Positions 1 to 57,763 of a DNA stretch of 57,763 nucleotides are shown here, in pieces. Position 1 is the first letter of the stretch, and each line of letters opens with the position of its first letter. The position numbers were made by a program, and so were the translations under genes. This stretch comes from an uncultured Lachnospiraceae bacterium. Lineage in GTDB: Bacteria > Bacillota > Clostridia > Lachnospirales > Lachnospiraceae. Below the pieces are notes generated by a model, which was not told the origin of the DNA, did no database searches, and saw only the letters and a list, made by a program, of their open reading frames with translations. The DNA is taken from positions 1-57,763 of the forward strand of contig CAMVCQ010000004.1 in the NCBI GenBank assembly GCA_947166015.1. Reading direction: 5' to 3'.

Positions 1-77
1 CTGTTAGAGGGTTGAATCGCCGAGAAAATAACGCCCAAAAGAACAGCCATACTTAACAGACGGGTTTTAATCTTCAT
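1..77 (-). CDS. secreted protein, signal peptide only (cut by window edge)
   Basis: Only the first 25 codons lie in the window; the gene runs off the left edge. The translation MKIKTRLLSMAVLLGVIFSA has the basic N-terminus and hydrophobic core of a Sec signal peptide. A GAGG-containing ribosome binding site lies about 10 bases upstream of the ATG, and a consensus promoter sits at 191-218 on the same strand. The mature protein cannot be seen, so its function is unknown. Its neighbours on the right also encode secreted proteins. Confidence 0.6.
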   Translation of the reverse strand, partial: MKIKTRLLSMAVLLGVIFSAIQPSN

Positions 78-190
78 AGTTGGTTGCCTCGCTTTCCTGT
101 TTATACAATAATGACGCACCAATATTGTATCATATTTTATTTCATATATGATTTGAATAGTTTCCTTAATAACAACCGATTTATAGCTGG

Positions 191-218
191 ATTATATCAA
201 ATCGCCGATAGATGTCAA
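191..218 (-). promoter_or_regulatory. sigma-A type promoter
   Basis: On the minus strand there is TTGACA (218-213), a 16-base spacer, then TATAAT (196-191). Both hexamers match consensus exactly. It reads toward the partial secreted protein at 77 and lies just past the hairpin repeat at 221-278, so the hairpin would separate this unit from the gene to its right. Confidence 0.7.
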
Positions 219-220
219 GT

Positions 221-278
221 AAAACGACAACTCCCGGAACTCTCCGGGAGCTGCCAGTATATCAATAGATATGAGTGA
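221..278 (-). repeat. 58-bp hairpin repeat, copy 1 (3' of the zinc-finger gene)
   Basis: This 58-base block recurs at 3072-3129 with only two differences. It contains an 8-bp stem, CTCCCGGA/TCCGGGAG at 231-238 and 243-250, with a 4-base loop. The two differences are the two partners of one base pair, so pairing is kept. It begins directly after the stop codon of the gene at 279-1982. On the minus strand the stem is followed by TTGTCGTTTTA, so it may act as a weak terminator or an mRNA 3'-end element. Confidence 0.75.
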
Positions 279-1982
279 TTATTGTTTTCCGGTGCCGTTG
301 CATTCGGGGCATACGGTTATACCGTCATTATCGCACTGCTGACAATAAATATTGCCCTTTCCTCCACATGTTTTACAATCTGCCCAACCAGTAACATGAT
401 GAATCGAATCGTAATATGAAAAGCGTCCCGTTCCTCCGCAGGTACGGCATCTTATGTTCTTTAACCCTTTGCAATTTCTGCATAGATATCTCTTTTCCCC
501 TTTACAATTGAAGCATACACTGCTATATTCACCGGTACCCTCGCAATACTTACAAGTTACTATACCATTTCCACCGAGACAATCCATACATGTAACCATT
601 TTGAGTCGACATGAATTACATACTTCTTTGGTTCCATCCATATATGTATAATATCCGGTACTGTTGCAGCGAGTACAAGGATAGTGGACTTGTCCTTTGC
701 CATTACAGGTTGCACATTTTATTTTTCCTTTTCCCGAGCAATATGTACAGTCCTTATGCTGGTGCGCATCAGGAGTTGGCGTTGGTGTTACATATGGCGT
801 TGGCGTCGGAGTGCCCACACCGCCACCGGTTATTGTCAAAGTCATAGATGAACTAAGTGTACCGTACGAACAAGTTAGAATTGTTGTCCCATATCCGACA
901 AAAGTAACTGCACCATTTCCATCTATCGTAGCAACGGATGTGTTCGAAGATTTATAGGTGTAATCTCCATAAGTAAAGCGGGATCCGTCTGCGGATGAAT
1001 ACATTATAGCAAATGGATGAATCCCGTTACCATCACACTCTGTAGGTTGCCAAACCGTACGAGGTATCGCATCGTGATTCCATGTATATGAGCTATTTTC
1101 ATAATACAGTTTTGTGAGCTGCTTTCCCGTAGGCGTTGGAGTTGGTGTTGAGGTAGCATCTGGATTATTCGAGTTGGAAAAAGCAGTGTTCGGTAGTTTT
1201 TTGCCAGTATAAGCACACGGGTAAACGGGGTTTTCCATAAATACTACCGTCTTCACTTTGCCGAATACTTTTTCGTTTTCATATATGCTAACCTCAGCTT
1301 CTTTTGTTTCACCAAGCGAAAAAGCTTCCCCGGTTTTATCGGATTCCTCTAAGGTAATATTTGCCCATCCAGTAACATTAGGATAACCGGCATTACTATT
1401 TAATACATTATTATTCTTATCTAGCAATGCCACGTATGTGCAGAAACGATTTCGATCATTTGCACTCGAGTGACTGTTAGTCTCTTCTTTTATAAGAGTA
1501 ACATTAAACCTCAATTTATAAAATCCATCGTCATTATAAAATCTTGCATTTGAGATTGCGTAGCGTGCGCCATAATCGTTGCCGCTTTCGAAGTTTTTTA
1601 TCAAATTGGGAATAACGAATTTAACTCCCTTAAAAGGGTTTGTTACTTTTATTTTACAAATAAGTTTTTTTGAGCCTATTTTGGCAATCACTTTTGTTTT
1701 TCCGGGATTATCAGCACGAATAAAAACATAACCCTTTTTGCTGTTTTCTGTTGTTAAATAAGCAACTTTTTCATTTTTTGATGTAAATACTGCTTTTTGT
1801 CCTTTTTTCAAGCCTTTAACCTTCAACTTAACAAAACCGGTTCCACCAATCATGGTTATGGAGGATTTGTTTAGCTTCAGTTTGCTCTTTGCATCCGCGT
1901 TGGACATAGGGAACATACCTATAATAAGTGAAAGCAGCAAGGCTAAACATAATGTTTTCTTTATGATGATTTTAATATTCAT
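279..1982 (-). CDS. secreted BIG2-like protein with tandem DnaJ-type CxxC zinc-finger region
   Basis: The protein has 567 residues. I chose the ATG at 1982 because AAGGAGG lies 6 bases upstream; a TTG at 1988 is also in frame but directly abuts the Shine-Dalgarno. Seen in order: a signal peptide (about 1-30), a Lys-rich BIG2-like domain (about 33-115), an unassigned region, a second BIG2-like domain (about 330-385) bounded by Thr-Pro linkers, and a C-terminal region of about 155 residues with twelve CxxC motifs, many continuing as CxxCxGxG (CSGKG, CNGKG, CEGTG, CGGTG, CGGKG, CNGTG). CxxCxGxG repeats are the zinc-binding signature of DnaJ, where four make one module. Here they would face the outside of the cell and there is no J-domain. 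Zinc binding and protein interaction are inferred; the real role is unknown. Confidence 0.75.
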   Translation of the reverse strand: MNIKIIIKKTLCLALLLSLIIGMFPMSNADAKSKLKLNKSSITMIGGTGFVKLKVKGLKKGQKAVFTSKNEKVAYLTTENSKKGYVFIRADNPGKTKVIAKIGSKKLICKIKVTNPFKGVKFVIPNLIKNFESGNDYGARYAISNARFYNDDGFYKLRFNVTLIKEETNSHSSANDRNRFCTYVALLDKNNNVLNSNAGYPNVTGWANITLEESDKTGEAFSLGETKEAEVSIYENEKVFGKVKTVVFMENPVYPCAYTGKKLPNTAFSNSNNPDATSTPTPTPTGKQLTKLYYENSSYTWNHDAIPRTVWQPTECDGNGIHPFAIMYSSADGSRFTYGDYTYKSSNTSVATIDGNGAVTFVGYGTTILTCSYGTLSSSMTLTITGGGVGTPTPTPYVTPTPTPDAHQHKDCTYCSGKGKIKCATCNGKGQVHYPCTRCNSTGYYTYMDGTKEVCNSCRLKMVTCMDCLGGNGIVTCKYCEGTGEYSSVCFNCKGEKRYLCRNCKGLKNIRCRTCGGTGRFSYYDSIHHVTGWADCKTCGGKGNIYCQQCDNDGITVCPECNGTGKQ

Positions 1983-2142
1983 AGGCAACCTCCTTGAATT
2001 ATGTACTATACTATCACGATAATATATAATTTTAACACCCTATGTACCGCTTTTGGTGTCCTTAATTAGACAAATTTCGTAAAGTTTCGTAGGCTGATTT
2101 CGTAAACTCCTTGGTCAATAGTCACGAATAGACATTTTCCCG

Positions 2143-2391
2143 TTATTTTACAGCAATATGCTTTTTCAACAAATCCCGAATATTCGTTTCAATATATCTG
2201 TCTTCTCCAATCTGTTCATAGTTCCCGTTTAGTCTTCTAAACACATTCTCAACCGCCACATACGAAAGCTCGACTCCATCGTGAGAGTAAATATCCCAAC
2301 CGAGACCGTACTTATCACAAAGCGATAACACATCATCTAAATATAGATCCAAAGCCCCTTCCTCATTGTTTCTGTTCGGATACATCCGCAC
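2143..2391 (-). CDS. hypothetical protein, 82 residues
   Basis: This is a small acidic ORF that starts (GTG at 2391, or ATG at 2385) directly against the stop codon of the Bro-N gene, as if translationally coupled. There is no signal peptide or membrane segment and I do not recognise a family. Because the upstream Bro-N protein has lost its usual C-terminal half, this ORF may be unrelated sequence joined at a recombination point. The ribosome binding site is weak. Confidence 0.4.
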   Translation of the reverse strand: MRMYPNRNNEEGALDLYLDDVLSLCDKYGLGWDIYSHDGVELSYVAVENVFRRLNGNYEQIGEDRYIETNIRDLLKKHIAVK

Positions 2392-2766
2392 TTATCTCAA
2401 AAGAGTCTCCTCTATTCTATCACGGCCGACTTCAGCCAACCACAATTTGAACGGTTCAGCCTTTTTTGAAGGAATTGACTGAATGAGTCGAAGAAGTTGC
2501 TCTGTGTTTGCAACATCTGTAAACCTTCGTTTTCCATCTGAAGCCTTCATTTTCAACTGACTACAATTTGTAGTCAGTTCGGATCCTTCCTTCTTCAAGC
2601 GGGTTTTCAGCACACTCCAATACTTTGCGGCGTGCCTTGTGTCTGGTTGGTCCGTCAAAACCGCTACTACATCAACAATAGAGAAATACCATTCTTCAGC
2701 ATTCTCATCCCACGCCGTTCGTATAGGCTGATCTTCAAACAACTGCAGATTCTCATCCATCTCCAT
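2392..2766 (-). CDS. truncated Bro-N family (antirepressor-like) protein
   Basis: The protein has 124 residues. Motifs such as WYFSIVDVVAVLTDQPD, YWSVLKTRL, TNCSQLKMKASDGK and TEQLLRLIQSIPSKKAEPFK match the Bro-N domain of a large, well-conserved family in Firmicutes and Bacteroidetes. Known members continue well past the WLAEVGRDRIEE segment into a conserved C-terminal region; here the frame stops three residues later, so the C-terminal half is missing. Bro-N is a DNA-binding domain found in phage antirepressors and related host proteins. This may be a decaying gene or a DNA-binding fragment. A TATAAT-like -10 (2786-2781) and a G-rich ribosome binding site lie upstream. Confidence 0.65.
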   Translation of the reverse strand: MEMDENLQLFEDQPIRTAWDENAEEWYFSIVDVVAVLTDQPDTRHAAKYWSVLKTRLKKEGSELTTNCSQLKMKASDGKRRFTDVANTEQLLRLIQSIPSKKAEPFKLWLAEVGRDRIEETLLR

Positions 2767-2789
2767 CCCCCCTTAAGCTCATTATACCG

Positions 2790-2818
2790 AAAAAAACCTT
2801 GCTAAGCAAGGCTTTTTT
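2790..2818 (-). terminator. intrinsic terminator of the small peptide gene
   Basis: CCTTGC (2797-2802) and GCAAGG (2806-2811) form a stem around TAA. On the minus strand a run of seven T follows. The stop codon of the 48-residue peptide gene (2817-2819) lies at the foot of this hairpin. A closely similar hairpin occurs at 53094-53115. Confidence 0.75.
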
Positions 2819-2963
2819 AAAGGCTAGGCGACTTGCAGGTTTTGTACTTCGTGAGTTTGTATGCTGATTTAGCCTGTGCTTGTGACGGTGCCATAAGCCC
2901 AACAATAATCGAAAATACAACTCCCGCAGTTACTAATGCAAAGCCTTTTATGATTTTTTTCAT
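2817..2963 (-). CDS. small secreted peptide, 48 residues
   Basis: The start is ATG at 2963 with a GGTGGGG ribosome binding site 9 bases upstream. The first 31 residues are a clear signal peptide: MKKIIK, then a hydrophobic core VTAGVVFSIIVGLM, then APSQAQA as a likely cleavage site. The mature part would be about 17 residues (KSAYKLTKYKTCKSPSL), basic with one cysteine. An intrinsic terminator overlaps the stop, so this is a compact single-gene unit with an unusual structured leader (2978-3060). Function is unknown; a secreted signalling or antimicrobial-like peptide is possible but not shown. Confidence 0.6.
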   Translation of the reverse strand: MKKIIKGFALVTAGVVFSIIVGLMAPSQAQAKSAYKLTKYKTCKSPSL

Positions 2964-2977
2964 TGTCTGTTTCCCCA

Positions 2978-3060
2978 CCTACTATGGCATCTGCTGACTT
3001 CTCACAGTTCGTTGGCAACTACGCCCCTTGGGACTTTCACCCAAGGGGCGGGACATGCCC
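2978..3060 (-). ncRNA. structured 5' leader, possibly group II intron-derived
   Basis: On the minus strand, ahead of the peptide gene, a perfect 11-bp hairpin (3022-3032 with 3040-3050, loop actttca) is followed by a conserved-looking segment, GAAGTCAGCAGATGCCATAG, at 3001-2982. From memory, similar GTGAAAGTCC and AGTCAGCAGA-CATAGTA segments occur just before reverse-transcriptase genes in bacterial group II introns. No reverse transcriptase follows here, so this may be an intron fragment reused as a leader. The hairpin is certain; the family assignment is tentative. Confidence 0.3.
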
Positions 3061-3071
3061 GCCATACTAAT

Positions 3072-3129
3072 AAAACGACAACGCCCGGAACTCTCCGGGC
3101 GCTGCCAGTATATCAATAGATATGAGTGA
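3072..3129 (-). repeat. 58-bp hairpin repeat, copy 2 (3' of the 1030-residue gene)
   Basis: This is the second copy of the block at 221-278. The stem here is CGCCCGGA/TCCGGGCG (3082-3089 with 3094-3101), differing from copy 1 by a compensating T:A to G:C change. It lies 3 bases past the stop codon of the gene at 3133-6225. So the element sits at the same position, just after the stop, behind two otherwise unlike secreted-protein genes. Confidence 0.75.
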
Positions 3130-3132
3130 GGG

Positions 3133-6100
3133 TTATATGCGTTTAATCTTAACTCCCTTCGGTAGTTTGATTGACTTTTTAAGTAGCTTTACGATTTTCT
3201 TATACTGTGTTTTTTTTGCTTTGATAACAATCTTGGTTTTCTTAGTCAACCCCGTAATCGCATTTTTATCAATCTTGGAAATATTCTTGCCCAGCCTTAA
3301 TTCCTTGATTTTTTTGCTTAGCGAAATTGACTTTTTTCCTAATTGTATTATTTTGACATTTTTTCCGTTTACTTTGACAGAATCAGGAATCTTTATCTTT
3401 TTATTATTTGTTTTGAATTTGGTCAATCGAGCTTTTTTGTTTTTATCGACTTTGATAACCTTGTCACATGTTTTTCCTTTTTTGTTTTTTTCATATATTT
3501 CGATTGCATTTGTTCCGTCAGCGTAAACTATTTCGCGACTCTGGATAACTGTACCATTTTTTTCCTCAACCAGTTTTTCTGTCATCACGGATCCATCTGT
3601 GAACTTCGTCACACCAACAGTTATTTTTGTGCCGTTTTTCTTGGTTACTTTGACACTTGTATTTTTTATTGCACTTTTATTTGGTTTTTTGATGTTTGAT
3701 GGAAAACCTTTTTTCAAAACTGATTTTACTGTAGGCAGAACAACCGGCTTGTCTTCTTCTTTCTGCTCTTTTACAAGCTTTGCAAGCCCCTCATCTATAT
3801 CTTTGGGAAGCGTTTTATCTTCTGCAATAAAGTAGGTTGAAAAACTTCCGGTAGACCCTGACACAGTTCCTTTGAAATTGCCCTTACCGGTTGATACTTT
3901 TTCTATACTTCCATCTTCTTTGATATGATACAGAGTGACATTTTTATTACCATTCCAGCTGTCAAGTCCTCGGATGTATAGGTTAACCTTTTGACCTGGT
4001 TCTACAATTCTTGCGTTGTTCTGCACAAGTGAAATATCCATTATTTTAGCTTTATCAACGCCAAGAATTTTTTTGATTATTTCCCACCAGGAATTCATGT
4101 CTTTCCAGGTTCCGGCATATTTTTCATTATCTTTTTTAGGTCGAAGCATTGGGAACACATCATCTCCGAGACTTGACACATCTATAGATATGCAATCCTT
4201 TCCGTTACCATTCGTGTCACCTACAACAGCAACTGTTCCCTGGGTTTCATCACCATTTACTCCCCCGTCAAAGAATACCGTATATGGATTGACATTCTCA
4301 AAATCCTCAGGTGTCATATCATCCGAAACTCCATATACATAGTGAGATGAATCATCATATTCATCAACAGGTTTAATCTCATCAATAAATTTGCCATTTT
4401 GAACAATACTCTGTCCTGTTCCGATATATGTTCCATAATATGTGCTTTCTGCTTCTTCCGGGCTGAACACAGTGTCCTTGTAATGGCAGACTCCCATTCC
4501 ACCTATCTCTCCACCTTCACAAACCACACATTCTCCCTCATAGGTGTCAGAAAGATCAATGTACGAACAATTACCGTTTATAGTCAGAGATGCATTTTGA
4601 TATGATGCTGCACTTGCTGAAAGGTTGTCATTGTCTCCTGCCCACATTTGGTCAAAGAATACTTTATGCGTTTTTGCTTCTGCCTCATTATAATGCTCAA
4701 ATAAAAAGTATGGATCATCTCCGGTATAATTCGGATCATTCCAATTAGGTATTCCTATATACCATCTTTTATTATCCTTTTCACTACCTTGATACTCTCT
4801 GTTTAAAGAGCATGAGTTTATTACATTTCCGTTAATTATATTTGTACCATATTGTCCCCAAACAGAATAAAAATCTCCATTAAAAATTCTGGTTATATTG
4901 TCATGAAACTCCACAGGACATAAAACCTCTGTTCCGTTCCCTTTAATATCTGTCCACGGACAACTGTTCACATACCCTCTGAGTGAGTCTCTGTCCCACT
5001 TGGGAACGATTATGTTTTGATCATTTTTTTTAGTTTCGACAATAAATGCATTGTCTATACTGTCACCTTTTTCTATATCTTCAGGGAATTCATCGTATAC
5101 CAAGTATGATACAGGACAGTCTTCATCCTCGGTTTGAACCCGACCGTCTTCATCAAAATGCACATATTGACATACAATATGAGAGCCTAAAGGTGTTCCG
5201 TCTTTGTCATATATCCCTCGGTAATACCAATGACGGGTTTTGCTTGAAAAACCGTTTTCATTTTGAGAAACAACCTCATCGTATGTTGTGTTCGGATATA
5301 TCATAGAGCTGTAATAATAATACGCTTTTGCAACATAGTTGTGCCCGTCATTAGGAGCTTTGTAAAGCTGCTCTCCAACCTCTGCAGAAAGAGAATTGAT
5401 GTTTTCTCCGTTTTTTGCATCTATGGATAATTCATCCTGTTTTCTCACGGACACTTTTGCAATCCATGAAACATCTTTTATTACTGTTCCCTCCGGTGAA
5501 TTTGTGTATTCATTCTTATAGTCAAACATGATTACAAACGGTTCATTTGAATCTTCTGAAACTGTAATCTCATAGTAAAAATGATAGCTATATGCATCCC
5601 AGGTATTGCCATATTTTTTTACATATTCGCTTCCACTGTCAGACGCAACCTTTCTTTGTGAAATAGTTACACCTGAGATTTCTTTTTTTGTTACTTTACC
5701 TTCGTCATTCCGGATGGCTGTATATAATGAAGACTCTCCATAATCATGATCGGGAACTTCTACTGTTTCTATTTCTCCGTTCTCATTTTCAATTTGTTCT
5801 GTTTTCCAATCTATAGGGTGAAAATCATCCTCATCCCATGCATTTGAATACAGGTGAGCATAGTATGTACCTGCCTTGTATACCTCTTCCTTCCTATATG
5901 CGTAAGCTTCTTCATGCGATACATCCCCTGCCGTTGATAAAACTTGCCAACATACAGGTGTTCCCTGAGGCGGCGGTGTCTCTGTCTCTTCAGGATTCTC
6001 ACTTTCCTCAGGTGCTTCAGTTTGATCCGGTGCTTCAGTTTGATCCGGTACTTCAGTGACTTCAGGCTGCTCTACGCCGGGTTGTTCTCCCGATTCGTTT

Positions 6101-6225
6101 GATTCATCAGCTAATGCAATATCTACGCCTCCGGGTACAATGCTAATACCGGCAACAAGACTGGCTATCAACGCTAAGCTAAGTAAAACGCTTAACCATT
6201 TTCTTTTTTGCTTTTTAATCCTCAT
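3133..6225 (-). CDS. large secreted protein with Glu/Pro/Thr-rich N-terminus and LRR-like C-terminus
   Basis: The protein has 1030 residues. The start is well supported by AAAGGAG about 8 bases upstream. It has a signal peptide (about 1-40), an acidic low-complexity segment with repeated TEAPDQ units (about 45-90), a long central region of unassigned folds rich in Tyr, Trp and Asn (about 95-700), a Lys-rich domain (about 700-930), and an end with spaced Leu/Ile and many Lys that resembles the cap of BspA-type leucine-rich repeats (about 940-1030, containing IKELRLGKNISKIDKNAITG). There is no sortase motif or C-terminal membrane helix, so it is probably released or held to the wall by charge. 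Function is unknown. The 58-bp repeat follows the stop. Confidence 0.7.
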   Translation of the reverse strand: MRIKKQKRKWLSVLLSLALIASLVAGISIVPGGVDIALADESNESGEQPGVEQPEVTEVPDQTEAPDQTEAPEESENPEETETPPPQGTPVCWQVLSTAGDVSHEEAYAYRKEEVYKAGTYYAHLYSNAWDEDDFHPIDWKTEQIENENGEIETVEVPDHDYGESSLYTAIRNDEGKVTKKEISGVTISQRKVASDSGSEYVKKYGNTWDAYSYHFYYEITVSEDSNEPFVIMFDYKNEYTNSPEGTVIKDVSWIAKVSVRKQDELSIDAKNGENINSLSAEVGEQLYKAPNDGHNYVAKAYYYYSSMIYPNTTYDEVVSQNENGFSSKTRHWYYRGIYDKDGTPLGSHIVCQYVHFDEDGRVQTEDEDCPVSYLVYDEFPEDIEKGDSIDNAFIVETKKNDQNIIVPKWDRDSLRGYVNSCPWTDIKGNGTEVLCPVEFHDNITRIFNGDFYSVWGQYGTNIINGNVINSCSLNREYQGSEKDNKRWYIGIPNWNDPNYTGDDPYFLFEHYNEAEAKTHKVFFDQMWAGDNDNLSASAASYQNASLTINGNCSYIDLSDTYEGECVVCEGGEIGGMGVCHYKDTVFSPEEAESTYYGTYIGTGQSIVQNGKFIDEIKPVDEYDDSSHYVYGVSDDMTPEDFENVNPYTVFFDGGVNGDETQGTVAVVGDTNGNGKDCISIDVSSLGDDVFPMLRPKKDNEKYAGTWKDMNSWWEIIKKILGVDKAKIMDISLVQNNARIVEPGQKVNLYIRGLDSWNGNKNVTLYHIKEDGSIEKVSTGKGNFKGTVSGSTGSFSTYFIAEDKTLPKDIDEGLAKLVKEQKEEDKPVVLPTVKSVLKKGFPSNIKKPNKSAIKNTSVKVTKKNGTKITVGVTKFTDGSVMTEKLVEEKNGTVIQSREIVYADGTNAIEIYEKNKKGKTCDKVIKVDKNKKARLTKFKTNNKKIKIPDSVKVNGKNVKIIQLGKKSISLSKKIKELRLGKNISKIDKNAITGLTKKTKIVIKAKKTQYKKIVKLLKKSIKLPKGVKIKRI

Positions 6226-6298
6226 AAGCTCTGCTCCTTTCGCTACTCCATCATCTGCTACCCTTACCTATTGATATTGATAATCCGATTCTTTATTT

Positions 6299-6327
6299 AT
6301 TATAACGACCTGTAATAAATGTGATAA
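6299..6327 (-). promoter_or_regulatory. candidate promoter for the 1030-residue secreted protein
   Basis: TATAAT (6304-6299) lies 17 bases downstream of TTATCA (6327-6322) on the minus strand, about 75 bases before the start codon. The -10 is perfect and the -35 matches at four of six positions. The rest of the 316-base divergent gap (6226-6541) has no gene I can support. Confidence 0.4.
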
Positions 6328-6541
6328 TCACGCCAAACAGCAATAGAATCAGACTATGTATGAACAATTCTACCACCGGACACACTTTATTGGTGTCTGT
6401 TTTTAGCCATTTTTTCGTAAGGTGACATCTTTAATTCGATTCGAACGATTAATTTGTCTTTTTTAGGACACCATATGTCGCATGTTAAGTGATATAGTTG
6501 CTTTGTAGCTTGAAAATACTTTACTCATAGGAGGAACGCTG

Positions 6542-7546
6542 ATGAAATTAATTAAAAAAAGTTTGTGTTTAATTCTTGCTTTTGCTTTAGCAGCTTCTTT
6601 TTCTTCTGCTACTCTCGCAAAAGCTGCTACGAAAAAAGGAGCCGTATGTGGCCTCACAGTTAGTGGAGGATGGGGAATGGGCTCTGTTTGCTTTTGGTTG
6701 GGTGAAGAGACCTATACTACCGATTTGACTCAATACAAAGAGAGCTTCACCGCATACATTCCAAAGTCTGCTCTTGAAAAAGATGCGGTCTATAATTTCA
6801 GTCCATCCGTGTCTTTCTGGTTTGAAGATCTACAGACCGGTGCGGAATTATTTGCTAATGATGAAGAACATATAGCTGTCAGCTATGATGGAAAAGATAT
6901 AAAAATTGAATCGCCGGTCACCGGAATCGAAACTCCAATTTCTTCCACAGACCCATCATACCCATATAATGTTTCTGCAAGTGTCGAAGGAGATATGATC
7001 AAACTTGTTGTAACTGATATCTCAATAAGCGGCATGTTGTCTGCCGGATGGGATGATGAAACTGAAACGAATAAAGAGTGGACAGATCCGTTACCCGAAG
7101 TCGGATGTGTTAATCCAAAAGTAAGTTATTTTGGAGTTATTCCAAATGATGTAAGCTTGGCAACAAAAATCGTTATCACAGATGTTTCTATTACGGCAGG
7201 TGACAAATCAGAATCTGTTGACTACGCCGGAAAAGATGCTTTTGCTGATTGGAGCGATAGTATGGTTGGAAAAGATGGAGAAATCAAACCTGCTTCTTTC
7301 AGTACATCATATCTAAGCATCGCAAAATCAAAGGTTAAAGTAAAAGCAAAAAAATCTGTTTCAGTAAAAGCAACCACCATGTTTTCCAGTGATAAAGTAA
7401 CCGTAAAAACATCTTCCAAAAAGGTTGCAACCGCTTCATACAAAAACGGAAAAATAACCATCAAGGGTAAGAAAAAAGGAAAAGCAACCATAACCGTAAA
7501 AGCAAACGGAGTTAGCAAAAAAATCAAAGTTACAGTCAAGAAATAG
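6542..7546 (+). CDS. secreted protein with C-terminal BIG2-like domain
   Basis: The protein has 334 residues and an AGGAGG ribosome binding site 7 bases before the ATG. The signal peptide covers about residues 1-29 (hydrophobic core CLILAFALAASFSSA). The middle (about 30-250) has no fold I recognise but contains a Gly/Trp-rich start. The C-terminal 80 residues are a Lys-rich BIG2-like domain with the usual pattern of a conserved Val-Ala-Thr strand followed by GKITIKGKKKGKATITVKA. Such domains occur in many secreted proteins of this region and are thought to act as adhesion or spacer modules. Function is unknown. A strong terminator follows at 7570-7597. Confidence 0.7.
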   Translation: MKLIKKSLCLILAFALAASFSSATLAKAATKKGAVCGLTVSGGWGMGSVCFWLGEETYTTDLTQYKESFTAYIPKSALEKDAVYNFSPSVSFWFEDLQTGAELFANDEEHIAVSYDGKDIKIESPVTGIETPISSTDPSYPYNVSASVEGDMIKLVVTDISISGMLSAGWDDETETNKEWTDPLPEVGCVNPKVSYFGVIPNDVSLATKIVITDVSITAGDKSESVDYAGKDAFADWSDSMVGKDGEIKPASFSTSYLSIAKSKVKVKAKKSVSVKATTMFSSDKVTVKTSSKKVATASYKNGKITIKGKKKGKATITVKANGVSKKIKVTVKK

Positions 7547-7569
7547 TTCTTTCTACCACTTTCAATTTA

Positions 7570-7597
7570 GGCGGGTGATTCGATCACTCGCCTTTTT
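7570..7597 (+). terminator. intrinsic terminator
   Basis: A 10-bp stem, GGCGGGTGAT (7570-7579) with ATCACTCGCC (7583-7592), loop TCG, is followed by TTTTT. It lies 24 bases after the stop of the BIG2 gene at 6542-7546. Confidence 0.85.
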
Positions 7598-7640
7598 ATT
7601 GTCTTTGATTATAATCATGTTTATGAATCAAGAGCACTCG

Positions 7641-7689
7641 TTATAATCCGCTTAATCTATGATTTTTTTGTAGATTAAGCGGATTATAA
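7641..7689 (+). repeat. 19-bp palindrome, copy 1
   Basis: A perfect inverted repeat: arms 7641-7659 and 7671-7689 (right arm TAGATTAAGCGGATTATAA) around the loop TGATTTTTTTG. The same structure recurs at 7724-7772, just before the AAA ATPase gene. It could be an operator pair, a pair of mRNA hairpins or a miniature mobile element. Confidence 0.8.
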
Positions 7690-7723
7690 ATGAAAAAATG
7701 CTTGATTTTTCAGAAAAAACGAG

Positions 7724-7772
7724 TTATAATTCACTTAATCCATGATTTTTTTGTAGATTAAGCGGATTATAA
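7724..7772 (+). repeat. 19-bp palindrome, copy 2
   Basis: The right arm (7754-7772) and loop (7743-7753) are identical to copy 1. The left arm (7724-7742) differs at three positions. It ends 8 bases before the GGAGG of the ATPase gene, so protein binding or RNA folding here could control that gene. Confidence 0.8.
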
Positions 7773-7795
7773 CATTCTCAGGAGGTGTGGTCAGT

Positions 7796-9223
7796 ATGAA
7801 AAATGCAATAATAGGGCGTGAAAAAGAACTTTTACTACTTGAGAAGGCTACCTACGATGATAAATCACACTTCATCGCTGTCTTTGGCAGACGAAGAATT
7901 GGAAAGACCTTTTTGATCCGTGAAGCGTATAAATCTCGTTTTGCTTTTCAGCATTCCGGTCTGTCAAAAGGAAATCTTTCAGAACAGCTTTTTGAATTTG
8001 ATGCATCAATAAAGGATGCCGGAGGCAACTTTGAAAAAAAATCGAAAAACTGGCTCGAGGCGTTCGAATTACTAAAAGATCTCATTCGTTCATCAACTGA
8101 GAAAAAAAAGATTGTTTTTATTGATGAGCTTTCATGGATGGACACTCCGCGAAGCAACCTTATGATGGCGCTTGAGAATTTTTGGAACGGATGGGCTTCC
8201 GCGCGGGATGATATAGTTTTGATCGTGTGCACTTCCGCCACTTCATGGATGCTTTCAAATATCGTCCACAACAAAGGCGGGCTGTACAACCGTCTGACTG
8301 AACAGATCCACTTAAAGCCATTTTCGCTGAAAGAGTGCGAAGAATACGTCAACACAGCAGGTCTCTCGTTTAACCGAACACAAATCATGCAATACTACAT
8401 GGTATTCGGTGGGGTTCCATACTACTGGACATTTTTAGAAAAAGGACAAAGTCTCGCGCAAAATATTGATCGAATTCTTTTCTCCGAAGATGCTCCTTTA
8501 AAGAATGAATTTGACTATTTATACGCTTCAATTTTTAAAAATCCGACTTCGCATTTGAAAATTATCAAAGCCTTATCCGGAAAAAAAGCAGGTCTGAGTA
8601 GAGAGGAAATAATTGCTTCAACCGGGCTTTCAAACTCAGGTGATCTGACAATCCGACTTGAAGAATTGGAGAACTGTGGTTTTATCCGAAAATACACACC
8701 TTTTGATAAGAAAAAAAAGGGCGCTATTTATCAGCTTATTGATTTCTTTACATTGTTTTATTACCATTTTTTGAGCGATAAACCATCGGATGAACACTAT
8801 TGGTCAAACCTTATAGGTCAACCGAAAATAAATACCTGGACCGGTCTTGCTTTTGAAAAGATATGTATATCACACATACCTCAGATCAAGCAAAAACTCG
8901 GTATATCCGGAATTCACTCAGACGTCTTTTCCTGGCAATGTAAAGCCGATCCGGATAACGGAATCAATGGTTCTCAGATTGACCTGATTATAGCAAGAAA
9001 AGATCAAATAATAAATATGTGCGAGATAAAGTATTCAGAATTCGAATACTCAATCTCAGATAAGGTTGAAAAAAGCATCCGAAGAAAAATTAGTGATTTT
9101 TACAAAGTAACAAAAACAAAATCCGCTATTCATACAACACTAATAACAACATACGGGATGATTTCAAACTCCCATTCTGATATTGTACAGGCTGTTATTA
9201 CAATGTCTGATCTGTTTGAATGA
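7796..9223 (+). CDS. AAA-family ATPase with C-terminal DUF234 nuclease-like domain
   Basis: The protein has 475 residues. I chose ATG 7796 (GGAGG ends 10 bases upstream) over the GTG at 7787, which is too close to that site. Seen: a Walker A, GRRRIGKT (31-38); a Walker B, KIVFIDEL (about 105-112); a winged-helix stretch around GLSREEIIASTGLSNSG (about 260-300); and a C-terminal PD-(D/E)xK-like core, IDLIIARKDQIINMCEIKYS (about 395-415), with the Asp, Glu and Lys in place. This matches the archaeal/bacterial ATPase plus DUF234 family, which is common, often mobile and of poorly known function. It stands alone, behind the twin palindromes, with no mobile-element partner visible. Confidence 0.8.
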   Translation: MKNAIIGREKELLLLEKATYDDKSHFIAVFGRRRIGKTFLIREAYKSRFAFQHSGLSKGNLSEQLFEFDASIKDAGGNFEKKSKNWLEAFELLKDLIRSSTEKKKIVFIDELSWMDTPRSNLMMALENFWNGWASARDDIVLIVCTSATSWMLSNIVHNKGGLYNRLTEQIHLKPFSLKECEEYVNTAGLSFNRTQIMQYYMVFGGVPYYWTFLEKGQSLAQNIDRILFSEDAPLKNEFDYLYASIFKNPTSHLKIIKALSGKKAGLSREEIIASTGLSNSGDLTIRLEELENCGFIRKYTPFDKKKKGAIYQLIDFFTLFYYHFLSDKPSDEHYWSNLIGQPKINTWTGLAFEKICISHIPQIKQKLGISGIHSDVFSWQCKADPDNGINGSQIDLIIARKDQIINMCEIKYSEFEYSISDKVEKSIRRKISDFYKVTKTKSAIHTTLITTYGMISNSHSDIVQAVITMSDLFE

Positions 9224-9363
9224 AATGGATTAGTCCAAAAACAGACACCAAGACAGATATTTACAGTATTATTATATTGTACAGGGAAGTACCGCAATAA
9301 TCGTTCGCTTATTCATCGGATTTATCCCGCCTGGATTCTAACTCTATGAGAGGTAATAAAGAT

Positions 9364-9786
9364 ATGGATACTACAGAAATCTTGAACGGCCTGCGTGCCG
9401 AGAATAAAAAGGAATTTCCAACTGATTGTTTCGAATCAGATAACATCAACTACTCGGCACATATGAAACAACTTATGGATTCAAAAGGCGTTTCTATGGG
9501 GGACCTTGTTAAAAAAATGGGATACGAGCGCTCCTATATATATCATATGCTTGACGGAAGCAGAACACCGTCGAGAATATTTTTGTTACGATTTGCCATA
9601 GTAAGCGGTCTGACCTACGATGAAACACAGCGAATACTCTTCATCACCGGAAACGGACTGCTCTACGCCAAGGTCGAATACGATGCGGTGATAATATATT
9701 CTCTCGAAAGACACTACACGGATGCTCAGGTAAACGATCTTTTGGAGAGCGTCGGTATGAAACACCTTTTTGCCGAGCCCACATAA
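9364..9786 (+). CDS. HTH (XRE-like) DNA-binding protein
   Basis: The protein has 140 residues. ATG 9364 has GAGAGG 10 bases upstream; an earlier in-frame ATG at 9346 lacks a binding site. Residues about 35-80 (MDSKGVSMGDLVKKMGYERS, then YIYHMLDGSRTPSRIFLLRFA) fit a Cro/CI-type helix-turn-helix: a first helix, a turn, and a recognition helix followed by a conserved-looking G-R-P-S segment. The remainder looks like the tail seen in regulators that use an XRE fold. Its target is unknown. It converges on the phosphatase/transpeptidase gene with 16 bases between the stop codons. Confidence 0.6.
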   Translation: MDTTEILNGLRAENKKEFPTDCFESDNINYSAHMKQLMDSKGVSMGDLVKKMGYERSYIYHMLDGSRTPSRIFLLRFAIVSGLTYDETQRILFITGNGLLYAKVEYDAVIIYSLERHYTDAQVNDLLESVGMKHLFAEPT

Positions 9787-9802
9787 AACCATGAAAAAAA
9801 CA

Positions 9803-11461
9803 TCATCTCAGATTCGGTCCCATCACAATCCTGCAGTCGGTTTTAAGTTTTTTAAGAATGGTTTCTACAAGCGGTTCAGGGATTGCCACACAACCCGCAG
9901 TAAACCTTCTCGCCTTGAAGCAGTGCAGGAAAATAGCCGATCCTTCGCCTACAACTCCATCTTCATTCCAACTGATATTCAGTGCATAATTATATGCAGG
10001 ATCTTCATTGATCAGCTTCTCGCTGTCATCATTTGTCAACACCTCCGGGAGCTCACTTGCCTTCACAGGCTGATTGTAATACGGTCCCGGAATACCACAC
10101 CACCAGTCATCATCAGTCAATTTCATATATGGAAGTGCTGTACAACCCGGATCATCCTTGATACCAAAAGCGTGTGTGAAGTGGAATGTTCCGATCGGGT
10201 TTCCACCATCACCCTCTTTTTTCTCTTTCATAAAACCGGAGCGTCCGATATAAGAATACGTAGTAAACACTTCTTTCCATTTTCCGTCGACTTTTTCGTA
10301 GAATCCGAAGTCCGCATCTGAACCGCCTACACCGTTTACAACGATGATCTGCGATGCTTCTGATGCAGCATCAAGCTTACTAACCCAGGAGGTTGCTTTG
10401 TTCAATGTAAGTACATCTCTTTCTCTGTAATACAGCTTAAGTGCATCCACATCACTCAGTGAAAAACCGATCTTGTCCATCACAAAGTTTTCTATTGTTC
10501 CGAATTTGTATCTGATCTGGCCGAACATCGCTTCCAATGCATCCGGATCAAGTGTTCCTCCTGTAAACTGTGTTGTAAGCAAATAGTCATTTATGATCGT
10601 TTCCTGATCGACTCCCAATAATGCGAGAATCAACGCCGCCATGATACCTGTTCTGTTTTTGCCATAGGTACAATGAAATGCTATTCCGTGTCGTCCTCTG
10701 TCTTCTACCATTTTTTTGAGAACTGCGCCGAATTGCTTCATCATTTCTTCATTAAAGATAGCATCTCTGGCATACATCGGATCAAGTACTTTTGCTTCAG
10801 GATCTTTGTAGTACTTCTGAAGCTCTATCGGAAGGTTGATGTATTCGATGCCGTCGATTTTTACATCCGGAGCATCTTTGATCTCTTTTTCAATTCTGAA
10901 ATCAAAATCGTAACCTATTTTGTAATCGTCTTTAAGCTTTTTTTGATCTTCTTCCGAAACATTATCCCATTTAGCCGTTCTGAAAATAAGATTTCTTTTT
11001 ACTCTCCAGCCGTCTGTTGTTTGATAACCGCCAAGGTCCCTTGCATTATCGATAGTAGTTACATCAAGAGCCTGTGCTTTTTTTGTAACACTCTGTGGTT
11101 TTGGCTTGTTGATCGTAACAGCACACTTAAGCGTGGTGGTCTTTTTTTTCTTTTTTGATTTGTATGTTATTTTTGCTGAAACGGTGGAGAACCCTGTATA
11201 ATTTCCGGTTATTACAGCCTTCGATTTTGTCTTGTTATATATCGTTACATTTGTGTTTGATGCTTTCCAAGTTGTTTTAACTATATTTTTTGTGTTGTAT
11301 GTTATTCCTAAAGTAGCAGAAGCACCCTGGTCGATACTTTTACTTGAGGCCAGTTTCGGTTTACTTGCCGCTTCAGCACCCGGTGCAACCTGCGCAATTC
11401 CTGCAACAAGCGCTAATGCTGCGATCAAACTTAACGCTTTTTTACTTACTCTTGTTTTCAT
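9803..11461 (-). CDS. secreted tyrosine phosphatase fused to an L,D-transpeptidase-like domain
   Basis: The protein has 552 residues. It has a signal peptide (1-31), a BIG2-like domain (about 34-118), then a phosphatase domain of the Y_phosphatase3 type (about 128-365) with NARDLGGY at 139-146 and the P-loop HCTYGKNR at 263-270 (Cys264 nucleophile, Arg270). The C-terminal part (about 368-552) looks like a YkuD/ErfK L,D-transpeptidase: IIVVNGVGG, an IGTF turn, and a His513 to Gly523-Cys524 arrangement (FLHCFKARRFTAGCVAI) in place of the usual His...Ser-x-Gly-Cys. Phosphatases of this type remove phosphate from protein tyrosine or lipids; YkuD enzymes cross-link peptidoglycan. The domain combination is unusual. 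Activity of either part is inferred from motifs. Confidence 0.75.
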   Translation of the reverse strand: MKTRVSKKALSLIAALALVAGIAQVAPGAEAASKPKLASSKSIDQGASATLGITYNTKNIVKTTWKASNTNVTIYNKTKSKAVITGNYTGFSTVSAKITYKSKKKKKTTTLKCAVTINKPKPQSVTKKAQALDVTTIDNARDLGGYQTTDGWRVKRNLIFRTAKWDNVSEEDQKKLKDDYKIGYDFDFRIEKEIKDAPDVKIDGIEYINLPIELQKYYKDPEAKVLDPMYARDAIFNEEMMKQFGAVLKKMVEDRGRHGIAFHCTYGKNRTGIMAALILALLGVDQETIINDYLLTTQFTGGTLDPDALEAMFGQIRYKFGTIENFVMDKIGFSLSDVDALKLYYRERDVLTLNKATSWVSKLDAASEASQIIVVNGVGGSDADFGFYEKVDGKWKEVFTTYSYIGRSGFMKEKKEGDGGNPIGTFHFTHAFGIKDDPGCTALPYMKLTDDDWWCGIPGPYYNQPVKASELPEVLTNDDSEKLINEDPAYNYALNISWNEDGVVGEGSAIFLHCFKARRFTAGCVAIPEPLVETILKKLKTDCRIVMGPNLR

Positions 11462-11565
11462 GTTTGTTTACTCTTCTCCTTTCGCACTGAGTTCGCTTAA
11501 TTTAAATATCTACTGATGTGCTTTTAGTTCCTGGGCATCCAATCAAAAAAGATGCGTTTGTACTA

Positions 11566-12204
11566 TCAGAATCCCAAATCTTCGCCCACAAGTATCACTT
11601 TCATCCTGTCCGGGTGGTGCTCAAGCCTTGTGATCAAAAGCTGACAGCATATACTCTGAGGTGATTTGCAGTTTTCACAGGAGCCGCTTATCTTGCACGG
11701 TGTTTCAATATCAAATCTTTGAGCGTTGATAGGTGCTGCTTCGTGCCTTGTTCTGGCTACCGCCGTCTCCACATCCGGAGTCACTTTGTTCATTCCGATT
11801 ATCATCAGGACATGCTCCGGTCCGTACGCTATGCAAGATACTCTGTTGGCATTGCCATCGAGATTTACAAGTATTCCATCCTCTGTTATAGCATTTGAAC
11901 TTGCTATGAAATAATCACTCCCGTAGGCCTCTATTTCTCTTGCTCTTTTTTCTTCCGGAGTCGATGCACCGTTTCTGTCTATGAAGTTATAATTTCCTTC
12001 CTGTATAGCTTTTGTAAGACCTATTTCAGCCGCAGACATCGTCCCTCCCCAGGAGACCTTCGCCCCCTCCGGGATGAGCTCAAGAGCTTTTTTTAATGCG
12101 TCTTCTTTTGTTTCTGCATAAAAGCCCTCCATATGTCTTGACTTCAATCCTTTGATTATTTTTTCTGCAAGTTTTTTGTTTCTGATCACTTTGTTTTCGT
12201 TCAT
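11566..12204 (-). CDS. LUD-domain protein (lactate utilization family)
   Basis: The protein has 212 residues and an AGGGAGG-type site before the ATG. Motifs VSWGGTMSAAEIGLTKAI, EAYGSDYFIASSNAITEDG, LVNLDGNANRVSCIAYGPEHVLMIIG and NKVTPDVETAVARTR are those of the LUD (DUF162/YkgG/LutC) family. A Cys-rich end (CKISGSCENCKSPQSICC) suggests a metal or Fe-S site. LutC-type proteins take part in lactate oxidation with LutA and LutB, but this short stand-alone form is common in Clostridia and its substrate is not known. It lies 26 bases after the deacetylase gene on the same strand and may be co-transcribed. Confidence 0.85.
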   Translation of the reverse strand: MNENKVIRNKKLAEKIIKGLKSRHMEGFYAETKEDALKKALELIPEGAKVSWGGTMSAAEIGLTKAIQEGNYNFIDRNGASTPEEKRAREIEAYGSDYFIASSNAITEDGILVNLDGNANRVSCIAYGPEHVLMIIGMNKVTPDVETAVARTRHEAAPINAQRFDIETPCKISGSCENCKSPQSICCQLLITRLEHHPDRMKVILVGEDLGF

Positions 12205-12230
12205 ACATTCCCTCCTTGACGAGCACTTGA

Positions 12231-13349
12231 CTAATTATTCACACCGTGATGGACCTCTACACTTGATGGAGTGAGGCTTCTGAATTCAAAGCCGTTATCC
12301 TTGCCCCATTTGATGATCCTGTCCAGAGCATTTATTGTTTTGTCATTGCCGGCGAAGTCATGCATCAAGACCACATTTCCGCGTCCTTTTTGTATGCCCG
12401 AGGTCACAAATTTATACACCTGGTCAGCATTGTTTGCACCACCGGCATCACCCGATGAAACGTTCCAGTCATAGTAGGTAAATCCCCATTTTGGAACTTT
12501 TTTTGAAAGCCTTGACATGATGCCGCTGCTGTAGTGCCTACTAATCGTATTTGAGCTTCCGCCCGGGAATCTGGTGATAGTGCACCATTTTCCGAAATTT
12601 TTGTAAAACAAATTCTGAAGCTTTGTCAGGTTTTTGTGATATGCCCCATCGGAAGCATATATCTTTGCGTAATCATGGCTGTATCCGTGGATAGCCAGTG
12701 TATGCCCCTCATCAATAACTCTCTGCGTGAGGTCATAGTCCTCTTTTGCCGGCTTGATCTCAAAAAATGTAGCCTTGACCCCATTGTCATCCAAAATCTT
12801 CAAAACCTTTGGCGTACTGTATCTGGTCGGACCGTCATCAAATGTCAGATAGATAACACTCTCCGGCTTTGTCTCGACTGTCACACGACATTTGTACTCA
12901 GCACTTCCTGCCTCGTCAAACCCGACAAGATCAGTCACTCCCTCTGACTTTGCCTTGATCTTTTTGCCGTTTTTTCCAACCTTCACGATCGACGGGTCAA
13001 CTGACTTCCAAGTCACTTTGCCGACATCTGTTCTGAACTGATAATTGATGTTCATCGATTCTCCGGTAAGCATCGTTGTCTCAGGAAGCATAAATCCTTT
13101 TTCTGTCATGTCATCCTGGTTTAGTTCAGCTGCAACCTCAGTTATATCTCTGTCCAAATCCGTTGTTTCCTGAATCGGTTCTTCAGTTACTTCTGTCTGC
13201 TCTTCTCCCTGTGCCTCTCCTGATTCTATGGTACTATTCGATGTCGGAACATTTTTCTCTCCACATCCGGCGCAGAGGCTCACAACAAGCATCAACACCA
13301 GAACATACGTTATAACATTGGCTTTACTCTGTTTTTTCATTTTTTTCAC
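12231..13349 (-). CDS. polysaccharide deacetylase with BIG2-like domain
   Basis: The protein has 372 residues. The N-terminus is a signal peptide ending SLCAGCGE; this resembles a lipobox but has Cys where Leu is usual, so lipid attachment is possible rather than certain. There follow a Glu/Thr-rich linker (about 30-85), a BIG2-like domain (about 88-160) and a NodB-type deacetylase domain (about 165-365). Catalytic motifs are present: TFDDGPT (Asp171-Asp172), HGYSH (His221, His225 for the metal), RFPGG, and a C-terminal VVLMHDF. These enzymes remove acetyl groups from peptidoglycan or other surface glycans. The start overlaps the 3' end of the small membrane-protein gene, which suggests coupled translation. 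Confidence 0.9.
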   Translation of the reverse strand: MKKMKKQSKANVITYVLVLMLVVSLCAGCGEKNVPTSNSTIESGEAQGEEQTEVTEEPIQETTDLDRDITEVAAELNQDDMTEKGFMLPETTMLTGESMNINYQFRTDVGKVTWKSVDPSIVKVGKNGKKIKAKSEGVTDLVGFDEAGSAEYKCRVTVETKPESVIYLTFDDGPTRYSTPKVLKILDDNGVKATFFEIKPAKEDYDLTQRVIDEGHTLAIHGYSHDYAKIYASDGAYHKNLTKLQNLFYKNFGKWCTITRFPGGSSNTISRHYSSGIMSRLSKKVPKWGFTYYDWNVSSGDAGGANNADQVYKFVTSGIQKGRGNVVLMHDFAGNDKTINALDRIIKWGKDNGFEFRSLTPSSVEVHHGVNN

Positions 13350-13515
13350 ACTCCATTTTTTTCAGCGCATTCACCGCGCATGCACTGCAGTTTCCATCGC
13401 AGCTTCCCTCTGCGTTTTCCTTCGAATGCGGCCCCCGATGGAGCATATATGACCAAGCAAAAATGCACCCACACAGGATTGCAAATATGATAAGCCAAGC
13501 AATCACAGTCTCCAT
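13324..13515 (-). CDS. small single-pass membrane protein with Cys-rich tail
   Basis: The protein has 63 residues from ATG 13515, which has GGAGGTG 5 bases upstream; a TTG 18 bases earlier is in frame but lies upstream of that site. It has one N-terminal membrane helix (TVIAWLIIFAILCGCIFAW) and a short tail with CDGNCSAC. The layout recalls FeoB-associated Cys-rich membrane proteins, but no feo gene is near and the similarity is only general. Its 3' end overlaps the start of the deacetylase gene by 26 bases. Confidence 0.55.
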   Translation of the reverse strand: METVIAWLIIFAILCGCIFAWSYMLHRGPHSKENAEGSCDGNCSACAVNALKKMECEKNEKTE

Positions 13516-13631
13516 TGTCCACCTCCGTCTCAAAAAATCTCTGTTTTCTATTGTATCATTATCACGGCAAAAGTCAAGTTATCCCTGCCAAATCCTGCTA
13601 TAAATATGTCGCTTCATTTTTTTAGTTTCTG

Positions 13632-13660
13632 TTGATTTTTTATCCTGTATGATGTAAAAT
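13632..13660 (+). promoter_or_regulatory. candidate promoter of the mrnC-rlmB-sigH operon
   Basis: TTGATT (13632-13637), a 17-base spacer, then TAAAAT (13655-13660), about 100 bases before mrnC. Hexamer match and spacing are good for sigma-A. There is no terminator or riboswitch that I can see between it and the gene. Confidence 0.5.
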
Positions 13661-13762
13661 GCTGAGAGTAGGAAAAATAAGCCGATCGTACCGTTTTTTT
13701 CGCAATAGGGAACGCGCCGATCCGAGCTTCCTGACTTTTACTCAACTCACGAAAGGATAACT

Positions 13763-14182
13763 ATGCTCGACACCATAAATCAAACCTTTGATCTCACTCA
13801 GCCACAGGCCGAGATCCTCGGACCCCTGAAGCTCGCCTATGTCGGCGACGCAGTCTACGAGATCATCATCAGAACGATTGTTTTCGGAGAAGGTGAATTC
13901 TCGGTCAAAAAAATGAACCGCGCGGCCAAAGACCTCGTAAACGCCACCACGCAGGCGAAGCTTGCCAAGCAGATGCTGCCGGAGCTTACCGAAGAAGAGA
14001 CCACTGTTTTTAAACGGGGCAGAAACACGAAATCAAATTCCGCATCCAAGCACTCCGACATACAGGACTACCGCGTGGCAACAGGCCTTGAATCATTATT
14101 TGGATATTGGTATTTTGCAGGCTCAATGGATAGGGCCACCAAGCTACTCAAAAATGCACTGAAAAAGGAGAACCTGATCTGA
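13763..14182 (+). CDS. mrnC: Mini-ribonuclease 3
   Basis: The protein has 139 residues, the usual size. It has the RNase III catalytic core without a double-stranded RNA-binding domain: LAYVGDAVYEIIIRT near the N-terminus supplies the catalytic Asp region, and the later FKRGRNTKS and YRVATGLESLFGYWYF segments are typical. Mini-III trims the 5' and 3' ends of 23S rRNA precursors. The preceding AGGATAACT-type site is modest. The TGA overlaps the ATG of rlmB (ATGA), and mrnC-rlmB-sigH is a conserved order in Firmicutes, which supports the call strongly. Confidence 0.95.
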   Translation: MLDTINQTFDLTQPQAEILGPLKLAYVGDAVYEIIIRTIVFGEGEFSVKKMNRAAKDLVNATTQAKLAKQMLPELTEEETTVFKRGRNTKSNSASKHSDIQDYRVATGLESLFGYWYFAGSMDRATKLLKNALKKENLI

Positions 14183-14955
14183 TGAAGGATATAAACACAT
14201 CAACAAACGAAGAAAAAGAAGAATTACAGCTTGAGGGAAAGCACTCTGTTCTCGAGGCGCTTCGCGCAGGCTCACCCATAGAAAGGCTGTTTGTCCTGCA
14301 AAAATCAGGAGACTCGCAGATACAGAGCATACTTCGAGAGGCAAAAAAGCATTCCGCTCCGGTTGATTTCGTCACAAAAGAGAGACTCGATCAGCTAAGC
14401 GAAGAGGGCCATCATCAGGGCGTCATTGCAAAGCTTTCCGCTTTTGAGTACGCAACTGTCGATGACATCCTAAACAACGCAAAAGAAAAAAATGAACCTC
14501 CATACATCTACATTCTTGACGGAATCCTGGACCCTCACAATCTCGGAGCCATCATCCGTACGGCAAACATGTCCGGTGCTCATGGCGTAATAATCCCGAA
14601 AAGACGTGCTGTGGGACTAACCTCAACAGTAGTTGCGGCGAGCGCGGGCGCCATCCACTACACGCCGGTTGTCAGAGTCACAAACATCTCTGATACCATA
14701 AAAAAGCTCAAAGACGAGGGTCTCTGGTTTGTATGTGCAGACATGGACGGAACCGTGATGTATGATCTGAATCTCACCGGACCGATCGGACTCGTGATCG
14801 GAAGCGAGGGCGAGGGCGTAAGCCGCCTCGTAAAAGAAAACTGCGATATGATAGCAAGCATCCCGACAAAAGGAGATATAGACTCGCTCAACGCCTCCGT
14901 GGCAGCAGGTGTACTTGGATTTGAGATAGTTCGTCAACGAGCAAACAAAAAGTGA
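14182..14955 (+). CDS. rlmB: 23S rRNA 2'-O-methyltransferase, RlmB/TrmH family
   Basis: The protein has 257 residues. The N-terminal substrate-binding domain (about 15-95) begins LEGKHSVLEALRAGSPIERL. The SPOUT methyltransferase domain (about 100-255) has the three family motifs: LDGILDPHNLGAIIRTANMSG (motif 1), LVIGSEGEGVSRLV (motif 2) and IPTKGDIDSLNASVAAGVLGFE (motif 3), which form the knot that binds S-adenosylmethionine. RlmB methylates G2251 of 23S rRNA in E. coli. The start overlaps the mrnC stop, so the two are translated together; sigH follows 28 bases later. Confidence 0.95.
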   Translation: MKDINTSTNEEKEELQLEGKHSVLEALRAGSPIERLFVLQKSGDSQIQSILREAKKHSAPVDFVTKERLDQLSEEGHHQGVIAKLSAFEYATVDDILNNAKEKNEPPYIYILDGILDPHNLGAIIRTANMSGAHGVIIPKRRAVGLTSTVVAASAGAIHYTPVVRVTNISDTIKKLKDEGLWFVCADMDGTVMYDLNLTGPIGLVIGSEGEGVSRLVKENCDMIASIPTKGDIDSLNASVAAGVLGFEIVRQRANKK

Positions 14956-14983
14956 TTTATTCCAATCAGATATGGAGATAAAA

Positions 14984-15628
14984 ATGCCCCAAAAGACAAA
15001 AGACTACAACTCCCTTTCCGACGAAGAGCTGATCGATCTTTTCAGAGATGGACAGGAGCCCGCTGTAGATATACTGATAGAGCGTTACAAAGGGATGGTT
15101 CGCAAATCAGCACGAGCACTCTATCTGATAGGCGGCGACAATGACGACCTGATCCAGGAAGGAATGATCGCACTCTACAAAGCCGTCCGTTCCTATGACG
15201 CAAAAATAGCCGCTTCCGGCGGCTTTGCTCCCTATGCTTCTACCTGTATATCAAATCACCTGTACAATGTGATCAAGTCAGCCAACAGGCTCAAAAATTC
15301 TCCGTTAAACACTTCTATTTCCCTCGATGCTCCCGCTTCGGTATCGGGTAATGAAAACGATCTGCGAACCGTGGCTGACACCCTTCCTCCGGATATGAAT
15401 ACAAACCCGGAGCAGATCCTGATAGACCGCGAGAGCGTCACAGACATCAAAGAATCCATCATGTCGTCCTTGAGTAGCTTTGAAAGGGATGTGGTGCTTC
15501 TCTACATAGAAGGACAGAGTATATCCGCTATCGGCGAAAAGCTCGGCAAATCCGCCAAGTCAATCGATAACGCCCTTCAGCGTGTCAAAAAAAAGCTCTC
15601 CGCTCACGACAAAAGAACAACCGCATAG
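14984..15628 (+). CDS. sigH: RNA polymerase sigma factor, SigH-like
   Basis: The protein has 214 residues from ATG 14984 (GGAG 5-6 bases upstream); the ORF is also open from an ATG at 14972 without a site. Region 2 is seen at about 15-90 ([64 protein letters not shown]) and region 4 at about 155-205 ([42 protein letters not shown]). In Bacillus and Clostridia SigH directs early sporulation or transition-state genes. The position after mrnC and rlmB is the conserved location of sigH. Its end overlaps the end of ispF on the other strand by 25 bases. Confidence 0.9.
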
Positions 15629-16071
15629 GAGGCCATACCTTCCTCTCTTCCGGTAAATCCAAGTCCCTCCTCTGTTGTCGCTTTGACACTCACTTTATCT
15701 ATATCAACACTTAATGCTGTCGCGATATTTTTTCTCATCTCATCAATATAAGGTCTTAGCTTAGGCTTTTGAGCAAGGATCACCGAATCTATATTTTCTA
15801 TTTCATATCCTTTTTCTCTGATCAATTTTCCCACCGCAGACAAAAGCTTCAAGCTGTCCGCTCCTTTGTACTTAGGATCAGTATCGGGGAAATGAAGGCC
15901 TATATCTCCAAGCGCCGCTGCCCCGAGAAGCGCATCCGATATAGCGTGAAGCAACACATCTGCATCCGAGTGTCCGTCAAGTCCGAGTGTGTGCTCTATC
16001 TCCACGCCACCGAGGATAAGCTTCCTTCCCTCAACAAGTTTGTGAACATCATATCCGTTTCCGATTCTCAT
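15604..16071 (-). CDS. ispF: 2-C-methyl-D-erythritol 2,4-cyclodiphosphate synthase
   Basis: The protein has 155 residues, the normal length. Metal ligands are in the motifs GNGYDVHKL (Asp8, His10) and [25 protein letters not shown]; the P-loop-like [11 protein letters not shown], the substrate segment [19 protein letters not shown] and the closing SYAVVLL are all present. IspF is the fifth enzyme of the MEP isoprenoid pathway and converts CDP-methylerythritol 2-phosphate to the cyclic diphosphate with loss of CMP. It is the last gene of the leftward molybdenum/formate cluster, 25 bases after the phosphatase gene, and is convergent with sigH. Confidence 0.97.
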
Positions 16072-16096
16072 TTTTGTCTCCTTTGCAATGTGAATG

Positions 16097-17233
16097 CTAT
16101 GCGCCCTTGTATTCGATCGCGAGCATTGTCAGATCATCAAATTGCTTTGCGTCACCCACATACGCATCCGCGTCAGTTTTTATCTCCTGCAAAAGCTCTG
16201 CAGGACTGCTCGTTTTGTGATCATTTAGTGCTTTTGTAACACTATCCAATCCCCATCGTTCTCCATCTGAATTCGTTGCCTCTGCCAAACCATCCGTGTA
16301 CATGAAAAGCAGATCTCCGGGAGCAAGAATTATTTTTTCGTTATTGTATTTCATATTTTTCATGCTTCCGAGCACAAGTCCATGAGGTGATTTTTTCAGT
16401 GCAAATTCTCCGTCACGTGACCTGATGAAAGGGTCCTCGTGTCCTGCATTTGCAGTTACCATTTCTCCTGTCGAAATTGTAAGTATACCAAGCCATACAG
16501 TGACAAACATCTCATTTATATCAGCATCTGCAAGCTGGTTATTTACTTTTTCAAGGGTGTCCGCCGGCGATACTTCTCCGGGCGTTCCCGTCTTGATGAG
16601 CGCCTTTGTGATCATCATAAATAATGCTGCCGGGACACCTTTGTCAGACACATCTCCAACCACCAATGCCAAATGATCATCGTCAATCAAAAATATATCA
16701 TAAAAATCACCGCCAACCTCTCTCGCCGGATCCATAGATGCGTACACATCAAATTCCTTCCTTTCGGGATACAACGGAAAGTTTTTGGGAAGTGTGCCTG
16801 CCTGAATCTCTGTGGCTATGTTTAGTTCCGTTTCCATACGCTCTTTTTGCGATGAAATAACAACTATTTTTTTGATATACGGTTTTGCAACTTTTCGTGA
16901 AAACAGTATTGACAATACGATCGCAAGTAATATCAGAGCAACACTTAGTATCATCAATCTGATCATAACCTTTGACAGATTTTCATCCGATAATCTCACC
17001 GATCTTCCGGTCAATTTGTTCAACTGATCGATCAGCTCTTTCATATCCTCTTCGGAGTATTTGTCGCCCGAGGCGGCCTGTATCTGCTCGACTGCACTCC
17101 TGCCCTGCTCAACTATTTCATTTCTGGCAGTATACAATCTGATCGCTATGATTACCGAAAAAGCCATCACCGTGATCACTACTATTGAAACTGACAGTAT
17201 GATTATCTTTTTTTGCAAACTGTTTTTTTCCAT
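16097..17233 (-). CDS. membrane SpoIIE/RsbU-type PP2C serine phosphatase
   Basis: The protein has 378 residues: a membrane helix at about 8-31, an extracytoplasmic segment of about 60 residues, a second helix at about 90-110, then a linker helix and a PP2C-type phosphatase domain (about 140-375). Core motifs are present: [18 protein letters not shown], the metal motif [50 protein letters not shown] and [10 protein letters not shown]. This class dephosphorylates STAS anti-anti-sigma proteins in partner-switching systems (RsbU, SpoIIE). A STAS domain is encoded directly upstream (17259-17561), 25 bases away, which fits a phosphatase/substrate pair. Confidence 0.9.
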
Positions 17234-17258
17234 TTTTGTAATTCCACACTTTCAATGC

Positions 17259-18158
17259 TTATTCGATAGTCGCTATATTTGCAAACCCTGCAAGTTCAAA
17301 TATATCCTGTATCTCAGAGTTCGCATTTTTAATGATTATTCTGTCTTTATCATTGATTATCTTTGCAGCTTTCAAAAACACACGCAACCCGGCCGAGGAC
17401 AGATACTCAAGCTTTTCAAGCTCAAAAATGACCTTATCGGCATCAGTTAGTTTTTCTTCCGTGATCTTTTCCGCCAGCGTCGGCGAGGTAGTCAGATTCA
17501 ATTCTCCTTCCGGATAAAAAATAATAGTTGCCCCTTGTTTTTCTTCTCTGATCTCAAACATTTTTCCACACTTTCCTTTCCTTACAACGGAACAATACTC
17601 CTGATATGTGTTTAGGTTTTTAACCGCATCTTCAGAAAACCCACCATCTGAGAGCCTGATTGTTTGATGATCTATCCTGCTTATCAGATCAGACACCCTA
17701 TGCTCTCCATTATCTATCATTTTTTCAATTATTGCAACAACTGATTTATGATATATTGCACACAACGGCTCAGGACCTTTTTCACTATTCACCACCAAAC
17801 ACTGCGATCCGGGGTCTTTGTTCTCCCACATATATTTCACTATCTCTTTTTTTATCAGTGGCATATCAACCGCGCATATAAAAATGTTTTCATTTTTGCA
17901 CTGATCAAGCAGGCAGTATATCCCTTCCAAAGGTCCGAAACCTTTGATCCTGTCCCGGACAATCGTCACTCCGATCTCGGCAAACTTTTCAGGCTCGCGA
18001 CACGATATCAAAACCTCTGAAAATTCATGAAGTTCTTCGCATATATGCATTATAAAGCTTTTGTTTTTGTATTGCAAAAAAGCTTTATCACTGCCCATTC
18101 GGGTGCTTAACCCTCCTGCCAGAATCCCTATCGAAAGAGCTTTCGGATCATTTTTCAA
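17259..18158 (-). CDS. MobA-like guanylyltransferase fused in frame to a STAS domain
   Basis: The ORF has 299 residues. Residues 1 to about 190 are MobA-like: GILAGGLSTRMGSDKAFL is the nucleotide-binding signature, and FICAVDMPLI holds the metal-binding Asp. MobA joins GMP to molybdopterin to make MGD. Residues 200-299 are a complete STAS domain (MFEIREEKQG start; LEYLSSAGLRVFL carries the likely phosphorylated Ser254/Ser255). There is no stop between the parts, but ATG 17561 has a GGAAAG-rich site, so the STAS part may also be made alone (100 residues). The start overlaps the end of fdhA by 4 bases. The pairing of cofactor enzyme and regulator is unusual. Confidence 0.85.
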   Translation of the reverse strand: MKNDPKALSIGILAGGLSTRMGSDKAFLQYKNKSFIMHICEELHEFSEVLISCREPEKFAEIGVTIVRDRIKGFGPLEGIYCLLDQCKNENIFICAVDMPLIKKEIVKYMWENKDPGSQCLVVNSEKGPEPLCAIYHKSVVAIIEKMIDNGEHRVSDLISRIDHQTIRLSDGGFSEDAVKNLNTYQEYCSVVRKGKCGKMFEIREEKQGATIIFYPEGELNLTTSPTLAEKITEEKLTDADKVIFELEKLEYLSSAGLRVFLKAAKIINDKDRIIIKNANSEIQDIFELAGFANIATIE

Positions 18159-20893
18159 AGCTTTTTCACCTCCACGGCACAGACCTTGTACTCGGGGATC
18201 CTTGCAAGGTCATCAAGTGCGGGATTTGTTAAATAATTTACCTGTGAATCCGAAAAATGAAACGGCATCCAGGTTTCTCCAACCTTTACCTTTGTCCCCA
18301 CACGAGCTCTGGTTGTGATCTCCCCTCGTCTCGATCTGACGATGACTTTTTCTCCGTCTTTGATAGAAAGTCGCTCCGCATCGGATATGTTCATCTCTAT
18401 ATACCCTTCTCCTGATATGTCAACCAGACCTTCGGATCTGCCTGTCATCGATCCGGCATTGTAATGATACAGGATACGACCTGTCATAAGTATCAACGGG
18501 TATTTTTCATCGGGTAGCTCATCAGCGGGCTTATACAAAGCAGGATAAAAAAGTCCTTTGCCCCTTGTAGGATGTCCTATATGAAGTATCGGAGTCCCGG
18601 GGTGGTTCTCATCCGGGCAGGGCCACTGCAGGCTTTCTCCGGCGTCAAGCCTTGTATATGATATCCCATGATAACTCGGTGTCAATGAAGCTATCTCATC
18701 CATCACTTCGGAAGCAGTCATTTTTTTCTGAGCGTAGCCCATAGCATTCATCAGATCTATAATGATATCCGTATCCGAACGCATCTGTCCGGGGACTGTT
18801 ACGGCCTTTCGCACGCGCTGAACGCGCCTTTCCGTATTTGTAAACGTTCCTTCTTTTTCTGCGTAGCTCGTCGCCGGCAAAACTACATTTGCACGCTCTG
18901 ATGTTTTTGTCATAAAGAGATCCTGAACCACAAGGAAATCAAGACTGTCAAGAGCCTTCAAAATATGCGTAGTGTCCGGTTCCGAAACCACCGGGTCCTC
19001 ACCACATATATACAATCCTCGTATTTTCCCTTCGATTGCCGCAGGAAAAACCTCCGTAGCTTTCAGTCCCGGAGTTGGATTGAGTTCTACTCCCCAGGCT
19101 TTTTCAAATTTCTCACGGACCTCGGGATCATCAACCTTCTGATAACCCGGATAATCAGTAGCAAGGGCTCCCATATCGCAGGCTCCCTGGACATTGTTCT
19201 GTCCGCGCAATGGATTGACGCCGCATCCGCTTCGGCCTATTTTTCCGCACAACAATGCCATGTTGGACATACTCATGACGCCCTCAGTACCGGTTGAGTG
19301 TTCGGTCACGCCAAGGCAATATATGATAGGTGCTTTTTTCGCTTTTGCATATATCCTTGCAGCCTCCCTGAGCAGGTCGGGATCTATACCGCAGATCTCT
19401 CCCACCTTTTCGGGAGTGTAGTCTTCCACACATTTTTTCAGTTCTTCAAAACCTTCCGTGTGGTCACGGATATAGTCATCATCTGTCAGATGCTCACTTA
19501 TCATCACATTCATCATTCCATTTGCAAATGCGACATTTGTACCCGGTCTAAGTGCTATATGTATATCCGCCTTCTCGCTTAATCTGATCTTTCTGGGATC
19601 TACAACTATCAGGCGCGTCCCTTTCTCAACAGCGCGGCGGATCTGCATACCGACAACAGGGTGAGCCTCCTCAGGGTTTGACCCCACCAGCAGTATACAG
19701 TCCACATCATCCGTGATATCTCCTATCGGATTTGTCATAGCTCCGGAGCCCAGTGTCCTTGCAAGTCCCGCAACCGAAGCAGAATGACATACTCTGGCAC
19801 AGTTATCAGTGTTGTTGTTTCCAAAGCAGGTTCTGACCATTTTTTGGACCATATATACATCTTCATTTGTGGAACGCGAGGATGCAAATCCCGCCAAGGA
19901 TTCATTGCCGTATTTTTCTTTTATTTTCATTAGATTTTGCGCCGTAAATGATATAGCTTCTTCCCATGAAACCTCTCTGAAATCATCTTCAGTTTTTTCA
20001 CGGATCAGAGGCTTGGTCAAACGGTCTTTTGCCTGTACAAAATCAAAGCTTCCCATCCTTCCTTTGACGCAGAGTCTGCCATGATTTGCCGGTCCGTCAG
20101 CCGGCCGGACATCCACTATTTTCCCTTCATTTACAATCAAATAAAACTGACATCCCGTAGCGCAGTGAGGGCAGGTTGTAAGTACTTTTTTTGCCTCGTA
20201 GGATCGATATTTTTTTTGTCTTTTTCGGGTTAGCGCTCCGGTCGGGCAGGCCTCGGTACACACCCCGCAGCTTTCACAATTTGTTTCTTTGTAATCAGCT
20301 CCAAACGGTATATCCAAAAGGTGAAAGTTTCCCGTGCGGGTATTTTTTAAGCTTTTGTTTACTGCGAAATTATGACAGGCGTTTACGCACCTTTGACAAT
20401 GAATACACTTGCCGGCATCATATGTGATAAACGGATTTTCTTTTGTCCCTTTTGAAAAAATCTCCGACTCGATATCCTCTATCAACTCACTTCGAGCCCC
20501 ATCTGTTTCATCCTGTTCTATCCCGTATTTGTTGCACAACTTCTGAAGCTCGCAAACACCGTTTGCGGGACAGTTCATACAATCTGTATTGTGGTCTGCC
20601 AGGATCAGCTTCAGTATTTCTTTTCTCGTTTCTTCTAATTCTTCCGTATGAGTTTGTATGACCATTCCATCGGACACCTTCGTGCGACACGCCGGAAGAT
20701 ATCCTGCATATCCCTCCACCTCAACTATACACAATCGACACGATCCTATATCGCTTACACCCTCCAGATAGCAAAGCGTGGGGATATTGATCCCGTTTTC
20801 CGATGCAACCTGCAGTATGCTCTGTCCTTTTTTCGCTTCATACTCGTTGCCGTTTATATTGATATGGAACAGTTTCGCATCGCTTTTATTCAT
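18155..20893 (-). CDS. fdhA: formate dehydrogenase, molybdopterin catalytic subunit (Cys type)
   Basis: The protein has 912 residues from ATG 20893 (AAGGGGG upstream); an ORF extension of 14 codons upstream is unlikely to be used. From the N-terminus: a 2Fe-2S ferredoxin domain (Cys41, 52, 55, 69), a His-Cys3 cluster site (His101, Cys105, 108, 114), two 4Fe-4S sites (Cys163-173 and Cys206-216), then the molybdopterin oxidoreductase with its own 4Fe-4S (Cys241, 244, 248, 275), and a C-terminal MGD-binding domain. The active-site motif is NCARVCHSASVAG with Cys369, encoded TGT, where many family members have selenocysteine. It oxidises formate or reduces CO2. The start overlaps the flavoprotein gene by 8 bases. 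Confidence 0.93.
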   Translation of the reverse strand: MNKSDAKLFHININGNEYEAKKGQSILQVASENGINIPTLCYLEGVSDIGSCRLCIVEVEGYAGYLPACRTKVSDGMVIQTHTEELEETRKEILKLILADHNTDCMNCPANGVCELQKLCNKYGIEQDETDGARSELIEDIESEIFSKGTKENPFITYDAGKCIHCQRCVNACHNFAVNKSLKNTRTGNFHLLDIPFGADYKETNCESCGVCTEACPTGALTRKRQKKYRSYEAKKVLTTCPHCATGCQFYLIVNEGKIVDVRPADGPANHGRLCVKGRMGSFDFVQAKDRLTKPLIREKTEDDFREVSWEEAISFTAQNLMKIKEKYGNESLAGFASSRSTNEDVYMVQKMVRTCFGNNNTDNCARVCHSASVAGLARTLGSGAMTNPIGDITDDVDCILLVGSNPEEAHPVVGMQIRRAVEKGTRLIVVDPRKIRLSEKADIHIALRPGTNVAFANGMMNVMISEHLTDDDYIRDHTEGFEELKKCVEDYTPEKVGEICGIDPDLLREAARIYAKAKKAPIIYCLGVTEHSTGTEGVMSMSNMALLCGKIGRSGCGVNPLRGQNNVQGACDMGALATDYPGYQKVDDPEVREKFEKAWGVELNPTPGLKATEVFPAAIEGKIRGLYICGEDPVVSEPDTTHILKALDSLDFLVVQDLFMTKTSERANVVLPATSYAEKEGTFTNTERRVQRVRKAVTVPGQMRSDTDIIIDLMNAMGYAQKKMTASEVMDEIASLTPSYHGISYTRLDAGESLQWPCPDENHPGTPILHIGHPTRGKGLFYPALYKPADELPDEKYPLILMTGRILYHYNAGSMTGRSEGLVDISGEGYIEMNISDAERLSIKDGEKVIVRSRRGEITTRARVGTKVKVGETWMPFHFSDSQVNYLTNPALDDLARIPEYKVCAVEVKKL

Positions 20894-22721
20894 CGCCTCT
20901 GCCCCCTTCCATAACACCGCAGCCATAGTAATCACATCTTAAGCATCGTCCGGCTTCTCGCATTGCTTCTTCCTTTGTCATCTCAACTTCAACAAAAGAA
21001 AAATCTTTTCTTCGTTCAAACGGATCCCTTTCCTCTATCTCAAGTCTTCCGGTCGGCACGCAGGGATTAGGCGTGGCCTGAGGTATTTCGACTCTTTTAG
21101 CCGGCTTATGATGATATCCCAAATACTCATCGATATTTACGGCAGCTACCTGGCCTGCCGCTATAGCCCTGATCGCCGTGGATGGGCCGCTCACACAGTC
21201 TCCCCCTGCAAACACACCGTCCATACCTTTTACACGGCACATCTCATCGGCTATGATCCTGCCTCTGTCAACGGGAACCGATGATTTTTCAAATTCCGCC
21301 ACATCAGCACGCTGACCTACACCGAGTATCAGCAGATCGCAGGTAAATCGATATGGGTATTTTTCTGAATGTTCGGTAGTCATCATACCGTTTTTGTCAT
21401 ACTCGGCGATGATCTCCGGTTGAAGCCAGACAGCAGAAACCTCCCCTGTTTCACTATCAGTTTCTATGTTCAAAAATGAAAGCAGCGTCCTGAATCGTAC
21501 ACCTTCCTGCATAGCTGCGGTCACTTCTGTTTCAAGAGCAGTTATATCATCTCGTTTTCTTGTAAATACATGTATCGTTTCAGCCTGAAGTCTTGCAATT
21601 GTACGGGCTGCGTCCATAGCGACATTTCCGCCGCCTATCAAAACCACATGCTTGCCTTTTACATCCGGTGCCTCACCACGGGCGACCATCTGAAGAAAGT
21701 CGGCAGCCGGTATGACATTTTTCGCATCAGCTCCGTCCACCGGCATGCGGTTACCTATCTGTGCACCAAGTCCTATATAGACTGCATCGAATTTTTCTTT
21801 TATTTCTTCGAAACTGATATCGCGTCCGACACGAGTTGAAGTATGGACCGTGATGTCGCCCGAATTCAAAATAAAATCTATATCCCTGTTGAGGTCCTCC
21901 TTGGGGAGACGGTACTCAGGGATCCCATAACGAAGCATACCGCCGAGTTTTTCGTGCTCATCAAAAACTGTTACTGCATGTCCCATAAGCGCACAAAAAT
22001 AAGCCGCTGTCATTCCTGAGGGTCCGCCGCCGATAACAGCTATTTGTTTACCTGTAGATATGACATCAGCCTTTTCCGATATTGCTTCATCTCTTGCTGA
22101 TTCTACTGCAAATTTTTTTAATGCCCTGATATTGATAGCATCATCTATCAGAAGTCTTCTGCATTTTTTCTCACAGGGATGCTCACATATCATAGAGCAG
22201 GATGTGGGAAATGGGTTTTTTTCACGAATAACACTTACAGCGTCAGTATATCTCTCATTTTTGATACAAGCTATATAGCCCGGAACATCCACATGCGCCG
22301 GACACAGGGTTACACAGGGTATGGTCTGTGATGCGTCACCGACACATTTTTTATCTTTTATATGGCTCTCATACTCATCTGCAAATTCCACAAGTGAGTC
22401 CAAAACCAGATTTGCACTTACTACTCCAACCGCACAGTCAGCAGTAGCAGCGATGCGGCGGCATTTTTTCTCCATCTCGCTCAAGGTTTCCACGGTCCCT
22501 CTTCCTGCAAGGATATCCTCAAGCAATCTCTCCACCTGAACCAATCCATCACGGCAGGGTACACATTTTCCGCAGCTTTGGTTCATGGATATCTGAAACA
22601 ACGACTTAACCAAAGCAAGAGGACACATGCCCGGCGGATATGACATCATTCGAGAACGAAAACGATACAATAGGTTGTCTATTCTTTCGTTTACATCGTT
22701 AGTTTTGTAGAGTTTTTTCAT
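20886..22721 (-). CDS. NuoF-type Fe-S segment fused to GltD-like FAD/NAD(P) oxidoreductase
   Basis: The protein has 611 residues. Residues about 1-120 match only the C-terminal, 4Fe-4S-bearing part of NuoF (SCGKCVPCRDGLVQVERLL, later CRRIAATADCAVG), without its FMN/NADH domain. Residues about 130-600 are GltD-like: an N-terminal double Fe-S segment (CVTLCPAHVDVPGYI, CSMICEHPCEKKCRR), an FAD motif IAVIGGGPSGMTAAYFC, a second dinucleotide motif HVVLIGGGNVAMDAARTIA, and ending GVFAGGDCVSGPSTAIRAIAAGQ. A terminal CLRCDYYGC adds more Cys. It is the probable electron partner of FdhA, linking formate to NAD(P)H or ferredoxin. No NuoE-like gene is seen here. Confidence 0.88.
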   Translation of the reverse strand: MKKLYKTNDVNERIDNLLYRFRSRMMSYPPGMCPLALVKSLFQISMNQSCGKCVPCRDGLVQVERLLEDILAGRGTVETLSEMEKKCRRIAATADCAVGVVSANLVLDSLVEFADEYESHIKDKKCVGDASQTIPCVTLCPAHVDVPGYIACIKNERYTDAVSVIREKNPFPTSCSMICEHPCEKKCRRLLIDDAINIRALKKFAVESARDEAISEKADVISTGKQIAVIGGGPSGMTAAYFCALMGHAVTVFDEHEKLGGMLRYGIPEYRLPKEDLNRDIDFILNSGDITVHTSTRVGRDISFEEIKEKFDAVYIGLGAQIGNRMPVDGADAKNVIPAADFLQMVARGEAPDVKGKHVVLIGGGNVAMDAARTIARLQAETIHVFTRKRDDITALETEVTAAMQEGVRFRTLLSFLNIETDSETGEVSAVWLQPEIIAEYDKNGMMTTEHSEKYPYRFTCDLLILGVGQRADVAEFEKSSVPVDRGRIIADEMCRVKGMDGVFAGGDCVSGPSTAIRAIAAGQVAAVNIDEYLGYHHKPAKRVEIPQATPNPCVPTGRLEIEERDPFERRKDFSFVEVEMTKEEAMREAGRCLRCDYYGCGVMEGGRGDE

Positions 22722-22743
22722 TCTTACCCCCTGTTATCACATA

Positions 22744-23805
22744 TCATTTTTCACTTTTGTTTTTGTCTATGGCTACATAGTCTCCATGTATCCCACCTGT
22801 TTTTGACAAAAGCCTGATATCAGTCAGGACTATATCCCTTTGAACTGCTTTACACATATCATATACTGTCATAGCAGCTACAGATACCGCTGTTATCGCT
22901 TCCATCTCAACACCGGTTCTTCCCGTACAGGTCACTTTTGCCTCAATCTCGACTGCCAGTTCCTCTTCATTTAGCTTGAGATTCAGATCTGCACCGTCGA
23001 TAATGATAGGATGGCACATAGGGATCAGATCGGGCGTTCTTTTTGACCCCATGATTCCGGCGATCTGTGCAACCGTAAGTACATCACCTTTTTTTATTCT
23101 TCCGTTTTTGATCAACGAAAACGTGTCTTTGTTTACCAATACTTTCGCACCTGCAGTAGCCGTTCGACGCGTTATATCCTTATCTGCTACAGTGACCATT
23201 CGGGCATTACCCTCCGGATCAAAATGAGTCAATTCACCTGGTATTTTTTCATTGTTTATATCACTATTTTTATCATTATTATCCTTATTTTTTATGTTGA
23301 AATGATCGCATATCCAGGAGGCTATTTTTTCTGAATTATTTCTGTCAAATAGTATGGTTTCTGCCCTCTCTGATATGCCTTTTGCAAACTCCGAATCGAG
23401 ATCATCCGTAATTATTGCCTCGTACACACTTGCTTCTTCCGGCAGTTCGTATTTTGTGTCTGCGCTCGCTACACCGATCCTTGGGATCGCAGCATACTTG
23501 TATCCCTCTACAAAAATAATGTCAGCGTTATCACAATCACTTATCATTTCCTCAAGTGAATACGAACACCTGCTGAATTTAGCGCTTTTTTTCGGAGAAG
23601 ATATATATACCCGGTCAGCGCCCGCTTCCTTGTAACGCCAGGTATCCTTTCCCTCTCTGTCTATCTCAAAATCATGTGCATCATGCTTTATGACAGCAAT
23701 GTTTAATTTCTGTTTTTTAAACTCAGGTATCAGCCTCTCGATCAGTGTTGTTTTTCCACTGCCTGAAAACCCGGAAAACCCAAGTATCATCCTGTTGTTA
23801 TTCAT
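22744..23805 (-). CDS. MobB-MoaC fusion, molybdenum cofactor biosynthesis
   Basis: The protein has 353 residues from ATG 23805, which has GGAGG 5 bases upstream; an earlier ATG at 23817 overlaps that site. Residues about 1-165 are MobB: the P-loop GFSGFSGSGKTTLIERL, then IAVIKHDAHDFEID and ADIIFVEGYK. MobB is a GTPase that assists MGD formation. After an Asn/Asp/Lys-rich linker (about 168-185), residues about 190-350 are MoaC: LTHFDPEGNARMVTV, AGAKVLVNKDTF, KRTPDLIPMCHPI, CTGRTGVEMEA and DIRLLSKTGG. MoaC completes cyclic pyranopterin monophosphate synthesis after MoaA. An early-step and a late-step enzyme are thus joined. It lies 22 bases before the flavoprotein gene. Confidence 0.93.
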   Translation of the reverse strand: MNNNRMILGFSGFSGSGKTTLIERLIPEFKKQKLNIAVIKHDAHDFEIDREGKDTWRYKEAGADRVYISSPKKSAKFSRCSYSLEEMISDCDNADIIFVEGYKYAAIPRIGVASADTKYELPEEASVYEAIITDDLDSEFAKGISERAETILFDRNNSEKIASWICDHFNIKNKDNNDKNSDINNEKIPGELTHFDPEGNARMVTVADKDITRRTATAGAKVLVNKDTFSLIKNGRIKKGDVLTVAQIAGIMGSKRTPDLIPMCHPIIIDGADLNLKLNEEELAVEIEAKVTCTGRTGVEMEAITAVSVAAMTVYDMCKAVQRDIVLTDIRLLSKTGGIHGDYVAIDKNKSEK

Positions 23806-23910
23806 AGTTGCCTCCATCCCGGAGCGTAGAACGCGAATTTCTGATTTGTGTCTGCCATAATTGCACTGTTTGTAACGCTCCTACACAAACATGCAGAGTG
23901 AAAAATCAAA

Positions 23911-24927
23911 CTAATACCTGCCAAACGTACAATTCGGATAGTGACAAGCCTCGCATAACTGACACAATCCTCCGTAGGCCAATCGCAGAAGGTCTTCTTT
24001 TGTAAGCTTCAGCCCTGTATATATCTGCGGGAGCAAAACATCAAAAACAGTGGTAGGAAGGTGTATCGCCGCCCCCGGAACACCAAGTATCGCGACATCT
24101 CCCAGATAGGCAACCAGCGTCATGTTGCCGGGTTGCGAAGGGAGTCCGTAGCTTATGATATCGGCGCCGAGCTCTCGTATGGCACCGGGCGTCAGGTCAT
24201 CAGGATCAACCGACATACCTCCGGTAAATATCAGAAAATCAGCTCCCTTATCCATAAGCTCTTTTGTCGTACTGAGTATCATCCCTTTGTCATCATCACA
24301 AAGCCTGACACCCACTATCTCTCCCGGAAAGTACGATAGCTTTTTTCTGACTACAGGCTCAAATCTGTCCTTGGTCCGTCCACTGTAGATTTCCGATCCT
24401 GTTATGATCACACCGACTTTTTTCTCCGTATACGGGAGCAGATCGATCAGTTTTTTTTCTTTGCAGAGCTGTTCAGCCTGTACTATCTGTTCCTCCTCGG
24501 TAAAAAGCGGTACAATCCTCATTGAAGCGAGTCGGGCATTTTTCTCAACCCTGTAGTGGTCCGGCAGCGTAGTGATCGTGATATCACCAATAGAATTCAC
24601 CCTCTGCAAAAGCTCGGTATTCACGCGAAGCATCCCCTGTCTGTCGCTGATGAGCAAAACCTTTCCCTCTGACGGGCCTTCGTAATGCGCGCCTTCAACC
24701 TCTGCCATCGCTGCGAGCCTGTTCGCACAATCCTCTTCATGCAGCATCCCGGGTTCAATCTCTCCGACAAAAATGTTTTTCTTGCCGATGTTTAACAATG
24801 TCTCGATATCATCCTCGGTTATCACGTGCCCTCGCTTAAACATGGCTCCTTTGAATCCCGGCACCATCGCAGTTATATCGTGGCACAGAGGCAGTCCTAC
24901 AGCCTCCTCAACTTTTACTTTTTTCAC
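23911..24927 (-). CDS. MoeA/MogA-type molybdopterin-binding protein
   Basis: The protein has 338 residues from GTG 24927, which has GGAGG 5 bases upstream; the ORF is open from an ATG at 24957. Seen: an N-terminal part with GLPLCHDITAMVPG and FKRGHVI as in MoeA-like proteins, then a MoCF-binding (Mog) domain at about 165-305 with KKVGVIITGSEIYSGRTKDRF, LIFTGGMSVDPDDLTPGAIR and GVPGAAIHLPTTVFDVLLP. The C-terminus ends in a Cys-rich tail, LCQLCEACHYPNCTFGRY, perhaps a metal site. This short form is often near molybdenum hydroxylases and formate dehydrogenases in Clostridia. Its exact step is not established. It precedes the MobB-MoaC gene by 105 bases. Confidence 0.85.
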   Translation of the reverse strand: MKKVKVEEAVGLPLCHDITAMVPGFKGAMFKRGHVITEDDIETLLNIGKKNIFVGEIEPGMLHEEDCANRLAAMAEVEGAHYEGPSEGKVLLISDRQGMLRVNTELLQRVNSIGDITITTLPDHYRVEKNARLASMRIVPLFTEEEQIVQAEQLCKEKKLIDLLPYTEKKVGVIITGSEIYSGRTKDRFEPVVRKKLSYFPGEIVGVRLCDDDKGMILSTTKELMDKGADFLIFTGGMSVDPDDLTPGAIRELGADIISYGLPSQPGNMTLVAYLGDVAILGVPGAAIHLPTTVFDVLLPQIYTGLKLTKEDLLRLAYGGLCQLCEACHYPNCTFGRY

Positions 24928-24981
24928 ATTATCCTCCATTCCGGAGAGTATCGGCACGACTATCCGTCATACCTACTCTGT

Positions 24982-26208
24982 TTATACTGAAAATACATTT
25001 ATCTTAGTTCCTGTTTTTATTGGAGCTTTTAATCCCGAAACAACACCGTAGGCATCACATCTTGCTGCGCTGCTTATCACAACATTTCCCTGAGACGAAG
25101 GTGCATCGAAAAAAATGTCCCCATCGCGAAATGCTATCCTTCCCCTTACAAAACGCGTTCCTTTTCCTGCTCCTTTTTTGATTTCATCTCCGACTTTTAT
25201 TTGTACTACCTGATGCTCGTACTGATCAAGCCCCATCATTTTTTTGATCGCCGGATAGCATACACATTGAAGATTTGTAAGTGATGACGCGGGATTTCCT
25301 GAGAGCCCGAGCATAAGCCTTGTATTTGAATCCTCTTTTTTGATACCATACGCACAAGCCATCCCCGGCTTCATTGCTACTCCCCTTACGGGTATTTCGT
25401 ATCCGCACTCCTTCATCGCATCGGGAACAAGATCATAGTCCCCCACGGAAACTCCTCCCGTAGATATAATCATATCACATTTGTCTTCTCCTTCACGGAT
25501 AAGCCTGCATATGTCTTCTACAGTATCCGCTGCCTGACCCAGATATACAGTTTGCACACCTATACTCTCAAGTGCGGCTGCTATAGTGTATCTGTTGGAA
25601 TTTCTGATCTTCCCCGGCGGAAGAAAACCACCTGCTTCTACAACTTCATCTCCGGTTGAGAGTATCCCCGCAACAGGCATCCTGTACACAGAAACGGACA
25701 TGATTCCAAGAGAGGCAAGCGTTCCCATCATACCGGCATCGATCCGATATCCTTTGTTCAAAACAACTGTCCCGAAACGGATATCCTCTCCGGCAGTCAC
25801 AACATTGTCACCCGGTTTATACTCATTTTTGATGGTTACGGATTCATCGGTAAACTCAGTGTCCTCGTATTTACAAACAGCATTTGCTCCCTCAGGGATC
25901 GGTGCTCCCGTCATAAGCCTTGTTGCCATACCTGACTCTATTTTTTGAGCAGGCATCTGACCTGCGCGTATGTTTTCTACGACTCGGAGTGTGACCGGTT
26001 TTGCTTCAGATGCATCAGTTGTATCCTCTGCCCTAAACGCATATCCATCATAGGGTGAGCGATCAAATGAAGGGACATTTTCAGCTGCCGTGATATCAGA
26101 TCCAAGTACTCGTCCCAGGCATTTTTCAATCGGAATATCTTCTGTTTCAACAGGATTTATCGTTTTTTCAAGAAGCAGGGCGGCTTCTTTGTAATCCATT
26201 TTTTTCAT
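24982..26208 (-). CDS. moeA: molybdopterin molybdotransferase MoeA
   Basis: The protein has 408 residues from ATG 26208, overlapping the modB stop (ATGA), with AAGGAG upstream. Family motifs in order: VPSFDRSPYDGYAFRAED, RLMTGAPIPEGANAV, a MoCF domain with AGILSTGDEVVEAG, IISTGGVSVGDYDLV, VAMKPGMACAYG, GLSGNPASSLTNLQ, and a C-terminal barrel with KGTRFVRGRI and SSQGNVVISSAARCDAYGVV. MoeA inserts molybdate into adenylated molybdopterin. It sits directly behind the molybdate transporter genes. Confidence 0.95.
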   Translation of the reverse strand: MKKMDYKEAALLLEKTINPVETEDIPIEKCLGRVLGSDITAAENVPSFDRSPYDGYAFRAEDTTDASEAKPVTLRVVENIRAGQMPAQKIESGMATRLMTGAPIPEGANAVCKYEDTEFTDESVTIKNEYKPGDNVVTAGEDIRFGTVVLNKGYRIDAGMMGTLASLGIMSVSVYRMPVAGILSTGDEVVEAGGFLPPGKIRNSNRYTIAAALESIGVQTVYLGQAADTVEDICRLIREGEDKCDMIISTGGVSVGDYDLVPDAMKECGYEIPVRGVAMKPGMACAYGIKKEDSNTRLMLGLSGNPASSLTNLQCVCYPAIKKMMGLDQYEHQVVQIKVGDEIKKGAGKGTRFVRGRIAFRDGDIFFDAPSSQGNVVISSAARCDAYGVVSGLKAPIKTGTKINVFSV

Positions 26209-26885
26209 CTGTTCTCCTTTTTCACTGCACTGCGCTGTTTGCCCTCTATGATATTTATCGCGAGCAGAACAGTTGCAGATATCGCTATATTTATCAGCAC
26301 CCATTTGATAGCAAGACCGGAGTTATCAGTCCGCCACAGCTGATATACCGTAGTCGATATGGTAGCCGTCCTTCCGGGTGTATATCCGGCGATCATCGTT
26401 GTCGCTCCGTACTCTCCGAGAGCTCTGGCAAAGGCCAGAACAGTTCCCGCTATGACTCCCGTTTTGCAGGTCGGAAGTACTATACGGAAAAATATATAGC
26501 TGTTACTTAACCCCAGCGTCTGCCCGGCCTGAGCATAGGTCATATCAAACGCTTCAAAAGCACCTCTGGCCGTCCTATACAAAAGTGGAAAAATGATGAC
26601 AGTCGTGGCAAATACAGCCGACCACCAATTCATGGTAAGCCTCAGTCCAAATACATTTAAAAACCATTCTCCGATCGGTCTTTTGGGTCCAAATAATAAC
26701 AACAACAGGTATCCTACAACTGTCGGCGGCAAAACCAAAGGAAGTGTAAAAATGCAGTCAAGGATTCCTTTTATTATTCTCGGCAAACGCACAACGAACC
26801 ACGCTGCCGCTATCCCGACAATCAATACTATAATTGTACTTATCCCAGCTATTCTAAGCGAATTGTATAGCGGATATAAATCCAT
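26205..26885 (-). CDS. modB: molybdate ABC transporter permease
   Basis: The protein has 226 residues with five to six membrane helices. The family features LPLVLPPTVVGYLLLLLFG, FPLLYRTARGAFEAFD and the EAA-type loop AFARALGEYGATTMIAGYTPGRT are clear. ModB forms the membrane channel and takes energy from ModC. It lies 47 bases after modA and overlaps moeA by 4 bases. The order modC, exporter, modA, modB is unusual because an unrelated ABC exporter separates modC from modA. Confidence 0.95.
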   Translation of the reverse strand: MDLYPLYNSLRIAGISTIIVLIVGIAAAWFVVRLPRIIKGILDCIFTLPLVLPPTVVGYLLLLLFGPKRPIGEWFLNVFGLRLTMNWWSAVFATTVIIFPLLYRTARGAFEAFDMTYAQAGQTLGLSNSYIFFRIVLPTCKTGVIAGTVLAFARALGEYGATTMIAGYTPGRTATISTTVYQLWRTDNSGLAIKWVLINIAISATVLLAINIIEGKQRSAVKKENR

Positions 26886-26932
26886 TTTATCACCGTTTCT
26901 TTTTGCTTATTTTTAATTAAATATAATAATTA

Positions 26933-27730
26933 TTATTTGATAACAGTAAATCCTACTTTTTCAAAAATCTTACTGCTCGCATCATTTTTTATAAAATCCA
27001 AAAACGCTTTTGCATGTTCCTGGTTTGAAGCACCCTTAAGTACAGAAGCCGGATATACAGCTTTTCCGCACATTTCCTCCGTTGCCGTGTCAACCACCGT
27101 TACCCCTGCGGAAAAAGCATCTGTAGAGTAGATAACTCCGCAGTCCACTGCACCCTCACTAACCTGTGTGGTAACTTCTTTTACATTGCTTCCATAAGTG
27201 ATGAGTCCGTCATCTGCAAGAGCTTTTTCATCAAGCCCATAGTAGTTGAGGATTTTTTGAGTATACTGACCTACAGGTACGTCTTCATTTCCCATAGCCA
27301 TCAGGATATCTTTGCTTTTCAGATGCCTGACCATATCGTCATATGAATTTATATTTTTTTTGTTATTATCAGGCACGACCAATGTGACTTTGTTTTCCAA
27401 AATATCACATCTGGTGTCCTTTTCGATCTTGTCGGAAGCATCGAGTTCATCCATCTGCTTTTGCGCTGCCGAGATAAACAGATCACACTCAGCGCCTTCT
27501 TCGATCTGAGTTTTTAGTGTTCCCGATGAATCAAAATTAAAGGTTATATCTACGTTTGAGTTTTCTTTGATATATAACTGCTTTATCTCCTCGAGCGTCT
27601 CCGTCATAGACGCTGCGGCAAATACCGTAAGGCTTGTTTTTTCATTTTTTGTTTCACCGCTTCCACAACCGGCAAGGAAAAATATCATTATAACCGATGC
27701 CAACATGATTTGAGTAATTCTTTTTTTCAT
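26933..27730 (-). CDS. modA: molybdate-binding lipoprotein
   Basis: The protein has 265 residues from ATG 27730, which has AAAGGA 9 bases upstream. ATG 27748, overlapping the exporter stop as ATGA, is an alternative. The signal peptide ends in a good lipobox, FFLAGCGSGE. The binding-protein core has LTVFAAASMTETLEEI, FDSSGTLKTQIEEGAECDLFISA, MAMGNEDVPVGQYTQKIL, and a C-terminal Tyr/Val segment AVYPASVLKGASNQEHAKAF. These are the ligand-binding features of ModA/WtpA-type proteins, which bind molybdate or tungstate outside the membrane. Tungstate cannot be excluded from sequence alone. Confidence 0.93.
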   Translation of the reverse strand: MKKRITQIMLASVIMIFFLAGCGSGETKNEKTSLTVFAAASMTETLEEIKQLYIKENSNVDITFNFDSSGTLKTQIEEGAECDLFISAAQKQMDELDASDKIEKDTRCDILENKVTLVVPDNNKKNINSYDDMVRHLKSKDILMAMGNEDVPVGQYTQKILNYYGLDEKALADDGLITYGSNVKEVTTQVSEGAVDCGVIYSTDAFSAGVTVVDTATEEMCGKAVYPASVLKGASNQEHAKAFLDFIKNDASSKIFEKVGFTVIK

Positions 27731-27744
27731 GATATGTTTTCCTT

Positions 27745-29847
27745 TCATGCAGAGCCTGACTCCTCCTGATACAGAAGCCTGTATGGCTCACATTTTTTCA
27801 ACAGCTCCTCATGACTTCCCTCAGCCAAAATGCTGCCGTCCTGCATATACAAAATCCTATCCGCACCAATGACCGTCGACAGTCTGTGTGCAATAAGGAT
27901 AATTGTTCTGTTTTTGCTGATTCCGTCAATTGCTTTTTGGATCTTGGCTTGCGTAACATTGTCAAGTGCGGATGTAGCCTCATCAAAAAGGATGATCCTG
28001 TAGTTTTTCAAAAGACTCCTTGCGATGGCAAGTCTCTGCCTTTGTCCTCCGGAGAGATTTACACCGCCCTCGCCTATCACCGTGTCGTACCCCTCAGGCA
28101 TCTCCATGATATCGTCATCTATGCAGGCGAGTTCACAAACCTGTTTCATCTCCTCGTCCGTCATATCTATTTTTGCCAGACGGAGGTTTTCTTTGACAGA
28201 CATATTAAAAATGTACGGCGACTGATTTACAACCGTCATTGTATTTCTGATAGAGTCTTTTGTAAGCTCATTTATATCCACCCCGTCAAGCAGTATCCTG
28301 CCATCCTGCGGATCATACAAACGACTTAGAAGGTTAAGGACCGTAGTTTTGCCGCATCCGCTTTTTCCGACAATAGCTACCATCTCTCCCTCTTTTATTT
28401 TGAAGCTCATTTTTTTGAGTACTTTTTTGTTTTTGTGAAGAGGATCGCCGGCACCGTAACCAAATGTCACATTGTCAAAGCATATCTCTCCTCTTGGATT
28501 TTCAAGCTCGGTATCTCCAAATTTTTCTTTTGGAAACTCAGGACTGTTCATAAGTGCGCACACTCGCTCGATAGAAAGATTGAAATCTTTGACATATTCC
28601 ATAAATTCACCGGCAAGCGTGATAGCGCGGACATCGAGACTTGAATAATAATTATACAAAACAACGATCGTTGAAGCGGCAAGCCAGCCCCAGCCCAAAA
28701 ACAATGCCAAAAGAACGATGAACAAAAATGTTCCGAGCTCGCTTACTTCCCACCTGACAAGTTTTAGATTCCAGGAATTCCCCTGCATAGTCAGTCGCTT
28801 GTCATTTGCATTTATCACACGATCTTTTGCTTCTTTGCAAAATGAATCTTCGCTGTTTAGCTGCTTTACATCTCTTGCGCCTCTGACCATCTCACTGATA
28901 AATCCGGAAAACCTCTCGTTTGCATTCCTGTATATCCTATCATCCGCACACAGGCGTTTGGTCCTGTATATCTCCATAAATGATTCTATCACGAGCAGAA
29001 CAAGTGTCAAAAGAAAAATAAACGGATTGATAACGAGCATAGCCAGGAGAATCCCGATATAGTTTATCGCCTGTGCGATCATATCCGCGATCCTTCCGAA
29101 TCCTGTAGCCATTCGAGCAGTATCGTTCGTGAGACGCTGTATAAAAACTCCGCTGCCTTTTTCTTCCATACAATGGTTTCTGATCTGCAAAGCTCCCCTC
29201 ACCAGGTCACCCTCGAGAGTAGATAGCGTGCGTGAGTATACCTTGTTATATCCTTTGTTACTTCCGACCAACAACAGGTTTTTCAGAAGCTGTACCACCA
29301 GCAATATAACCGCCACAACTATAACCTGAGCAACCTGGTTTTCCATATATTTAACAACCACTTTTGCACTCAGCACCGGTGCCACCACTCCGAGGATAAC
29401 ACTTACAAACTGTATAGCTATAGAGAAAAACAAAAGCTTTTTGTGCTCTTTCACATAACTCCACGCAAACGAATAATTCCTTCCCGTAGAATTGTATAAT
29501 ACAAGTCTGAAAACAATTTGATTTGTATGTTTTTTGTAATTCCAGACAGGCTTATGATCAAGCTCTTCTATAAACCTTTCAAGCAGCGGACTGTCCATCT
29601 GAAACGGGTTCATTTCTTCTCCGTCAACAGATAATACTACTATGTAATCCCCACCTTTTTTTTTGCTCTTTACGGAAAATCTTTTTTGCTCTCCTGCCAG
29701 CTCCTGAAAAATGATCAATATTTCTTCAAAAGAAAGTCTGAAACGAACTCTCATCTCAGGTGTGATGCCGACTCTTTCAAGCTCTTTTTCCATGCTCTCA
29801 ACAGCCATCTGCATCTCATCAGCTTTCATCGATTTTTCAAGTTTCAT
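27745..29847 (-). CDS. ABC exporter (TMD-NBD) with degenerate HATPase-like N-terminal domain
   Basis: The protein has 700 residues. Residues about 135-420 are a six-helix exporter domain and about 455-695 an ATPase with Walker A GKSGCGKTT, signature LSGGQRQRLAIARSLL, Walker B IILFDEATSALD and the switch His. The first 115 residues are extra: RLSFEEILIIFQELAGE, VVLSVDGEEMNPF and LLERFIEELDHKPVWNYKKHTNQIVF follow the order of an RsbW-type HATPase, but the Asn of the N-box is missing, so ATP binding is doubtful. Its cargo is unknown. It lies between modC and modA with no gap and a 4-base overlap, so it is made with the molybdate importer. Confidence 0.85.
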   Translation of the reverse strand: MKLEKSMKADEMQMAVESMEKELERVGITPEMRVRFRLSFEEILIIFQELAGEQKRFSVKSKKKGGDYIVVLSVDGEEMNPFQMDSPLLERFIEELDHKPVWNYKKHTNQIVFRLVLYNSTGRNYSFAWSYVKEHKKLLFFSIAIQFVSVILGVVAPVLSAKVVVKYMENQVAQVIVVAVILLVVQLLKNLLLVGSNKGYNKVYSRTLSTLEGDLVRGALQIRNHCMEEKGSGVFIQRLTNDTARMATGFGRIADMIAQAINYIGILLAMLVINPFIFLLTLVLLVIESFMEIYRTKRLCADDRIYRNANERFSGFISEMVRGARDVKQLNSEDSFCKEAKDRVINANDKRLTMQGNSWNLKLVRWEVSELGTFLFIVLLALFLGWGWLAASTIVVLYNYYSSLDVRAITLAGEFMEYVKDFNLSIERVCALMNSPEFPKEKFGDTELENPRGEICFDNVTFGYGAGDPLHKNKKVLKKMSFKIKEGEMVAIVGKSGCGKTTVLNLLSRLYDPQDGRILLDGVDINELTKDSIRNTMTVVNQSPYIFNMSVKENLRLAKIDMTDEEMKQVCELACIDDDIMEMPEGYDTVIGEGGVNLSGGQRQRLAIARSLLKNYRIILFDEATSALDNVTQAKIQKAIDGISKNRTIILIAHRLSTVIGADRILYMQDGSILAEGSHEELLKKCEPYRLLYQEESGSA

Positions 29848-30906
29848 TTAATCTTTTTCCTCCGATTTCATAAGCAGGATCTTTTCCGGTTTAACACTGA
29901 TGCACGCCGGTACATCAAACTGATCGGTGTCATCACTTAAGCTTTTGGGGATTTTCCACCACAATCCGTTTTCCAGAGTCACATACCACTCAAACGGCAG
30001 CCTGCTGATTTTTGAGTTTCCCGTAGGAATATCATTTTCTCCGCATCTTCCCGGAAGAAAATCATGTGCTCTGATACCTGCGTAGGTTATATCATCTCCG
30101 ATGATTTCGGATGTTGTCAGGATCAGATCACCCCAATCCCCGGCGCATAACCTGTGCTCATCGATTTTCTCTATCCGACTTATATTTTTGCATCCGGTAA
30201 GCTTTGCTATTTTTGGGGTTTGGGGATGGGCAAATATTTCATCGGATATGCCCTGTGTCAACACCTTTCCTTCGTCCACAAGGACAAGATAATCACACAT
30301 CTGATAAATCTCATCCCTGTCATGGCTTACCAGGATAACAGTCTTGTCGTATTTTTCCAAAAATCGTATCAGCTCCAGACGAAGCCCCTCGCGCATATAG
30401 GTATCCATCGCCGAAAAAGGCTCGTCCAAAAGAAGGATATCAGGATCACAGGCAAATACCCTGGCCAGCGCCGTCCTCTGTTGCTGGCCTCCGGATATTT
30501 CGCTTGGATAATGTGTACGAATATCTGCTATCTGAAATGTCTGAAGCATTTCATCAACATTTTTTTTCGGGGCATTTTTCCCATGAAGAGCTGCTTTGAT
30601 ATTTTGCTCAACAGTCATATGCGGGAAAAGCGCGTAGTTCTGAAACAGATAACCGACATTTCTGTTTTTTGCCTTGACATCTATCTTTTTTTCGGAATCA
30701 AACAGTACCTGCTCATCTACGATCACAATTCCGCTGTCGGGCTTTATCAGTCCCGCTATAGCTTTGAGCGTAAGTGTTTTTCCGCAGCCGGAAGCACCGA
30801 GGATCCCTATTCTTTTGCTGTCTGTTTTTATAGATATATCAAGCGAAAAATCTCTGTATTTTCTTTTAATCTCAAGTTCTATTCCCATATTTTTACTGTC
30901 TTGCAC
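29848..30906 (-). CDS. modC: molybdate ABC transporter ATP-binding protein
   Basis: The protein has 352 residues from GTG 30906, with GGAG 9 bases upstream and a 14-base overlap with the MOSC gene; ATG 30888 lacks a clear site. Seen: Walker A GASGCGKTLT, Q-loop NYALFPHMTVEQNI, signature SGGQQQRTALARVF, Walker B ILLLDEPFSAMD, switch VILVSHDRDE, and a C-terminal accessory domain (about 235-350) of the TOBE kind. Sequence layout matches ModC, which powers molybdate import with ModB. Confidence 0.92.
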   Translation of the reverse strand: MQDSKNMGIELEIKRKYRDFSLDISIKTDSKRIGILGASGCGKTLTLKAIAGLIKPDSGIVIVDEQVLFDSEKKIDVKAKNRNVGYLFQNYALFPHMTVEQNIKAALHGKNAPKKNVDEMLQTFQIADIRTHYPSEISGGQQQRTALARVFACDPDILLLDEPFSAMDTYMREGLRLELIRFLEKYDKTVILVSHDRDEIYQMCDYLVLVDEGKVLTQGISDEIFAHPQTPKIAKLTGCKNISRIEKIDEHRLCAGDWGDLILTTSEIIGDDITYAGIRAHDFLPGRCGENDIPTGNSKISRLPFEWYVTLENGLWWKIPKSLSDDTDQFDVPACISVKPEKILLMKSEEKD

Positions 30907-31852
30907 ACTCGGAAACTCCGCCCCTCAATACCTTTATTCCGTGGTCAAGTCCCGGAAGAATAAACCCAAGGCACTCTTCGACCGCCTTCGGACTGCCGGG
31001 AAGATTGACTATGAGAGAATTTCCTCTGATAACGGATGCCCCTCTGGTGAGCATTGCCCTGTCTGTGATCTCAAGCGATTTCATCCTGATATACTCAGCG
31101 ATCCCGGGTGCATTTCTGTCTGCTATATCCATAGTAACCTCGGGAGTTCCGTCTCTGAATGAAAAACCGGTTCCACCGCTTGTGATGATCAGATCTGCCT
31201 CACGTCCGTCACTCAAACGGATAAGCTCCATCTTTAATCGCTTTGTATCATCAGGGATCACTACTGTCTCTATTACCTCATAGCCATTTTTTTCAAGGAT
31301 TTCTTTTGCCTTCGGGCCGCTTAAATCCTCTCGTTGTCCAACTGATGCTTTGTCGCTGAGCACGATCACAGCCGCCTGGAACGGACGATTTATATCCGGG
31401 TATTCAACTGAGAATTTATCACCTTTTTTTATCGTTCCTCCGGTCAACACCTCAGTAAATGTTCCCTGGTGCGGCATTATGCACTCACCCATTCTTTTGT
31501 ATATATTGCAGTGAGTATGACACTCCTTGCCTTTCTGTGTCACACGGATACGAACCGGGTTATCTCCCTCTCCTATGCTCAAAACACTTCCAACAGGGAG
31601 TTTGACACAATCAACACCGTCGATTATCAGGTTCTCTCCGAAGTCGCCGTTTTTCACATCTGCACCTCTTCGATTGAACTCATCCACACGATACCCTGAA
31701 AGCATACTGACCTGTCTATGCCATTTTCCTGCGTGGGCATCACCCTGAATTCCTTCTCCTTCGATAAATGTTGCCTGTTCAACCTCTGTTTTTTCCACCC
31801 CTCGTTTTTCACTCACGCATATTGCACGAATCTCACCTGTTAATTGTTTCAC
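30893..31852 (-). CDS. MOSC domain fused to MogA/MoaB-type molybdopterin-binding domain
   Basis: The protein has 319 residues. Residues about 1-150 are a MOSC domain: GIQGDAHAGKWHRQVSML, the GDFGENLIIDG motif, and the conserved Cys in GKECHTHCNIY. MOSC proteins carry sulfur or molybdenum cofactor. Residues about 155-315 are MogA/MoaB-like: AAVIVLSDKASVGQREDLSG, LIITSGGTGFSFRDGTPEV, MLTRGASVIRGNSLIVNLPGSP. MogA adenylates molybdopterin before metal insertion. The joined form is known from Clostridia and couples carrier and activation functions. It lies 43 bases after moaA and overlaps modC. Confidence 0.93.
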   Translation of the reverse strand: MKQLTGEIRAICVSEKRGVEKTEVEQATFIEGEGIQGDAHAGKWHRQVSMLSGYRVDEFNRRGADVKNGDFGENLIIDGVDCVKLPVGSVLSIGEGDNPVRIRVTQKGKECHTHCNIYKRMGECIMPHQGTFTEVLTGGTIKKGDKFSVEYPDINRPFQAAVIVLSDKASVGQREDLSGPKAKEILEKNGYEVIETVVIPDDTKRLKMELIRLSDGREADLIITSGGTGFSFRDGTPEVTMDIADRNAPGIAEYIRMKSLEITDRAMLTRGASVIRGNSLIVNLPGSPKAVEECLGFILPGLDHGIKVLRGGVSECARQ

Positions 31853-31895
31853 TTTGAATTACCTCCTTCTTTGGATTATTTTTTATAATAAGGCG

Positions 31896-32867
31896 TTATC
31901 CGCCTATAGAGGACATAGCATGCTTTTCGGATATTTTTTCTCCTTGTAAAAATGAGTGTGAATCCGGTTTTAAAAAAATGCACTGCTCGATATCAGAACC
32001 TAATCTGCTGAAAATCTCCTGCTCCGGCTTCCCGCTTCTCAAGGTTTCTTTCACATCGACTCCCGTATCATAGCAAAGACAGCTTTTCAGAAATCCCTGC
32101 GATGTCAATCGAATGCGGTTACAGGAATCGCAAAACTTTTTATGGATCGCGCTGATAAATCCTATGCAACCCCTAAATCCCGATATGCGGTAGTATTCCG
32201 CAGGACCATTGCCGTGTCTGGCGCTGTCCGGCTGCAATTGTCCGTATCTGTCACTGATCATTGGTATCAATTCATCATGGGGGATGCCCGGAAATCCTTT
32301 TCCCATACCTATAGGCATCATTTCTATGAATCGAACATCAATATCACGATCTTTTGTCAACCCGATCAGATCATCCACATCATCTGACTTGAGGGATACG
32401 GCATTGATCTTTATGGGAATATCGTATTTTAACGCAGCCTCTATGCCCGATCTTACATCCTCCAGCTTATCGAATCCTGTAATCTGTCTGTATCTGTCCG
32501 GGTCAAGTGTATCAAGGCTTATGTTTATCCCGTCTATCCCCGATCTCACAAGATCATCCAGTTGATCGTATAGCAGCACACCGTTTGTAGTGATCGTTAC
32601 CTCTTCGATTCCCGGTATACATTTGAGCATATTGACAAGGGTATCTATACCCCGTCGCACCAACGGCTCACCGCCTGTGATCTTGATTCGCGATATGCCA
32701 AGTTTTTGCGCGGCACGAACGACATTTGTTATCTCCTCGTATGTGAGGAGCTCTTTCATTTCCACTGATTCTATACGCTCCGGCATACAGTACCTGCACC
32801 GCAGATTACAGCGGTCTGTAACCGATACTCTCATATAGTCAATTTTTCTTTTGTATCTGTCCTGCAT
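31896..32867 (-). CDS. moaA: GTP 3',8-cyclase MoaA (radical SAM)
   Basis: The protein has 323 residues from ATG 32867, which has GGAG 7 bases upstream; the ORF is open 25 codons further but without a site. The radical-SAM cluster is Cys20, Cys24, Cys27 in DRCNLRCRYC. The C-terminal second cluster is Cys246, Cys249, Cys263 (FCDSCNRIRLTSQGFLKSC). TGGEPLVRRGID is present, and the protein ends in Gly-Gly, needed for activity in known MoaA proteins. MoaA turns GTP into the cyclic precursor that MoaC completes. It is the first gene of the leftward cluster, behind a promoter at 32914-32942. Confidence 0.96.
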   Translation of the reverse strand: MQDRYKRKIDYMRVSVTDRCNLRCRYCMPERIESVEMKELLTYEEITNVVRAAQKLGISRIKITGGEPLVRRGIDTLVNMLKCIPGIEEVTITTNGVLLYDQLDDLVRSGIDGINISLDTLDPDRYRQITGFDKLEDVRSGIEAALKYDIPIKINAVSLKSDDVDDLIGLTKDRDIDVRFIEMMPIGMGKGFPGIPHDELIPMISDRYGQLQPDSARHGNGPAEYYRISGFRGCIGFISAIHKKFCDSCNRIRLTSQGFLKSCLCYDTGVDVKETLRSGKPEQEIFSRLGSDIEQCIFLKPDSHSFLQGEKISEKHAMSSIGG

Positions 32868-32913
32868 TTTTCTACTCCATACAACTTGTTTACACGAAAG
32901 CAAACGCATTTTC

Positions 32914-32942
32914 ATTTTATCATATTTTAGCTTATTTTTCAA
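32914..32942 (-). promoter_or_regulatory. promoter of the molybdenum cofactor/formate dehydrogenase cluster
   Basis: On the minus strand: TTGAAA (32942-32937), a 17-base spacer, TAAAAT (32919-32914), with an extended TG one base before the -10. It starts about 45 bases before moaA. The leader is too short for a molybdenum-cofactor riboswitch. A terminator hairpin (32948-32987) directly upstream isolates it from the tRNA locus. Confidence 0.6.
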
Positions 32943-32947
32943 ACAAA

Positions 32948-32987
32948 AAAACCTAAAAGCATGTACTATGTACAGCTTTTAGGTTTT
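32948..32987 (-). terminator. intrinsic terminator behind the tRNA fragment
   Basis: A long hairpin: AAAACCTAAAAGC (32948-32960) pairs with GCTTTTAGGTTTT (32975-32987), and the inner bases TGTAC/GTACA also pair. On the minus strand it ends in TTTTTTGTTT. It was probably the terminator of the original tRNA-Val/tRNA-Met operon before the element inserted. Confidence 0.85.
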
Positions 32988-32997
32988 CACGGGTAAG

Positions 32998-33044
32998 TAG
33001 CGGGAACTGGAGTCGAACCAGCGACACCACGGGTATGAACCGTG
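32998..33044 (-). repeat. 47-bp att-like copy of the tRNA-Met 3' part
   Basis: This stretch is identical, base for base, to 34147-34193, the part of the intact tRNA-Met from the first base of the anticodon stem to the discriminator base. The 5' half of the tRNA is absent. A 3' tRNA fragment facing an intact copy of the same tRNA is the classic footprint of integrase-mediated insertion. It is not a working tRNA. Confidence 0.9.
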
Positions 33045-33151
33045 GTACTGCTTGTTCAAAAGCGCTGTGTTTTCGCCATTTTCACACCCTCGCACGAAAT
33101 AGTTATCTCATTTTTATAGCCTTTTGGGCCGGTTCATATCAAACCCTATTA

Positions 33152-33337
33152 TCAAACACGAGCGGTCTGCTGCTGCTCACGCTGTTTAATCTGTGCCATC
33201 AATATAGGACGGTACTTATCATTCATTTGCCTGGTAAGTTCATCACTCTTTTTGCGGAGTTCTGCCTGTTTAAGCCCCCATTCTACCGCGGCCTGATTAT
33301 CTTCCGGCTTTTCACTTAGTATCGGATGATCTAACAT
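33152..33337 (-). CDS. small hypothetical protein in the integrated remnant
   Basis: The protein has 61 residues from ATG 33337, with TAGGAGG 6 bases upstream. It is highly charged and predicted helical (KQAELRKKSDELTRQMNDKY), with a Gln-rich end. There is no signal peptide. It follows the JAMM-like gene by 10 bases and is probably co-transcribed. Similar short coiled-coil proteins are frequent in integrated elements, but I recognise no family. Confidence 0.5.
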   Translation of the reverse strand: MLDHPILSEKPEDNQAAVEWGLKQAELRKKSDELTRQMNDKYRPILMAQIKQREQQQTARV

Positions 33338-33347
33338 ATGGCACCTC

Positions 33348-33980
33348 CTACTTGTATTCATAGATTATATTAGCATTGAAACAATTCTTCAAAAACAACT
33401 CTGCCGCATCCTGATAGTCATCCAGGTTTTCACCCTGATTATGGAGCGAAACAGCATCATTGTAAAGATCAATCGCACGAGGATAGTCATAACTCGGCTT
33501 TTTTACCAAATATGAAACACCCCCAAGATTTGTAATCACTACCATCATCTTAACGGATGGATTTCTCAAGAAAAACTGAATATCCTCCAATGAAAACTTC
33601 GACAGTGACGGATGATTATGCAGTACAATCACCACACAATCCGCAGTCGTTTTAATCAAGTGGTAGGATATGGGATTCGACAACGGATCAACGGAATGCT
33701 CGTCGCCAAGCGCAATTCCCATATAATCCTCGCCTCTGCTGATCAATTCCCTATAGTTTAAGGTATATGTCAGTGCGACCTCATTGGAATCATTTGAATC
33801 CATTGCAAGCCTGAGAACATCCCTAGCATAGTCCCGAAGATTGTCATACTCCTCCTCAGGAATCTCCTTGTAACTTATCCTTGGTACCTTGTTTACCGCT
33901 TCCTCCGTGATCATGACTTTATGGTCACGTTTTTTTGCCATCTCAAGGTCGTTCAGGTTATCCGTATGCTTTTCAGACAT
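33348..33980 (-). CDS. JAB/JAMM (RadC-like) domain protein
   Basis: The protein has 210 residues from ATG 33980 (in-frame ATG 33992 is possible; ribosome sites are weak for both). The centre has VVIVLHNHPSLSKFSLEDI, matching the metal-binding HxHP...S..D motif of JAB/MPN proteases and of RadC, with one residue fewer than RadC between His and Asp. The flanks resemble JAB-domain proteins carried by conjugative and integrative elements. The N-terminal 60 residues are acidic. The substrate is unknown. It lies between the tRNA-Met gene and its 3' fragment, so it belongs to the inserted element. Confidence 0.7.
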   Translation of the reverse strand: MSEKHTDNLNDLEMAKKRDHKVMITEEAVNKVPRISYKEIPEEEYDNLRDYARDVLRLAMDSNDSNEVALTYTLNYRELISRGEDYMGIALGDEHSVDPLSNPISYHLIKTTADCVVIVLHNHPSLSKFSLEDIQFFLRNPSVKMMVVITNLGGVSYLVKKPSYDYPRAIDLYNDAVSLHNQGENLDDYQDAAELFLKNCFNANIIYEYK

Positions 33981-34090
33981 TGCCTTCACCATCCTTAATT
34001 ATAAAATAACACAATTCTGCAAAAATATCAATACCAAAACGGTAAAATAAGGCAGTCTCTGTCAGCAATTGATTACCGGCGTCAAAAAGA

Positions 34091-34134
34091 TAAAAAAACA
34101 CCCGAAAATCCGTATATCTAACGAACTTTCGGGC
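34091..34134 (-). terminator. intrinsic terminator after tRNA-Met
   Basis: On the minus strand GCCCGAAAGTTCG pairs with CGGATTTTCGGGT (arms 34134-34122 and 34112-34100, with G:T pairs), loop of 9, followed by GTTTTTTTA. It lies 13 bases after the tRNA-Met discriminator base and would end the tRNA transcript before the remnant genes. Confidence 0.8.
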
Positions 34135-34146
34135 TTTCATTTTGAA

Positions 34147-34220
34147 TAGCGGGAACTGGAGTCGAACCAGCGACACCACGGGTATGAACCGTGTGCTCTT
34201 ACCAACTGAGCTACCCCGCC
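34147..34220 (-). tRNA. tRNA-Met (anticodon CAT)
   Basis: The gene is 74 bases without encoded CCA. Acceptor GGCGGGG pairs with TCCCGCT (G1:U72 and G7:U66 wobble); D-arm GCTC/GAGC, anticodon stem CACGG/CCGTG with loop TTCATAC, T-arm GCTGG/CCAGT with TTCGACT, discriminator A73. Position 1:72 is paired, so it is an elongator Met tRNA or possibly a CAT-read Ile tRNA rather than the initiator. Its 3' 47 bases recur at 32998-33044. Confidence 0.95.
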
Positions 34221-34223
34221 ATA

Positions 34224-34296
34224 TGGGGCCTACAGGGCTCGAACCTGTGACCCTCTGCTTGTAAGGCAGATGCTCTCCCAGCTGAGCTAAGACCCC
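34224..34296 (-). tRNA. tRNA-Val (anticodon TAC)
   Basis: The gene is 73 bases. Acceptor GGGGTCT pairs with AGGCCCC; D-arm GCTC/GAGC; anticodon loop CTTACAA gives TAC; T-loop TTCGAGC; discriminator A. No encoded CCA. It lies 3 bases from tRNA-Met and they share the promoter at 34411-34439. Confidence 0.97.
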
Positions 34297-34308
34297 AATG
34301 TCTTTGAA

Positions 34309-34377
34309 CGAAGTTCAAAGCCATCGTCTTTCGACTTCGTTTAAAGCCAATGGCTTTCGACTTTGTCGAAAGCCATT
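34309..34377 (-). repeat. imperfect tandem/hairpin repeats in the tRNA leader
   Basis: Related units with the core CTTTCGACTT(C/T)GT and AAAGCCA follow one another here. The clearest structure is a 13-bp hairpin, AATGGCTTTCGAC (34349-34361) with GTCGAAAGCCATT (34365-34377), loop TTT. The block lies between the promoter and tRNA-Val, in the 5' leader of the tRNA transcript. The purpose is unknown; a processing signal is possible. Confidence 0.6.
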
Positions 34378-34410
34378 ACTCACTAGCTTTCTCGAAACTC
34401 ACAATAACAG

Positions 34411-34439
34411 ATTATACCGATTTTTTTGTGAGTTGTCAA
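34411..34439 (-). promoter_or_regulatory. consensus promoter of the tRNA-Val/tRNA-Met operon
   Basis: On the minus strand: TTGACA (34439-34434), 17-base spacer, TATAAT (34416-34411). Both hexamers and the spacing match the sigma-A consensus exactly, as expected for a stable-RNA operon. It leaves a leader of about 105 bases before tRNA-Val. Confidence 0.88.
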
Positions 34440-34563
34440 GCTTTATTATCAAACTTTCGAAAAAACTGTTTTAACCGAGATACTATCATATCCTTGCTTG
34501 ATGTTTTCAACAGGTCTTTCGTAGTATTCGTCAAAACTGATGCCGGTCATTTTTATCTTTCGC

Positions 34564-36918
34564 TCATCTGAGCACCGGAAGTATTCCGAAAAATCCCGGC
34601 AGTATCAGGCACGCTCCCAAAAATATCCCGACAAGCCCAACGCACATAGCAAATCTGACCTTATTCATTGGCTTGCATACATACACGAGCACGCAAAGGC
34701 TCACCGCACCGCCGAGATACATATTCATGGTGCTTGTGATCTCCGGACCGAGCTTAAACATCAAGTCAAGCACTCTTACTGCCGCCGTCACCACAGTCAT
34801 ACCGATAGCTCCGGGGAGCGATATTCTAAATACGTGCTTCAAAAATCCGCTGATGACAGGTTCCTCGTGCTGCTCAAGCGCCAAAAGGAAGCTCGGTATC
34901 CCGATAGCCGTTGCACCGATGAGACTTAGCTGTATCGGCTTAAACGGATAGCTTCCGCCTATTATTATAAATAATACGCAAAGTATCATAGAGTAGATAG
35001 TCTTTGTCAGATACAAAGCACTTACTCTTTCTATATTTGCTATGATCGTCCTTCCCTCTCTCACAATGTCCTTCATAGATGCGAAGTTTGAATCAGTAAG
35101 GACGATATGCGCGGTCTGTCTGGCAGCATCCGCACCGTTTGCCATCGCTATGGAGCAGTCCGCTTCCTTGAGCGCAAGGACATCATTTACTCCGTCTCCG
35201 ACCATTCCTACTACGGATGACTGATCTTTCTTTTTCGCTTTATTTTTTTGCTTATCCGCATCATCCGGTTTTTCCGAAAACTGAAAAACCCGTATCAGAT
35301 GATACTTCATCTCAGGTGAAACCCTACCAAATACAGTGTACTTTGATGCTACCTTTCTAAGCTCATCCTCATCAGCAGGAAGCGTAGTGGCATCCACATA
35401 GTAGCTTGCGTTTTCGAGTCCGGCCTCTGCGGCAACCGCTGCAACCGTAGCAGGATTATCCCCGGACAGTATCTTGATATGCACGCCCATATCTCTGAAA
35501 AACTTAAGTGTCTCGGGTGCATCCTCCTTCACGCAGTCTGACATCACCACTAGCCCTATCGGCTCTGTGCCCGTCAGTTCAGAGGGCTCATCAGCAAGCT
35601 TATCCGTTTTGGCAAGCAACAGAACTCTATGGCCTTTTTTTGCGTATCCTTCGGACTCTGATATTATAGCCTCTTCCTTTGTCAAAAAATCAGGAGCTCC
35701 GAGAACGAAAGTACCTTCCCCCGCAAAGGTTACTCCCATATATTTTCTTCTGGAATTAAATGGAAGAGACTCTGTGATCTCGTATGGCTTTGTATCCTCA
35801 AAAAACTCTTTTAGAGCTTCGCCGGTGACATTTGTCTCCGAAAATGCGTATGCAATTCCCTCCATAAGGGTAACCATGTGATCTTTTGTGCCACCGTCTG
35901 TTTTTGAGGTTATATCATTATCCGTAGCATCGGTGTATTTTTCACGGATCCTCACGAGCTTTTCTACCCTAAGCGCTCCCGTAGTGATGGTTCCGGTTTT
36001 GTCAAGGCATAGTGTGTCGACCCTCGCAAGTGCTTCTATCGCCTCCATCTCCTGCACGAGTGCGCGTTTTCCGGCAAGCCTGCCGACACCTATGATAAAT
36101 GAAACGCTCGTAAGCAGGACAAGGCCTTCAGGGATCATTCCGAGAACGCCCGCAACAGTGTTTACCAACGCATCCGACATTCCCACCTTTACTCTGAAAA
36201 ACTGTATCGAAAAAAGTGTGATCCCGATCGGGATGATCGCAAATGACACATAGTGAATGATCTTATTTATAGCATCCTGCATCTCCGATGATGCACGTTT
36301 TTTTGTCTTTGCTTTTCTAACCAGGCCGGCTGCATAGTTGTCCTCACCTGTATGTACCACATAGCAAACCGTCCCTCCGGCTACAATGTGCGTTCCGGAA
36401 AAGATCACATCGCCGGCTTTTTTGTGAACCGGAACCGATTCTCCGGTAAGCATTGATTCATCCACCTCAAGTCCTTCGGATACAAGTACGACAGAATCGC
36501 AAACTATCTGGTCGCCTGCGCTCAGGCGGATTACATCACCGACCTGAAGGTCTTCTATTTTTAATTCCGAAAAAGGCGCATTTTTGATGTCTTCATCTAT
36601 CTTTTCATCAAGGCTGTCAAGGCGGAAGCTCTCGCCCTCCGCGATCACCGCGCCGCTTATGGTTTTCTTTGTTTCATCTGTCAGATCAAGCCTTTTTGCC
36701 TTGGTCGCAGTCAGTACGGTAAGTCTGTCAATAAGCTTTTTTACGCGCAGCTCCTGAACAATACCGATCAGCGCGTTGCTTACGACAACTCCCATAAAAA
36801 GCATATTTTTGTACTGCCCCGAAATCAGGATCAGCACAAACAAAACCAGATTCAGAAAGTTAAAGTATGTCAGCACATGAGCTGCGATGATCTGTGATAC
36901 GCTTTTTTCTGTCTTCAT
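34564..36918 (-). CDS. P-type cation-transporting ATPase, CtpE-like
   Basis: The protein has 784 residues. The start is set by GGGAGG 6 bases upstream. Seen: TGES (158-161) of the actuator domain, the TM4 ion-site PEGL (263-266), the phosphorylation site DKTGTIT with Asp306, KGHRVLLLA, the hinge motif MVGDGVNDVLALKEADCSIAMANG, and four to six C-terminal helices. The sequence GMIPEGLVLLTSVSF is typical of the CtpE group, linked to calcium uptake in mycobacteria; PEGL supports Ca2+ or Mn2+. The N-terminus is short, beginning at the first membrane helix, without the usual cation-ATPase N-terminal segment. It follows the small exporter gene by 42 bases. Confidence 0.88.
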   Translation of the reverse strand: MKTEKSVSQIIAAHVLTYFNFLNLVLFVLILISGQYKNMLFMGVVVSNALIGIVQELRVKKLIDRLTVLTATKAKRLDLTDETKKTISGAVIAEGESFRLDSLDEKIDEDIKNAPFSELKIEDLQVGDVIRLSAGDQIVCDSVVLVSEGLEVDESMLTGESVPVHKKAGDVIFSGTHIVAGGTVCYVVHTGEDNYAAGLVRKAKTKKRASSEMQDAINKIIHYVSFAIIPIGITLFSIQFFRVKVGMSDALVNTVAGVLGMIPEGLVLLTSVSFIIGVGRLAGKRALVQEMEAIEALARVDTLCLDKTGTITTGALRVEKLVRIREKYTDATDNDITSKTDGGTKDHMVTLMEGIAYAFSETNVTGEALKEFFEDTKPYEITESLPFNSRRKYMGVTFAGEGTFVLGAPDFLTKEEAIISESEGYAKKGHRVLLLAKTDKLADEPSELTGTEPIGLVVMSDCVKEDAPETLKFFRDMGVHIKILSGDNPATVAAVAAEAGLENASYYVDATTLPADEDELRKVASKYTVFGRVSPEMKYHLIRVFQFSEKPDDADKQKNKAKKKDQSSVVGMVGDGVNDVLALKEADCSIAMANGADAARQTAHIVLTDSNFASMKDIVREGRTIIANIERVSALYLTKTIYSMILCVLFIIIGGSYPFKPIQLSLIGATAIGIPSFLLALEQHEEPVISGFLKHVFRISLPGAIGMTVVTAAVRVLDLMFKLGPEITSTMNMYLGGAVSLCVLVYVCKPMNKVRFAMCVGLVGIFLGACLILPGFFGILPVLR

Positions 36919-36960
36919 ACCAACCTCCCGGAAAAATGATCCGATCCAACCTTATCTAAA

Positions 36961-37440
36961 TTATACAAAAAACGATACTCCAAGCATCCCTGCAGCACTC
37001 ATGATGATCCCCGCCAAAATAACGCCTCCCATTGCGGCAAAAATAGTGGGCTTAAACTTCATATCAAGAATGCTCGCTCCAAGAGTTCCCGTCCATGCTC
37101 CCGTGCCCGGGATAGGTATCCCTACGAAAAGCAACAGTGCCAAAAACAATCCTTTGCCCGCTTTTTCTTCGAGTTTTTTGCCGGCTCTTTCACCCTTTTC
37201 CAGCACAAATGTGAAAAGCTTTCCAATGATGATCTTGTCCGCTCCCCACTCAAGAAGCTTTCTTAAAAAGATGTAAATGAACGGAACCGGGAGCATATTG
37301 CCCAACACGCATACGACATAGGCCCAGATCATGGAAAAATTCGGATCCGTCGCCTCATAACCGGCTGCCAGGATAATAGCTCCTCTCAACTCGACAATAG
37401 GTACCATTGAGATCAAAAATAATAACAAATACTTATTCAA
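36961..37440 (-). CDS. small multidrug-export-type membrane protein (COG2426)
   Basis: The protein has 159 residues with four to five membrane helices. The N-terminal SMVPIVELRGAIILAAGYE, the NMLPVPFIYIFLRKLLEW segment, and the glycine-rich GIPIPGTGAWTGTLGASILDM are hallmarks of the COG2426/Sm_multidrug_ex family. The family name comes from a weak drug-export phenotype and its substrate is not really known. It is the first gene of a pair with the P-type ATPase. Confidence 0.85.
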   Translation of the reverse strand: MNKYLLLFLISMVPIVELRGAIILAAGYEATDPNFSMIWAYVVCVLGNMLPVPFIYIFLRKLLEWGADKIIIGKLFTFVLEKGERAGKKLEEKAGKGLFLALLLFVGIPIPGTGAWTGTLGASILDMKFKPTIFAAMGGVILAGIIMSAAGMLGVSFFV

Positions 37441-37476
37441 TACTTTTTCCCCTCGTTTTTTTCTAATATTCGACTA

Positions 37477-37508
37477 TTGACAAAACATGCATAATCTGAT
37501 ACTATACT
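37477..37508 (+). promoter_or_regulatory. candidate promoter of tRNA-Thr
   Basis: A perfect TTGACA is at 37477-37482. The -10 is less clear: TATACT at 37503-37508 has a long 20-base spacer, and GATACT at 37498-37503 has 15. It lies just before tRNA-Thr. Confidence 0.4.
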
Positions 37509-37517
37509 GAATACAGT

Positions 37518-37590
37518 GCTGTTGTAGCTCAGTCGGTAGAGCGTCGCCTTGGTAAGGCGGAGGTCACGGGTTCAAGCCCCGCCAACAGCT
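37518..37590 (+). tRNA. tRNA-Thr (anticodon GGT)
   Basis: The gene is 73 bases. Acceptor GCTGTTG pairs with CAACAGC, D-arm GCTC/GAGC, anticodon loop TTGGTAA gives GGT, T-loop TTCAAGC, discriminator T. No encoded CCA. It stands alone on the plus strand and is followed by a long hairpin. Confidence 0.97.
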
Positions 37591-37615
37591 CTCGCGAAGC
37601 AACGAGCAGAGTGAG

Positions 37616-37674
37616 TTGCAAGTATAAAACGCGTGGAAACAAGCTTGCTTGTTGCCACGCGTTTTTACTTGCAA
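37616..37674 (+). terminator. long hairpin terminator after tRNA-Thr
   Basis: Nearly every base of 37616-37674 pairs in one hairpin with a single bulge: outer arms TTGCAAGTA/TACTTGCAA, middle AAAACGCGTGG/CCACGCGTTTT, inner AACAAGC/GCTTGTT. The T-run needed for termination lies inside the 3' arm. It begins about 25 bases after the tRNA. Confidence 0.65.
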
Positions 37675-37696
37675 AAACACGCGGCGACTGCCGCGG

Positions 37697-37731
37697 GTTG
37701 ATTGATAGTAACAAAGTTACTATCAATCAAC
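37697..37731. repeat. 16-bp perfect inverted repeat
   Basis: GTTGATTGATAGTAAC (37697-37712) and its exact complement (37716-37731) surround a 3-base AAA loop. There is no T-run on either side, so a standard terminator is unlikely. It lies between tRNA-Thr and the convergent phosphoesterase gene. Confidence 0.75.
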
Positions 37732-37763
37732 TCACCCTGCTCGTTTATACATCTTAAACCATA

Positions 37764-38258
37764 TTACACCTCAAAAAACTCCACACTCACCTCGTCCTCG
37801 TCGACCACCAACACCGCATACCCTTTCTTCGAGCCGCCTCTCGGCTGCGAAATACTCCCGGGATTGCAGATCAAAACCTCACCGAACTTCTCACAAAACG
37901 GCTTATGCGTGTGCCCAAAAAGCACCACATCCGCATTGTTCTCCTCACCAAAATACCTAAGCGAATCCATATCCGGATCACCGTACCCGCCAAAGCGATG
38001 TCCATGACACAAAGCGATCCTTTTCCCGGCAAAGCCTATCACATTTGCTTCTTTCAGGTCGGGATTTCTGTCACAGTTTCCTCTCACGATATAAGCTAAA
38101 CATCCAATCTCCGATGCAGCGTTTTGCAGTAACCCCTCTGCACCCTGGATATCACCCATGTGAAACACCGCACTCACCTGACCGGCATACTGCTTTATCA
38201 CATTTATCATGTCTTCATTTGATCCATGCGAATCACTGAATAAAAGTGCTTTTTCCAT
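37764..38258 (-). CDS. YfcE/MJ0936-type metallophosphoesterase
   Basis: The protein has 164 residues from ATG 38258 (GGAGA 11 bases upstream); the ORF is open 13 codons further. All five calcineurin-like motifs are seen: FSDSHG, HMGDIQG, VRGNCDR, CHGHRFG and FGHTHKP, followed by NPGSISQPRGG. These bind two metals. Known relatives cleave phosphodiesters; the natural substrate is not certain. It lies 48 bases after rdgB, a common pairing in Firmicutes. Confidence 0.9.
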   Translation of the reverse strand: MEKALLFSDSHGSNEDMINVIKQYAGQVSAVFHMGDIQGAEGLLQNAASEIGCLAYIVRGNCDRNPDLKEANVIGFAGKRIALCHGHRFGGYGDPDMDSLRYFGEENNADVVLFGHTHKPFCEKFGEVLICNPGSISQPRGGSKKGYAVLVVDEDEVSVEFFEV

Positions 38259-38306
38259 ATTTATTCTGTCTCCAAATCCTGTATACGCCGACTGCAAACA
38301 CCGACA

Positions 38307-38906
38307 TCACGCCTCTATGCCTTTCAGAAGCTCAACCATCTTTCTCACTGCCTGCCCTCTGTGGCTGATGGCATTTTTTTCCTCGGGCTCCATTTCACCG
38401 GTCGTCATCCCTCTCTCAGGATAGTAAAAAATAGGATCATAACCAAATCCGTTTTCACCGGCAGGCTCATAGGCAAGCTTACCCTCTATAACGCCCTCGA
38501 CAGTCTCTGTCCTTCCGTCCGGAAAAGCACAGGCGATCACACACACAAACCTCGCAGCCCTTTTGTCATCCGGAACATCCTTGCATCTGTCAAGTATCGT
38601 TGCATTTTTGATAGAGTAAGGCGTATCCTCTCCCAGATATCTTGCCGAGTAAATCCCGGGCTCTTTGTTCAGGGCATCAACCTCAAATCCCGAATCATCC
38701 GCAAGCACCATTTTCCCGGTGGCATCAGAAACCGTTCTCGCCTTGATGATAGCGTTTTCCTCAAAGGTTTTTCCGTCCTCAACTATATCTATATCGATAT
38801 CCAGATCCTTCATCGACAAAATCTCGTATTCATCTCCGAGCATTTGCTTGAATTCATTGACCTTCCCCTGATTTCCTGTTGCAAAAATAAGCGTTTTTTT
38901 GTCCAC
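38307..38906 (-). CDS. rdgB: XTP/dITP diphosphatase (RdgB/HAM1)
   Basis: The protein has 199 residues, full length. Motifs: FATGNQGKVNEFKQML at the N-terminus, the SVSDATGKMVLADDSGFEVDAL core with catalytic Asp, GIYSARYLG, GFGYDPIFYYPERG and AISHRGQAVRKM at the C-terminus. It hydrolyses deaminated purine triphosphates and keeps them out of DNA. It lies before the phosphoesterase gene on the same strand. Confidence 0.96.
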   Translation of the reverse strand: MDKKTLIFATGNQGKVNEFKQMLGDEYEILSMKDLDIDIDIVEDGKTFEENAIIKARTVSDATGKMVLADDSGFEVDALNKEPGIYSARYLGEDTPYSIKNATILDRCKDVPDDKRAARFVCVIACAFPDGRTETVEGVIEGKLAYEPAGENGFGYDPIFYYPERGMTTGEMEPEEKNAISHRGQAVRKMVELLKGIEA

Positions 38907-39007
38907 TGTTTTTCCCTCCGATAAGTACTGATTTTTTCTGAAAACCGAATATTATTTTTTGTCTTTTTTTACTTGCTTTGTTGCCTTCATCAGCCGATAT
39001 TTAATTG

Positions 39008-39676
39008 TTATTTTTTACCCGTATATAACATTACATAATGTTCCAAAGTCTCTTTATATACGGACGAATCCACATTTTTGAACCCGAAGTTTTCATACAT
39101 TGTCACATTTTCTTTCAGGTTTGTTTCAAGACAAATTTTATACCCGTTTATATCTGCAAAAGAACACAAAAGCTTTATCAGCTTTTTGCCATGTCCCTGT
39201 CGCTGAAACTCATTCCTTGTTGCAAAAATGTATATATACCATGTGTTGTCATCTAAGTACTCTTTTCTTTTTTCAATAGCATAGTCTTCGTATTTTTCCT
39301 GTTTATACATGGCGGATCTGAAAAGCAATGAAAAATCACCCACATCTGCCACTCTAACATACTCAACCATCCCCGTTTTTGGAGTATTTGGCGGCTCAAA
39401 AAGAAGTATCGATTCGTAGTTTTTGCTGCTGGCGATCCCACCCATCAGCTTCAGTCTGCTCCTGAAATCAACCTTCATCATTCTTGACAGAACTTTTTCG
39501 TTATACACCCCGTCAAATGTCTGCAAAAACAAAGGATACTCTCTATACGCATCCAGTGCAGTATCAACGTATTCCATGAGATTGTCCGCGGAAAAGATCA
39601 CGTCCTCATCTACTCCGTTTCTTATTGCATGATCATAGAATTCCCTGAGAAGGAGTTTATTTTTCTCGGAGTTCAT
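39008..39676 (-). CDS. GNAT-family N-acetyltransferase
   Basis: The protein has 222 residues from ATG 39676, with GAGGAGG upstream; it overlaps the end of the HD-GYP gene by 20 bases in another frame. The C-terminal half has the GNAT fold: WYIYIFATRNEFQRQGHGKKLIKLL, with RQGHGKK as the acetyl-CoA pyrophosphate loop, then ICLETNLKENVTMYENFGFKNV. The N-terminal half (about 1-110) is longer than in minimal GNATs. The acceptor is unknown. Confidence 0.85.
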   Translation of the reverse strand: MNSEKNKLLLREFYDHAIRNGVDEDVIFSADNLMEYVDTALDAYREYPLFLQTFDGVYNEKVLSRMMKVDFRSRLKLMGGIASSKNYESILLFEPPNTPKTGMVEYVRVADVGDFSLLFRSAMYKQEKYEDYAIEKRKEYLDDNTWYIYIFATRNEFQRQGHGKKLIKLLCSFADINGYKICLETNLKENVTMYENFGFKNVDSSVYKETLEHYVMLYTGKK

Positions 39677-40868
39677 AGTTAGTGTCCTCCTCAATTATTT
39701 CAAGCATGATGTCTGCGATTTTTGAATCAAACTGGGTTCCTCTGCCCTTCTCAATCTCGCTTTTTACCACATCCTGCGGCAGATATTTTCTGTAACTTCT
39801 GTTACTTGTCATAGCATCGTATGAATCCGCCACACCTATTATTCTCGCTTGTATCGGTATATCCTCACCTTTTAATCCGTCAGGATATCCTTTTCCGTCA
39901 TACCTCTCGTGATGCCACCTGGCCCCTGCCCCAACCTCTCTCATCTCAGGCATCTCGGAAAGAATGTCAAACCCGATACCCGGGTGACCTTTTATGATAT
40001 TGTATTCTTCATCCGAAAGCTTTGTGTTTTTATTTATTATTGCATCGGGAACTCCTATTTTCCCTATGTCATGGAGCATAGCCATGTTGTATATTTCTTC
40101 AATTTCTTCTTCAGAAAAATCCATTCTCTGTGCGATCATTTTTGAATAATCAGCAACTCGCATAGAGTGACCGTTTGTATACTTGTCCTTGGCATCTATC
40201 GTCTTTGCAAGCGTGTACATTGACTGGAGCGTGATTCGCTGATTTGCTTTTTCAAGAGAAGCGTTGGCTTCATCAAGCTCCTGATTTTTCTTTTCGTACG
40301 CGTGACTCAGGTACTTGATCATAATTCCGAAGATCAGTGATACCAAAACCAGAGACTGTACCACATCGACTACCACCGCAGTTTCCGAATCAAAACGGAT
40401 CACCGTCTCCGGATGATAAGCACTAAATACTATACAGGCACACTGAAAGATCAAACCTGCGCCGTATACGATATACAATACTTTTTTTCGGATTATAAGC
40501 CAGCTTATAACAAGACTCAACAGCAGCCAAAGTGGCATGCCTCCGTGATATCCGCCCGATGTGAAGTACATGATCGGAAACAGTATGAAGTTTGCAACGA
40601 CAGAAAAAAGAACCGCCGCGTAAACTATGTCTTTTGATCTCAATGACATATATAGACAAAAGCATGCAAACACACAGGCAACCAAAAAAGCAGCTATGGC
40701 TATCGGTGAACTATCCATTGCAACCGATATGATAGCCGAAACCAGCGCACCTACAATCGCAATCACCACCGAGATGTTCAACAACTGTTGCCACAGATCA
40801 CGATCGCCGACCAAAAAATCGTATAGCTTTTGAAACTTTCCTGTTATTTTGTCAACGATTGTTCTCAC
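39657..40868 (-). CDS. membrane HD-GYP domain protein (cyclic-di-GMP phosphodiesterase type)
   Basis: The protein has 403 residues from GTG 40868, 10 bases after GGAG; an earlier GTG at 40901 lies inside the end of the upstream gene. About six membrane helices (30-200) form a sensor of unknown ligand, then a coiled linker (205-225) and an HD-GYP domain (225-395) with GHSMRVADYS, MLHDIGKIGVP, HHERYDGKGYPDGL and RIIGVADSYDAM. The HD metal pair and the GYP motif are intact, so activity on cyclic-di-GMP is likely. The gene is translationally coupled to the methyltransferase gene and overlaps the GNAT gene. Confidence 0.9.
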   Translation of the reverse strand: MRTIVDKITGKFQKLYDFLVGDRDLWQQLLNISVVIAIVGALVSAIISVAMDSSPIAIAAFLVACVFACFCLYMSLRSKDIVYAAVLFSVVANFILFPIMYFTSGGYHGGMPLWLLLSLVISWLIIRKKVLYIVYGAGLIFQCACIVFSAYHPETVIRFDSETAVVVDVVQSLVLVSLIFGIMIKYLSHAYEKKNQELDEANASLEKANQRITLQSMYTLAKTIDAKDKYTNGHSMRVADYSKMIAQRMDFSEEEIEEIYNMAMLHDIGKIGVPDAIINKNTKLSDEEYNIIKGHPGIGFDILSEMPEMREVGAGARWHHERYDGKGYPDGLKGEDIPIQARIIGVADSYDAMTSNRSYRKYLPQDVVKSEIEKGRGTQFDSKIADIMLEIIEEDTNYELREK

Positions 40869-40875
40869 CCCTTTT

Positions 40876-42090
40876 TCATCTCCGCTTGGGAGGCTTATCA
40901 CCCATATATTGATACAGATATGTTTTCAACATACCATTGTATATCTTTCTTCTTTTTGTAACTTTTTTTGCGATGTCTTTCTCCGCATCCTCATATCCGC
41001 TCAATATAAACCACGACCAGGACGGATCATCTGCTATCCTGTCGCTTATCAGCCTGTACAACGACTTCATTTCATTTTTGTCGGAAAGCCTCTCGCCGTA
41101 CGGAGGATTGGTCACGACAAAGCCGTATTTTTTCGGGCTCGAAAACTCAGCCACATCACGCCTCTGAAAGTGTATGTCTGCCTCGACTCCAGCAAGTTCT
41201 GCATTTGCCCTGGCATAGCGTATCACCTCGTCATCTATGTCGTACCCTGCTATCTGAAGCGGCTCGCCGCCTTTAATCACCTGCTCTTCGGCTTCTTTTC
41301 GGATCCTTTCAAACGACTCTTTCAATGCAAAGGATGATGTTATGAGCATATCTCCATCAGAAAAATGTCCTGACCGACCGGTACTCCCCTGCGCATCCTC
41401 ACACCATCGCTCCGCCAAAAAGCTTCTTTTCATCCCCGGAGCTATCTTCCTTGCGATCATAGCAGCCTCTATGGGTATCGTTCCGCTGCCGCAAAACGGA
41501 TCAACAAGCACCCTGTCAGCCTTCCATGGCGACAGAAGAAGTATCGCCGATGCAAGCGTCTCGGTCAAAGGTGCCGGGGCCGTATACTTCCTGTATCCTC
41601 TTTTGTGAAGCGACTCACCGGTTGTATCAAGCCCGATAGTCACAAAATCCTTCACTATACTTATCCGAAGCGGATAGTCCGCACCGTCCTCAGGAAAAAT
41701 GTCCAGCTCGTAGGTTTGTTTGAGTCTCTCGACTATGGCTTTTTTTACAATTCTTTGTATATCTCTGGGGCTGAACAGCTGACTGCTCACGGAGTTTGCC
41801 TTGGCCACCCAAAACCTGCCGTTTTTCGGGATGTATCTCTCCCATTCGAGCGCTTTTACGCTTTCAAAAAGCTCATCAAAGGTCCTTGCTTCGAAACCTG
41901 CCACTCTCACGAGCACTCTCTCTGTCGTACGGAGGTTGATATTTGCCTTTGCTATCGCATCCTCATCTCCGATAAATGTCACTCTTCCATCGACCACTTC
42001 ATCGATTTCGTAGCCAAGGTCTGTCACCTCACGCTTCAAAACCGCTTCCATACCAAAGTGACACGGCGCCATCAATCTGATACTGCCCAT
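40876..42090 (-). CDS. THUMP-domain class I RNA methyltransferase (RlmL N-half/YpsC type)
   Basis: The protein has 404 residues. The N-terminal 160 residues are a THUMP domain (APCHFGMEAVLKREVTDLGY, GRVTFIGDEDAIAKANI). The methyltransferase domain has VLVDPFCGSGTIPIEAAMIA for S-adenosylmethionine, IAGYDIDDEVIRYARANAE and the base-flipping motif VTNPPYGERL. The family includes the RlmL half that makes m2G2445 in 23S rRNA, and Firmicutes YpsC. The exact target is inferred. Confidence 0.92.
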   Translation of the reverse strand: MGSIRLMAPCHFGMEAVLKREVTDLGYEIDEVVDGRVTFIGDEDAIAKANINLRTTERVLVRVAGFEARTFDELFESVKALEWERYIPKNGRFWVAKANSVSSQLFSPRDIQRIVKKAIVERLKQTYELDIFPEDGADYPLRISIVKDFVTIGLDTTGESLHKRGYRKYTAPAPLTETLASAILLLSPWKADRVLVDPFCGSGTIPIEAAMIARKIAPGMKRSFLAERWCEDAQGSTGRSGHFSDGDMLITSSFALKESFERIRKEAEEQVIKGGEPLQIAGYDIDDEVIRYARANAELAGVEADIHFQRRDVAEFSSPKKYGFVVTNPPYGERLSDKNEMKSLYRLISDRIADDPSWSWFILSGYEDAEKDIAKKVTKRRKIYNGMLKTYLYQYMGDKPPKRR

Positions 42091-42174
42091 TTCTTTCTCC
42101 CAATTATATGATTATATACAATCCACATTGATTGTGCAAGCTTTGTTCCTATATATATCCCTTTTCTTGATAAA

Positions 42175-42203
42175 ACCTGCAGTCAACTAAATTGACTGCA
42201 GGT
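42175..42203 (-). terminator. intrinsic terminator of the aldolase gene
   Basis: A perfect 12-bp stem, ACCTGCAGTCAA (42175-42186) with TTGACTGCAGGT (42192-42203), loop CTAAA, followed on the minus strand by TTTTATC. It lies about 50 bases after the fba stop. Confidence 0.8.
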
Positions 42204-42252
42204 CCTAAAAGATTTCAAGTATTACTCGTCATTTTTACTTACATTAATCCTG

Positions 42253-43116
42253 TCACGCTTTTCCGTCACTTCCGAAAAGAAGGATCTTTTCTTTTACTGT
42301 CTCGCGGATTGCTTCAGCACCCGGTGCAAGAAGCTTTCTCGGGTCAAAGCCTTTTCCTTCGAGGTCTTTTCCTGCCATGATGTACTCGCGTGTAGCTTTC
42401 TGGAATGCCCACTGACACTCTGTGTTTACATTGATCTTTGAAACTCCGAGTGAGATGGCTTTTTTGATCATATCATCAGGAATTCCCGTACCACCGTGAA
42501 GAACGAGCGGCATATCTCCTGTTTTCTGCTGGATGGCATCAAGTGTCTCAAAGCTGAGTCCTGCCCAGTTTTCAGGATATGCACCGTGGATGTTTCCGAT
42601 TCCCGCTGCGAGCATTGTAACTCCAAGGTTAGCAACTCTTTCGCACTCTTCAGGATCAGCACACTCACCTGCGCCGATAACACCGTCTTCCTCTCCACCG
42701 ATAGAACCAACCTCAGCCTCGATAGAGATTCCTTTTTCCTTACATATAGCAACAAGCTCTTTTGTCTTCTCTACGTTCTCCTCGATCGGAAGTGAAGAAC
42801 CGTCGAACATGATCGATGAGAATCCCGCCTCGATACAAGCCTTTGATCCATCATATGTACCGTGATCAAGGTGAAGAGCAACCGGAACAGTGATACCAAG
42901 TGAATCAACCATAGCATCTACCATAGCTGCAACTGTCTTAAATCCGGTCATATACTTTCCTGCGCCCTCTGATACTCCGAGGATCACCGGACTTTTCATC
43001 TCCTGTGCTGTGAGCAGTATTGACTTTGTCCACTCAAGGTTGTTGATGTTGAACTGTCCAACTGCATAGTGACCTGCCTTTGCTTTTTTGAGCATTTCCT
43101 CTGCTGAAACTAACAT
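42253..43116 (-). CDS. fba: fructose-1,6-bisphosphate aldolase, class II
   Basis: The protein has 287 residues. The start has a strong AAGGAGGG 7 bases upstream. Class II zinc ligands and substrate motifs are clear: ALHLDHGTYDGSKACIEAGF, IEAEVGSIGGEEDG, GIGNIHGAYP, LVLHGGTGIPDDMIKKAISLGVSKINVNTEC. It cleaves fructose 1,6-bisphosphate to two triose phosphates in glycolysis. A dedicated promoter (43183-43211) and terminator (42175-42203) make it a single-gene unit. Confidence 0.96.
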   Translation of the reverse strand: MLVSAEEMLKKAKAGHYAVGQFNINNLEWTKSILLTAQEMKSPVILGVSEGAGKYMTGFKTVAAMVDAMVDSLGITVPVALHLDHGTYDGSKACIEAGFSSIMFDGSSLPIEENVEKTKELVAICKEKGISIEAEVGSIGGEEDGVIGAGECADPEECERVANLGVTMLAAGIGNIHGAYPENWAGLSFETLDAIQQKTGDMPLVLHGGTGIPDDMIKKAISLGVSKINVNTECQWAFQKATREYIMAGKDLEGKGFDPRKLLAPGAEAIRETVKEKILLFGSDGKA

Positions 43117-43182
43117 TTACTAAACCCTCCTTATATTCTATCAGACCGCAATCGTGTCGCGAGTCTCATTAAACTAACCATT

Positions 43183-43211
43183 ACTATACCACATTCTGTC
43201 GGATAACGCAA
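43183..43211 (-). promoter_or_regulatory. promoter of fba
   Basis: On the minus strand: TTGCGT (43211-43206), 17-base spacer, TATAGT (43188-43183), with TGG before the -10. It lies about 65 bases upstream of the aldolase start. Confidence 0.6.
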
Positions 43212-43293
43212 CACTTACTTTGATACTTGCAGAATTTCACTTCACTTTAATAAAATCATCCTTTGTTGGACACAGGCATCTACGCAAGCCCTA

Positions 43294-46200
43294 TTATTTA
43301 TCATAATTTTTCCTGATATTGTTTATATCCTCGGTACTTCCGCCGCCGTCATCATCCTTCGCCTTGAAATATCCTTTGTTCACAAGGCGCAAAAATGCAT
43401 CGACAACCTCGGAATCAAGCTGGGTTCCTGACACCTCTTTTATAATTGATACAGCCTTGTCAAAGTTCATCCTTTTCCTGTAAGGACGATCCGAGTACAT
43501 CGCATCAAATGTATCAGCAACTGCGATTATCCTTGCTACTTCAGGTATATCATCACCCGAAAGACCCTCGGGATAACCATGCCCGTCAGGACGCTCGTGG
43601 TGAGATCCCGCTCCTATCGCAAGCTCCGGCATAATGCTTATATTTTTCAGAGCATCCTTTCCCAGAGTCGTATGTGATTTGATGATCGCAAATTCTTCAT
43701 CAGTAAGCTTGCCCTGCTTGTTCAGCACCTCTCCGGGGATTCCGATCTTTCCGATGTCGTGCAGCAGTGCTATGTTGTAGAAAGCATCCAGTTCTTCCTG
43801 ACTTTTTCCCATTTCCTCCGCAAGCATGACAGTATATCTCGCAACTCTCGCCGAATGACCGCGCGTATAGCGGTCTTTCATATCTATTGTTTTTGAGAAT
43901 GCCTCTACCATCTCACGGATAAGCAATCTATCCTTTTCCTGTTTTTTCAGGAATGCTTTTGTTTTTCTTGCTATATACACCCTAAATACCAAAATGATCA
44001 AGCCCAAAGCCAACAAGCATACCAAAAGCTCAAACCAGGTCTCCTCGTAGAAAGCATTGTTTTTTTGGATTGTTACTTTTTGTGTCTGCTGTATCTGACC
44101 TGTAGAAGCATTGGTCACACTAAGCTGAAATGTATATGTACCACCTTTGATGTTTGTGTATCTGACCGGCTGAAACTCTGTTTTGAATGCGTTGTTGTAA
44201 TCGCTGTCTACCCCGTCAAGTCTGTATCTGATCTTGGGATTTTGCATAGAATATGTGATCGCAAATCCATATACGGTGACTATTTCAGCTGACGCGGGAA
44301 GCGTGATAAGGTTGTTTTCATCTGCAAAATACCTTTCTCCGTCCGCTTCTACGTATGGGACATTTAGTCTGATGTCATGCAATTTTTCAAAATATTTTTC
44401 TATGTTTACCGAAAAAACTCCGTTCCTTGCAGCCACATACAAAGTTCCGTCATCGCCGAGCTCACTGTATGCATTTACAGTTGCCATACTTGGCAGACCG
44501 CTGTTGTTATCGTATTGCTGATAATCATACTCTGATTTATACAGCATATCCTCTGCTTTCACAACATAGAAACCATTGGATGCTACAACCCAGGCATTAT
44601 CTCCTTTGTCAAAGTAGATATCATAATTATTGTTATACGGAAAGCCTTTTACTTCCTTTATCTGTCCGTCCTTCACGTACTGGATAGAGTTGGAAGTGAT
44701 GATCCAAAGAACTCCTCTTTTTTTATCTTTTTTTATCCTGAGTATAACATCACTTGTAAGTCCGTCTACTCTTCCTTTGTGCGTGATAGTGCTCCCGTTT
44801 ACGGTATAGATACCTCCACCGTCAGTTCCGAGATAATACGTTCCGTCGTCATCCTCCTCTACGGTAAGGATAACGGTATTATCAAGCCCTTTGCTTGCAT
44901 CTATGACATTTTCTACTTTGTTATTTTTGATAACAGCAAGACCTTTGTTGGTTGCAGCGAGTATCGATCCGTCCGCAGTCTCACAAGTACCTCTGATCTG
45001 ATTATCCGGCATACCGTTTTTGGTTGTAAAGCTGATTATATTTTTGTTTTTTGTATAGCATATAAGCCCCAGATCTTCGGTATATGTTGAAATCCAAAGG
45101 TTTTTGTTTTTGTCCTCTTTGATACACCTGATCCTTGCTCCTCCTATATGCTTTACGAGAGGATTATTGATAAGTGATGATCTGTTGTCAAATATCTGCA
45201 GTCCGGTATCGGTACCGATGTAAAGGTTTCCCTCGTGAAGACATGTAGCGTTTACTACCGCTTCCTTCAATCCGTTTCTCTCAGTGATATTTGAAAACTT
45301 GTTTTCAACTATTTTTAGTATTCCCTGCCTTGTCGATGCAAACCACAGGTTGCCCTCATAGTCCTCTTCCATTGATGATATGGCACTGTTTAACGGAAGA
45401 TTTTTGATCGAATGAAATACATAACCGGAATCAAGCCATCCAACTATGTCATCTCTTACAACCCAGATTTTTCCGCTCGCTTTGGTGATCCAGTTTACAG
45501 GCTTTTCATCTGCTTCCGTCAGATCACTGACAGAACCGTCTACGTCTGCATCAAAAATGTTTATGGTTTTGACATTTTTAAACTCATCACTTATACTTCC
45601 TCTGTAAACCTTGCAATCAGTGGTTCCAAGGTACAAAACGCCCTGCTCATCAGGATCCGGGTACACTGTGTTTACCTTAGACATCCCTATATTGGAGGGA
45701 TTGATCGTTGATGTGACCTTGAGTCCCTCTATGCAAAACACCGAACCGCTTCGTGCACTTCCGTATATTTTCCCATGTTCATCTGATACGAGCTTTTGGA
45801 TATAATCATTGTTTAAAAGTGGCTCATCCAGAGTGTGTACCTTCATGGATTTGTCAATATAGTATAACCCCTGCGTTGTTCCTATGATTATGTTTCCGTC
45901 ACTATCCTCAGCGATCGATCTGATACTGGAAGAATTCAGGCCGTTGTTGTAATCAAAGTGCATGGTTTCTGATTTGTATGTCACTACAGCTCCATTATCG
46001 TTGGTACCGATCCAAATCCTATCCTCACTGTCCTGAAACAAAGTGTTGACATTTGTTACGCCTTCAATTCCGGTTATCCTCTCAAATGTCGTGCCGTCGT
46101 AGCGTATAAGTCCACTGTATCCGCCTATCCACAAAAATCCGTCGTTCGTTGACAGTATAGCGTTTGCATCCGATGTCGGAAGTCCGTTCGTATTGTCATA

Positions 46201-46410
46201 CAGCTTCACGGAATATCCAAGCTCATCCGTCTGGTTTGTGACAGCCGCGCCACCGCCTCTGACGCTGTCACCGAGACCGGAACTGTCTCCGGCATTATCT
46301 CCGGCTGCATTTGCAATCCCAACAGCCCCGTACGAAAAAAGCATCGCTCCTGCCAAAAATAAAGCAGCAAATCTCATAGATAGTTTTTTTGACACAACAT
46401 CCTTTTTCAT
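43294..46410 (-). CDS. membrane receptor with two-component-type beta-propeller, Y_Y_Y domain and HD-GYP output
   Basis: The protein has 1038 residues. A signal peptide (about 1-36) is followed by repeated propeller units with GNIIIGTTQGLYYI, DRIWIGTNDNG and GNLWFASTRQGI patterns (about 60-700), the Y_Y_Y segment KIRYRLDGVDSDYNNAF (about 730-800), a membrane helix (LLVCLLALGLIILVFRVYIA, about 815-835), and an HD-GYP domain (about 855-1020) with GHSARVARYT, LLHDIGKIGIP, HHERPDGHGYPEGL. This extracellular part is usual in hybrid histidine kinases; here the output is a cyclic-di-GMP phosphodiesterase. The ligand is unknown. It is the last gene of the PTS-CotH set. Confidence 0.9.
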   Translation of the reverse strand: MKKDVVSKKLSMRFAALFLAGAMLFSYGAVGIANAAGDNAGDSSGLGDSVRGGGAAVTNQTDELGYSVKLYDNTNGLPTSDANAILSTNDGFLWIGGYSGLIRYDGTTFERITGIEGVTNVNTLFQDSEDRIWIGTNDNGAVVTYKSETMHFDYNNGLNSSSIRSIAEDSDGNIIIGTTQGLYYIDKSMKVHTLDEPLLNNDYIQKLVSDEHGKIYGSARSGSVFCIEGLKVTSTINPSNIGMSKVNTVYPDPDEQGVLYLGTTDCKVYRGSISDEFKNVKTINIFDADVDGSVSDLTEADEKPVNWITKASGKIWVVRDDIVGWLDSGYVFHSIKNLPLNSAISSMEEDYEGNLWFASTRQGILKIVENKFSNITERNGLKEAVVNATCLHEGNLYIGTDTGLQIFDNRSSLINNPLVKHIGGARIRCIKEDKNKNLWISTYTEDLGLICYTKNKNIISFTTKNGMPDNQIRGTCETADGSILAATNKGLAVIKNNKVENVIDASKGLDNTVILTVEEDDDGTYYLGTDGGGIYTVNGSTITHKGRVDGLTSDVILRIKKDKKRGVLWIITSNSIQYVKDGQIKEVKGFPYNNNYDIYFDKGDNAWVVASNGFYVVKAEDMLYKSEYDYQQYDNNSGLPSMATVNAYSELGDDGTLYVAARNGVFSVNIEKYFEKLHDIRLNVPYVEADGERYFADENNLITLPASAEIVTVYGFAITYSMQNPKIRYRLDGVDSDYNNAFKTEFQPVRYTNIKGGTYTFQLSVTNASTGQIQQTQKVTIQKNNAFYEETWFELLVCLLALGLIILVFRVYIARKTKAFLKKQEKDRLLIREMVEAFSKTIDMKDRYTRGHSARVARYTVMLAEEMGKSQEELDAFYNIALLHDIGKIGIPGEVLNKQGKLTDEEFAIIKSHTTLGKDALKNISIMPELAIGAGSHHERPDGHGYPEGLSGDDIPEVARIIAVADTFDAMYSDRPYRKRMNFDKAVSIIKEVSGTQLDSEVVDAFLRLVNKGYFKAKDDDGGGSTEDINNIRKNYDK

Positions 46411-46500
46411 TCACATTTCCTCCGAAGCCCCTATGCAGGGATATAATTGTACCCGCAAGGAGCTTTTGGTATACACAGAGTATATCTGTATATCCTTTGA

Positions 46501-49125
46501 TCATTTAACTGTTACTTTACACTTTTTCATCGTGTTTCCATATATGGCAACAATAGTTACTTTTCCTTTTTTCTTTGCCTTGACAACTCCTGTTTCATGA
46601 TCGACAGTAGCTATTTTATCATTCATAGAATAAAAATGTACCTGTCCCAGTAGATCTTCATAAGCACATTTTTTCGGCGTAGGTGTCACCCTTACTATGC
46701 CATATGATTTTTTCTTGAGCTTAAGCTTTGATTTTACCAGCTTAAATGAGGTCATATATTTAAGCTTATCTCCTTCAACAAGGTGCACCTTGCAGGTTAT
46801 CTTTTTTTTGTTGTACTTTGCGGTTACCGTAACAGTTCCTGCTTTTCCAAGCACCGGTTGCAATACTCCGTTTTTGACTGTTGCAAGTTTTTTGTTATCC
46901 ACGGACCATTTTATCTTGTTGACAGGGACATTACCGGGATATGAAACATAGTTTAATGTAAACTCATAATAATACAGCGGGCAGTATACATCGTCCTGCA
47001 AAAATACTATTCGGTTTCCGCCCTTCATTTTGTATACCTTTTCCCATTTTGCATATACGGTAATGCTTTTTTCTAAGGATATATCATGAATTTCTGTTTT
47101 GTATTTATTTCCTTTTTTTGTGTACCATCCGAGGAATTTATATCCTTTTTTTGTAGGCTCTTTCGGAAGCATTTCATCTATTACATAATTTTCCTGTATC
47201 GGAACAACTGCAACTTTTTTGTTTCCCACTTTAAATGTGATTTTTTTGCCTCCACCATTTATAGTATTGATGTTTGCATCGAACCAATTTAACCTTTCCG
47301 ATATCCAGCGCTTGAATCTATCCACCTCTGATCCGTAGGTCAATTCACCTTCGCCTTCTACCGGATCATCGATCAATGTTGTACTCGCAACTTTGTAATT
47401 TGTTTTTTGCGAGAACTCCATCTGTTTTGCAAGTATATCAATTTCACCACCATCTTTTATGGTGTCCTCAATTATCACTTTTACTTCTTTCCATCTTTCT
47501 TTGAATTTTTTCAGGAAAACCGGATCCTCGAGCATCCTTTGAACCCACGTCACACCATTATGCAAAAATCCAATCGTATCGTTTCCGCTCACCTCAGTCG
47601 CACCCCAGGCAACATAATCAAAGTCCCAAAGCGGTCCCCAGTAAAGCTTTCCGTTTCTTTTTTTGTAGAGATAATTGCTTCCGCCCGCAAATCCGTCACC
47701 GTTTAATGAAAACTCCTGGATAAGGTAAAAATCAATAGCCGAATCTATATCCATATACTCCGTATAAGAATGCCCTTCTGCATCCTTGAAATCTTTTCCA
47801 AACAGAGCATCCTCAACCTTTTGACAGTAATCCGCAATATAGTCTTTTTGCGCAAAATTATTTGCTTTTTCCGATATCTCCGGATTTTCTATATATAACT
47901 GCATTCCTCTTTCTGTCTGGAATGAACGGTAACCATCTCCGTATTCCATCGACAAGAAATATCCGCCCGTAAGTTCCTCTCCGGATGAAACATCAGGAGT
48001 ATCCTCAAGGTCATCTATCTCTATCCTTCCTTTTCCGACTCGCACCTGCTCACACAGATAGTAACTCCCCAGGTACTGACCGTTCATGACAACATTTACA
48101 AAAATGCACTGCGGCGTAAACTCCATTTTCATTTTTTCTGTCAGATAATATGTATATTTGTTTCTGAGCATCGTATAATCAAAATAATTCGCCAGCAAAA
48201 CCCAATGCTTATTTTTGCCCATTCCAAACAGGTCAGCCGCCTTGTCAAGCTTAACCTTGTATGGTTTTTTTGACGGTCCCCAGGTTGAGTTTCCCCTGCC
48301 TCTGATGTACTCAAGCTCGTATGTTCCTGCGCTGTCAGCACCGCCGTACTCCGACTTGTATCCTTCCGGAATTTCTATAGACATGTCTCCGTAGCACTCT
48401 GTTTTGTGCTCCGAATCATTGTTCATCTCAGCGATAGTTCCCAGACTCTCATCAAGGTTAAAATTGATGGTAGGCATATCAAACGCAGAGAACGCCACAT
48501 ATCTGAGCAAGACTGTCGTTTTGTCTTTTTTATCCTCGGCACTCATTCCTTTAAAAGAGAACTTCATTTTAAGCGTGTGCTTTCCGGTTATATTTTTGGT
48601 AATCGGCGCACTTGCATTTCCGTTTTTTGTCCAGTTATCCTTTCCCTTTTGCTTGGCTACATCAACCGTTGCAAATGGCGTAGTTTCAGCATCTAAATAA
48701 AAACTGACAGTAGCAGGTTTTTTCCTCTCACACAGTCCTCCAACAATGATCTGACCGGCTTTTGCTTTTGAAAAATCAACCGGCTTATCAATCGTGATAT
48801 CACCACTTTCAACATCACTTGCCGGAGCTTTTATAAGTACTGCATTTTCTGTTCCGTCGCTTTGGTCTTTTTCATCATTTATCTTTGCATTCTCTACATT
48901 TACCTTGAGGTTGTTGTCCTCATATACAGTAGCGAGCATATCAATATCATACGCATCGTACTCCTGCGGTATAGCCTTTGGTTCTTCTTCTGTTACCTCC
49001 GGCACGGGCACATCCCCTTCTTCCTTTGCGTATGACATCACAGGTACTGACGTCATCACAAGTGAAAGTAACAGTGCTCCGGCCACAGCCTTTTTCACGA
49101 TGTTTTTCATAGTGCTTTTTCTCAT
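46501..49125 (-). CDS. secreted CotH-kinase-domain protein with repeat and BIG2-like C-terminus
   Basis: The protein has 874 residues. AAGGAGG lies 8 bases before the ATG. A signal peptide (1-33) precedes a beta-rich domain (about 60-215), a CotH kinase-like domain (about 220-560) with IRGRGNSTWGPSKKPYKVKL, KHWVLLANYFDYTMLRNKY and LYWGPLWDFDYVAWG, an InlB/Listeria-type repeat ending GWYTKKGNKYKTEI...TVYAKWEK (about 625-690), and two BIG2-like domains. CotH proteins of spore coats and some secreted relatives phosphorylate proteins. The lysine and aspartate motifs are present, so kinase activity is plausible; the target is unknown. It follows the propeller gene by 18 bases. Confidence 0.85.
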   Translation of the reverse strand: MRKSTMKNIVKKAVAGALLLSLVMTSVPVMSYAKEEGDVPVPEVTEEEPKAIPQEYDAYDIDMLATVYEDNNLKVNVENAKINDEKDQSDGTENAVLIKAPASDVESGDITIDKPVDFSKAKAGQIIVGGLCERKKPATVSFYLDAETTPFATVDVAKQKGKDNWTKNGNASAPITKNITGKHTLKMKFSFKGMSAEDKKDKTTVLLRYVAFSAFDMPTINFNLDESLGTIAEMNNDSEHKTECYGDMSIEIPEGYKSEYGGADSAGTYELEYIRGRGNSTWGPSKKPYKVKLDKAADLFGMGKNKHWVLLANYFDYTMLRNKYTYYLTEKMKMEFTPQCIFVNVVMNGQYLGSYYLCEQVRVGKGRIEIDDLEDTPDVSSGEELTGGYFLSMEYGDGYRSFQTERGMQLYIENPEISEKANNFAQKDYIADYCQKVEDALFGKDFKDAEGHSYTEYMDIDSAIDFYLIQEFSLNGDGFAGGSNYLYKKRNGKLYWGPLWDFDYVAWGATEVSGNDTIGFLHNGVTWVQRMLEDPVFLKKFKERWKEVKVIIEDTIKDGGEIDILAKQMEFSQKTNYKVASTTLIDDPVEGEGELTYGSEVDRFKRWISERLNWFDANINTINGGGKKITFKVGNKKVAVVPIQENYVIDEMLPKEPTKKGYKFLGWYTKKGNKYKTEIHDISLEKSITVYAKWEKVYKMKGGNRIVFLQDDVYCPLYYYEFTLNYVSYPGNVPVNKIKWSVDNKKLATVKNGVLQPVLGKAGTVTVTAKYNKKKITCKVHLVEGDKLKYMTSFKLVKSKLKLKKKSYGIVRVTPTPKKCAYEDLLGQVHFYSMNDKIATVDHETGVVKAKKKGKVTIVAIYGNTMKKCKVTVK

Positions 49126-49143
49126 GATGCCTACCTCCTTTTT

Positions 49144-50895
49144 TTACTTGAACTTCACTCCGTTTATCCTGCATCCTCTGGTGCCGAGCACCAATATATT
49201 TTCAAACACAGCAGGCGACGCTTCGACATTTCCGCTGCCGAGGTCGAGCTCGCTGCGCGTTTTTCCTGATTTACCGTCAAGCATCATCAGCTTGGAATCA
49301 CTTCTCGCGTATACAACTACATCTTTTCCTCCCTCGTTTGAATTGTACACGCACACGGGAGACGACCAGGTGTATGGTCCTTTTTGCTCCCACTTCACTT
49401 TGCCGGAGGATTTTTTGAGTGCCGTGATCACTCCGTTGTAGAGACCTCCTGTTTTTGCCACAGTCACATAGATATAATTATCAAGCGATCCGTGTCCCAC
49501 GGCAATAGTTGACTGAACACCTCCGGAATTTCCCTCAAGGGACTGACATTTATACGATGTTTTCCACAGGATCTCTCCGTTTTCGGCATCTATTTTCCAT
49601 ATCGGGATATCAGCCGATGATGAGCTTCTCCACCCTTTGTGGAACGACGTGCTTATGTATAGATAGAGTTTTCCGTCCTCCACCGACAGAACAGGCGTGG
49701 AGTTTGAATCATCAAGGATATCCTGAGTCCACACAAGCTTAAGTTTATTCAGATCAAGGCACATCAGATGTCCGCCATTATCTGCGATATACATATAGCC
49801 TTTGTAAATAGCCGCAGAATCCTCCATACCCAGCCAATAAGTGCTGCCGCTTCTTTTCCCTTTGTATCTCCATTTGACTATCCTGCCCGGCTTGATCGAT
49901 AGCTTACCCGCTGCCTCATCATAGTCTGTATTGAGCTTTATCAGATACAGTATCCCGTTTTCACCCGGCTGGATGAGCGTATCGTTTTCGGCGTCCACAA
50001 GTGATGAAGAATCAAAGTAGCTAAGCGATCCTCTGAGTGAGTACGGATCAGCACAGCCGTACTCGTACATGATAGAGCAGTCCAAAAGATTTATGATAAA
50101 TGCTCTTGACTTTCCTCCCGGCGAATCATATCCGGAGCCAACATACATGATCGGATATCCTCTGGGATCGAGTGCTCCCGCACCTTTGAACACGAACCCG
50201 GTCTGCATGGTATCCCTTGTCTGCTTACCTGTTTTGATATCCAAAAAGTATATGTTTCCATCGAGGCTGGCATAGATAGCCTCCACCAGGTCATCGTCTT
50301 TTTTGGCCCATTTTTTCATGTTCATATGCTTTTTGACAGATGCCGGCCAGCGCACCAAAAGAGGCTGTCCCGTCCATCCGTTTCCGCTCCAGAGCTGCCC
50401 CTGAAGCGTAAGGCTTTTGGTCGGTACACTCCAGAGCTTTTTCATTTTGAACTTTTTCATATCGGCGGCACCGTACGTGGGATTGTCCCTGAAGTTATTG
50501 CCCCTGAACGTGATCACTCCCTGCACATCAGTGTAGTCCCTGCCAACGCCGAAATCTATGGTTCCTTTGTTTTTGTACTTTTTGATACTGCTTAACTGCT
50601 TTCCGTCCACCATAACGTTTGTAAACTCTATCATCCCGGACGGCTTGGTTTTGTCTGTATGCGTCGGCGAAAACTCCGTGATCGCATACGGATCCGGAGT
50701 AGGCTCCGGTGTGGGCTCTGTTTCCTCCTCGCCCTGAGCTCCGTCTCCGCTCGCTGCCTCTCCTCCTGAAAAAATGCTCCCGAGTGGCGAAACACTTTTG
50801 TCACCCGCCAAAAATGCATACGCCAAAACTCCTGTCAGCAAAAACAACGACAGGACTATAAAAATCAAAAGCTTTCTGGCTGTCCGCTTTTTCAT
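49144..50895 (-). CDS. membrane-anchored PQQ-like beta-propeller protein
   Basis: The protein has 583 residues. An N-terminal membrane helix (about 8-28) acts as an anchor because no cleavage site is clear, then a Thr-Pro-Glu linker (about 45-70) and an extracellular propeller (about 95-580) with repeated blade motifs: IYASLDGNIYFLDIKTGKQT, MYIADNGGHLMCLDLNKLKL, IWKIDAENGEILWKT, VITALKKSSGKVKWEQ, LMMLDGKSGKTR. This resembles PQQ-enzyme-like or BamB-like propellers without the PQQ catalytic residues being evident. Function is unknown; binding or scaffolding on the cell surface is a guess. The gene begins 2 bases after the EIIBC stop. Confidence 0.8.
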   Translation of the reverse strand: MKKRTARKLLIFIVLSLFLLTGVLAYAFLAGDKSVSPLGSIFSGGEAASGDGAQGEEETEPTPEPTPDPYAITEFSPTHTDKTKPSGMIEFTNVMVDGKQLSSIKKYKNKGTIDFGVGRDYTDVQGVITFRGNNFRDNPTYGAADMKKFKMKKLWSVPTKSLTLQGQLWSGNGWTGQPLLVRWPASVKKHMNMKKWAKKDDDLVEAIYASLDGNIYFLDIKTGKQTRDTMQTGFVFKGAGALDPRGYPIMYVGSGYDSPGGKSRAFIINLLDCSIMYEYGCADPYSLRGSLSYFDSSSLVDAENDTLIQPGENGILYLIKLNTDYDEAAGKLSIKPGRIVKWRYKGKRSGSTYWLGMEDSAAIYKGYMYIADNGGHLMCLDLNKLKLVWTQDILDDSNSTPVLSVEDGKLYLYISTSFHKGWRSSSSADIPIWKIDAENGEILWKTSYKCQSLEGNSGGVQSTIAVGHGSLDNYIYVTVAKTGGLYNGVITALKKSSGKVKWEQKGPYTWSSPVCVYNSNEGGKDVVVYARSDSKLMMLDGKSGKTRSELDLGSGNVEASPAVFENILVLGTRGCRINGVKFK

Positions 50896-50897
50896 TT

Positions 50898-52304
50898 TTA
50901 TCCTCCGTAAACCTCATTGATCCTTTTTTCATCAACACCAAAAAACCATGTCAGCACAAAGCCTCCCACATAAGCTCCGAGTAACGCCAAAAGAAACTGT
51001 ATCTCCTGACCGGGCTGAATGATAAGCACACCCAGGATGCCTGATGCTCCCTGCGACACCATTCCGAGGTGGAACAATGAAGCAAGCACACCTCCCAGTC
51101 CGCCGCCAATGCACGCTGTCACAAAGCTTTTTCCAAGTGGCAGAGTAACCGCATACATAAGTGGCTCCCCGACACCAAGTACCCCGACAGGGATCGAGTC
51201 ACGTATATATCGTTTCAGCTTTTTGTTTTTTGTCTTGAAATAAAGCGCAAGTCCCGAACCCACCTGTCCTCCGCCGGCCATCACAAGGATCGGCAGGAGG
51301 TAGTTGATGCCGGCGGTAGCTCCGTTTGGATCATTTAGCATGACATGTATAGGCGTCAGCGCCTGGTGAAGCCCCACTGAAACAAGCGGAAGGAATCCTG
51401 CCGACAGTATAAATCCTCCAAACGCCCCCAGCTTGCTGTAACAAAACTCGAGCGCTATCACAAGTCCGCTCGTAAGCACCGCACTGATCGGCTGAATGAT
51501 CAGTATCAAAGCAAGACCGCCTACAATCAAAACAATAAGCGGACTTACAAAAGTATCTATAACGGCGGGTACTATTTTTCGAAGCTTTTTCTCCAAAAAT
51601 GCAAAGCCGGCTCCTGCTATCAATGCAGCAATCATACCACCGCTTGCAGGGTTGTACTGCATATCTGTTATCGGTAGCAGGATAGCTTTACCATCTGTCT
51701 CAGTGAGGAGCGGCATCATAGTGTTGGCAACGCACATCGCCCCCGCTATCCCTCCAAGCACCGGACTCCCACCGAATTCTTTGGCAGCGTTGTAGCCAAC
51801 AAATATCGGCAGATACGCAAACAGCGCCCATCCGATAGTACGGATTCCTGCAAACCACCAGACATCATTGAACGCTCCATGGCTTGCAACGGAAACCAGA
51901 TTGGTGATGCCGTTCATCAATCCGGCTGCGACGATACCCGGCAGCAAAGGAATAAAAATATTTGCTATTCTTTTCAAAAATCCACTGACAGGATTGCTGT
52001 GTTTTTTCTTTTGCAGGGCTTTGTTTTGTTCAGCCAGCTTAGTCACACTGTCATCGTCCTCATCAAGTGCGGTCTGAAACGCTACAAGCACCTTGTTTAC
52101 GATGCCCGGTCCAAATACAATCTGGATATCATCAGCGTCAACAACACCCATCACGCCTTCTATAGACTTTATCGCATCAACATCGACTATAGCTTTTTCT
52201 TTTACATCAACACGGAGCCTTGTCATACACGACTCTGATTTGAGTATGTTTTCTTTGCCACCGAGACAAGCTATCAGCCTTCTGCTCACTATACCGTAAT
52301 CCAT
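50898..52304 (-). CDS. PTS EIIBC component, glucose/sucrose-superfamily
   Basis: The protein has 468 residues from ATG 52304 (GAGAGGG 4 bases upstream). The EIIB domain (about 1-85) carries the phosphorylated Cys26 in ESCMTRLRV. The EIIC domain (about 105-465) has many membrane helices and the motifs GGSPVLGGIAGAM, LHQALTPIHVM and GVGEPLMYAVTLPLGK. It phosphorylates a sugar during transport. The group that includes MurNAc, sucrose and trehalose transporters is most likely; the sugar cannot be set from sequence. A lone EIIA gene lies 118 bases upstream. Confidence 0.9.
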   Translation of the reverse strand: MDYGIVSRRLIACLGGKENILKSESCMTRLRVDVKEKAIVDVDAIKSIEGVMGVVDADDIQIVFGPGIVNKVLVAFQTALDEDDDSVTKLAEQNKALQKKKHSNPVSGFLKRIANIFIPLLPGIVAAGLMNGITNLVSVASHGAFNDVWWFAGIRTIGWALFAYLPIFVGYNAAKEFGGSPVLGGIAGAMCVANTMMPLLTETDGKAILLPITDMQYNPASGGMIAALIAGAGFAFLEKKLRKIVPAVIDTFVSPLIVLIVGGLALILIIQPISAVLTSGLVIALEFCYSKLGAFGGFILSAGFLPLVSVGLHQALTPIHVMLNDPNGATAGINYLLPILVMAGGGQVGSGLALYFKTKNKKLKRYIRDSIPVGVLGVGEPLMYAVTLPLGKSFVTACIGGGLGGVLASLFHLGMVSQGASGILGVLIIQPGQEIQFLLALLGAYVGGFVLTWFFGVDEKRINEVYGG

Positions 52305-52422
52305 AGTACCCTCTCTCAATAATTACACCCCAATCACAGCACGAATTCAATTATTTGTTGCAAATTGTGACTTCAGTGTGTTTTACCTGCCGTCAGCATT
52401 TCTATAAAAATGCCCCGACAAA

Positions 52423-52896
52423 CTATGTCAATACCATAACGGTATCACCGGGGAATACCTTTCCTTCTTTTTTCTCCACCTCTGCGTACTCTCCCTGAGA
52501 CGAAACCACCACCAGAGTAACCGGGTCAAAACCCGCCTTCTGTATCTCCGCTATATCTGCAACAACGATCCTGTCACCTTTTTTTACGGTATCACCCTGG
52601 TTTACTGCTGTTTCAAAAAATTTTCCATCAAGCTTAACGGTATCAAGTCCTATATGCACGAACAACTCTACACCATCAGCAGTTGATATTCCATATGCGT
52701 GTCCGGTAGGAAAAAGTGACTCCAGTACCCCGTCACACGGAGCACAAAACACCCCTTCCTCAGGTACGATCGCCACACCCTTGCCGGTCATCTCCTGTGC
52801 AAATACCGGATCACTGACAGAACTAATCGGAGTCATCCGTCCGGACACGGGTGAACCTATCTCAAACTGTTTTACTTTCTTTTTAAATAGTCCCAT
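52423..52896 (-). CDS. PTS EIIA component, glucose type
   Basis: The protein has 157 residues. The family motifs are SPVSGRMTPISSVSDPVFAQEMTGKGVAIVPEEG, the His66 in FPTGHAYGI and the phosphorylated His81 in GVELFVHIGLDTVKLDG, which match Crr-type EIIA. It takes phosphate from HPr and passes it to Cys26 of the EIIBC encoded next. It is the first gene of the leftward set that ends with the HD-GYP receptor. Confidence 0.94.
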   Translation of the reverse strand: MGLFKKKVKQFEIGSPVSGRMTPISSVSDPVFAQEMTGKGVAIVPEEGVFCAPCDGVLESLFPTGHAYGISTADGVELFVHIGLDTVKLDGKFFETAVNQGDTVKKGDRIVVADIAEIQKAGFDPVTLVVVSSQGEYAEVEKKEGKVFPGDTVMVLT

Positions 52897-52968
52897 GTAA
52901 TCACTCCTTCATCACCATTATACAAAATATAACAGCATAAATACAAGAGTTTTTTGTTATTATTACAT

Positions 52969-53055
52969 CACTTTGCCTTCTTGCGACTTCTCATGCATAT
53001 ACCTGCACCTGCTGCAATTCCTGCAACGCCTGCGATGATCGTGGCAATCAGGTTT
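52969..53055 (-). pseudogene. possible frameshifted remnant of a cell-wall anchor tail
   Basis: On the minus strand one frame reads GDDKT and then stops; the next frame continues LIATIIAGVAGIAAGAGICM followed by RSRKKAK and a stop. Together they resemble the end of a sortase-type surface protein (a TGDD-like motif, a membrane helix, a basic tail) broken by a single-base shift. No start or upstream coding part is present. Nothing else is seen in 52897-53169 except the hairpin at 53094. Confidence 0.3.
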
Positions 53056-53093
53056 TATCATCACCCTTTTTTGATATATACACTATAGCAAAA

Positions 53094-53115
53094 AAGCCTT
53101 GCTTACGCAAGGCTT
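53094..53115 (-). terminator. intrinsic terminator hairpin
   Basis: A 9-bp stem, AAGCCTTGC (53094-53102) with GCAAGGCTT (53107-53115), loop TTAC; on the minus strand TTTTTT follows. The core CCTTGC/GCAAGG is the same as in the terminator at 2790-2818. No minus-strand gene lies directly upstream, so it may guard against antisense transcription or be left over. Confidence 0.65.
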
Positions 53116-53169
53116 AAATGCGATGATTCGGGATGTTTAATATATTTATACACATATACCGAACATTTG

Positions 53170-53199
53170 TTGACATACTATCTTTCGTTATGCTATAAT
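53170..53199 (+). promoter_or_regulatory. consensus promoter of the ECF-like sigma factor gene
   Basis: TTGACA (53170-53175), 18-base spacer, TATAAT (53194-53199), with TGC just before the -10 (extended type). Both hexamers are perfect. The sigma gene starts about 110 bases downstream. Confidence 0.8.
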
Positions 53200-53311
53200 C
53201 GAAAAATCAAAAAAAAGTAAACTGAAATCAAAAAAATCATAATAAAACGCAACCAACCCGGATAGTATTTCGGATACCTATATGACAGGGTTAGTTGACG
53301 AGGGAAATGAT

Positions 53312-53875
53312 ATGACTGATGAAGAAATCATCCGACTTTATTTTGACCGTGACCAGAAGGCGATAGCCGAGACCGCTGTTCAATATGGAAAGCAGTTGCA
53401 TTCAGTGTCATACAGGGTGGTGTATGACACCGAGACCGCGGAGGAGTGCGTGAACGATACGTATTATCGTGCGTGGAACAATATACCACCCGATTCGCCC
53501 GTGACATATCTTTATCCGTATCTGGCTCGGATCGTACGCTGTTTTTCCATTGACCGATACCGTCACATGCACGCAGAGAAGCGTGATTCAAGCATAGTGT
53601 ATCTGACCGATGAGATCGACTCCTGCCTGATGACTCGTGATACGGGTGAGGACATCGTGGATCGCATCGCATTTGCAGAATCAATGAATCGGTTTTTGGA
53701 GGATTTGAAGTCTGAGCAGCTAGTCGTTTTTATGCGACGCTACTGGTACATGGAAGACATTAAGGATATCGCAGAGTTCTGTGGGTATTCTGAGAGCAAG
53801 GTGAAGTCGATGCTGATGCGCTTGAGAAATCGGCTGAGAAAGCACCTATTGCAGGATGGGATATTGGTGGATTGA
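53312..53875 (+). CDS. RNA polymerase sigma factor, ECF-like
   Basis: The protein has 187 residues from ATG 53312, with GAGGG 8 bases upstream; the ORF is open 10 codons earlier. Region 2 is at about 15-95 (DTETAEECVNDTYYRAWNNIPP, YLARIVRCFSIDRYR) and region 4 at about 125-180 (EQLVVFMRRYWYMEDIKDIAEFCGYSESKVKSMLMRLRNRLRKHL). A group 4 sigma factor is the best fit; the target promoters are unknown. The small membrane protein that follows may be its regulator, as in many ECF pairs. Confidence 0.88.
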   Translation: MTDEEIIRLYFDRDQKAIAETAVQYGKQLHSVSYRVVYDTETAEECVNDTYYRAWNNIPPDSPVTYLYPYLARIVRCFSIDRYRHMHAEKRDSSIVYLTDEIDSCLMTRDTGEDIVDRIAFAESMNRFLEDLKSEQLVVFMRRYWYMEDIKDIAEFCGYSESKVKSMLMRLRNRLRKHLLQDGILVD

Positions 53876-53963
53876 GTCTCAGACACCATTGCGGCAGGGA
53901 CTGACACTTGGATCTGAATGGTGCGCGAAAGATGCATCAACAATCGGATAAGGAGGTAGCCAC

Positions 53964-54305
53964 ATGAACGGACTTGATTTTATGGATTTTATGAGTGATG
54001 TAGATATAAAGTATGCGATCAAAGCGAATAAACGACCGGTCAGACACAAGGTCCAGTGGCAGCACTATATAGCACTGGCGGCCTGCTTTGCTCTGACGGT
54101 CTTTTCCGGTGCGATGCTGTTTTTCGGAAGCGGTTCGGATACTTCATCTATGGAAACAAGTGATGGACTGGCGACTACGATCGGATCCTCGACCGGCCTT
54201 CTGTGGCTGTCTCTCGGTGCCGGAATCCTCGGAATGATCGTTGCGATAGTCCTGATCGCGAAAGGCAAGAAGGAACCGGCAGAACAGGATAGTCCTGTTC
54301 TTTAA
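53964..54305 (+). CDS. small two-helix membrane protein, possible anti-sigma factor
   Basis: The protein has 113 residues with AAGGAGG 8 bases upstream. The N-terminal 34 residues are cytoplasmic and charged (SDVDIKYAIKANKRPVRHKVQ), then a helix (about 35-53), a short Ser/Thr-rich loop, a second helix (about 78-98), and a short polar tail. The layout, and the location directly after a sigma gene, recall the anti-sigma proteins of Clostridia whose N-terminus binds the sigma factor. No zinc motif is seen. This role is inferred from context. Confidence 0.55.
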   Translation: MNGLDFMDFMSDVDIKYAIKANKRPVRHKVQWQHYIALAACFALTVFSGAMLFFGSGSDTSSMETSDGLATTIGSSTGLLWLSLGAGILGMIVAIVLIAKGKKEPAEQDSPVL

Positions 54306-54436
54306 TATCAGGATACTTACAATTCTTTTCATTGTATAACACGAAAAGCACTGCTAAAAATGCTGCTATTTGTCCCCTTTTTGTCCCCTTAGGTGTGATA
54401 TGATCGCAGCATAATCAGGAAAGGATGGTGGATTCC

Positions 54437-56884
54437 ATGGATACAAACATTAAAAAAATCATGAAAAAAAGCATAGCAGTGATGATGACCTTTATCATCC
54501 TCGGTATCACACCGATGAGTGACCTGTCACAGGGCTTGTCACATCTTCCGTCTGCAGCGAAGGCTGAGACCGGTGCTGCGGGTGACGGCAAATACATATC
54601 TGAGTTCAAAGTCGGTATGGGTGAGACAGAGGATGAGGCGAAAAAGGAACTTGAAAATGAAGGGTATACCATCCTTAAGGATGATGACGGAAACTATGCC
54701 GATCTAAACGATGGTGCAGGCTCAAAGAGTGCCTTCAAAGAGGGTGCCAATGACAAGATCGTTTATCTCGGTTACAAGACAACATCGGATCCAAACGATG
54801 CGGTCACTGATCTGGCTGTGATGAATATGAACGGTGGTTATGATGTTAATGATTACAAATTGCTGATGAACAAGTGCATGAATTCCCAGATCAAACCTTT
54901 TGTTGACAGATTTATTGCAACTCTTGAAGAGTACAGAGAAAACTACAAAAAACCGAAGTCATCCATGGGGCATATCCGCGCAGACTATATGAGAAGGATG
55001 ATGAACAGGATCACGGATGATGACACAGGCGGCAAGCCTATGGGTGATCTTCTTTTGAATAAGACAAAATACGAGCTTGGTGACGCTGCATACAACGCTC
55101 TGTCTGATTCTGAAAAGAAAAATCATGCAGATATCCTGACTATCCTCATGCAGGGTAACGGACAGTCAGTTCTGCTCCTCGAAACGCTGCTTACAAAAGC
55201 TACTGATACATCAGATGATACATGGGTAGACAGATTTCTCTCAACCACACCGGACGATCTGGAAGAGAGAATAATGGAGGAAAATCCGAATCTGAAAAGT
55301 CATGCGGATGTGCTTGCTCAGTTGGACAAACAGTACTACGATACGGCATCAGGTCTTCTGAACAAGTGGGATGATTTCAGAGACGTTGTGCTTTCATATG
55401 AAGATACGGCAGCCGGACTTACCGATTCGATAGAAGAAGCCGGAGAAGCTGTTGACAGTACAGATAACATTGATACAACTGATCTGTCCATGGATGATGC
55501 AAATACACTTGTTGATGCAAACTCCAAGTTTATGAAAACAGCATATGATGCCGAGAAGGTAGGTGTATGTGCTTATCTTGAAACACTTGATTATGATGGT
55601 GGCTCCCTGATAGATTTTTTCAGTAAAGATAAGTCGGAGTTTTCTACAAAAACCGGTATCAGAAATCTGTACCCATTGGTGGATGCTCTCACACCCGGGC
55701 AGATAGCCGGATTGGACTTTGTATCCTTCACTGAGCTCTTTGTAATAGCCTCCGCAGATGAGAATACATATAAAGATACAGAATCTTTTGTTTCAGACGT
55801 AAAAGAAGCATCCATCTATGAAAATGTGGACAGAGAAATCTATGAAGATGGCGGAGTTGCATTGACATCTGAGAAACTGAGACAGAATGCTCTTTCCAAG
55901 GAGACGGATCCTGAGGACTACCGTATGAGCAATACTCAGATCATCCTGTGGGGAGTTGTTGCGGGATGTATAGTAGGGTCAATAGGAGCCGGGGCTATAG
56001 CCAGTCACTTGTCAAGAGTTGTTTCTAATAACCGGGTCGCATATGAGATATTAGATGGAATATGGGATAAGCTCTCCAATGATATGGTTGCCACACACGC
56101 CTCCCCGTTCAAAGCAGCGCCGGGAACTATGCTTAATACCGGCATGACGGATGAGATGACTACCATCCTGAGAGAGCAGTCATCAATCCCGATAAGCACG
56201 ACACCCACAAATATCGTCAGAGCACTATCTACAGGGATGGCTGTGGCAGCTGTCATCCTGACTGTTCTCAATTTCAAATGGACATTGGAAGCGGCGAATG
56301 CATACTATAGGACTGATTTCAAGTTAATCCCGGGGATCATGGTCGACGAAGCGGATATAACCGCATATGATGAAGACGGAACTCAGATAGTGATCAAAAA
56401 CCAGACTGCATACTACAGAGCAGTAAAGTGCAATCGTAAAGAAGGAAGCACGGACATAGAGAAAAACAACTACAAGGCGATGAGAGATCTCGCCGACTTA
56501 AACGGAGACATAGGGAGACAGTGGCTTGCTCTCTATGCAGTGAAGTATACGCACGGAACGCCGATCCTTGCGGATTCGCTAAAATATACCAAAAACAACG
56601 ATAGCATCATTGACGGATATACGACAGGCATACATGAATTCGGTGCTAAGGCAGCAGCAAATCTCAACAAAAAAGCGTATCTGTTTCCAGATAACCCGCC
56701 GACTATTAAGGTCTTCTACAAGACTGCCGACAAGACGGTGAGCCAGACGACGAAGGCAGGTTCAGTATTCTCACCCGGATCACTTGCCCTCGGAGGCGGG
56801 GTCGGTATGGTAATCGGGGCATTGCTTGCAGTGTTGATAATGAGACGTAAAAGATCGACTGTCATCAAAAATCAGGAAAGCTGA
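54437..56884 (+). CDS. large membrane-anchored extracellular protein of unknown function
   Basis: The protein has 815 residues from ATG 54437 (GGTGG 5 bases upstream); ATG 54425 is in frame but abuts its site. Seen: a signal peptide (about 1-42), then KYISEFKVGMGETEDEAKKELENEGYTIL (about 50-80), whose pattern resembles PASTA-type repeats, then helical segments rich in Asp/Asn (about 130-500), a membrane-like Gly/Ile segment (IILWGVVAGCIVGSIGAGAIA, about 510-530), another hydrophobic stretch (about 590-612) and a final helix with a basic end (GGGVGMVIGALLAVLIMRRKR). I do not recognise a family with a known role. It may belong to the regulon of the upstream sigma factor. Confidence 0.7.
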   Translation: MDTNIKKIMKKSIAVMMTFIILGITPMSDLSQGLSHLPSAAKAETGAAGDGKYISEFKVGMGETEDEAKKELENEGYTILKDDDGNYADLNDGAGSKSAFKEGANDKIVYLGYKTTSDPNDAVTDLAVMNMNGGYDVNDYKLLMNKCMNSQIKPFVDRFIATLEEYRENYKKPKSSMGHIRADYMRRMMNRITDDDTGGKPMGDLLLNKTKYELGDAAYNALSDSEKKNHADILTILMQGNGQSVLLLETLLTKATDTSDDTWVDRFLSTTPDDLEERIMEENPNLKSHADVLAQLDKQYYDTASGLLNKWDDFRDVVLSYEDTAAGLTDSIEEAGEAVDSTDNIDTTDLSMDDANTLVDANSKFMKTAYDAEKVGVCAYLETLDYDGGSLIDFFSKDKSEFSTKTGIRNLYPLVDALTPGQIAGLDFVSFTELFVIASADENTYKDTESFVSDVKEASIYENVDREIYEDGGVALTSEKLRQNALSKETDPEDYRMSNTQIILWGVVAGCIVGSIGAGAIASHLSRVVSNNRVAYEILDGIWDKLSNDMVATHASPFKAAPGTMLNTGMTDEMTTILREQSSIPISTTPTNIVRALSTGMAVAAVILTVLNFKWTLEAANAYYRTDFKLIPGIMVDEADITAYDEDGTQIVIKNQTAYYRAVKCNRKEGSTDIEKNNYKAMRDLADLNGDIGRQWLALYAVKYTHGTPILADSLKYTKNNDSIIDGYTTGIHEFGAKAAANLNKKAYLFPDNPPTIKVFYKTADKTVSQTTKAGSVFSPGSLALGGGVGMVIGALLAVLIMRRKRSTVIKNQES

Positions 56885-56932
56885 AAATACAACGACTTTT
56901 ACCTTTCAAAATTAACCTCAAAATGCAACTAA

Positions 56933-56973
56933 AAAAACAGCGATTTGCATGCAAGCATGCAATCGCTGTTTTT
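56933..56973. terminator. bidirectional intrinsic terminator
   Basis: A long hairpin with one bulge, AAAAACAGCGATTTGCATGC with GCATGCAATCGCTGTTTTT. It separates the convergent 815-residue gene and the WG-repeat gene and can end transcripts from both strands. Confidence 0.9.
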
Positions 56974-56993
56974 ATTATACTTCCTCTGTTCTC

Positions 56994-57763
56994 CTATTTT
57001 ATGATGATCTTGATTGTTTTCGTTTTTGACACGGATTTGTACAGACCATCATCCTTCGCTGTTGCTTTTACTTTAATTTTGTAAGTTTTCTTTGGAAGTC
57101 CCTTTTGTAGCCTGACTTTACCGTTTGACGATATCGTAATCCTCTTATCTCCGGATTTCTTTTTGAAAGCCACTTTTGTCACCGACTCCGATGCTATCTT
57201 AAATGACTGTGCTTTCTTTTTCAGCTTGGCTGCCTTGACTGTCTTTGATGATGTTTTTATTGCCAGCTTCTGCGGCAAATACCCTGTTTTATCGGCTGAG
57301 CGATCCCAGTCCGACGTACTGTCCTGATTAAGATTCACGATCACAAGTTTTCCATCATATATTCCATAGACAATTCCCTCTGATGGAGCACTCATATCAT
57401 CAAAGACAAACGGTACCACCTCTCGGTTCTCGCCATCGACAACTCCACATTTCCCATCCTTCATGACAGAATAAAAACCTTTCTCTCCTCCAAATGCCGC
57501 TTCATATTCGATAGGAATGAGTATCTTGTTTGATTTATCTATACAGCCACATTTTCCGTCCTTTTCCACCGGAGCAACTCCATTATAGAACGGATATACG
57601 TTATCATATTCACAAGGAATCACCAACTTACCTGTTTTATCTATAAACCCACTCTTGCATTCGGTATAGTCAAACAAACCAAGGAGTCTTTCAGGCGAAA
57701 ATAAATTTCTAATTACTTCACCCTCAGACGAAATAACTTCCGGTTTTTTTATACCATCCGAAG
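56994..57763 (-). CDS. WG-repeat protein with Lys-rich BIG-like C-terminus (5' end outside the window)
   Basis: The frame is open from the stop at 56994 to the right edge, so the gene is partial; the visible part is about 255 residues. It has WG-type repeats: SGFIDKTGKLVIPCEYDNVYPF, CGCIDKSNKILIPIEYEAAF, CGVVDGENREVVPFVFDDMS, which form a repetitive extracellular or cell-surface fold. The C-terminal 90 residues are Lys-rich and BIG-like (KIASESVTKVAFKKKSG, NGKVRLQKGLPKKTYKIKV). The function is unknown; such repeat proteins are thought to bind other molecules. The true start is not in view. Confidence 0.8.
   Translation of the reverse strand, partial: SDGIKKPEVISSEGEVIRNLFSPERLLGLFDYTECKSGFIDKTGKLVIPCEYDNVYPFYNGVAPVEKDGKCGCIDKSNKILIPIEYEAAFGGEKGFYSVMKDGKCGVVDGENREVVPFVFDDMSAPSEGIVYGIYDGKLVIVNLNQDSTSDWDRSADKTGYLPQKLAIKTSSKTVKAAKLKKKAQSFKIASESVTKVAFKKKSGDKRITISSNGKVRLQKGLPKKTYKIKVKATAKDDGLYKSVSKTKTIKIIIK

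Follow-up and report, generated by a model that had tools for sequence, protein, structure and literature searches.

The tRNA-Met gene in the window (the whole 57,763-nucleotide stretch analysed here) appears to have received a foreign, tRNA-targeting insertion, probably a worn one, with a gene pair as payload that is dispersed independently, and we consider this reading moderately probable. An exact copy of tRNA positions 27–73 stands 1,149 bp from its counterpart in the intact gene (bases 32998–33044 and 34147–34193, with 47 of 47 identical), and the identity of the two copies breaks off abruptly on each side. ARAGORN recognized a single complete tRNA-Met at the locus (34146–34221, minus strand), while the displaced fragment scored 19.1 bits against the Rfam tRNA model, under the 29-bit gathering score, and is therefore no complete tRNA. 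A pattern search of the 2.1-Mb genome located this att core in these two places only, and the number of chance matches expected to either repeat half, allowing up to three mismatches, was 0 or 0.01. The label Met was taken from the CAT anticodon, and the gene may instead encode a lysidine-type isoleucine tRNA. Base composition of the 1.1-kb unit is unremarkable (41.2% G+C, against 43.2%).

The features of the locus are collected in Table 1. The sequence-only reading of this DNA had described the partial tRNA copy, a terminator at each end, and a JAMM-like gene with a 61-residue ORF lying between the copies without an integrase, and each of these descriptions held. The repeat is exact, both terminators fold far better than shuffled sequences, and neither an integrase nor another recombinase was found in the 1.1 kb between the repeat copies. 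The start of the small ORF was placed at 33337 by alignment with relatives, which gives the 61 residues.

Table 1. Features at and around the tRNA-Met locus, in window positions.
Feature	Position	Strand	Basis
Intact tRNA-Met(CAT), target gene	34147..34220	-	ARAGORN; Rfam 62 bits; sole complete copy of the core in the genome
Direct repeat copy 1, tRNA positions 27–73; putative inner insertion edge	34147..34193	-	47/47 against 32998–33044
Terminator A, probably travelling with the insertion	34091..34134	-	Fold -21 kcal/mol, z -4.8
Predicted module promoter/leader block, TTGATA-17-TATTTT (by inspection)	33986..34042	-	100% over 57 bp in G009; 96% over 50 bp in G006
JAMM/MPN-type protein, 214 aa	33348..33992	-	Family alignment, constraint, model, fold match
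Small partner ORF, 61 aa	33152..33337	-	Directly downstream of JAMM in most copies
Non-coding outer end	33045..33151	-	In G006 the same promoter is followed by a different gene's leader that matches 33107–33136
Direct repeat copy 2, displaced tRNA-Met 3' half	32998..33044	-	47/47 identity with copy 1
Terminator B, after the displaced fragment	32948..32987	-	Fold -22.6 kcal/mol, z -6.6
ispF, context	15604..16071	-	Directly after tRNA-Met in relatives without the insert

Comparison with relatives was made on draft genomes, and the wider set holds many that are metagenome-assembled. tRNA-Val and tRNA-Met are neighbours in most of the 39 genomes of the genus. The ispF gene directly follows tRNA-Met in G017, G008, G018, G012 and G038, and follows partial copies of the tRNA 3' half in G025, G019 and G001. 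G017 is the closest relative at the locus, with ispF DNA 81% identical to that of the window; here (L054) tRNA-Met is followed by a terminator and then by ispF, providing the empty site with which the sequence-only reading had proposed to compare the unit. In the window genome, ispF lies 17 kb past the fragment, behind a molybdenum-cofactor/formate-dehydrogenase cluster. Thus, of the earlier proposal of a bounded 1.1-kb unit, the bounding repeats stood, but the fragment as the outer edge of the acquired DNA did not. Because ispF is so far away here and adjacent in relatives, DNA has evidently been inserted repeatedly between tRNA-Met and ispF, which makes the interval a hotspot; in this genome it holds at least two acquired segments, the JAMM unit among them.

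Evidence for acquisition comes from the block at 33986–34146, which matches G009 (87.5% over 96 bp, and 100% over 57 bp) and G006 (96% over 50 bp, and 77% over 56 bp), two genomes in which ispF is 70.8% and 68.4% identical to the window gene, respectively. Terminator A alone is 87.5% identical in G009 and 76.8% identical in G006, and is missing in the sister G017. In G006 the leading block of about 160 bp (terminator, spacer and promoter) follows the same tRNA, and in G009, where the contig starts just past tRNA-Met, the block is found at the contig start. It was not found in G017 or in the six further relatives tested, and other genera yielded short promoter-like matches at most. G007 retains a JAMM remnant of 28 amino acids, 93% identical, between tRNA-Met and ispF and just before the latter, and in G006 the same promoter abuts a leader that matches window positions 33107–33136, with JAMM and its partner missing. 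The shared block, the remnant and the leader together show that the same piece of DNA has been shared horizontally, has been in the tRNA-Met site of several species, and has decayed differently among them. With the empty site in the sister and a block common to two distant members of the genus, the earlier claim that DNA had integrated in the 3' half of tRNA-Met was borne out.

The sequence after the fragment, CTTACCCGT, resembles by eye that after the G017 tRNA-Met, CTTATCCCGT. This similarity scored 14 against a shuffled mean of 13.9, which is no excess, and the idea that the fragment side is visibly resident DNA by its likeness to G017 (CTTA-CCCGT) failed against the shuffles; that the fragment side is the resident copy is thus not proven. 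We take the intact tRNA to carry the incoming 3' half because of the block common to G009 and G006, and not because of the resemblance to G017.

The interval between tRNA-Met and ispF contains other sequences. In genus relatives (L052, 2620–2859; L049, 453–618; L051, 5991–6141) tRNA-Met is directly followed by one or two additional copies of its 3' half, which have a variable-region hairpin, and in L052 the repeated unit measures 83 bp. In G009 the insert between tRNA-Met and ispF (L042, 97–400) begins like the 3' end of a group II intron, beyond which a membrane-protein gene lies on the opposite strand. The 17 kb between the fragment and ispF in the window (16097–32942) hold molybdenum-cofactor, molybdate-transport and formate-dehydrogenase-like genes, plus a gene for a PP2C-type phosphatase. 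Close matches to moaA were found in two other genomes of the genus only, and in G007 moaA lies beside STAS-like and phosphatase-like genes (L065/L138). A single ORF at 17259–18158 appears to fuse a MobA-like nucleotidyltransferase to a STAS-like (anti-sigma-antagonist) domain, and the molybdate-transport operon includes an odd neighbour, an ABC exporter-like protein (27745–29847) that has an additional domain at its N terminus.

Under the reading that we favour, foreign DNA would have inserted itself into the only tRNA-Met gene, within its 3' half, bringing along tRNA positions 27–73, a terminator, a promoter and the two-gene module. The tRNA would have been kept whole, with the resident 3' half displaced by 1,149 bp. 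The resulting order of host 5' part, repeat, insert and repeat has the topology expected if a circle, whose existence we infer, had integrated through one crossover in the anticodon stem. The present 1.1-kb unit would probably be the leftover of a larger tRNA-integrating element that has lost its interior and any recombinase, and a larger ancestor is proposed because the outer end keeps part of another gene's leader. The payload pair has a history of its own, being scattered over the Lachnospiraceae with many copies decaying, and it may be a selfish or conflict module. Several points speak against this explanation: no integrase with the att core was found in this genome or among the matches listed for the genus, 17 of the 21 testable copies of the module have no close repeat, a circle of 1.1 kb would be very small, and the larger ancestor rests on one shared leader.

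The distribution of the payload shows that JAMM and its small partner form a conserved two-gene module, scattered in 2–4% of the sampled Lachnospiraceae genomes. JAMM was found in 14 of 397 genomes of the family, in 7 of 392 genomes of the order, and in 7 of the 39 genomes of the genus when weak relatives and remnants were counted; a separate collection of species genomes contributed 13 further JAMM loci. The two genes occur together in most of the full copies found, and differences by codon position indicate protein-level constraint on both. Flanking genes vary from locus to locus, and elsewhere a tRNA was found close to one copy only, in L127, where a tRNA-Arg comes immediately after the small ORF. 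Copies that are 82–96% identical at the DNA level occupy unrelated loci, although the records concerned carry the names of different genera, and the blocks common to close copies end at different points. In several copies JAMM is truncated or frameshifted while the small ORF is intact, the truncated ones being L117, L118, L121 and L133; for a possible toxin-antitoxin pair this is circumstantial evidence at most. The window genome has a second copy, 43% identical, on contig 42, and G017 is without the 2-kb segment that contains this copy. A 74-bp sequence (85%) is located upstream of the pair in L112 (5486–5559) and at the downstream edge in L121 (6737–6810). Carriage as plasmid or phage cargo was considered and rejected, with one weak match each (24–27% identity), the plasmid match being annotated as a phage minor head protein; among viral contigs, the relatives found were distant capsid-domain ones only.

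Neither protein of the pair has a significant match in Pfam, NCBIfam, PADLOC or PHROGs. Residues E71, H125, H127, S134 and D137 are invariant in 14 sequences, which fits the site requirement of a JAMM metalloprotease. The RadC profile scored 13.2 bits against a cut-off of 22.1, and the NCBIfam profile 13.8 against 180. The P-to-S loop is one residue shorter in this family than in RadC or AMSH. An AF2 model of the JAMM protein reached a pLDDT of 85, and its best Foldseek matches were to the JAMM domain of phage minor capsid proteins (E 2.4e-13, TM 0.71 by query length). Distant sequence matches also fell within phage minor capsid proteins, a search of solved structures by sequence returned nothing, and solved MPN structures gave weak fold matches. 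These model-based comparisons suggest that the domain is akin to that of the phage minor capsid proteins. The 61-residue partner was modelled as a single long helix (residues 11–60). A description of the pair was not found in the open literature. Our working guess is that the pair comprises a metalloprotease and a small controlling partner, acting selfishly or in conflict with phages.

We searched for direct repeats of at least 40 bp and at least 90% identity, close on both sides of each module copy that had enough flank; this test was devised after two loci with a partial copy of a neighbour gene on both sides had been noticed by eye. Such repeats (47–147 bp) were present at 4 of 21 testable copies, namely the window, L126, L044 and L131, compared with 0 of 463 control positions chosen at random within these loci (p = 2.7e-6). 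Leaving out the window, which had been chosen for its repeat, the count was 3 of 20 copies (p = 6e-5). In a larger control set, 12 of 1,859 positions had repeats, and the eight listed were all from a re-fetched module locus. A close direct repeat was missing at the other 17 copies. In L126 the repeat is 147 bp long (97% identity) and holds the ends of both convergent neighbour genes, both of which stay whole. The L131 repeat (142 bp) may represent a tandem pilin gene that was truncated. The 77-bp repeat of L044 (10047–10123 and 11352–11428), which surrounds the second JAMM copy and lies within a longer sequence that G025 (L169) also has, possibly belongs to a small dispersed repeat family. L131 and L044 weigh less because of these other possible sources. 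Duplication of the target with intact neighbours is accordingly clear in L126 and in the window tRNA and ambiguous in L131 and L044, so that L126 is the only clean case with both neighbours intact outside the window. No empty site is available for it, the genome being the single one in its genus. No common end motif, shared end k-mers or terminal inverted repeats beyond those in shuffled sequences were found, except for a palindrome inside the L131 repeat; transposon ends were ruled out by the lack of shared k-mers and terminal inverted repeats. L114 is a repeat-rich site, with about 1 kb repeated on either side of the pair (97%) and shorter repeats in addition. Overall, the pair seems to be mobile, in a way that leaves long repeats behind at part of its sites.

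These observations bear on an alternative in which the pair entered the locus without a recombinase, duplicating 50–150 bp of target DNA, with the tRNA repeat as one such duplication. The L126 repeat flanked by whole neighbours, the frequency of repeats above background, and the variable ends without terminal motif or inverted repeats would all be expected from such a route, which is also the pattern given for restriction-modification genes in PMC1643837 and PMC3031569. We nevertheless regard it as unlikely for the window, where the end of the repeat coincides exactly with the 3' end of the tRNA and so suits an imported tRNA half better than an interval duplicated at random, and where the adjoining terminator block is common to other species; moreover, L126 is its sole clean case elsewhere. 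It is conceivable, if similarly unlikely, that JAMM and its helical partner represent an undescribed selfish or toxin-antidote-like pair that spreads by host duplications of 50–150 bp without a recombinase of its own.

The sequence-only reading had taken the unit for a worn integrative element, or a satellite relying on another integrase. The searches that it had proposed, for larger elements in the same tRNA and for an integrase elsewhere with this att core, did not bear out either reading. The genome has two tyrosine recombinases (PF00589), on C9 and C48, neither of them near the att core or a tRNA, and the C9 enzyme is of a type of about 360 amino acids that is present in most members of the genus. 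Among the PF00589 matches listed for the 39 genus genomes, none is near tRNA-Met, and none of the viral contigs has the exact att core. The location of the two recombinases counts against a minimal satellite, in which the unit would be a complete 1.1-kb cassette with its own attP (tRNA 27–73), mobilized by a tyrosine recombinase in trans. An exact tRNA-end repeat that starts at the anticodon stem, one leading block recurring behind this tRNA in at least three members of the genus, and protein-level constraint on the module genes are what such a cassette would show, but the ends of the unit are not kept in G006 and G009, and most module copies elsewhere are away from tRNAs. We therefore judge it quite improbable.

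Homologous import is more doubtful still. A donor like G006 or G009 would have recombined through the conserved tRNA genes, with an illegitimate junction at the other side and no mobile element. The imported block does match those genomes at the same locus, and tRNA genes supply homology across species; yet the illegitimate outer junction would have to fall exactly at tRNA position 27, whereas copies of the 3' half starting one base away recur in other species (those in G025, G019 and G001 start one base inside the start of the window copy). An old tRNA duplication, to which the sequence-only reading thought that conservation of the fragment and both genes in order across distant genera would point, can be dismissed: although different genera share the pair, its copies occupy unrelated loci and are untied from the tRNA, the arrangement of fragment and pair was seen in the window genome alone, and the comparisons indicate that the window unit is an insertion.

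Among known systems, the insertion that we propose resembles the tRNA-targeting integrative elements (tyrosine-recombinase islands, ICEs/IMEs and prophages). As in these, the repeat consists of the 3' part of the tRNA, running from the anticodon stem through its final base, the insert has the intact tRNA on one side and the displaced fragment on the opposite side, and within the genus the site recurs as a hotspot. Unlike them, the window unit has no integrase, excisionase, replication, conjugation or phage genes within or beside it, measures just 1.1 kb, and carries a payload that elsewhere occurs without tRNAs. Because a recombinase was not found, we have not filed the unit in an integrase family.

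At the protein level, the window JAMM shares with the RadC-like and Prok-JAB families (PF04002, PF14464) the E, HxHP, S and D of the JAMM site, all invariant in the family alignment, but it falls below every curated cut-off and has a small partner gene of its own. The C-terminal JAMM domain of phage minor capsid proteins provides its best structural matches, whereas the window gene is free-standing and chromosomal, with head genes absent nearby and the 61-residue ORF as partner. This domain would tie chromosomal genes to one that is built into phage capsid proteins.

A looser parallel is offered by the AcrIIA22 islets of clostridia, where small genes occupy hypervariable places in the chromosome and no recombinase is consistently found close by (PMC8545432). 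Small genes, hypervariable sites and the lack of a recombinase are common to both, but AcrIIA22 is a single conserved gene at one locus rather than a two-gene unit; no relation to the small partner was detected, and we set the two apart by description.

The JAMM pair sits in abundant gut bacteria and is open to testing. Nobusato et al. 2000 are said, in PMC1643837 and PMC3031569, to have reported insertion with long target duplication for restriction-modification genes, and the dispersal of the JAMM pair appears, by analogy, closest to that pattern. Both involve a small, sporadic gene pair at unrelated loci, without a recombinase, and some copies of the JAMM pair are bounded by long, variable direct repeats of host DNA. 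If the likeness is true, this would be a second, unrelated pair with the target-duplication signature, which would mean either that genes move more generally in this way or that another selfish module exists. Such insertions have been linked to restriction-modification genes and read as a sign that these are selfishly mobile; the pair described here differs from them in combining a JAMM protein with a small helical protein, with neither nuclease nor methylase, and in having repeats at 4 of 21 copies.
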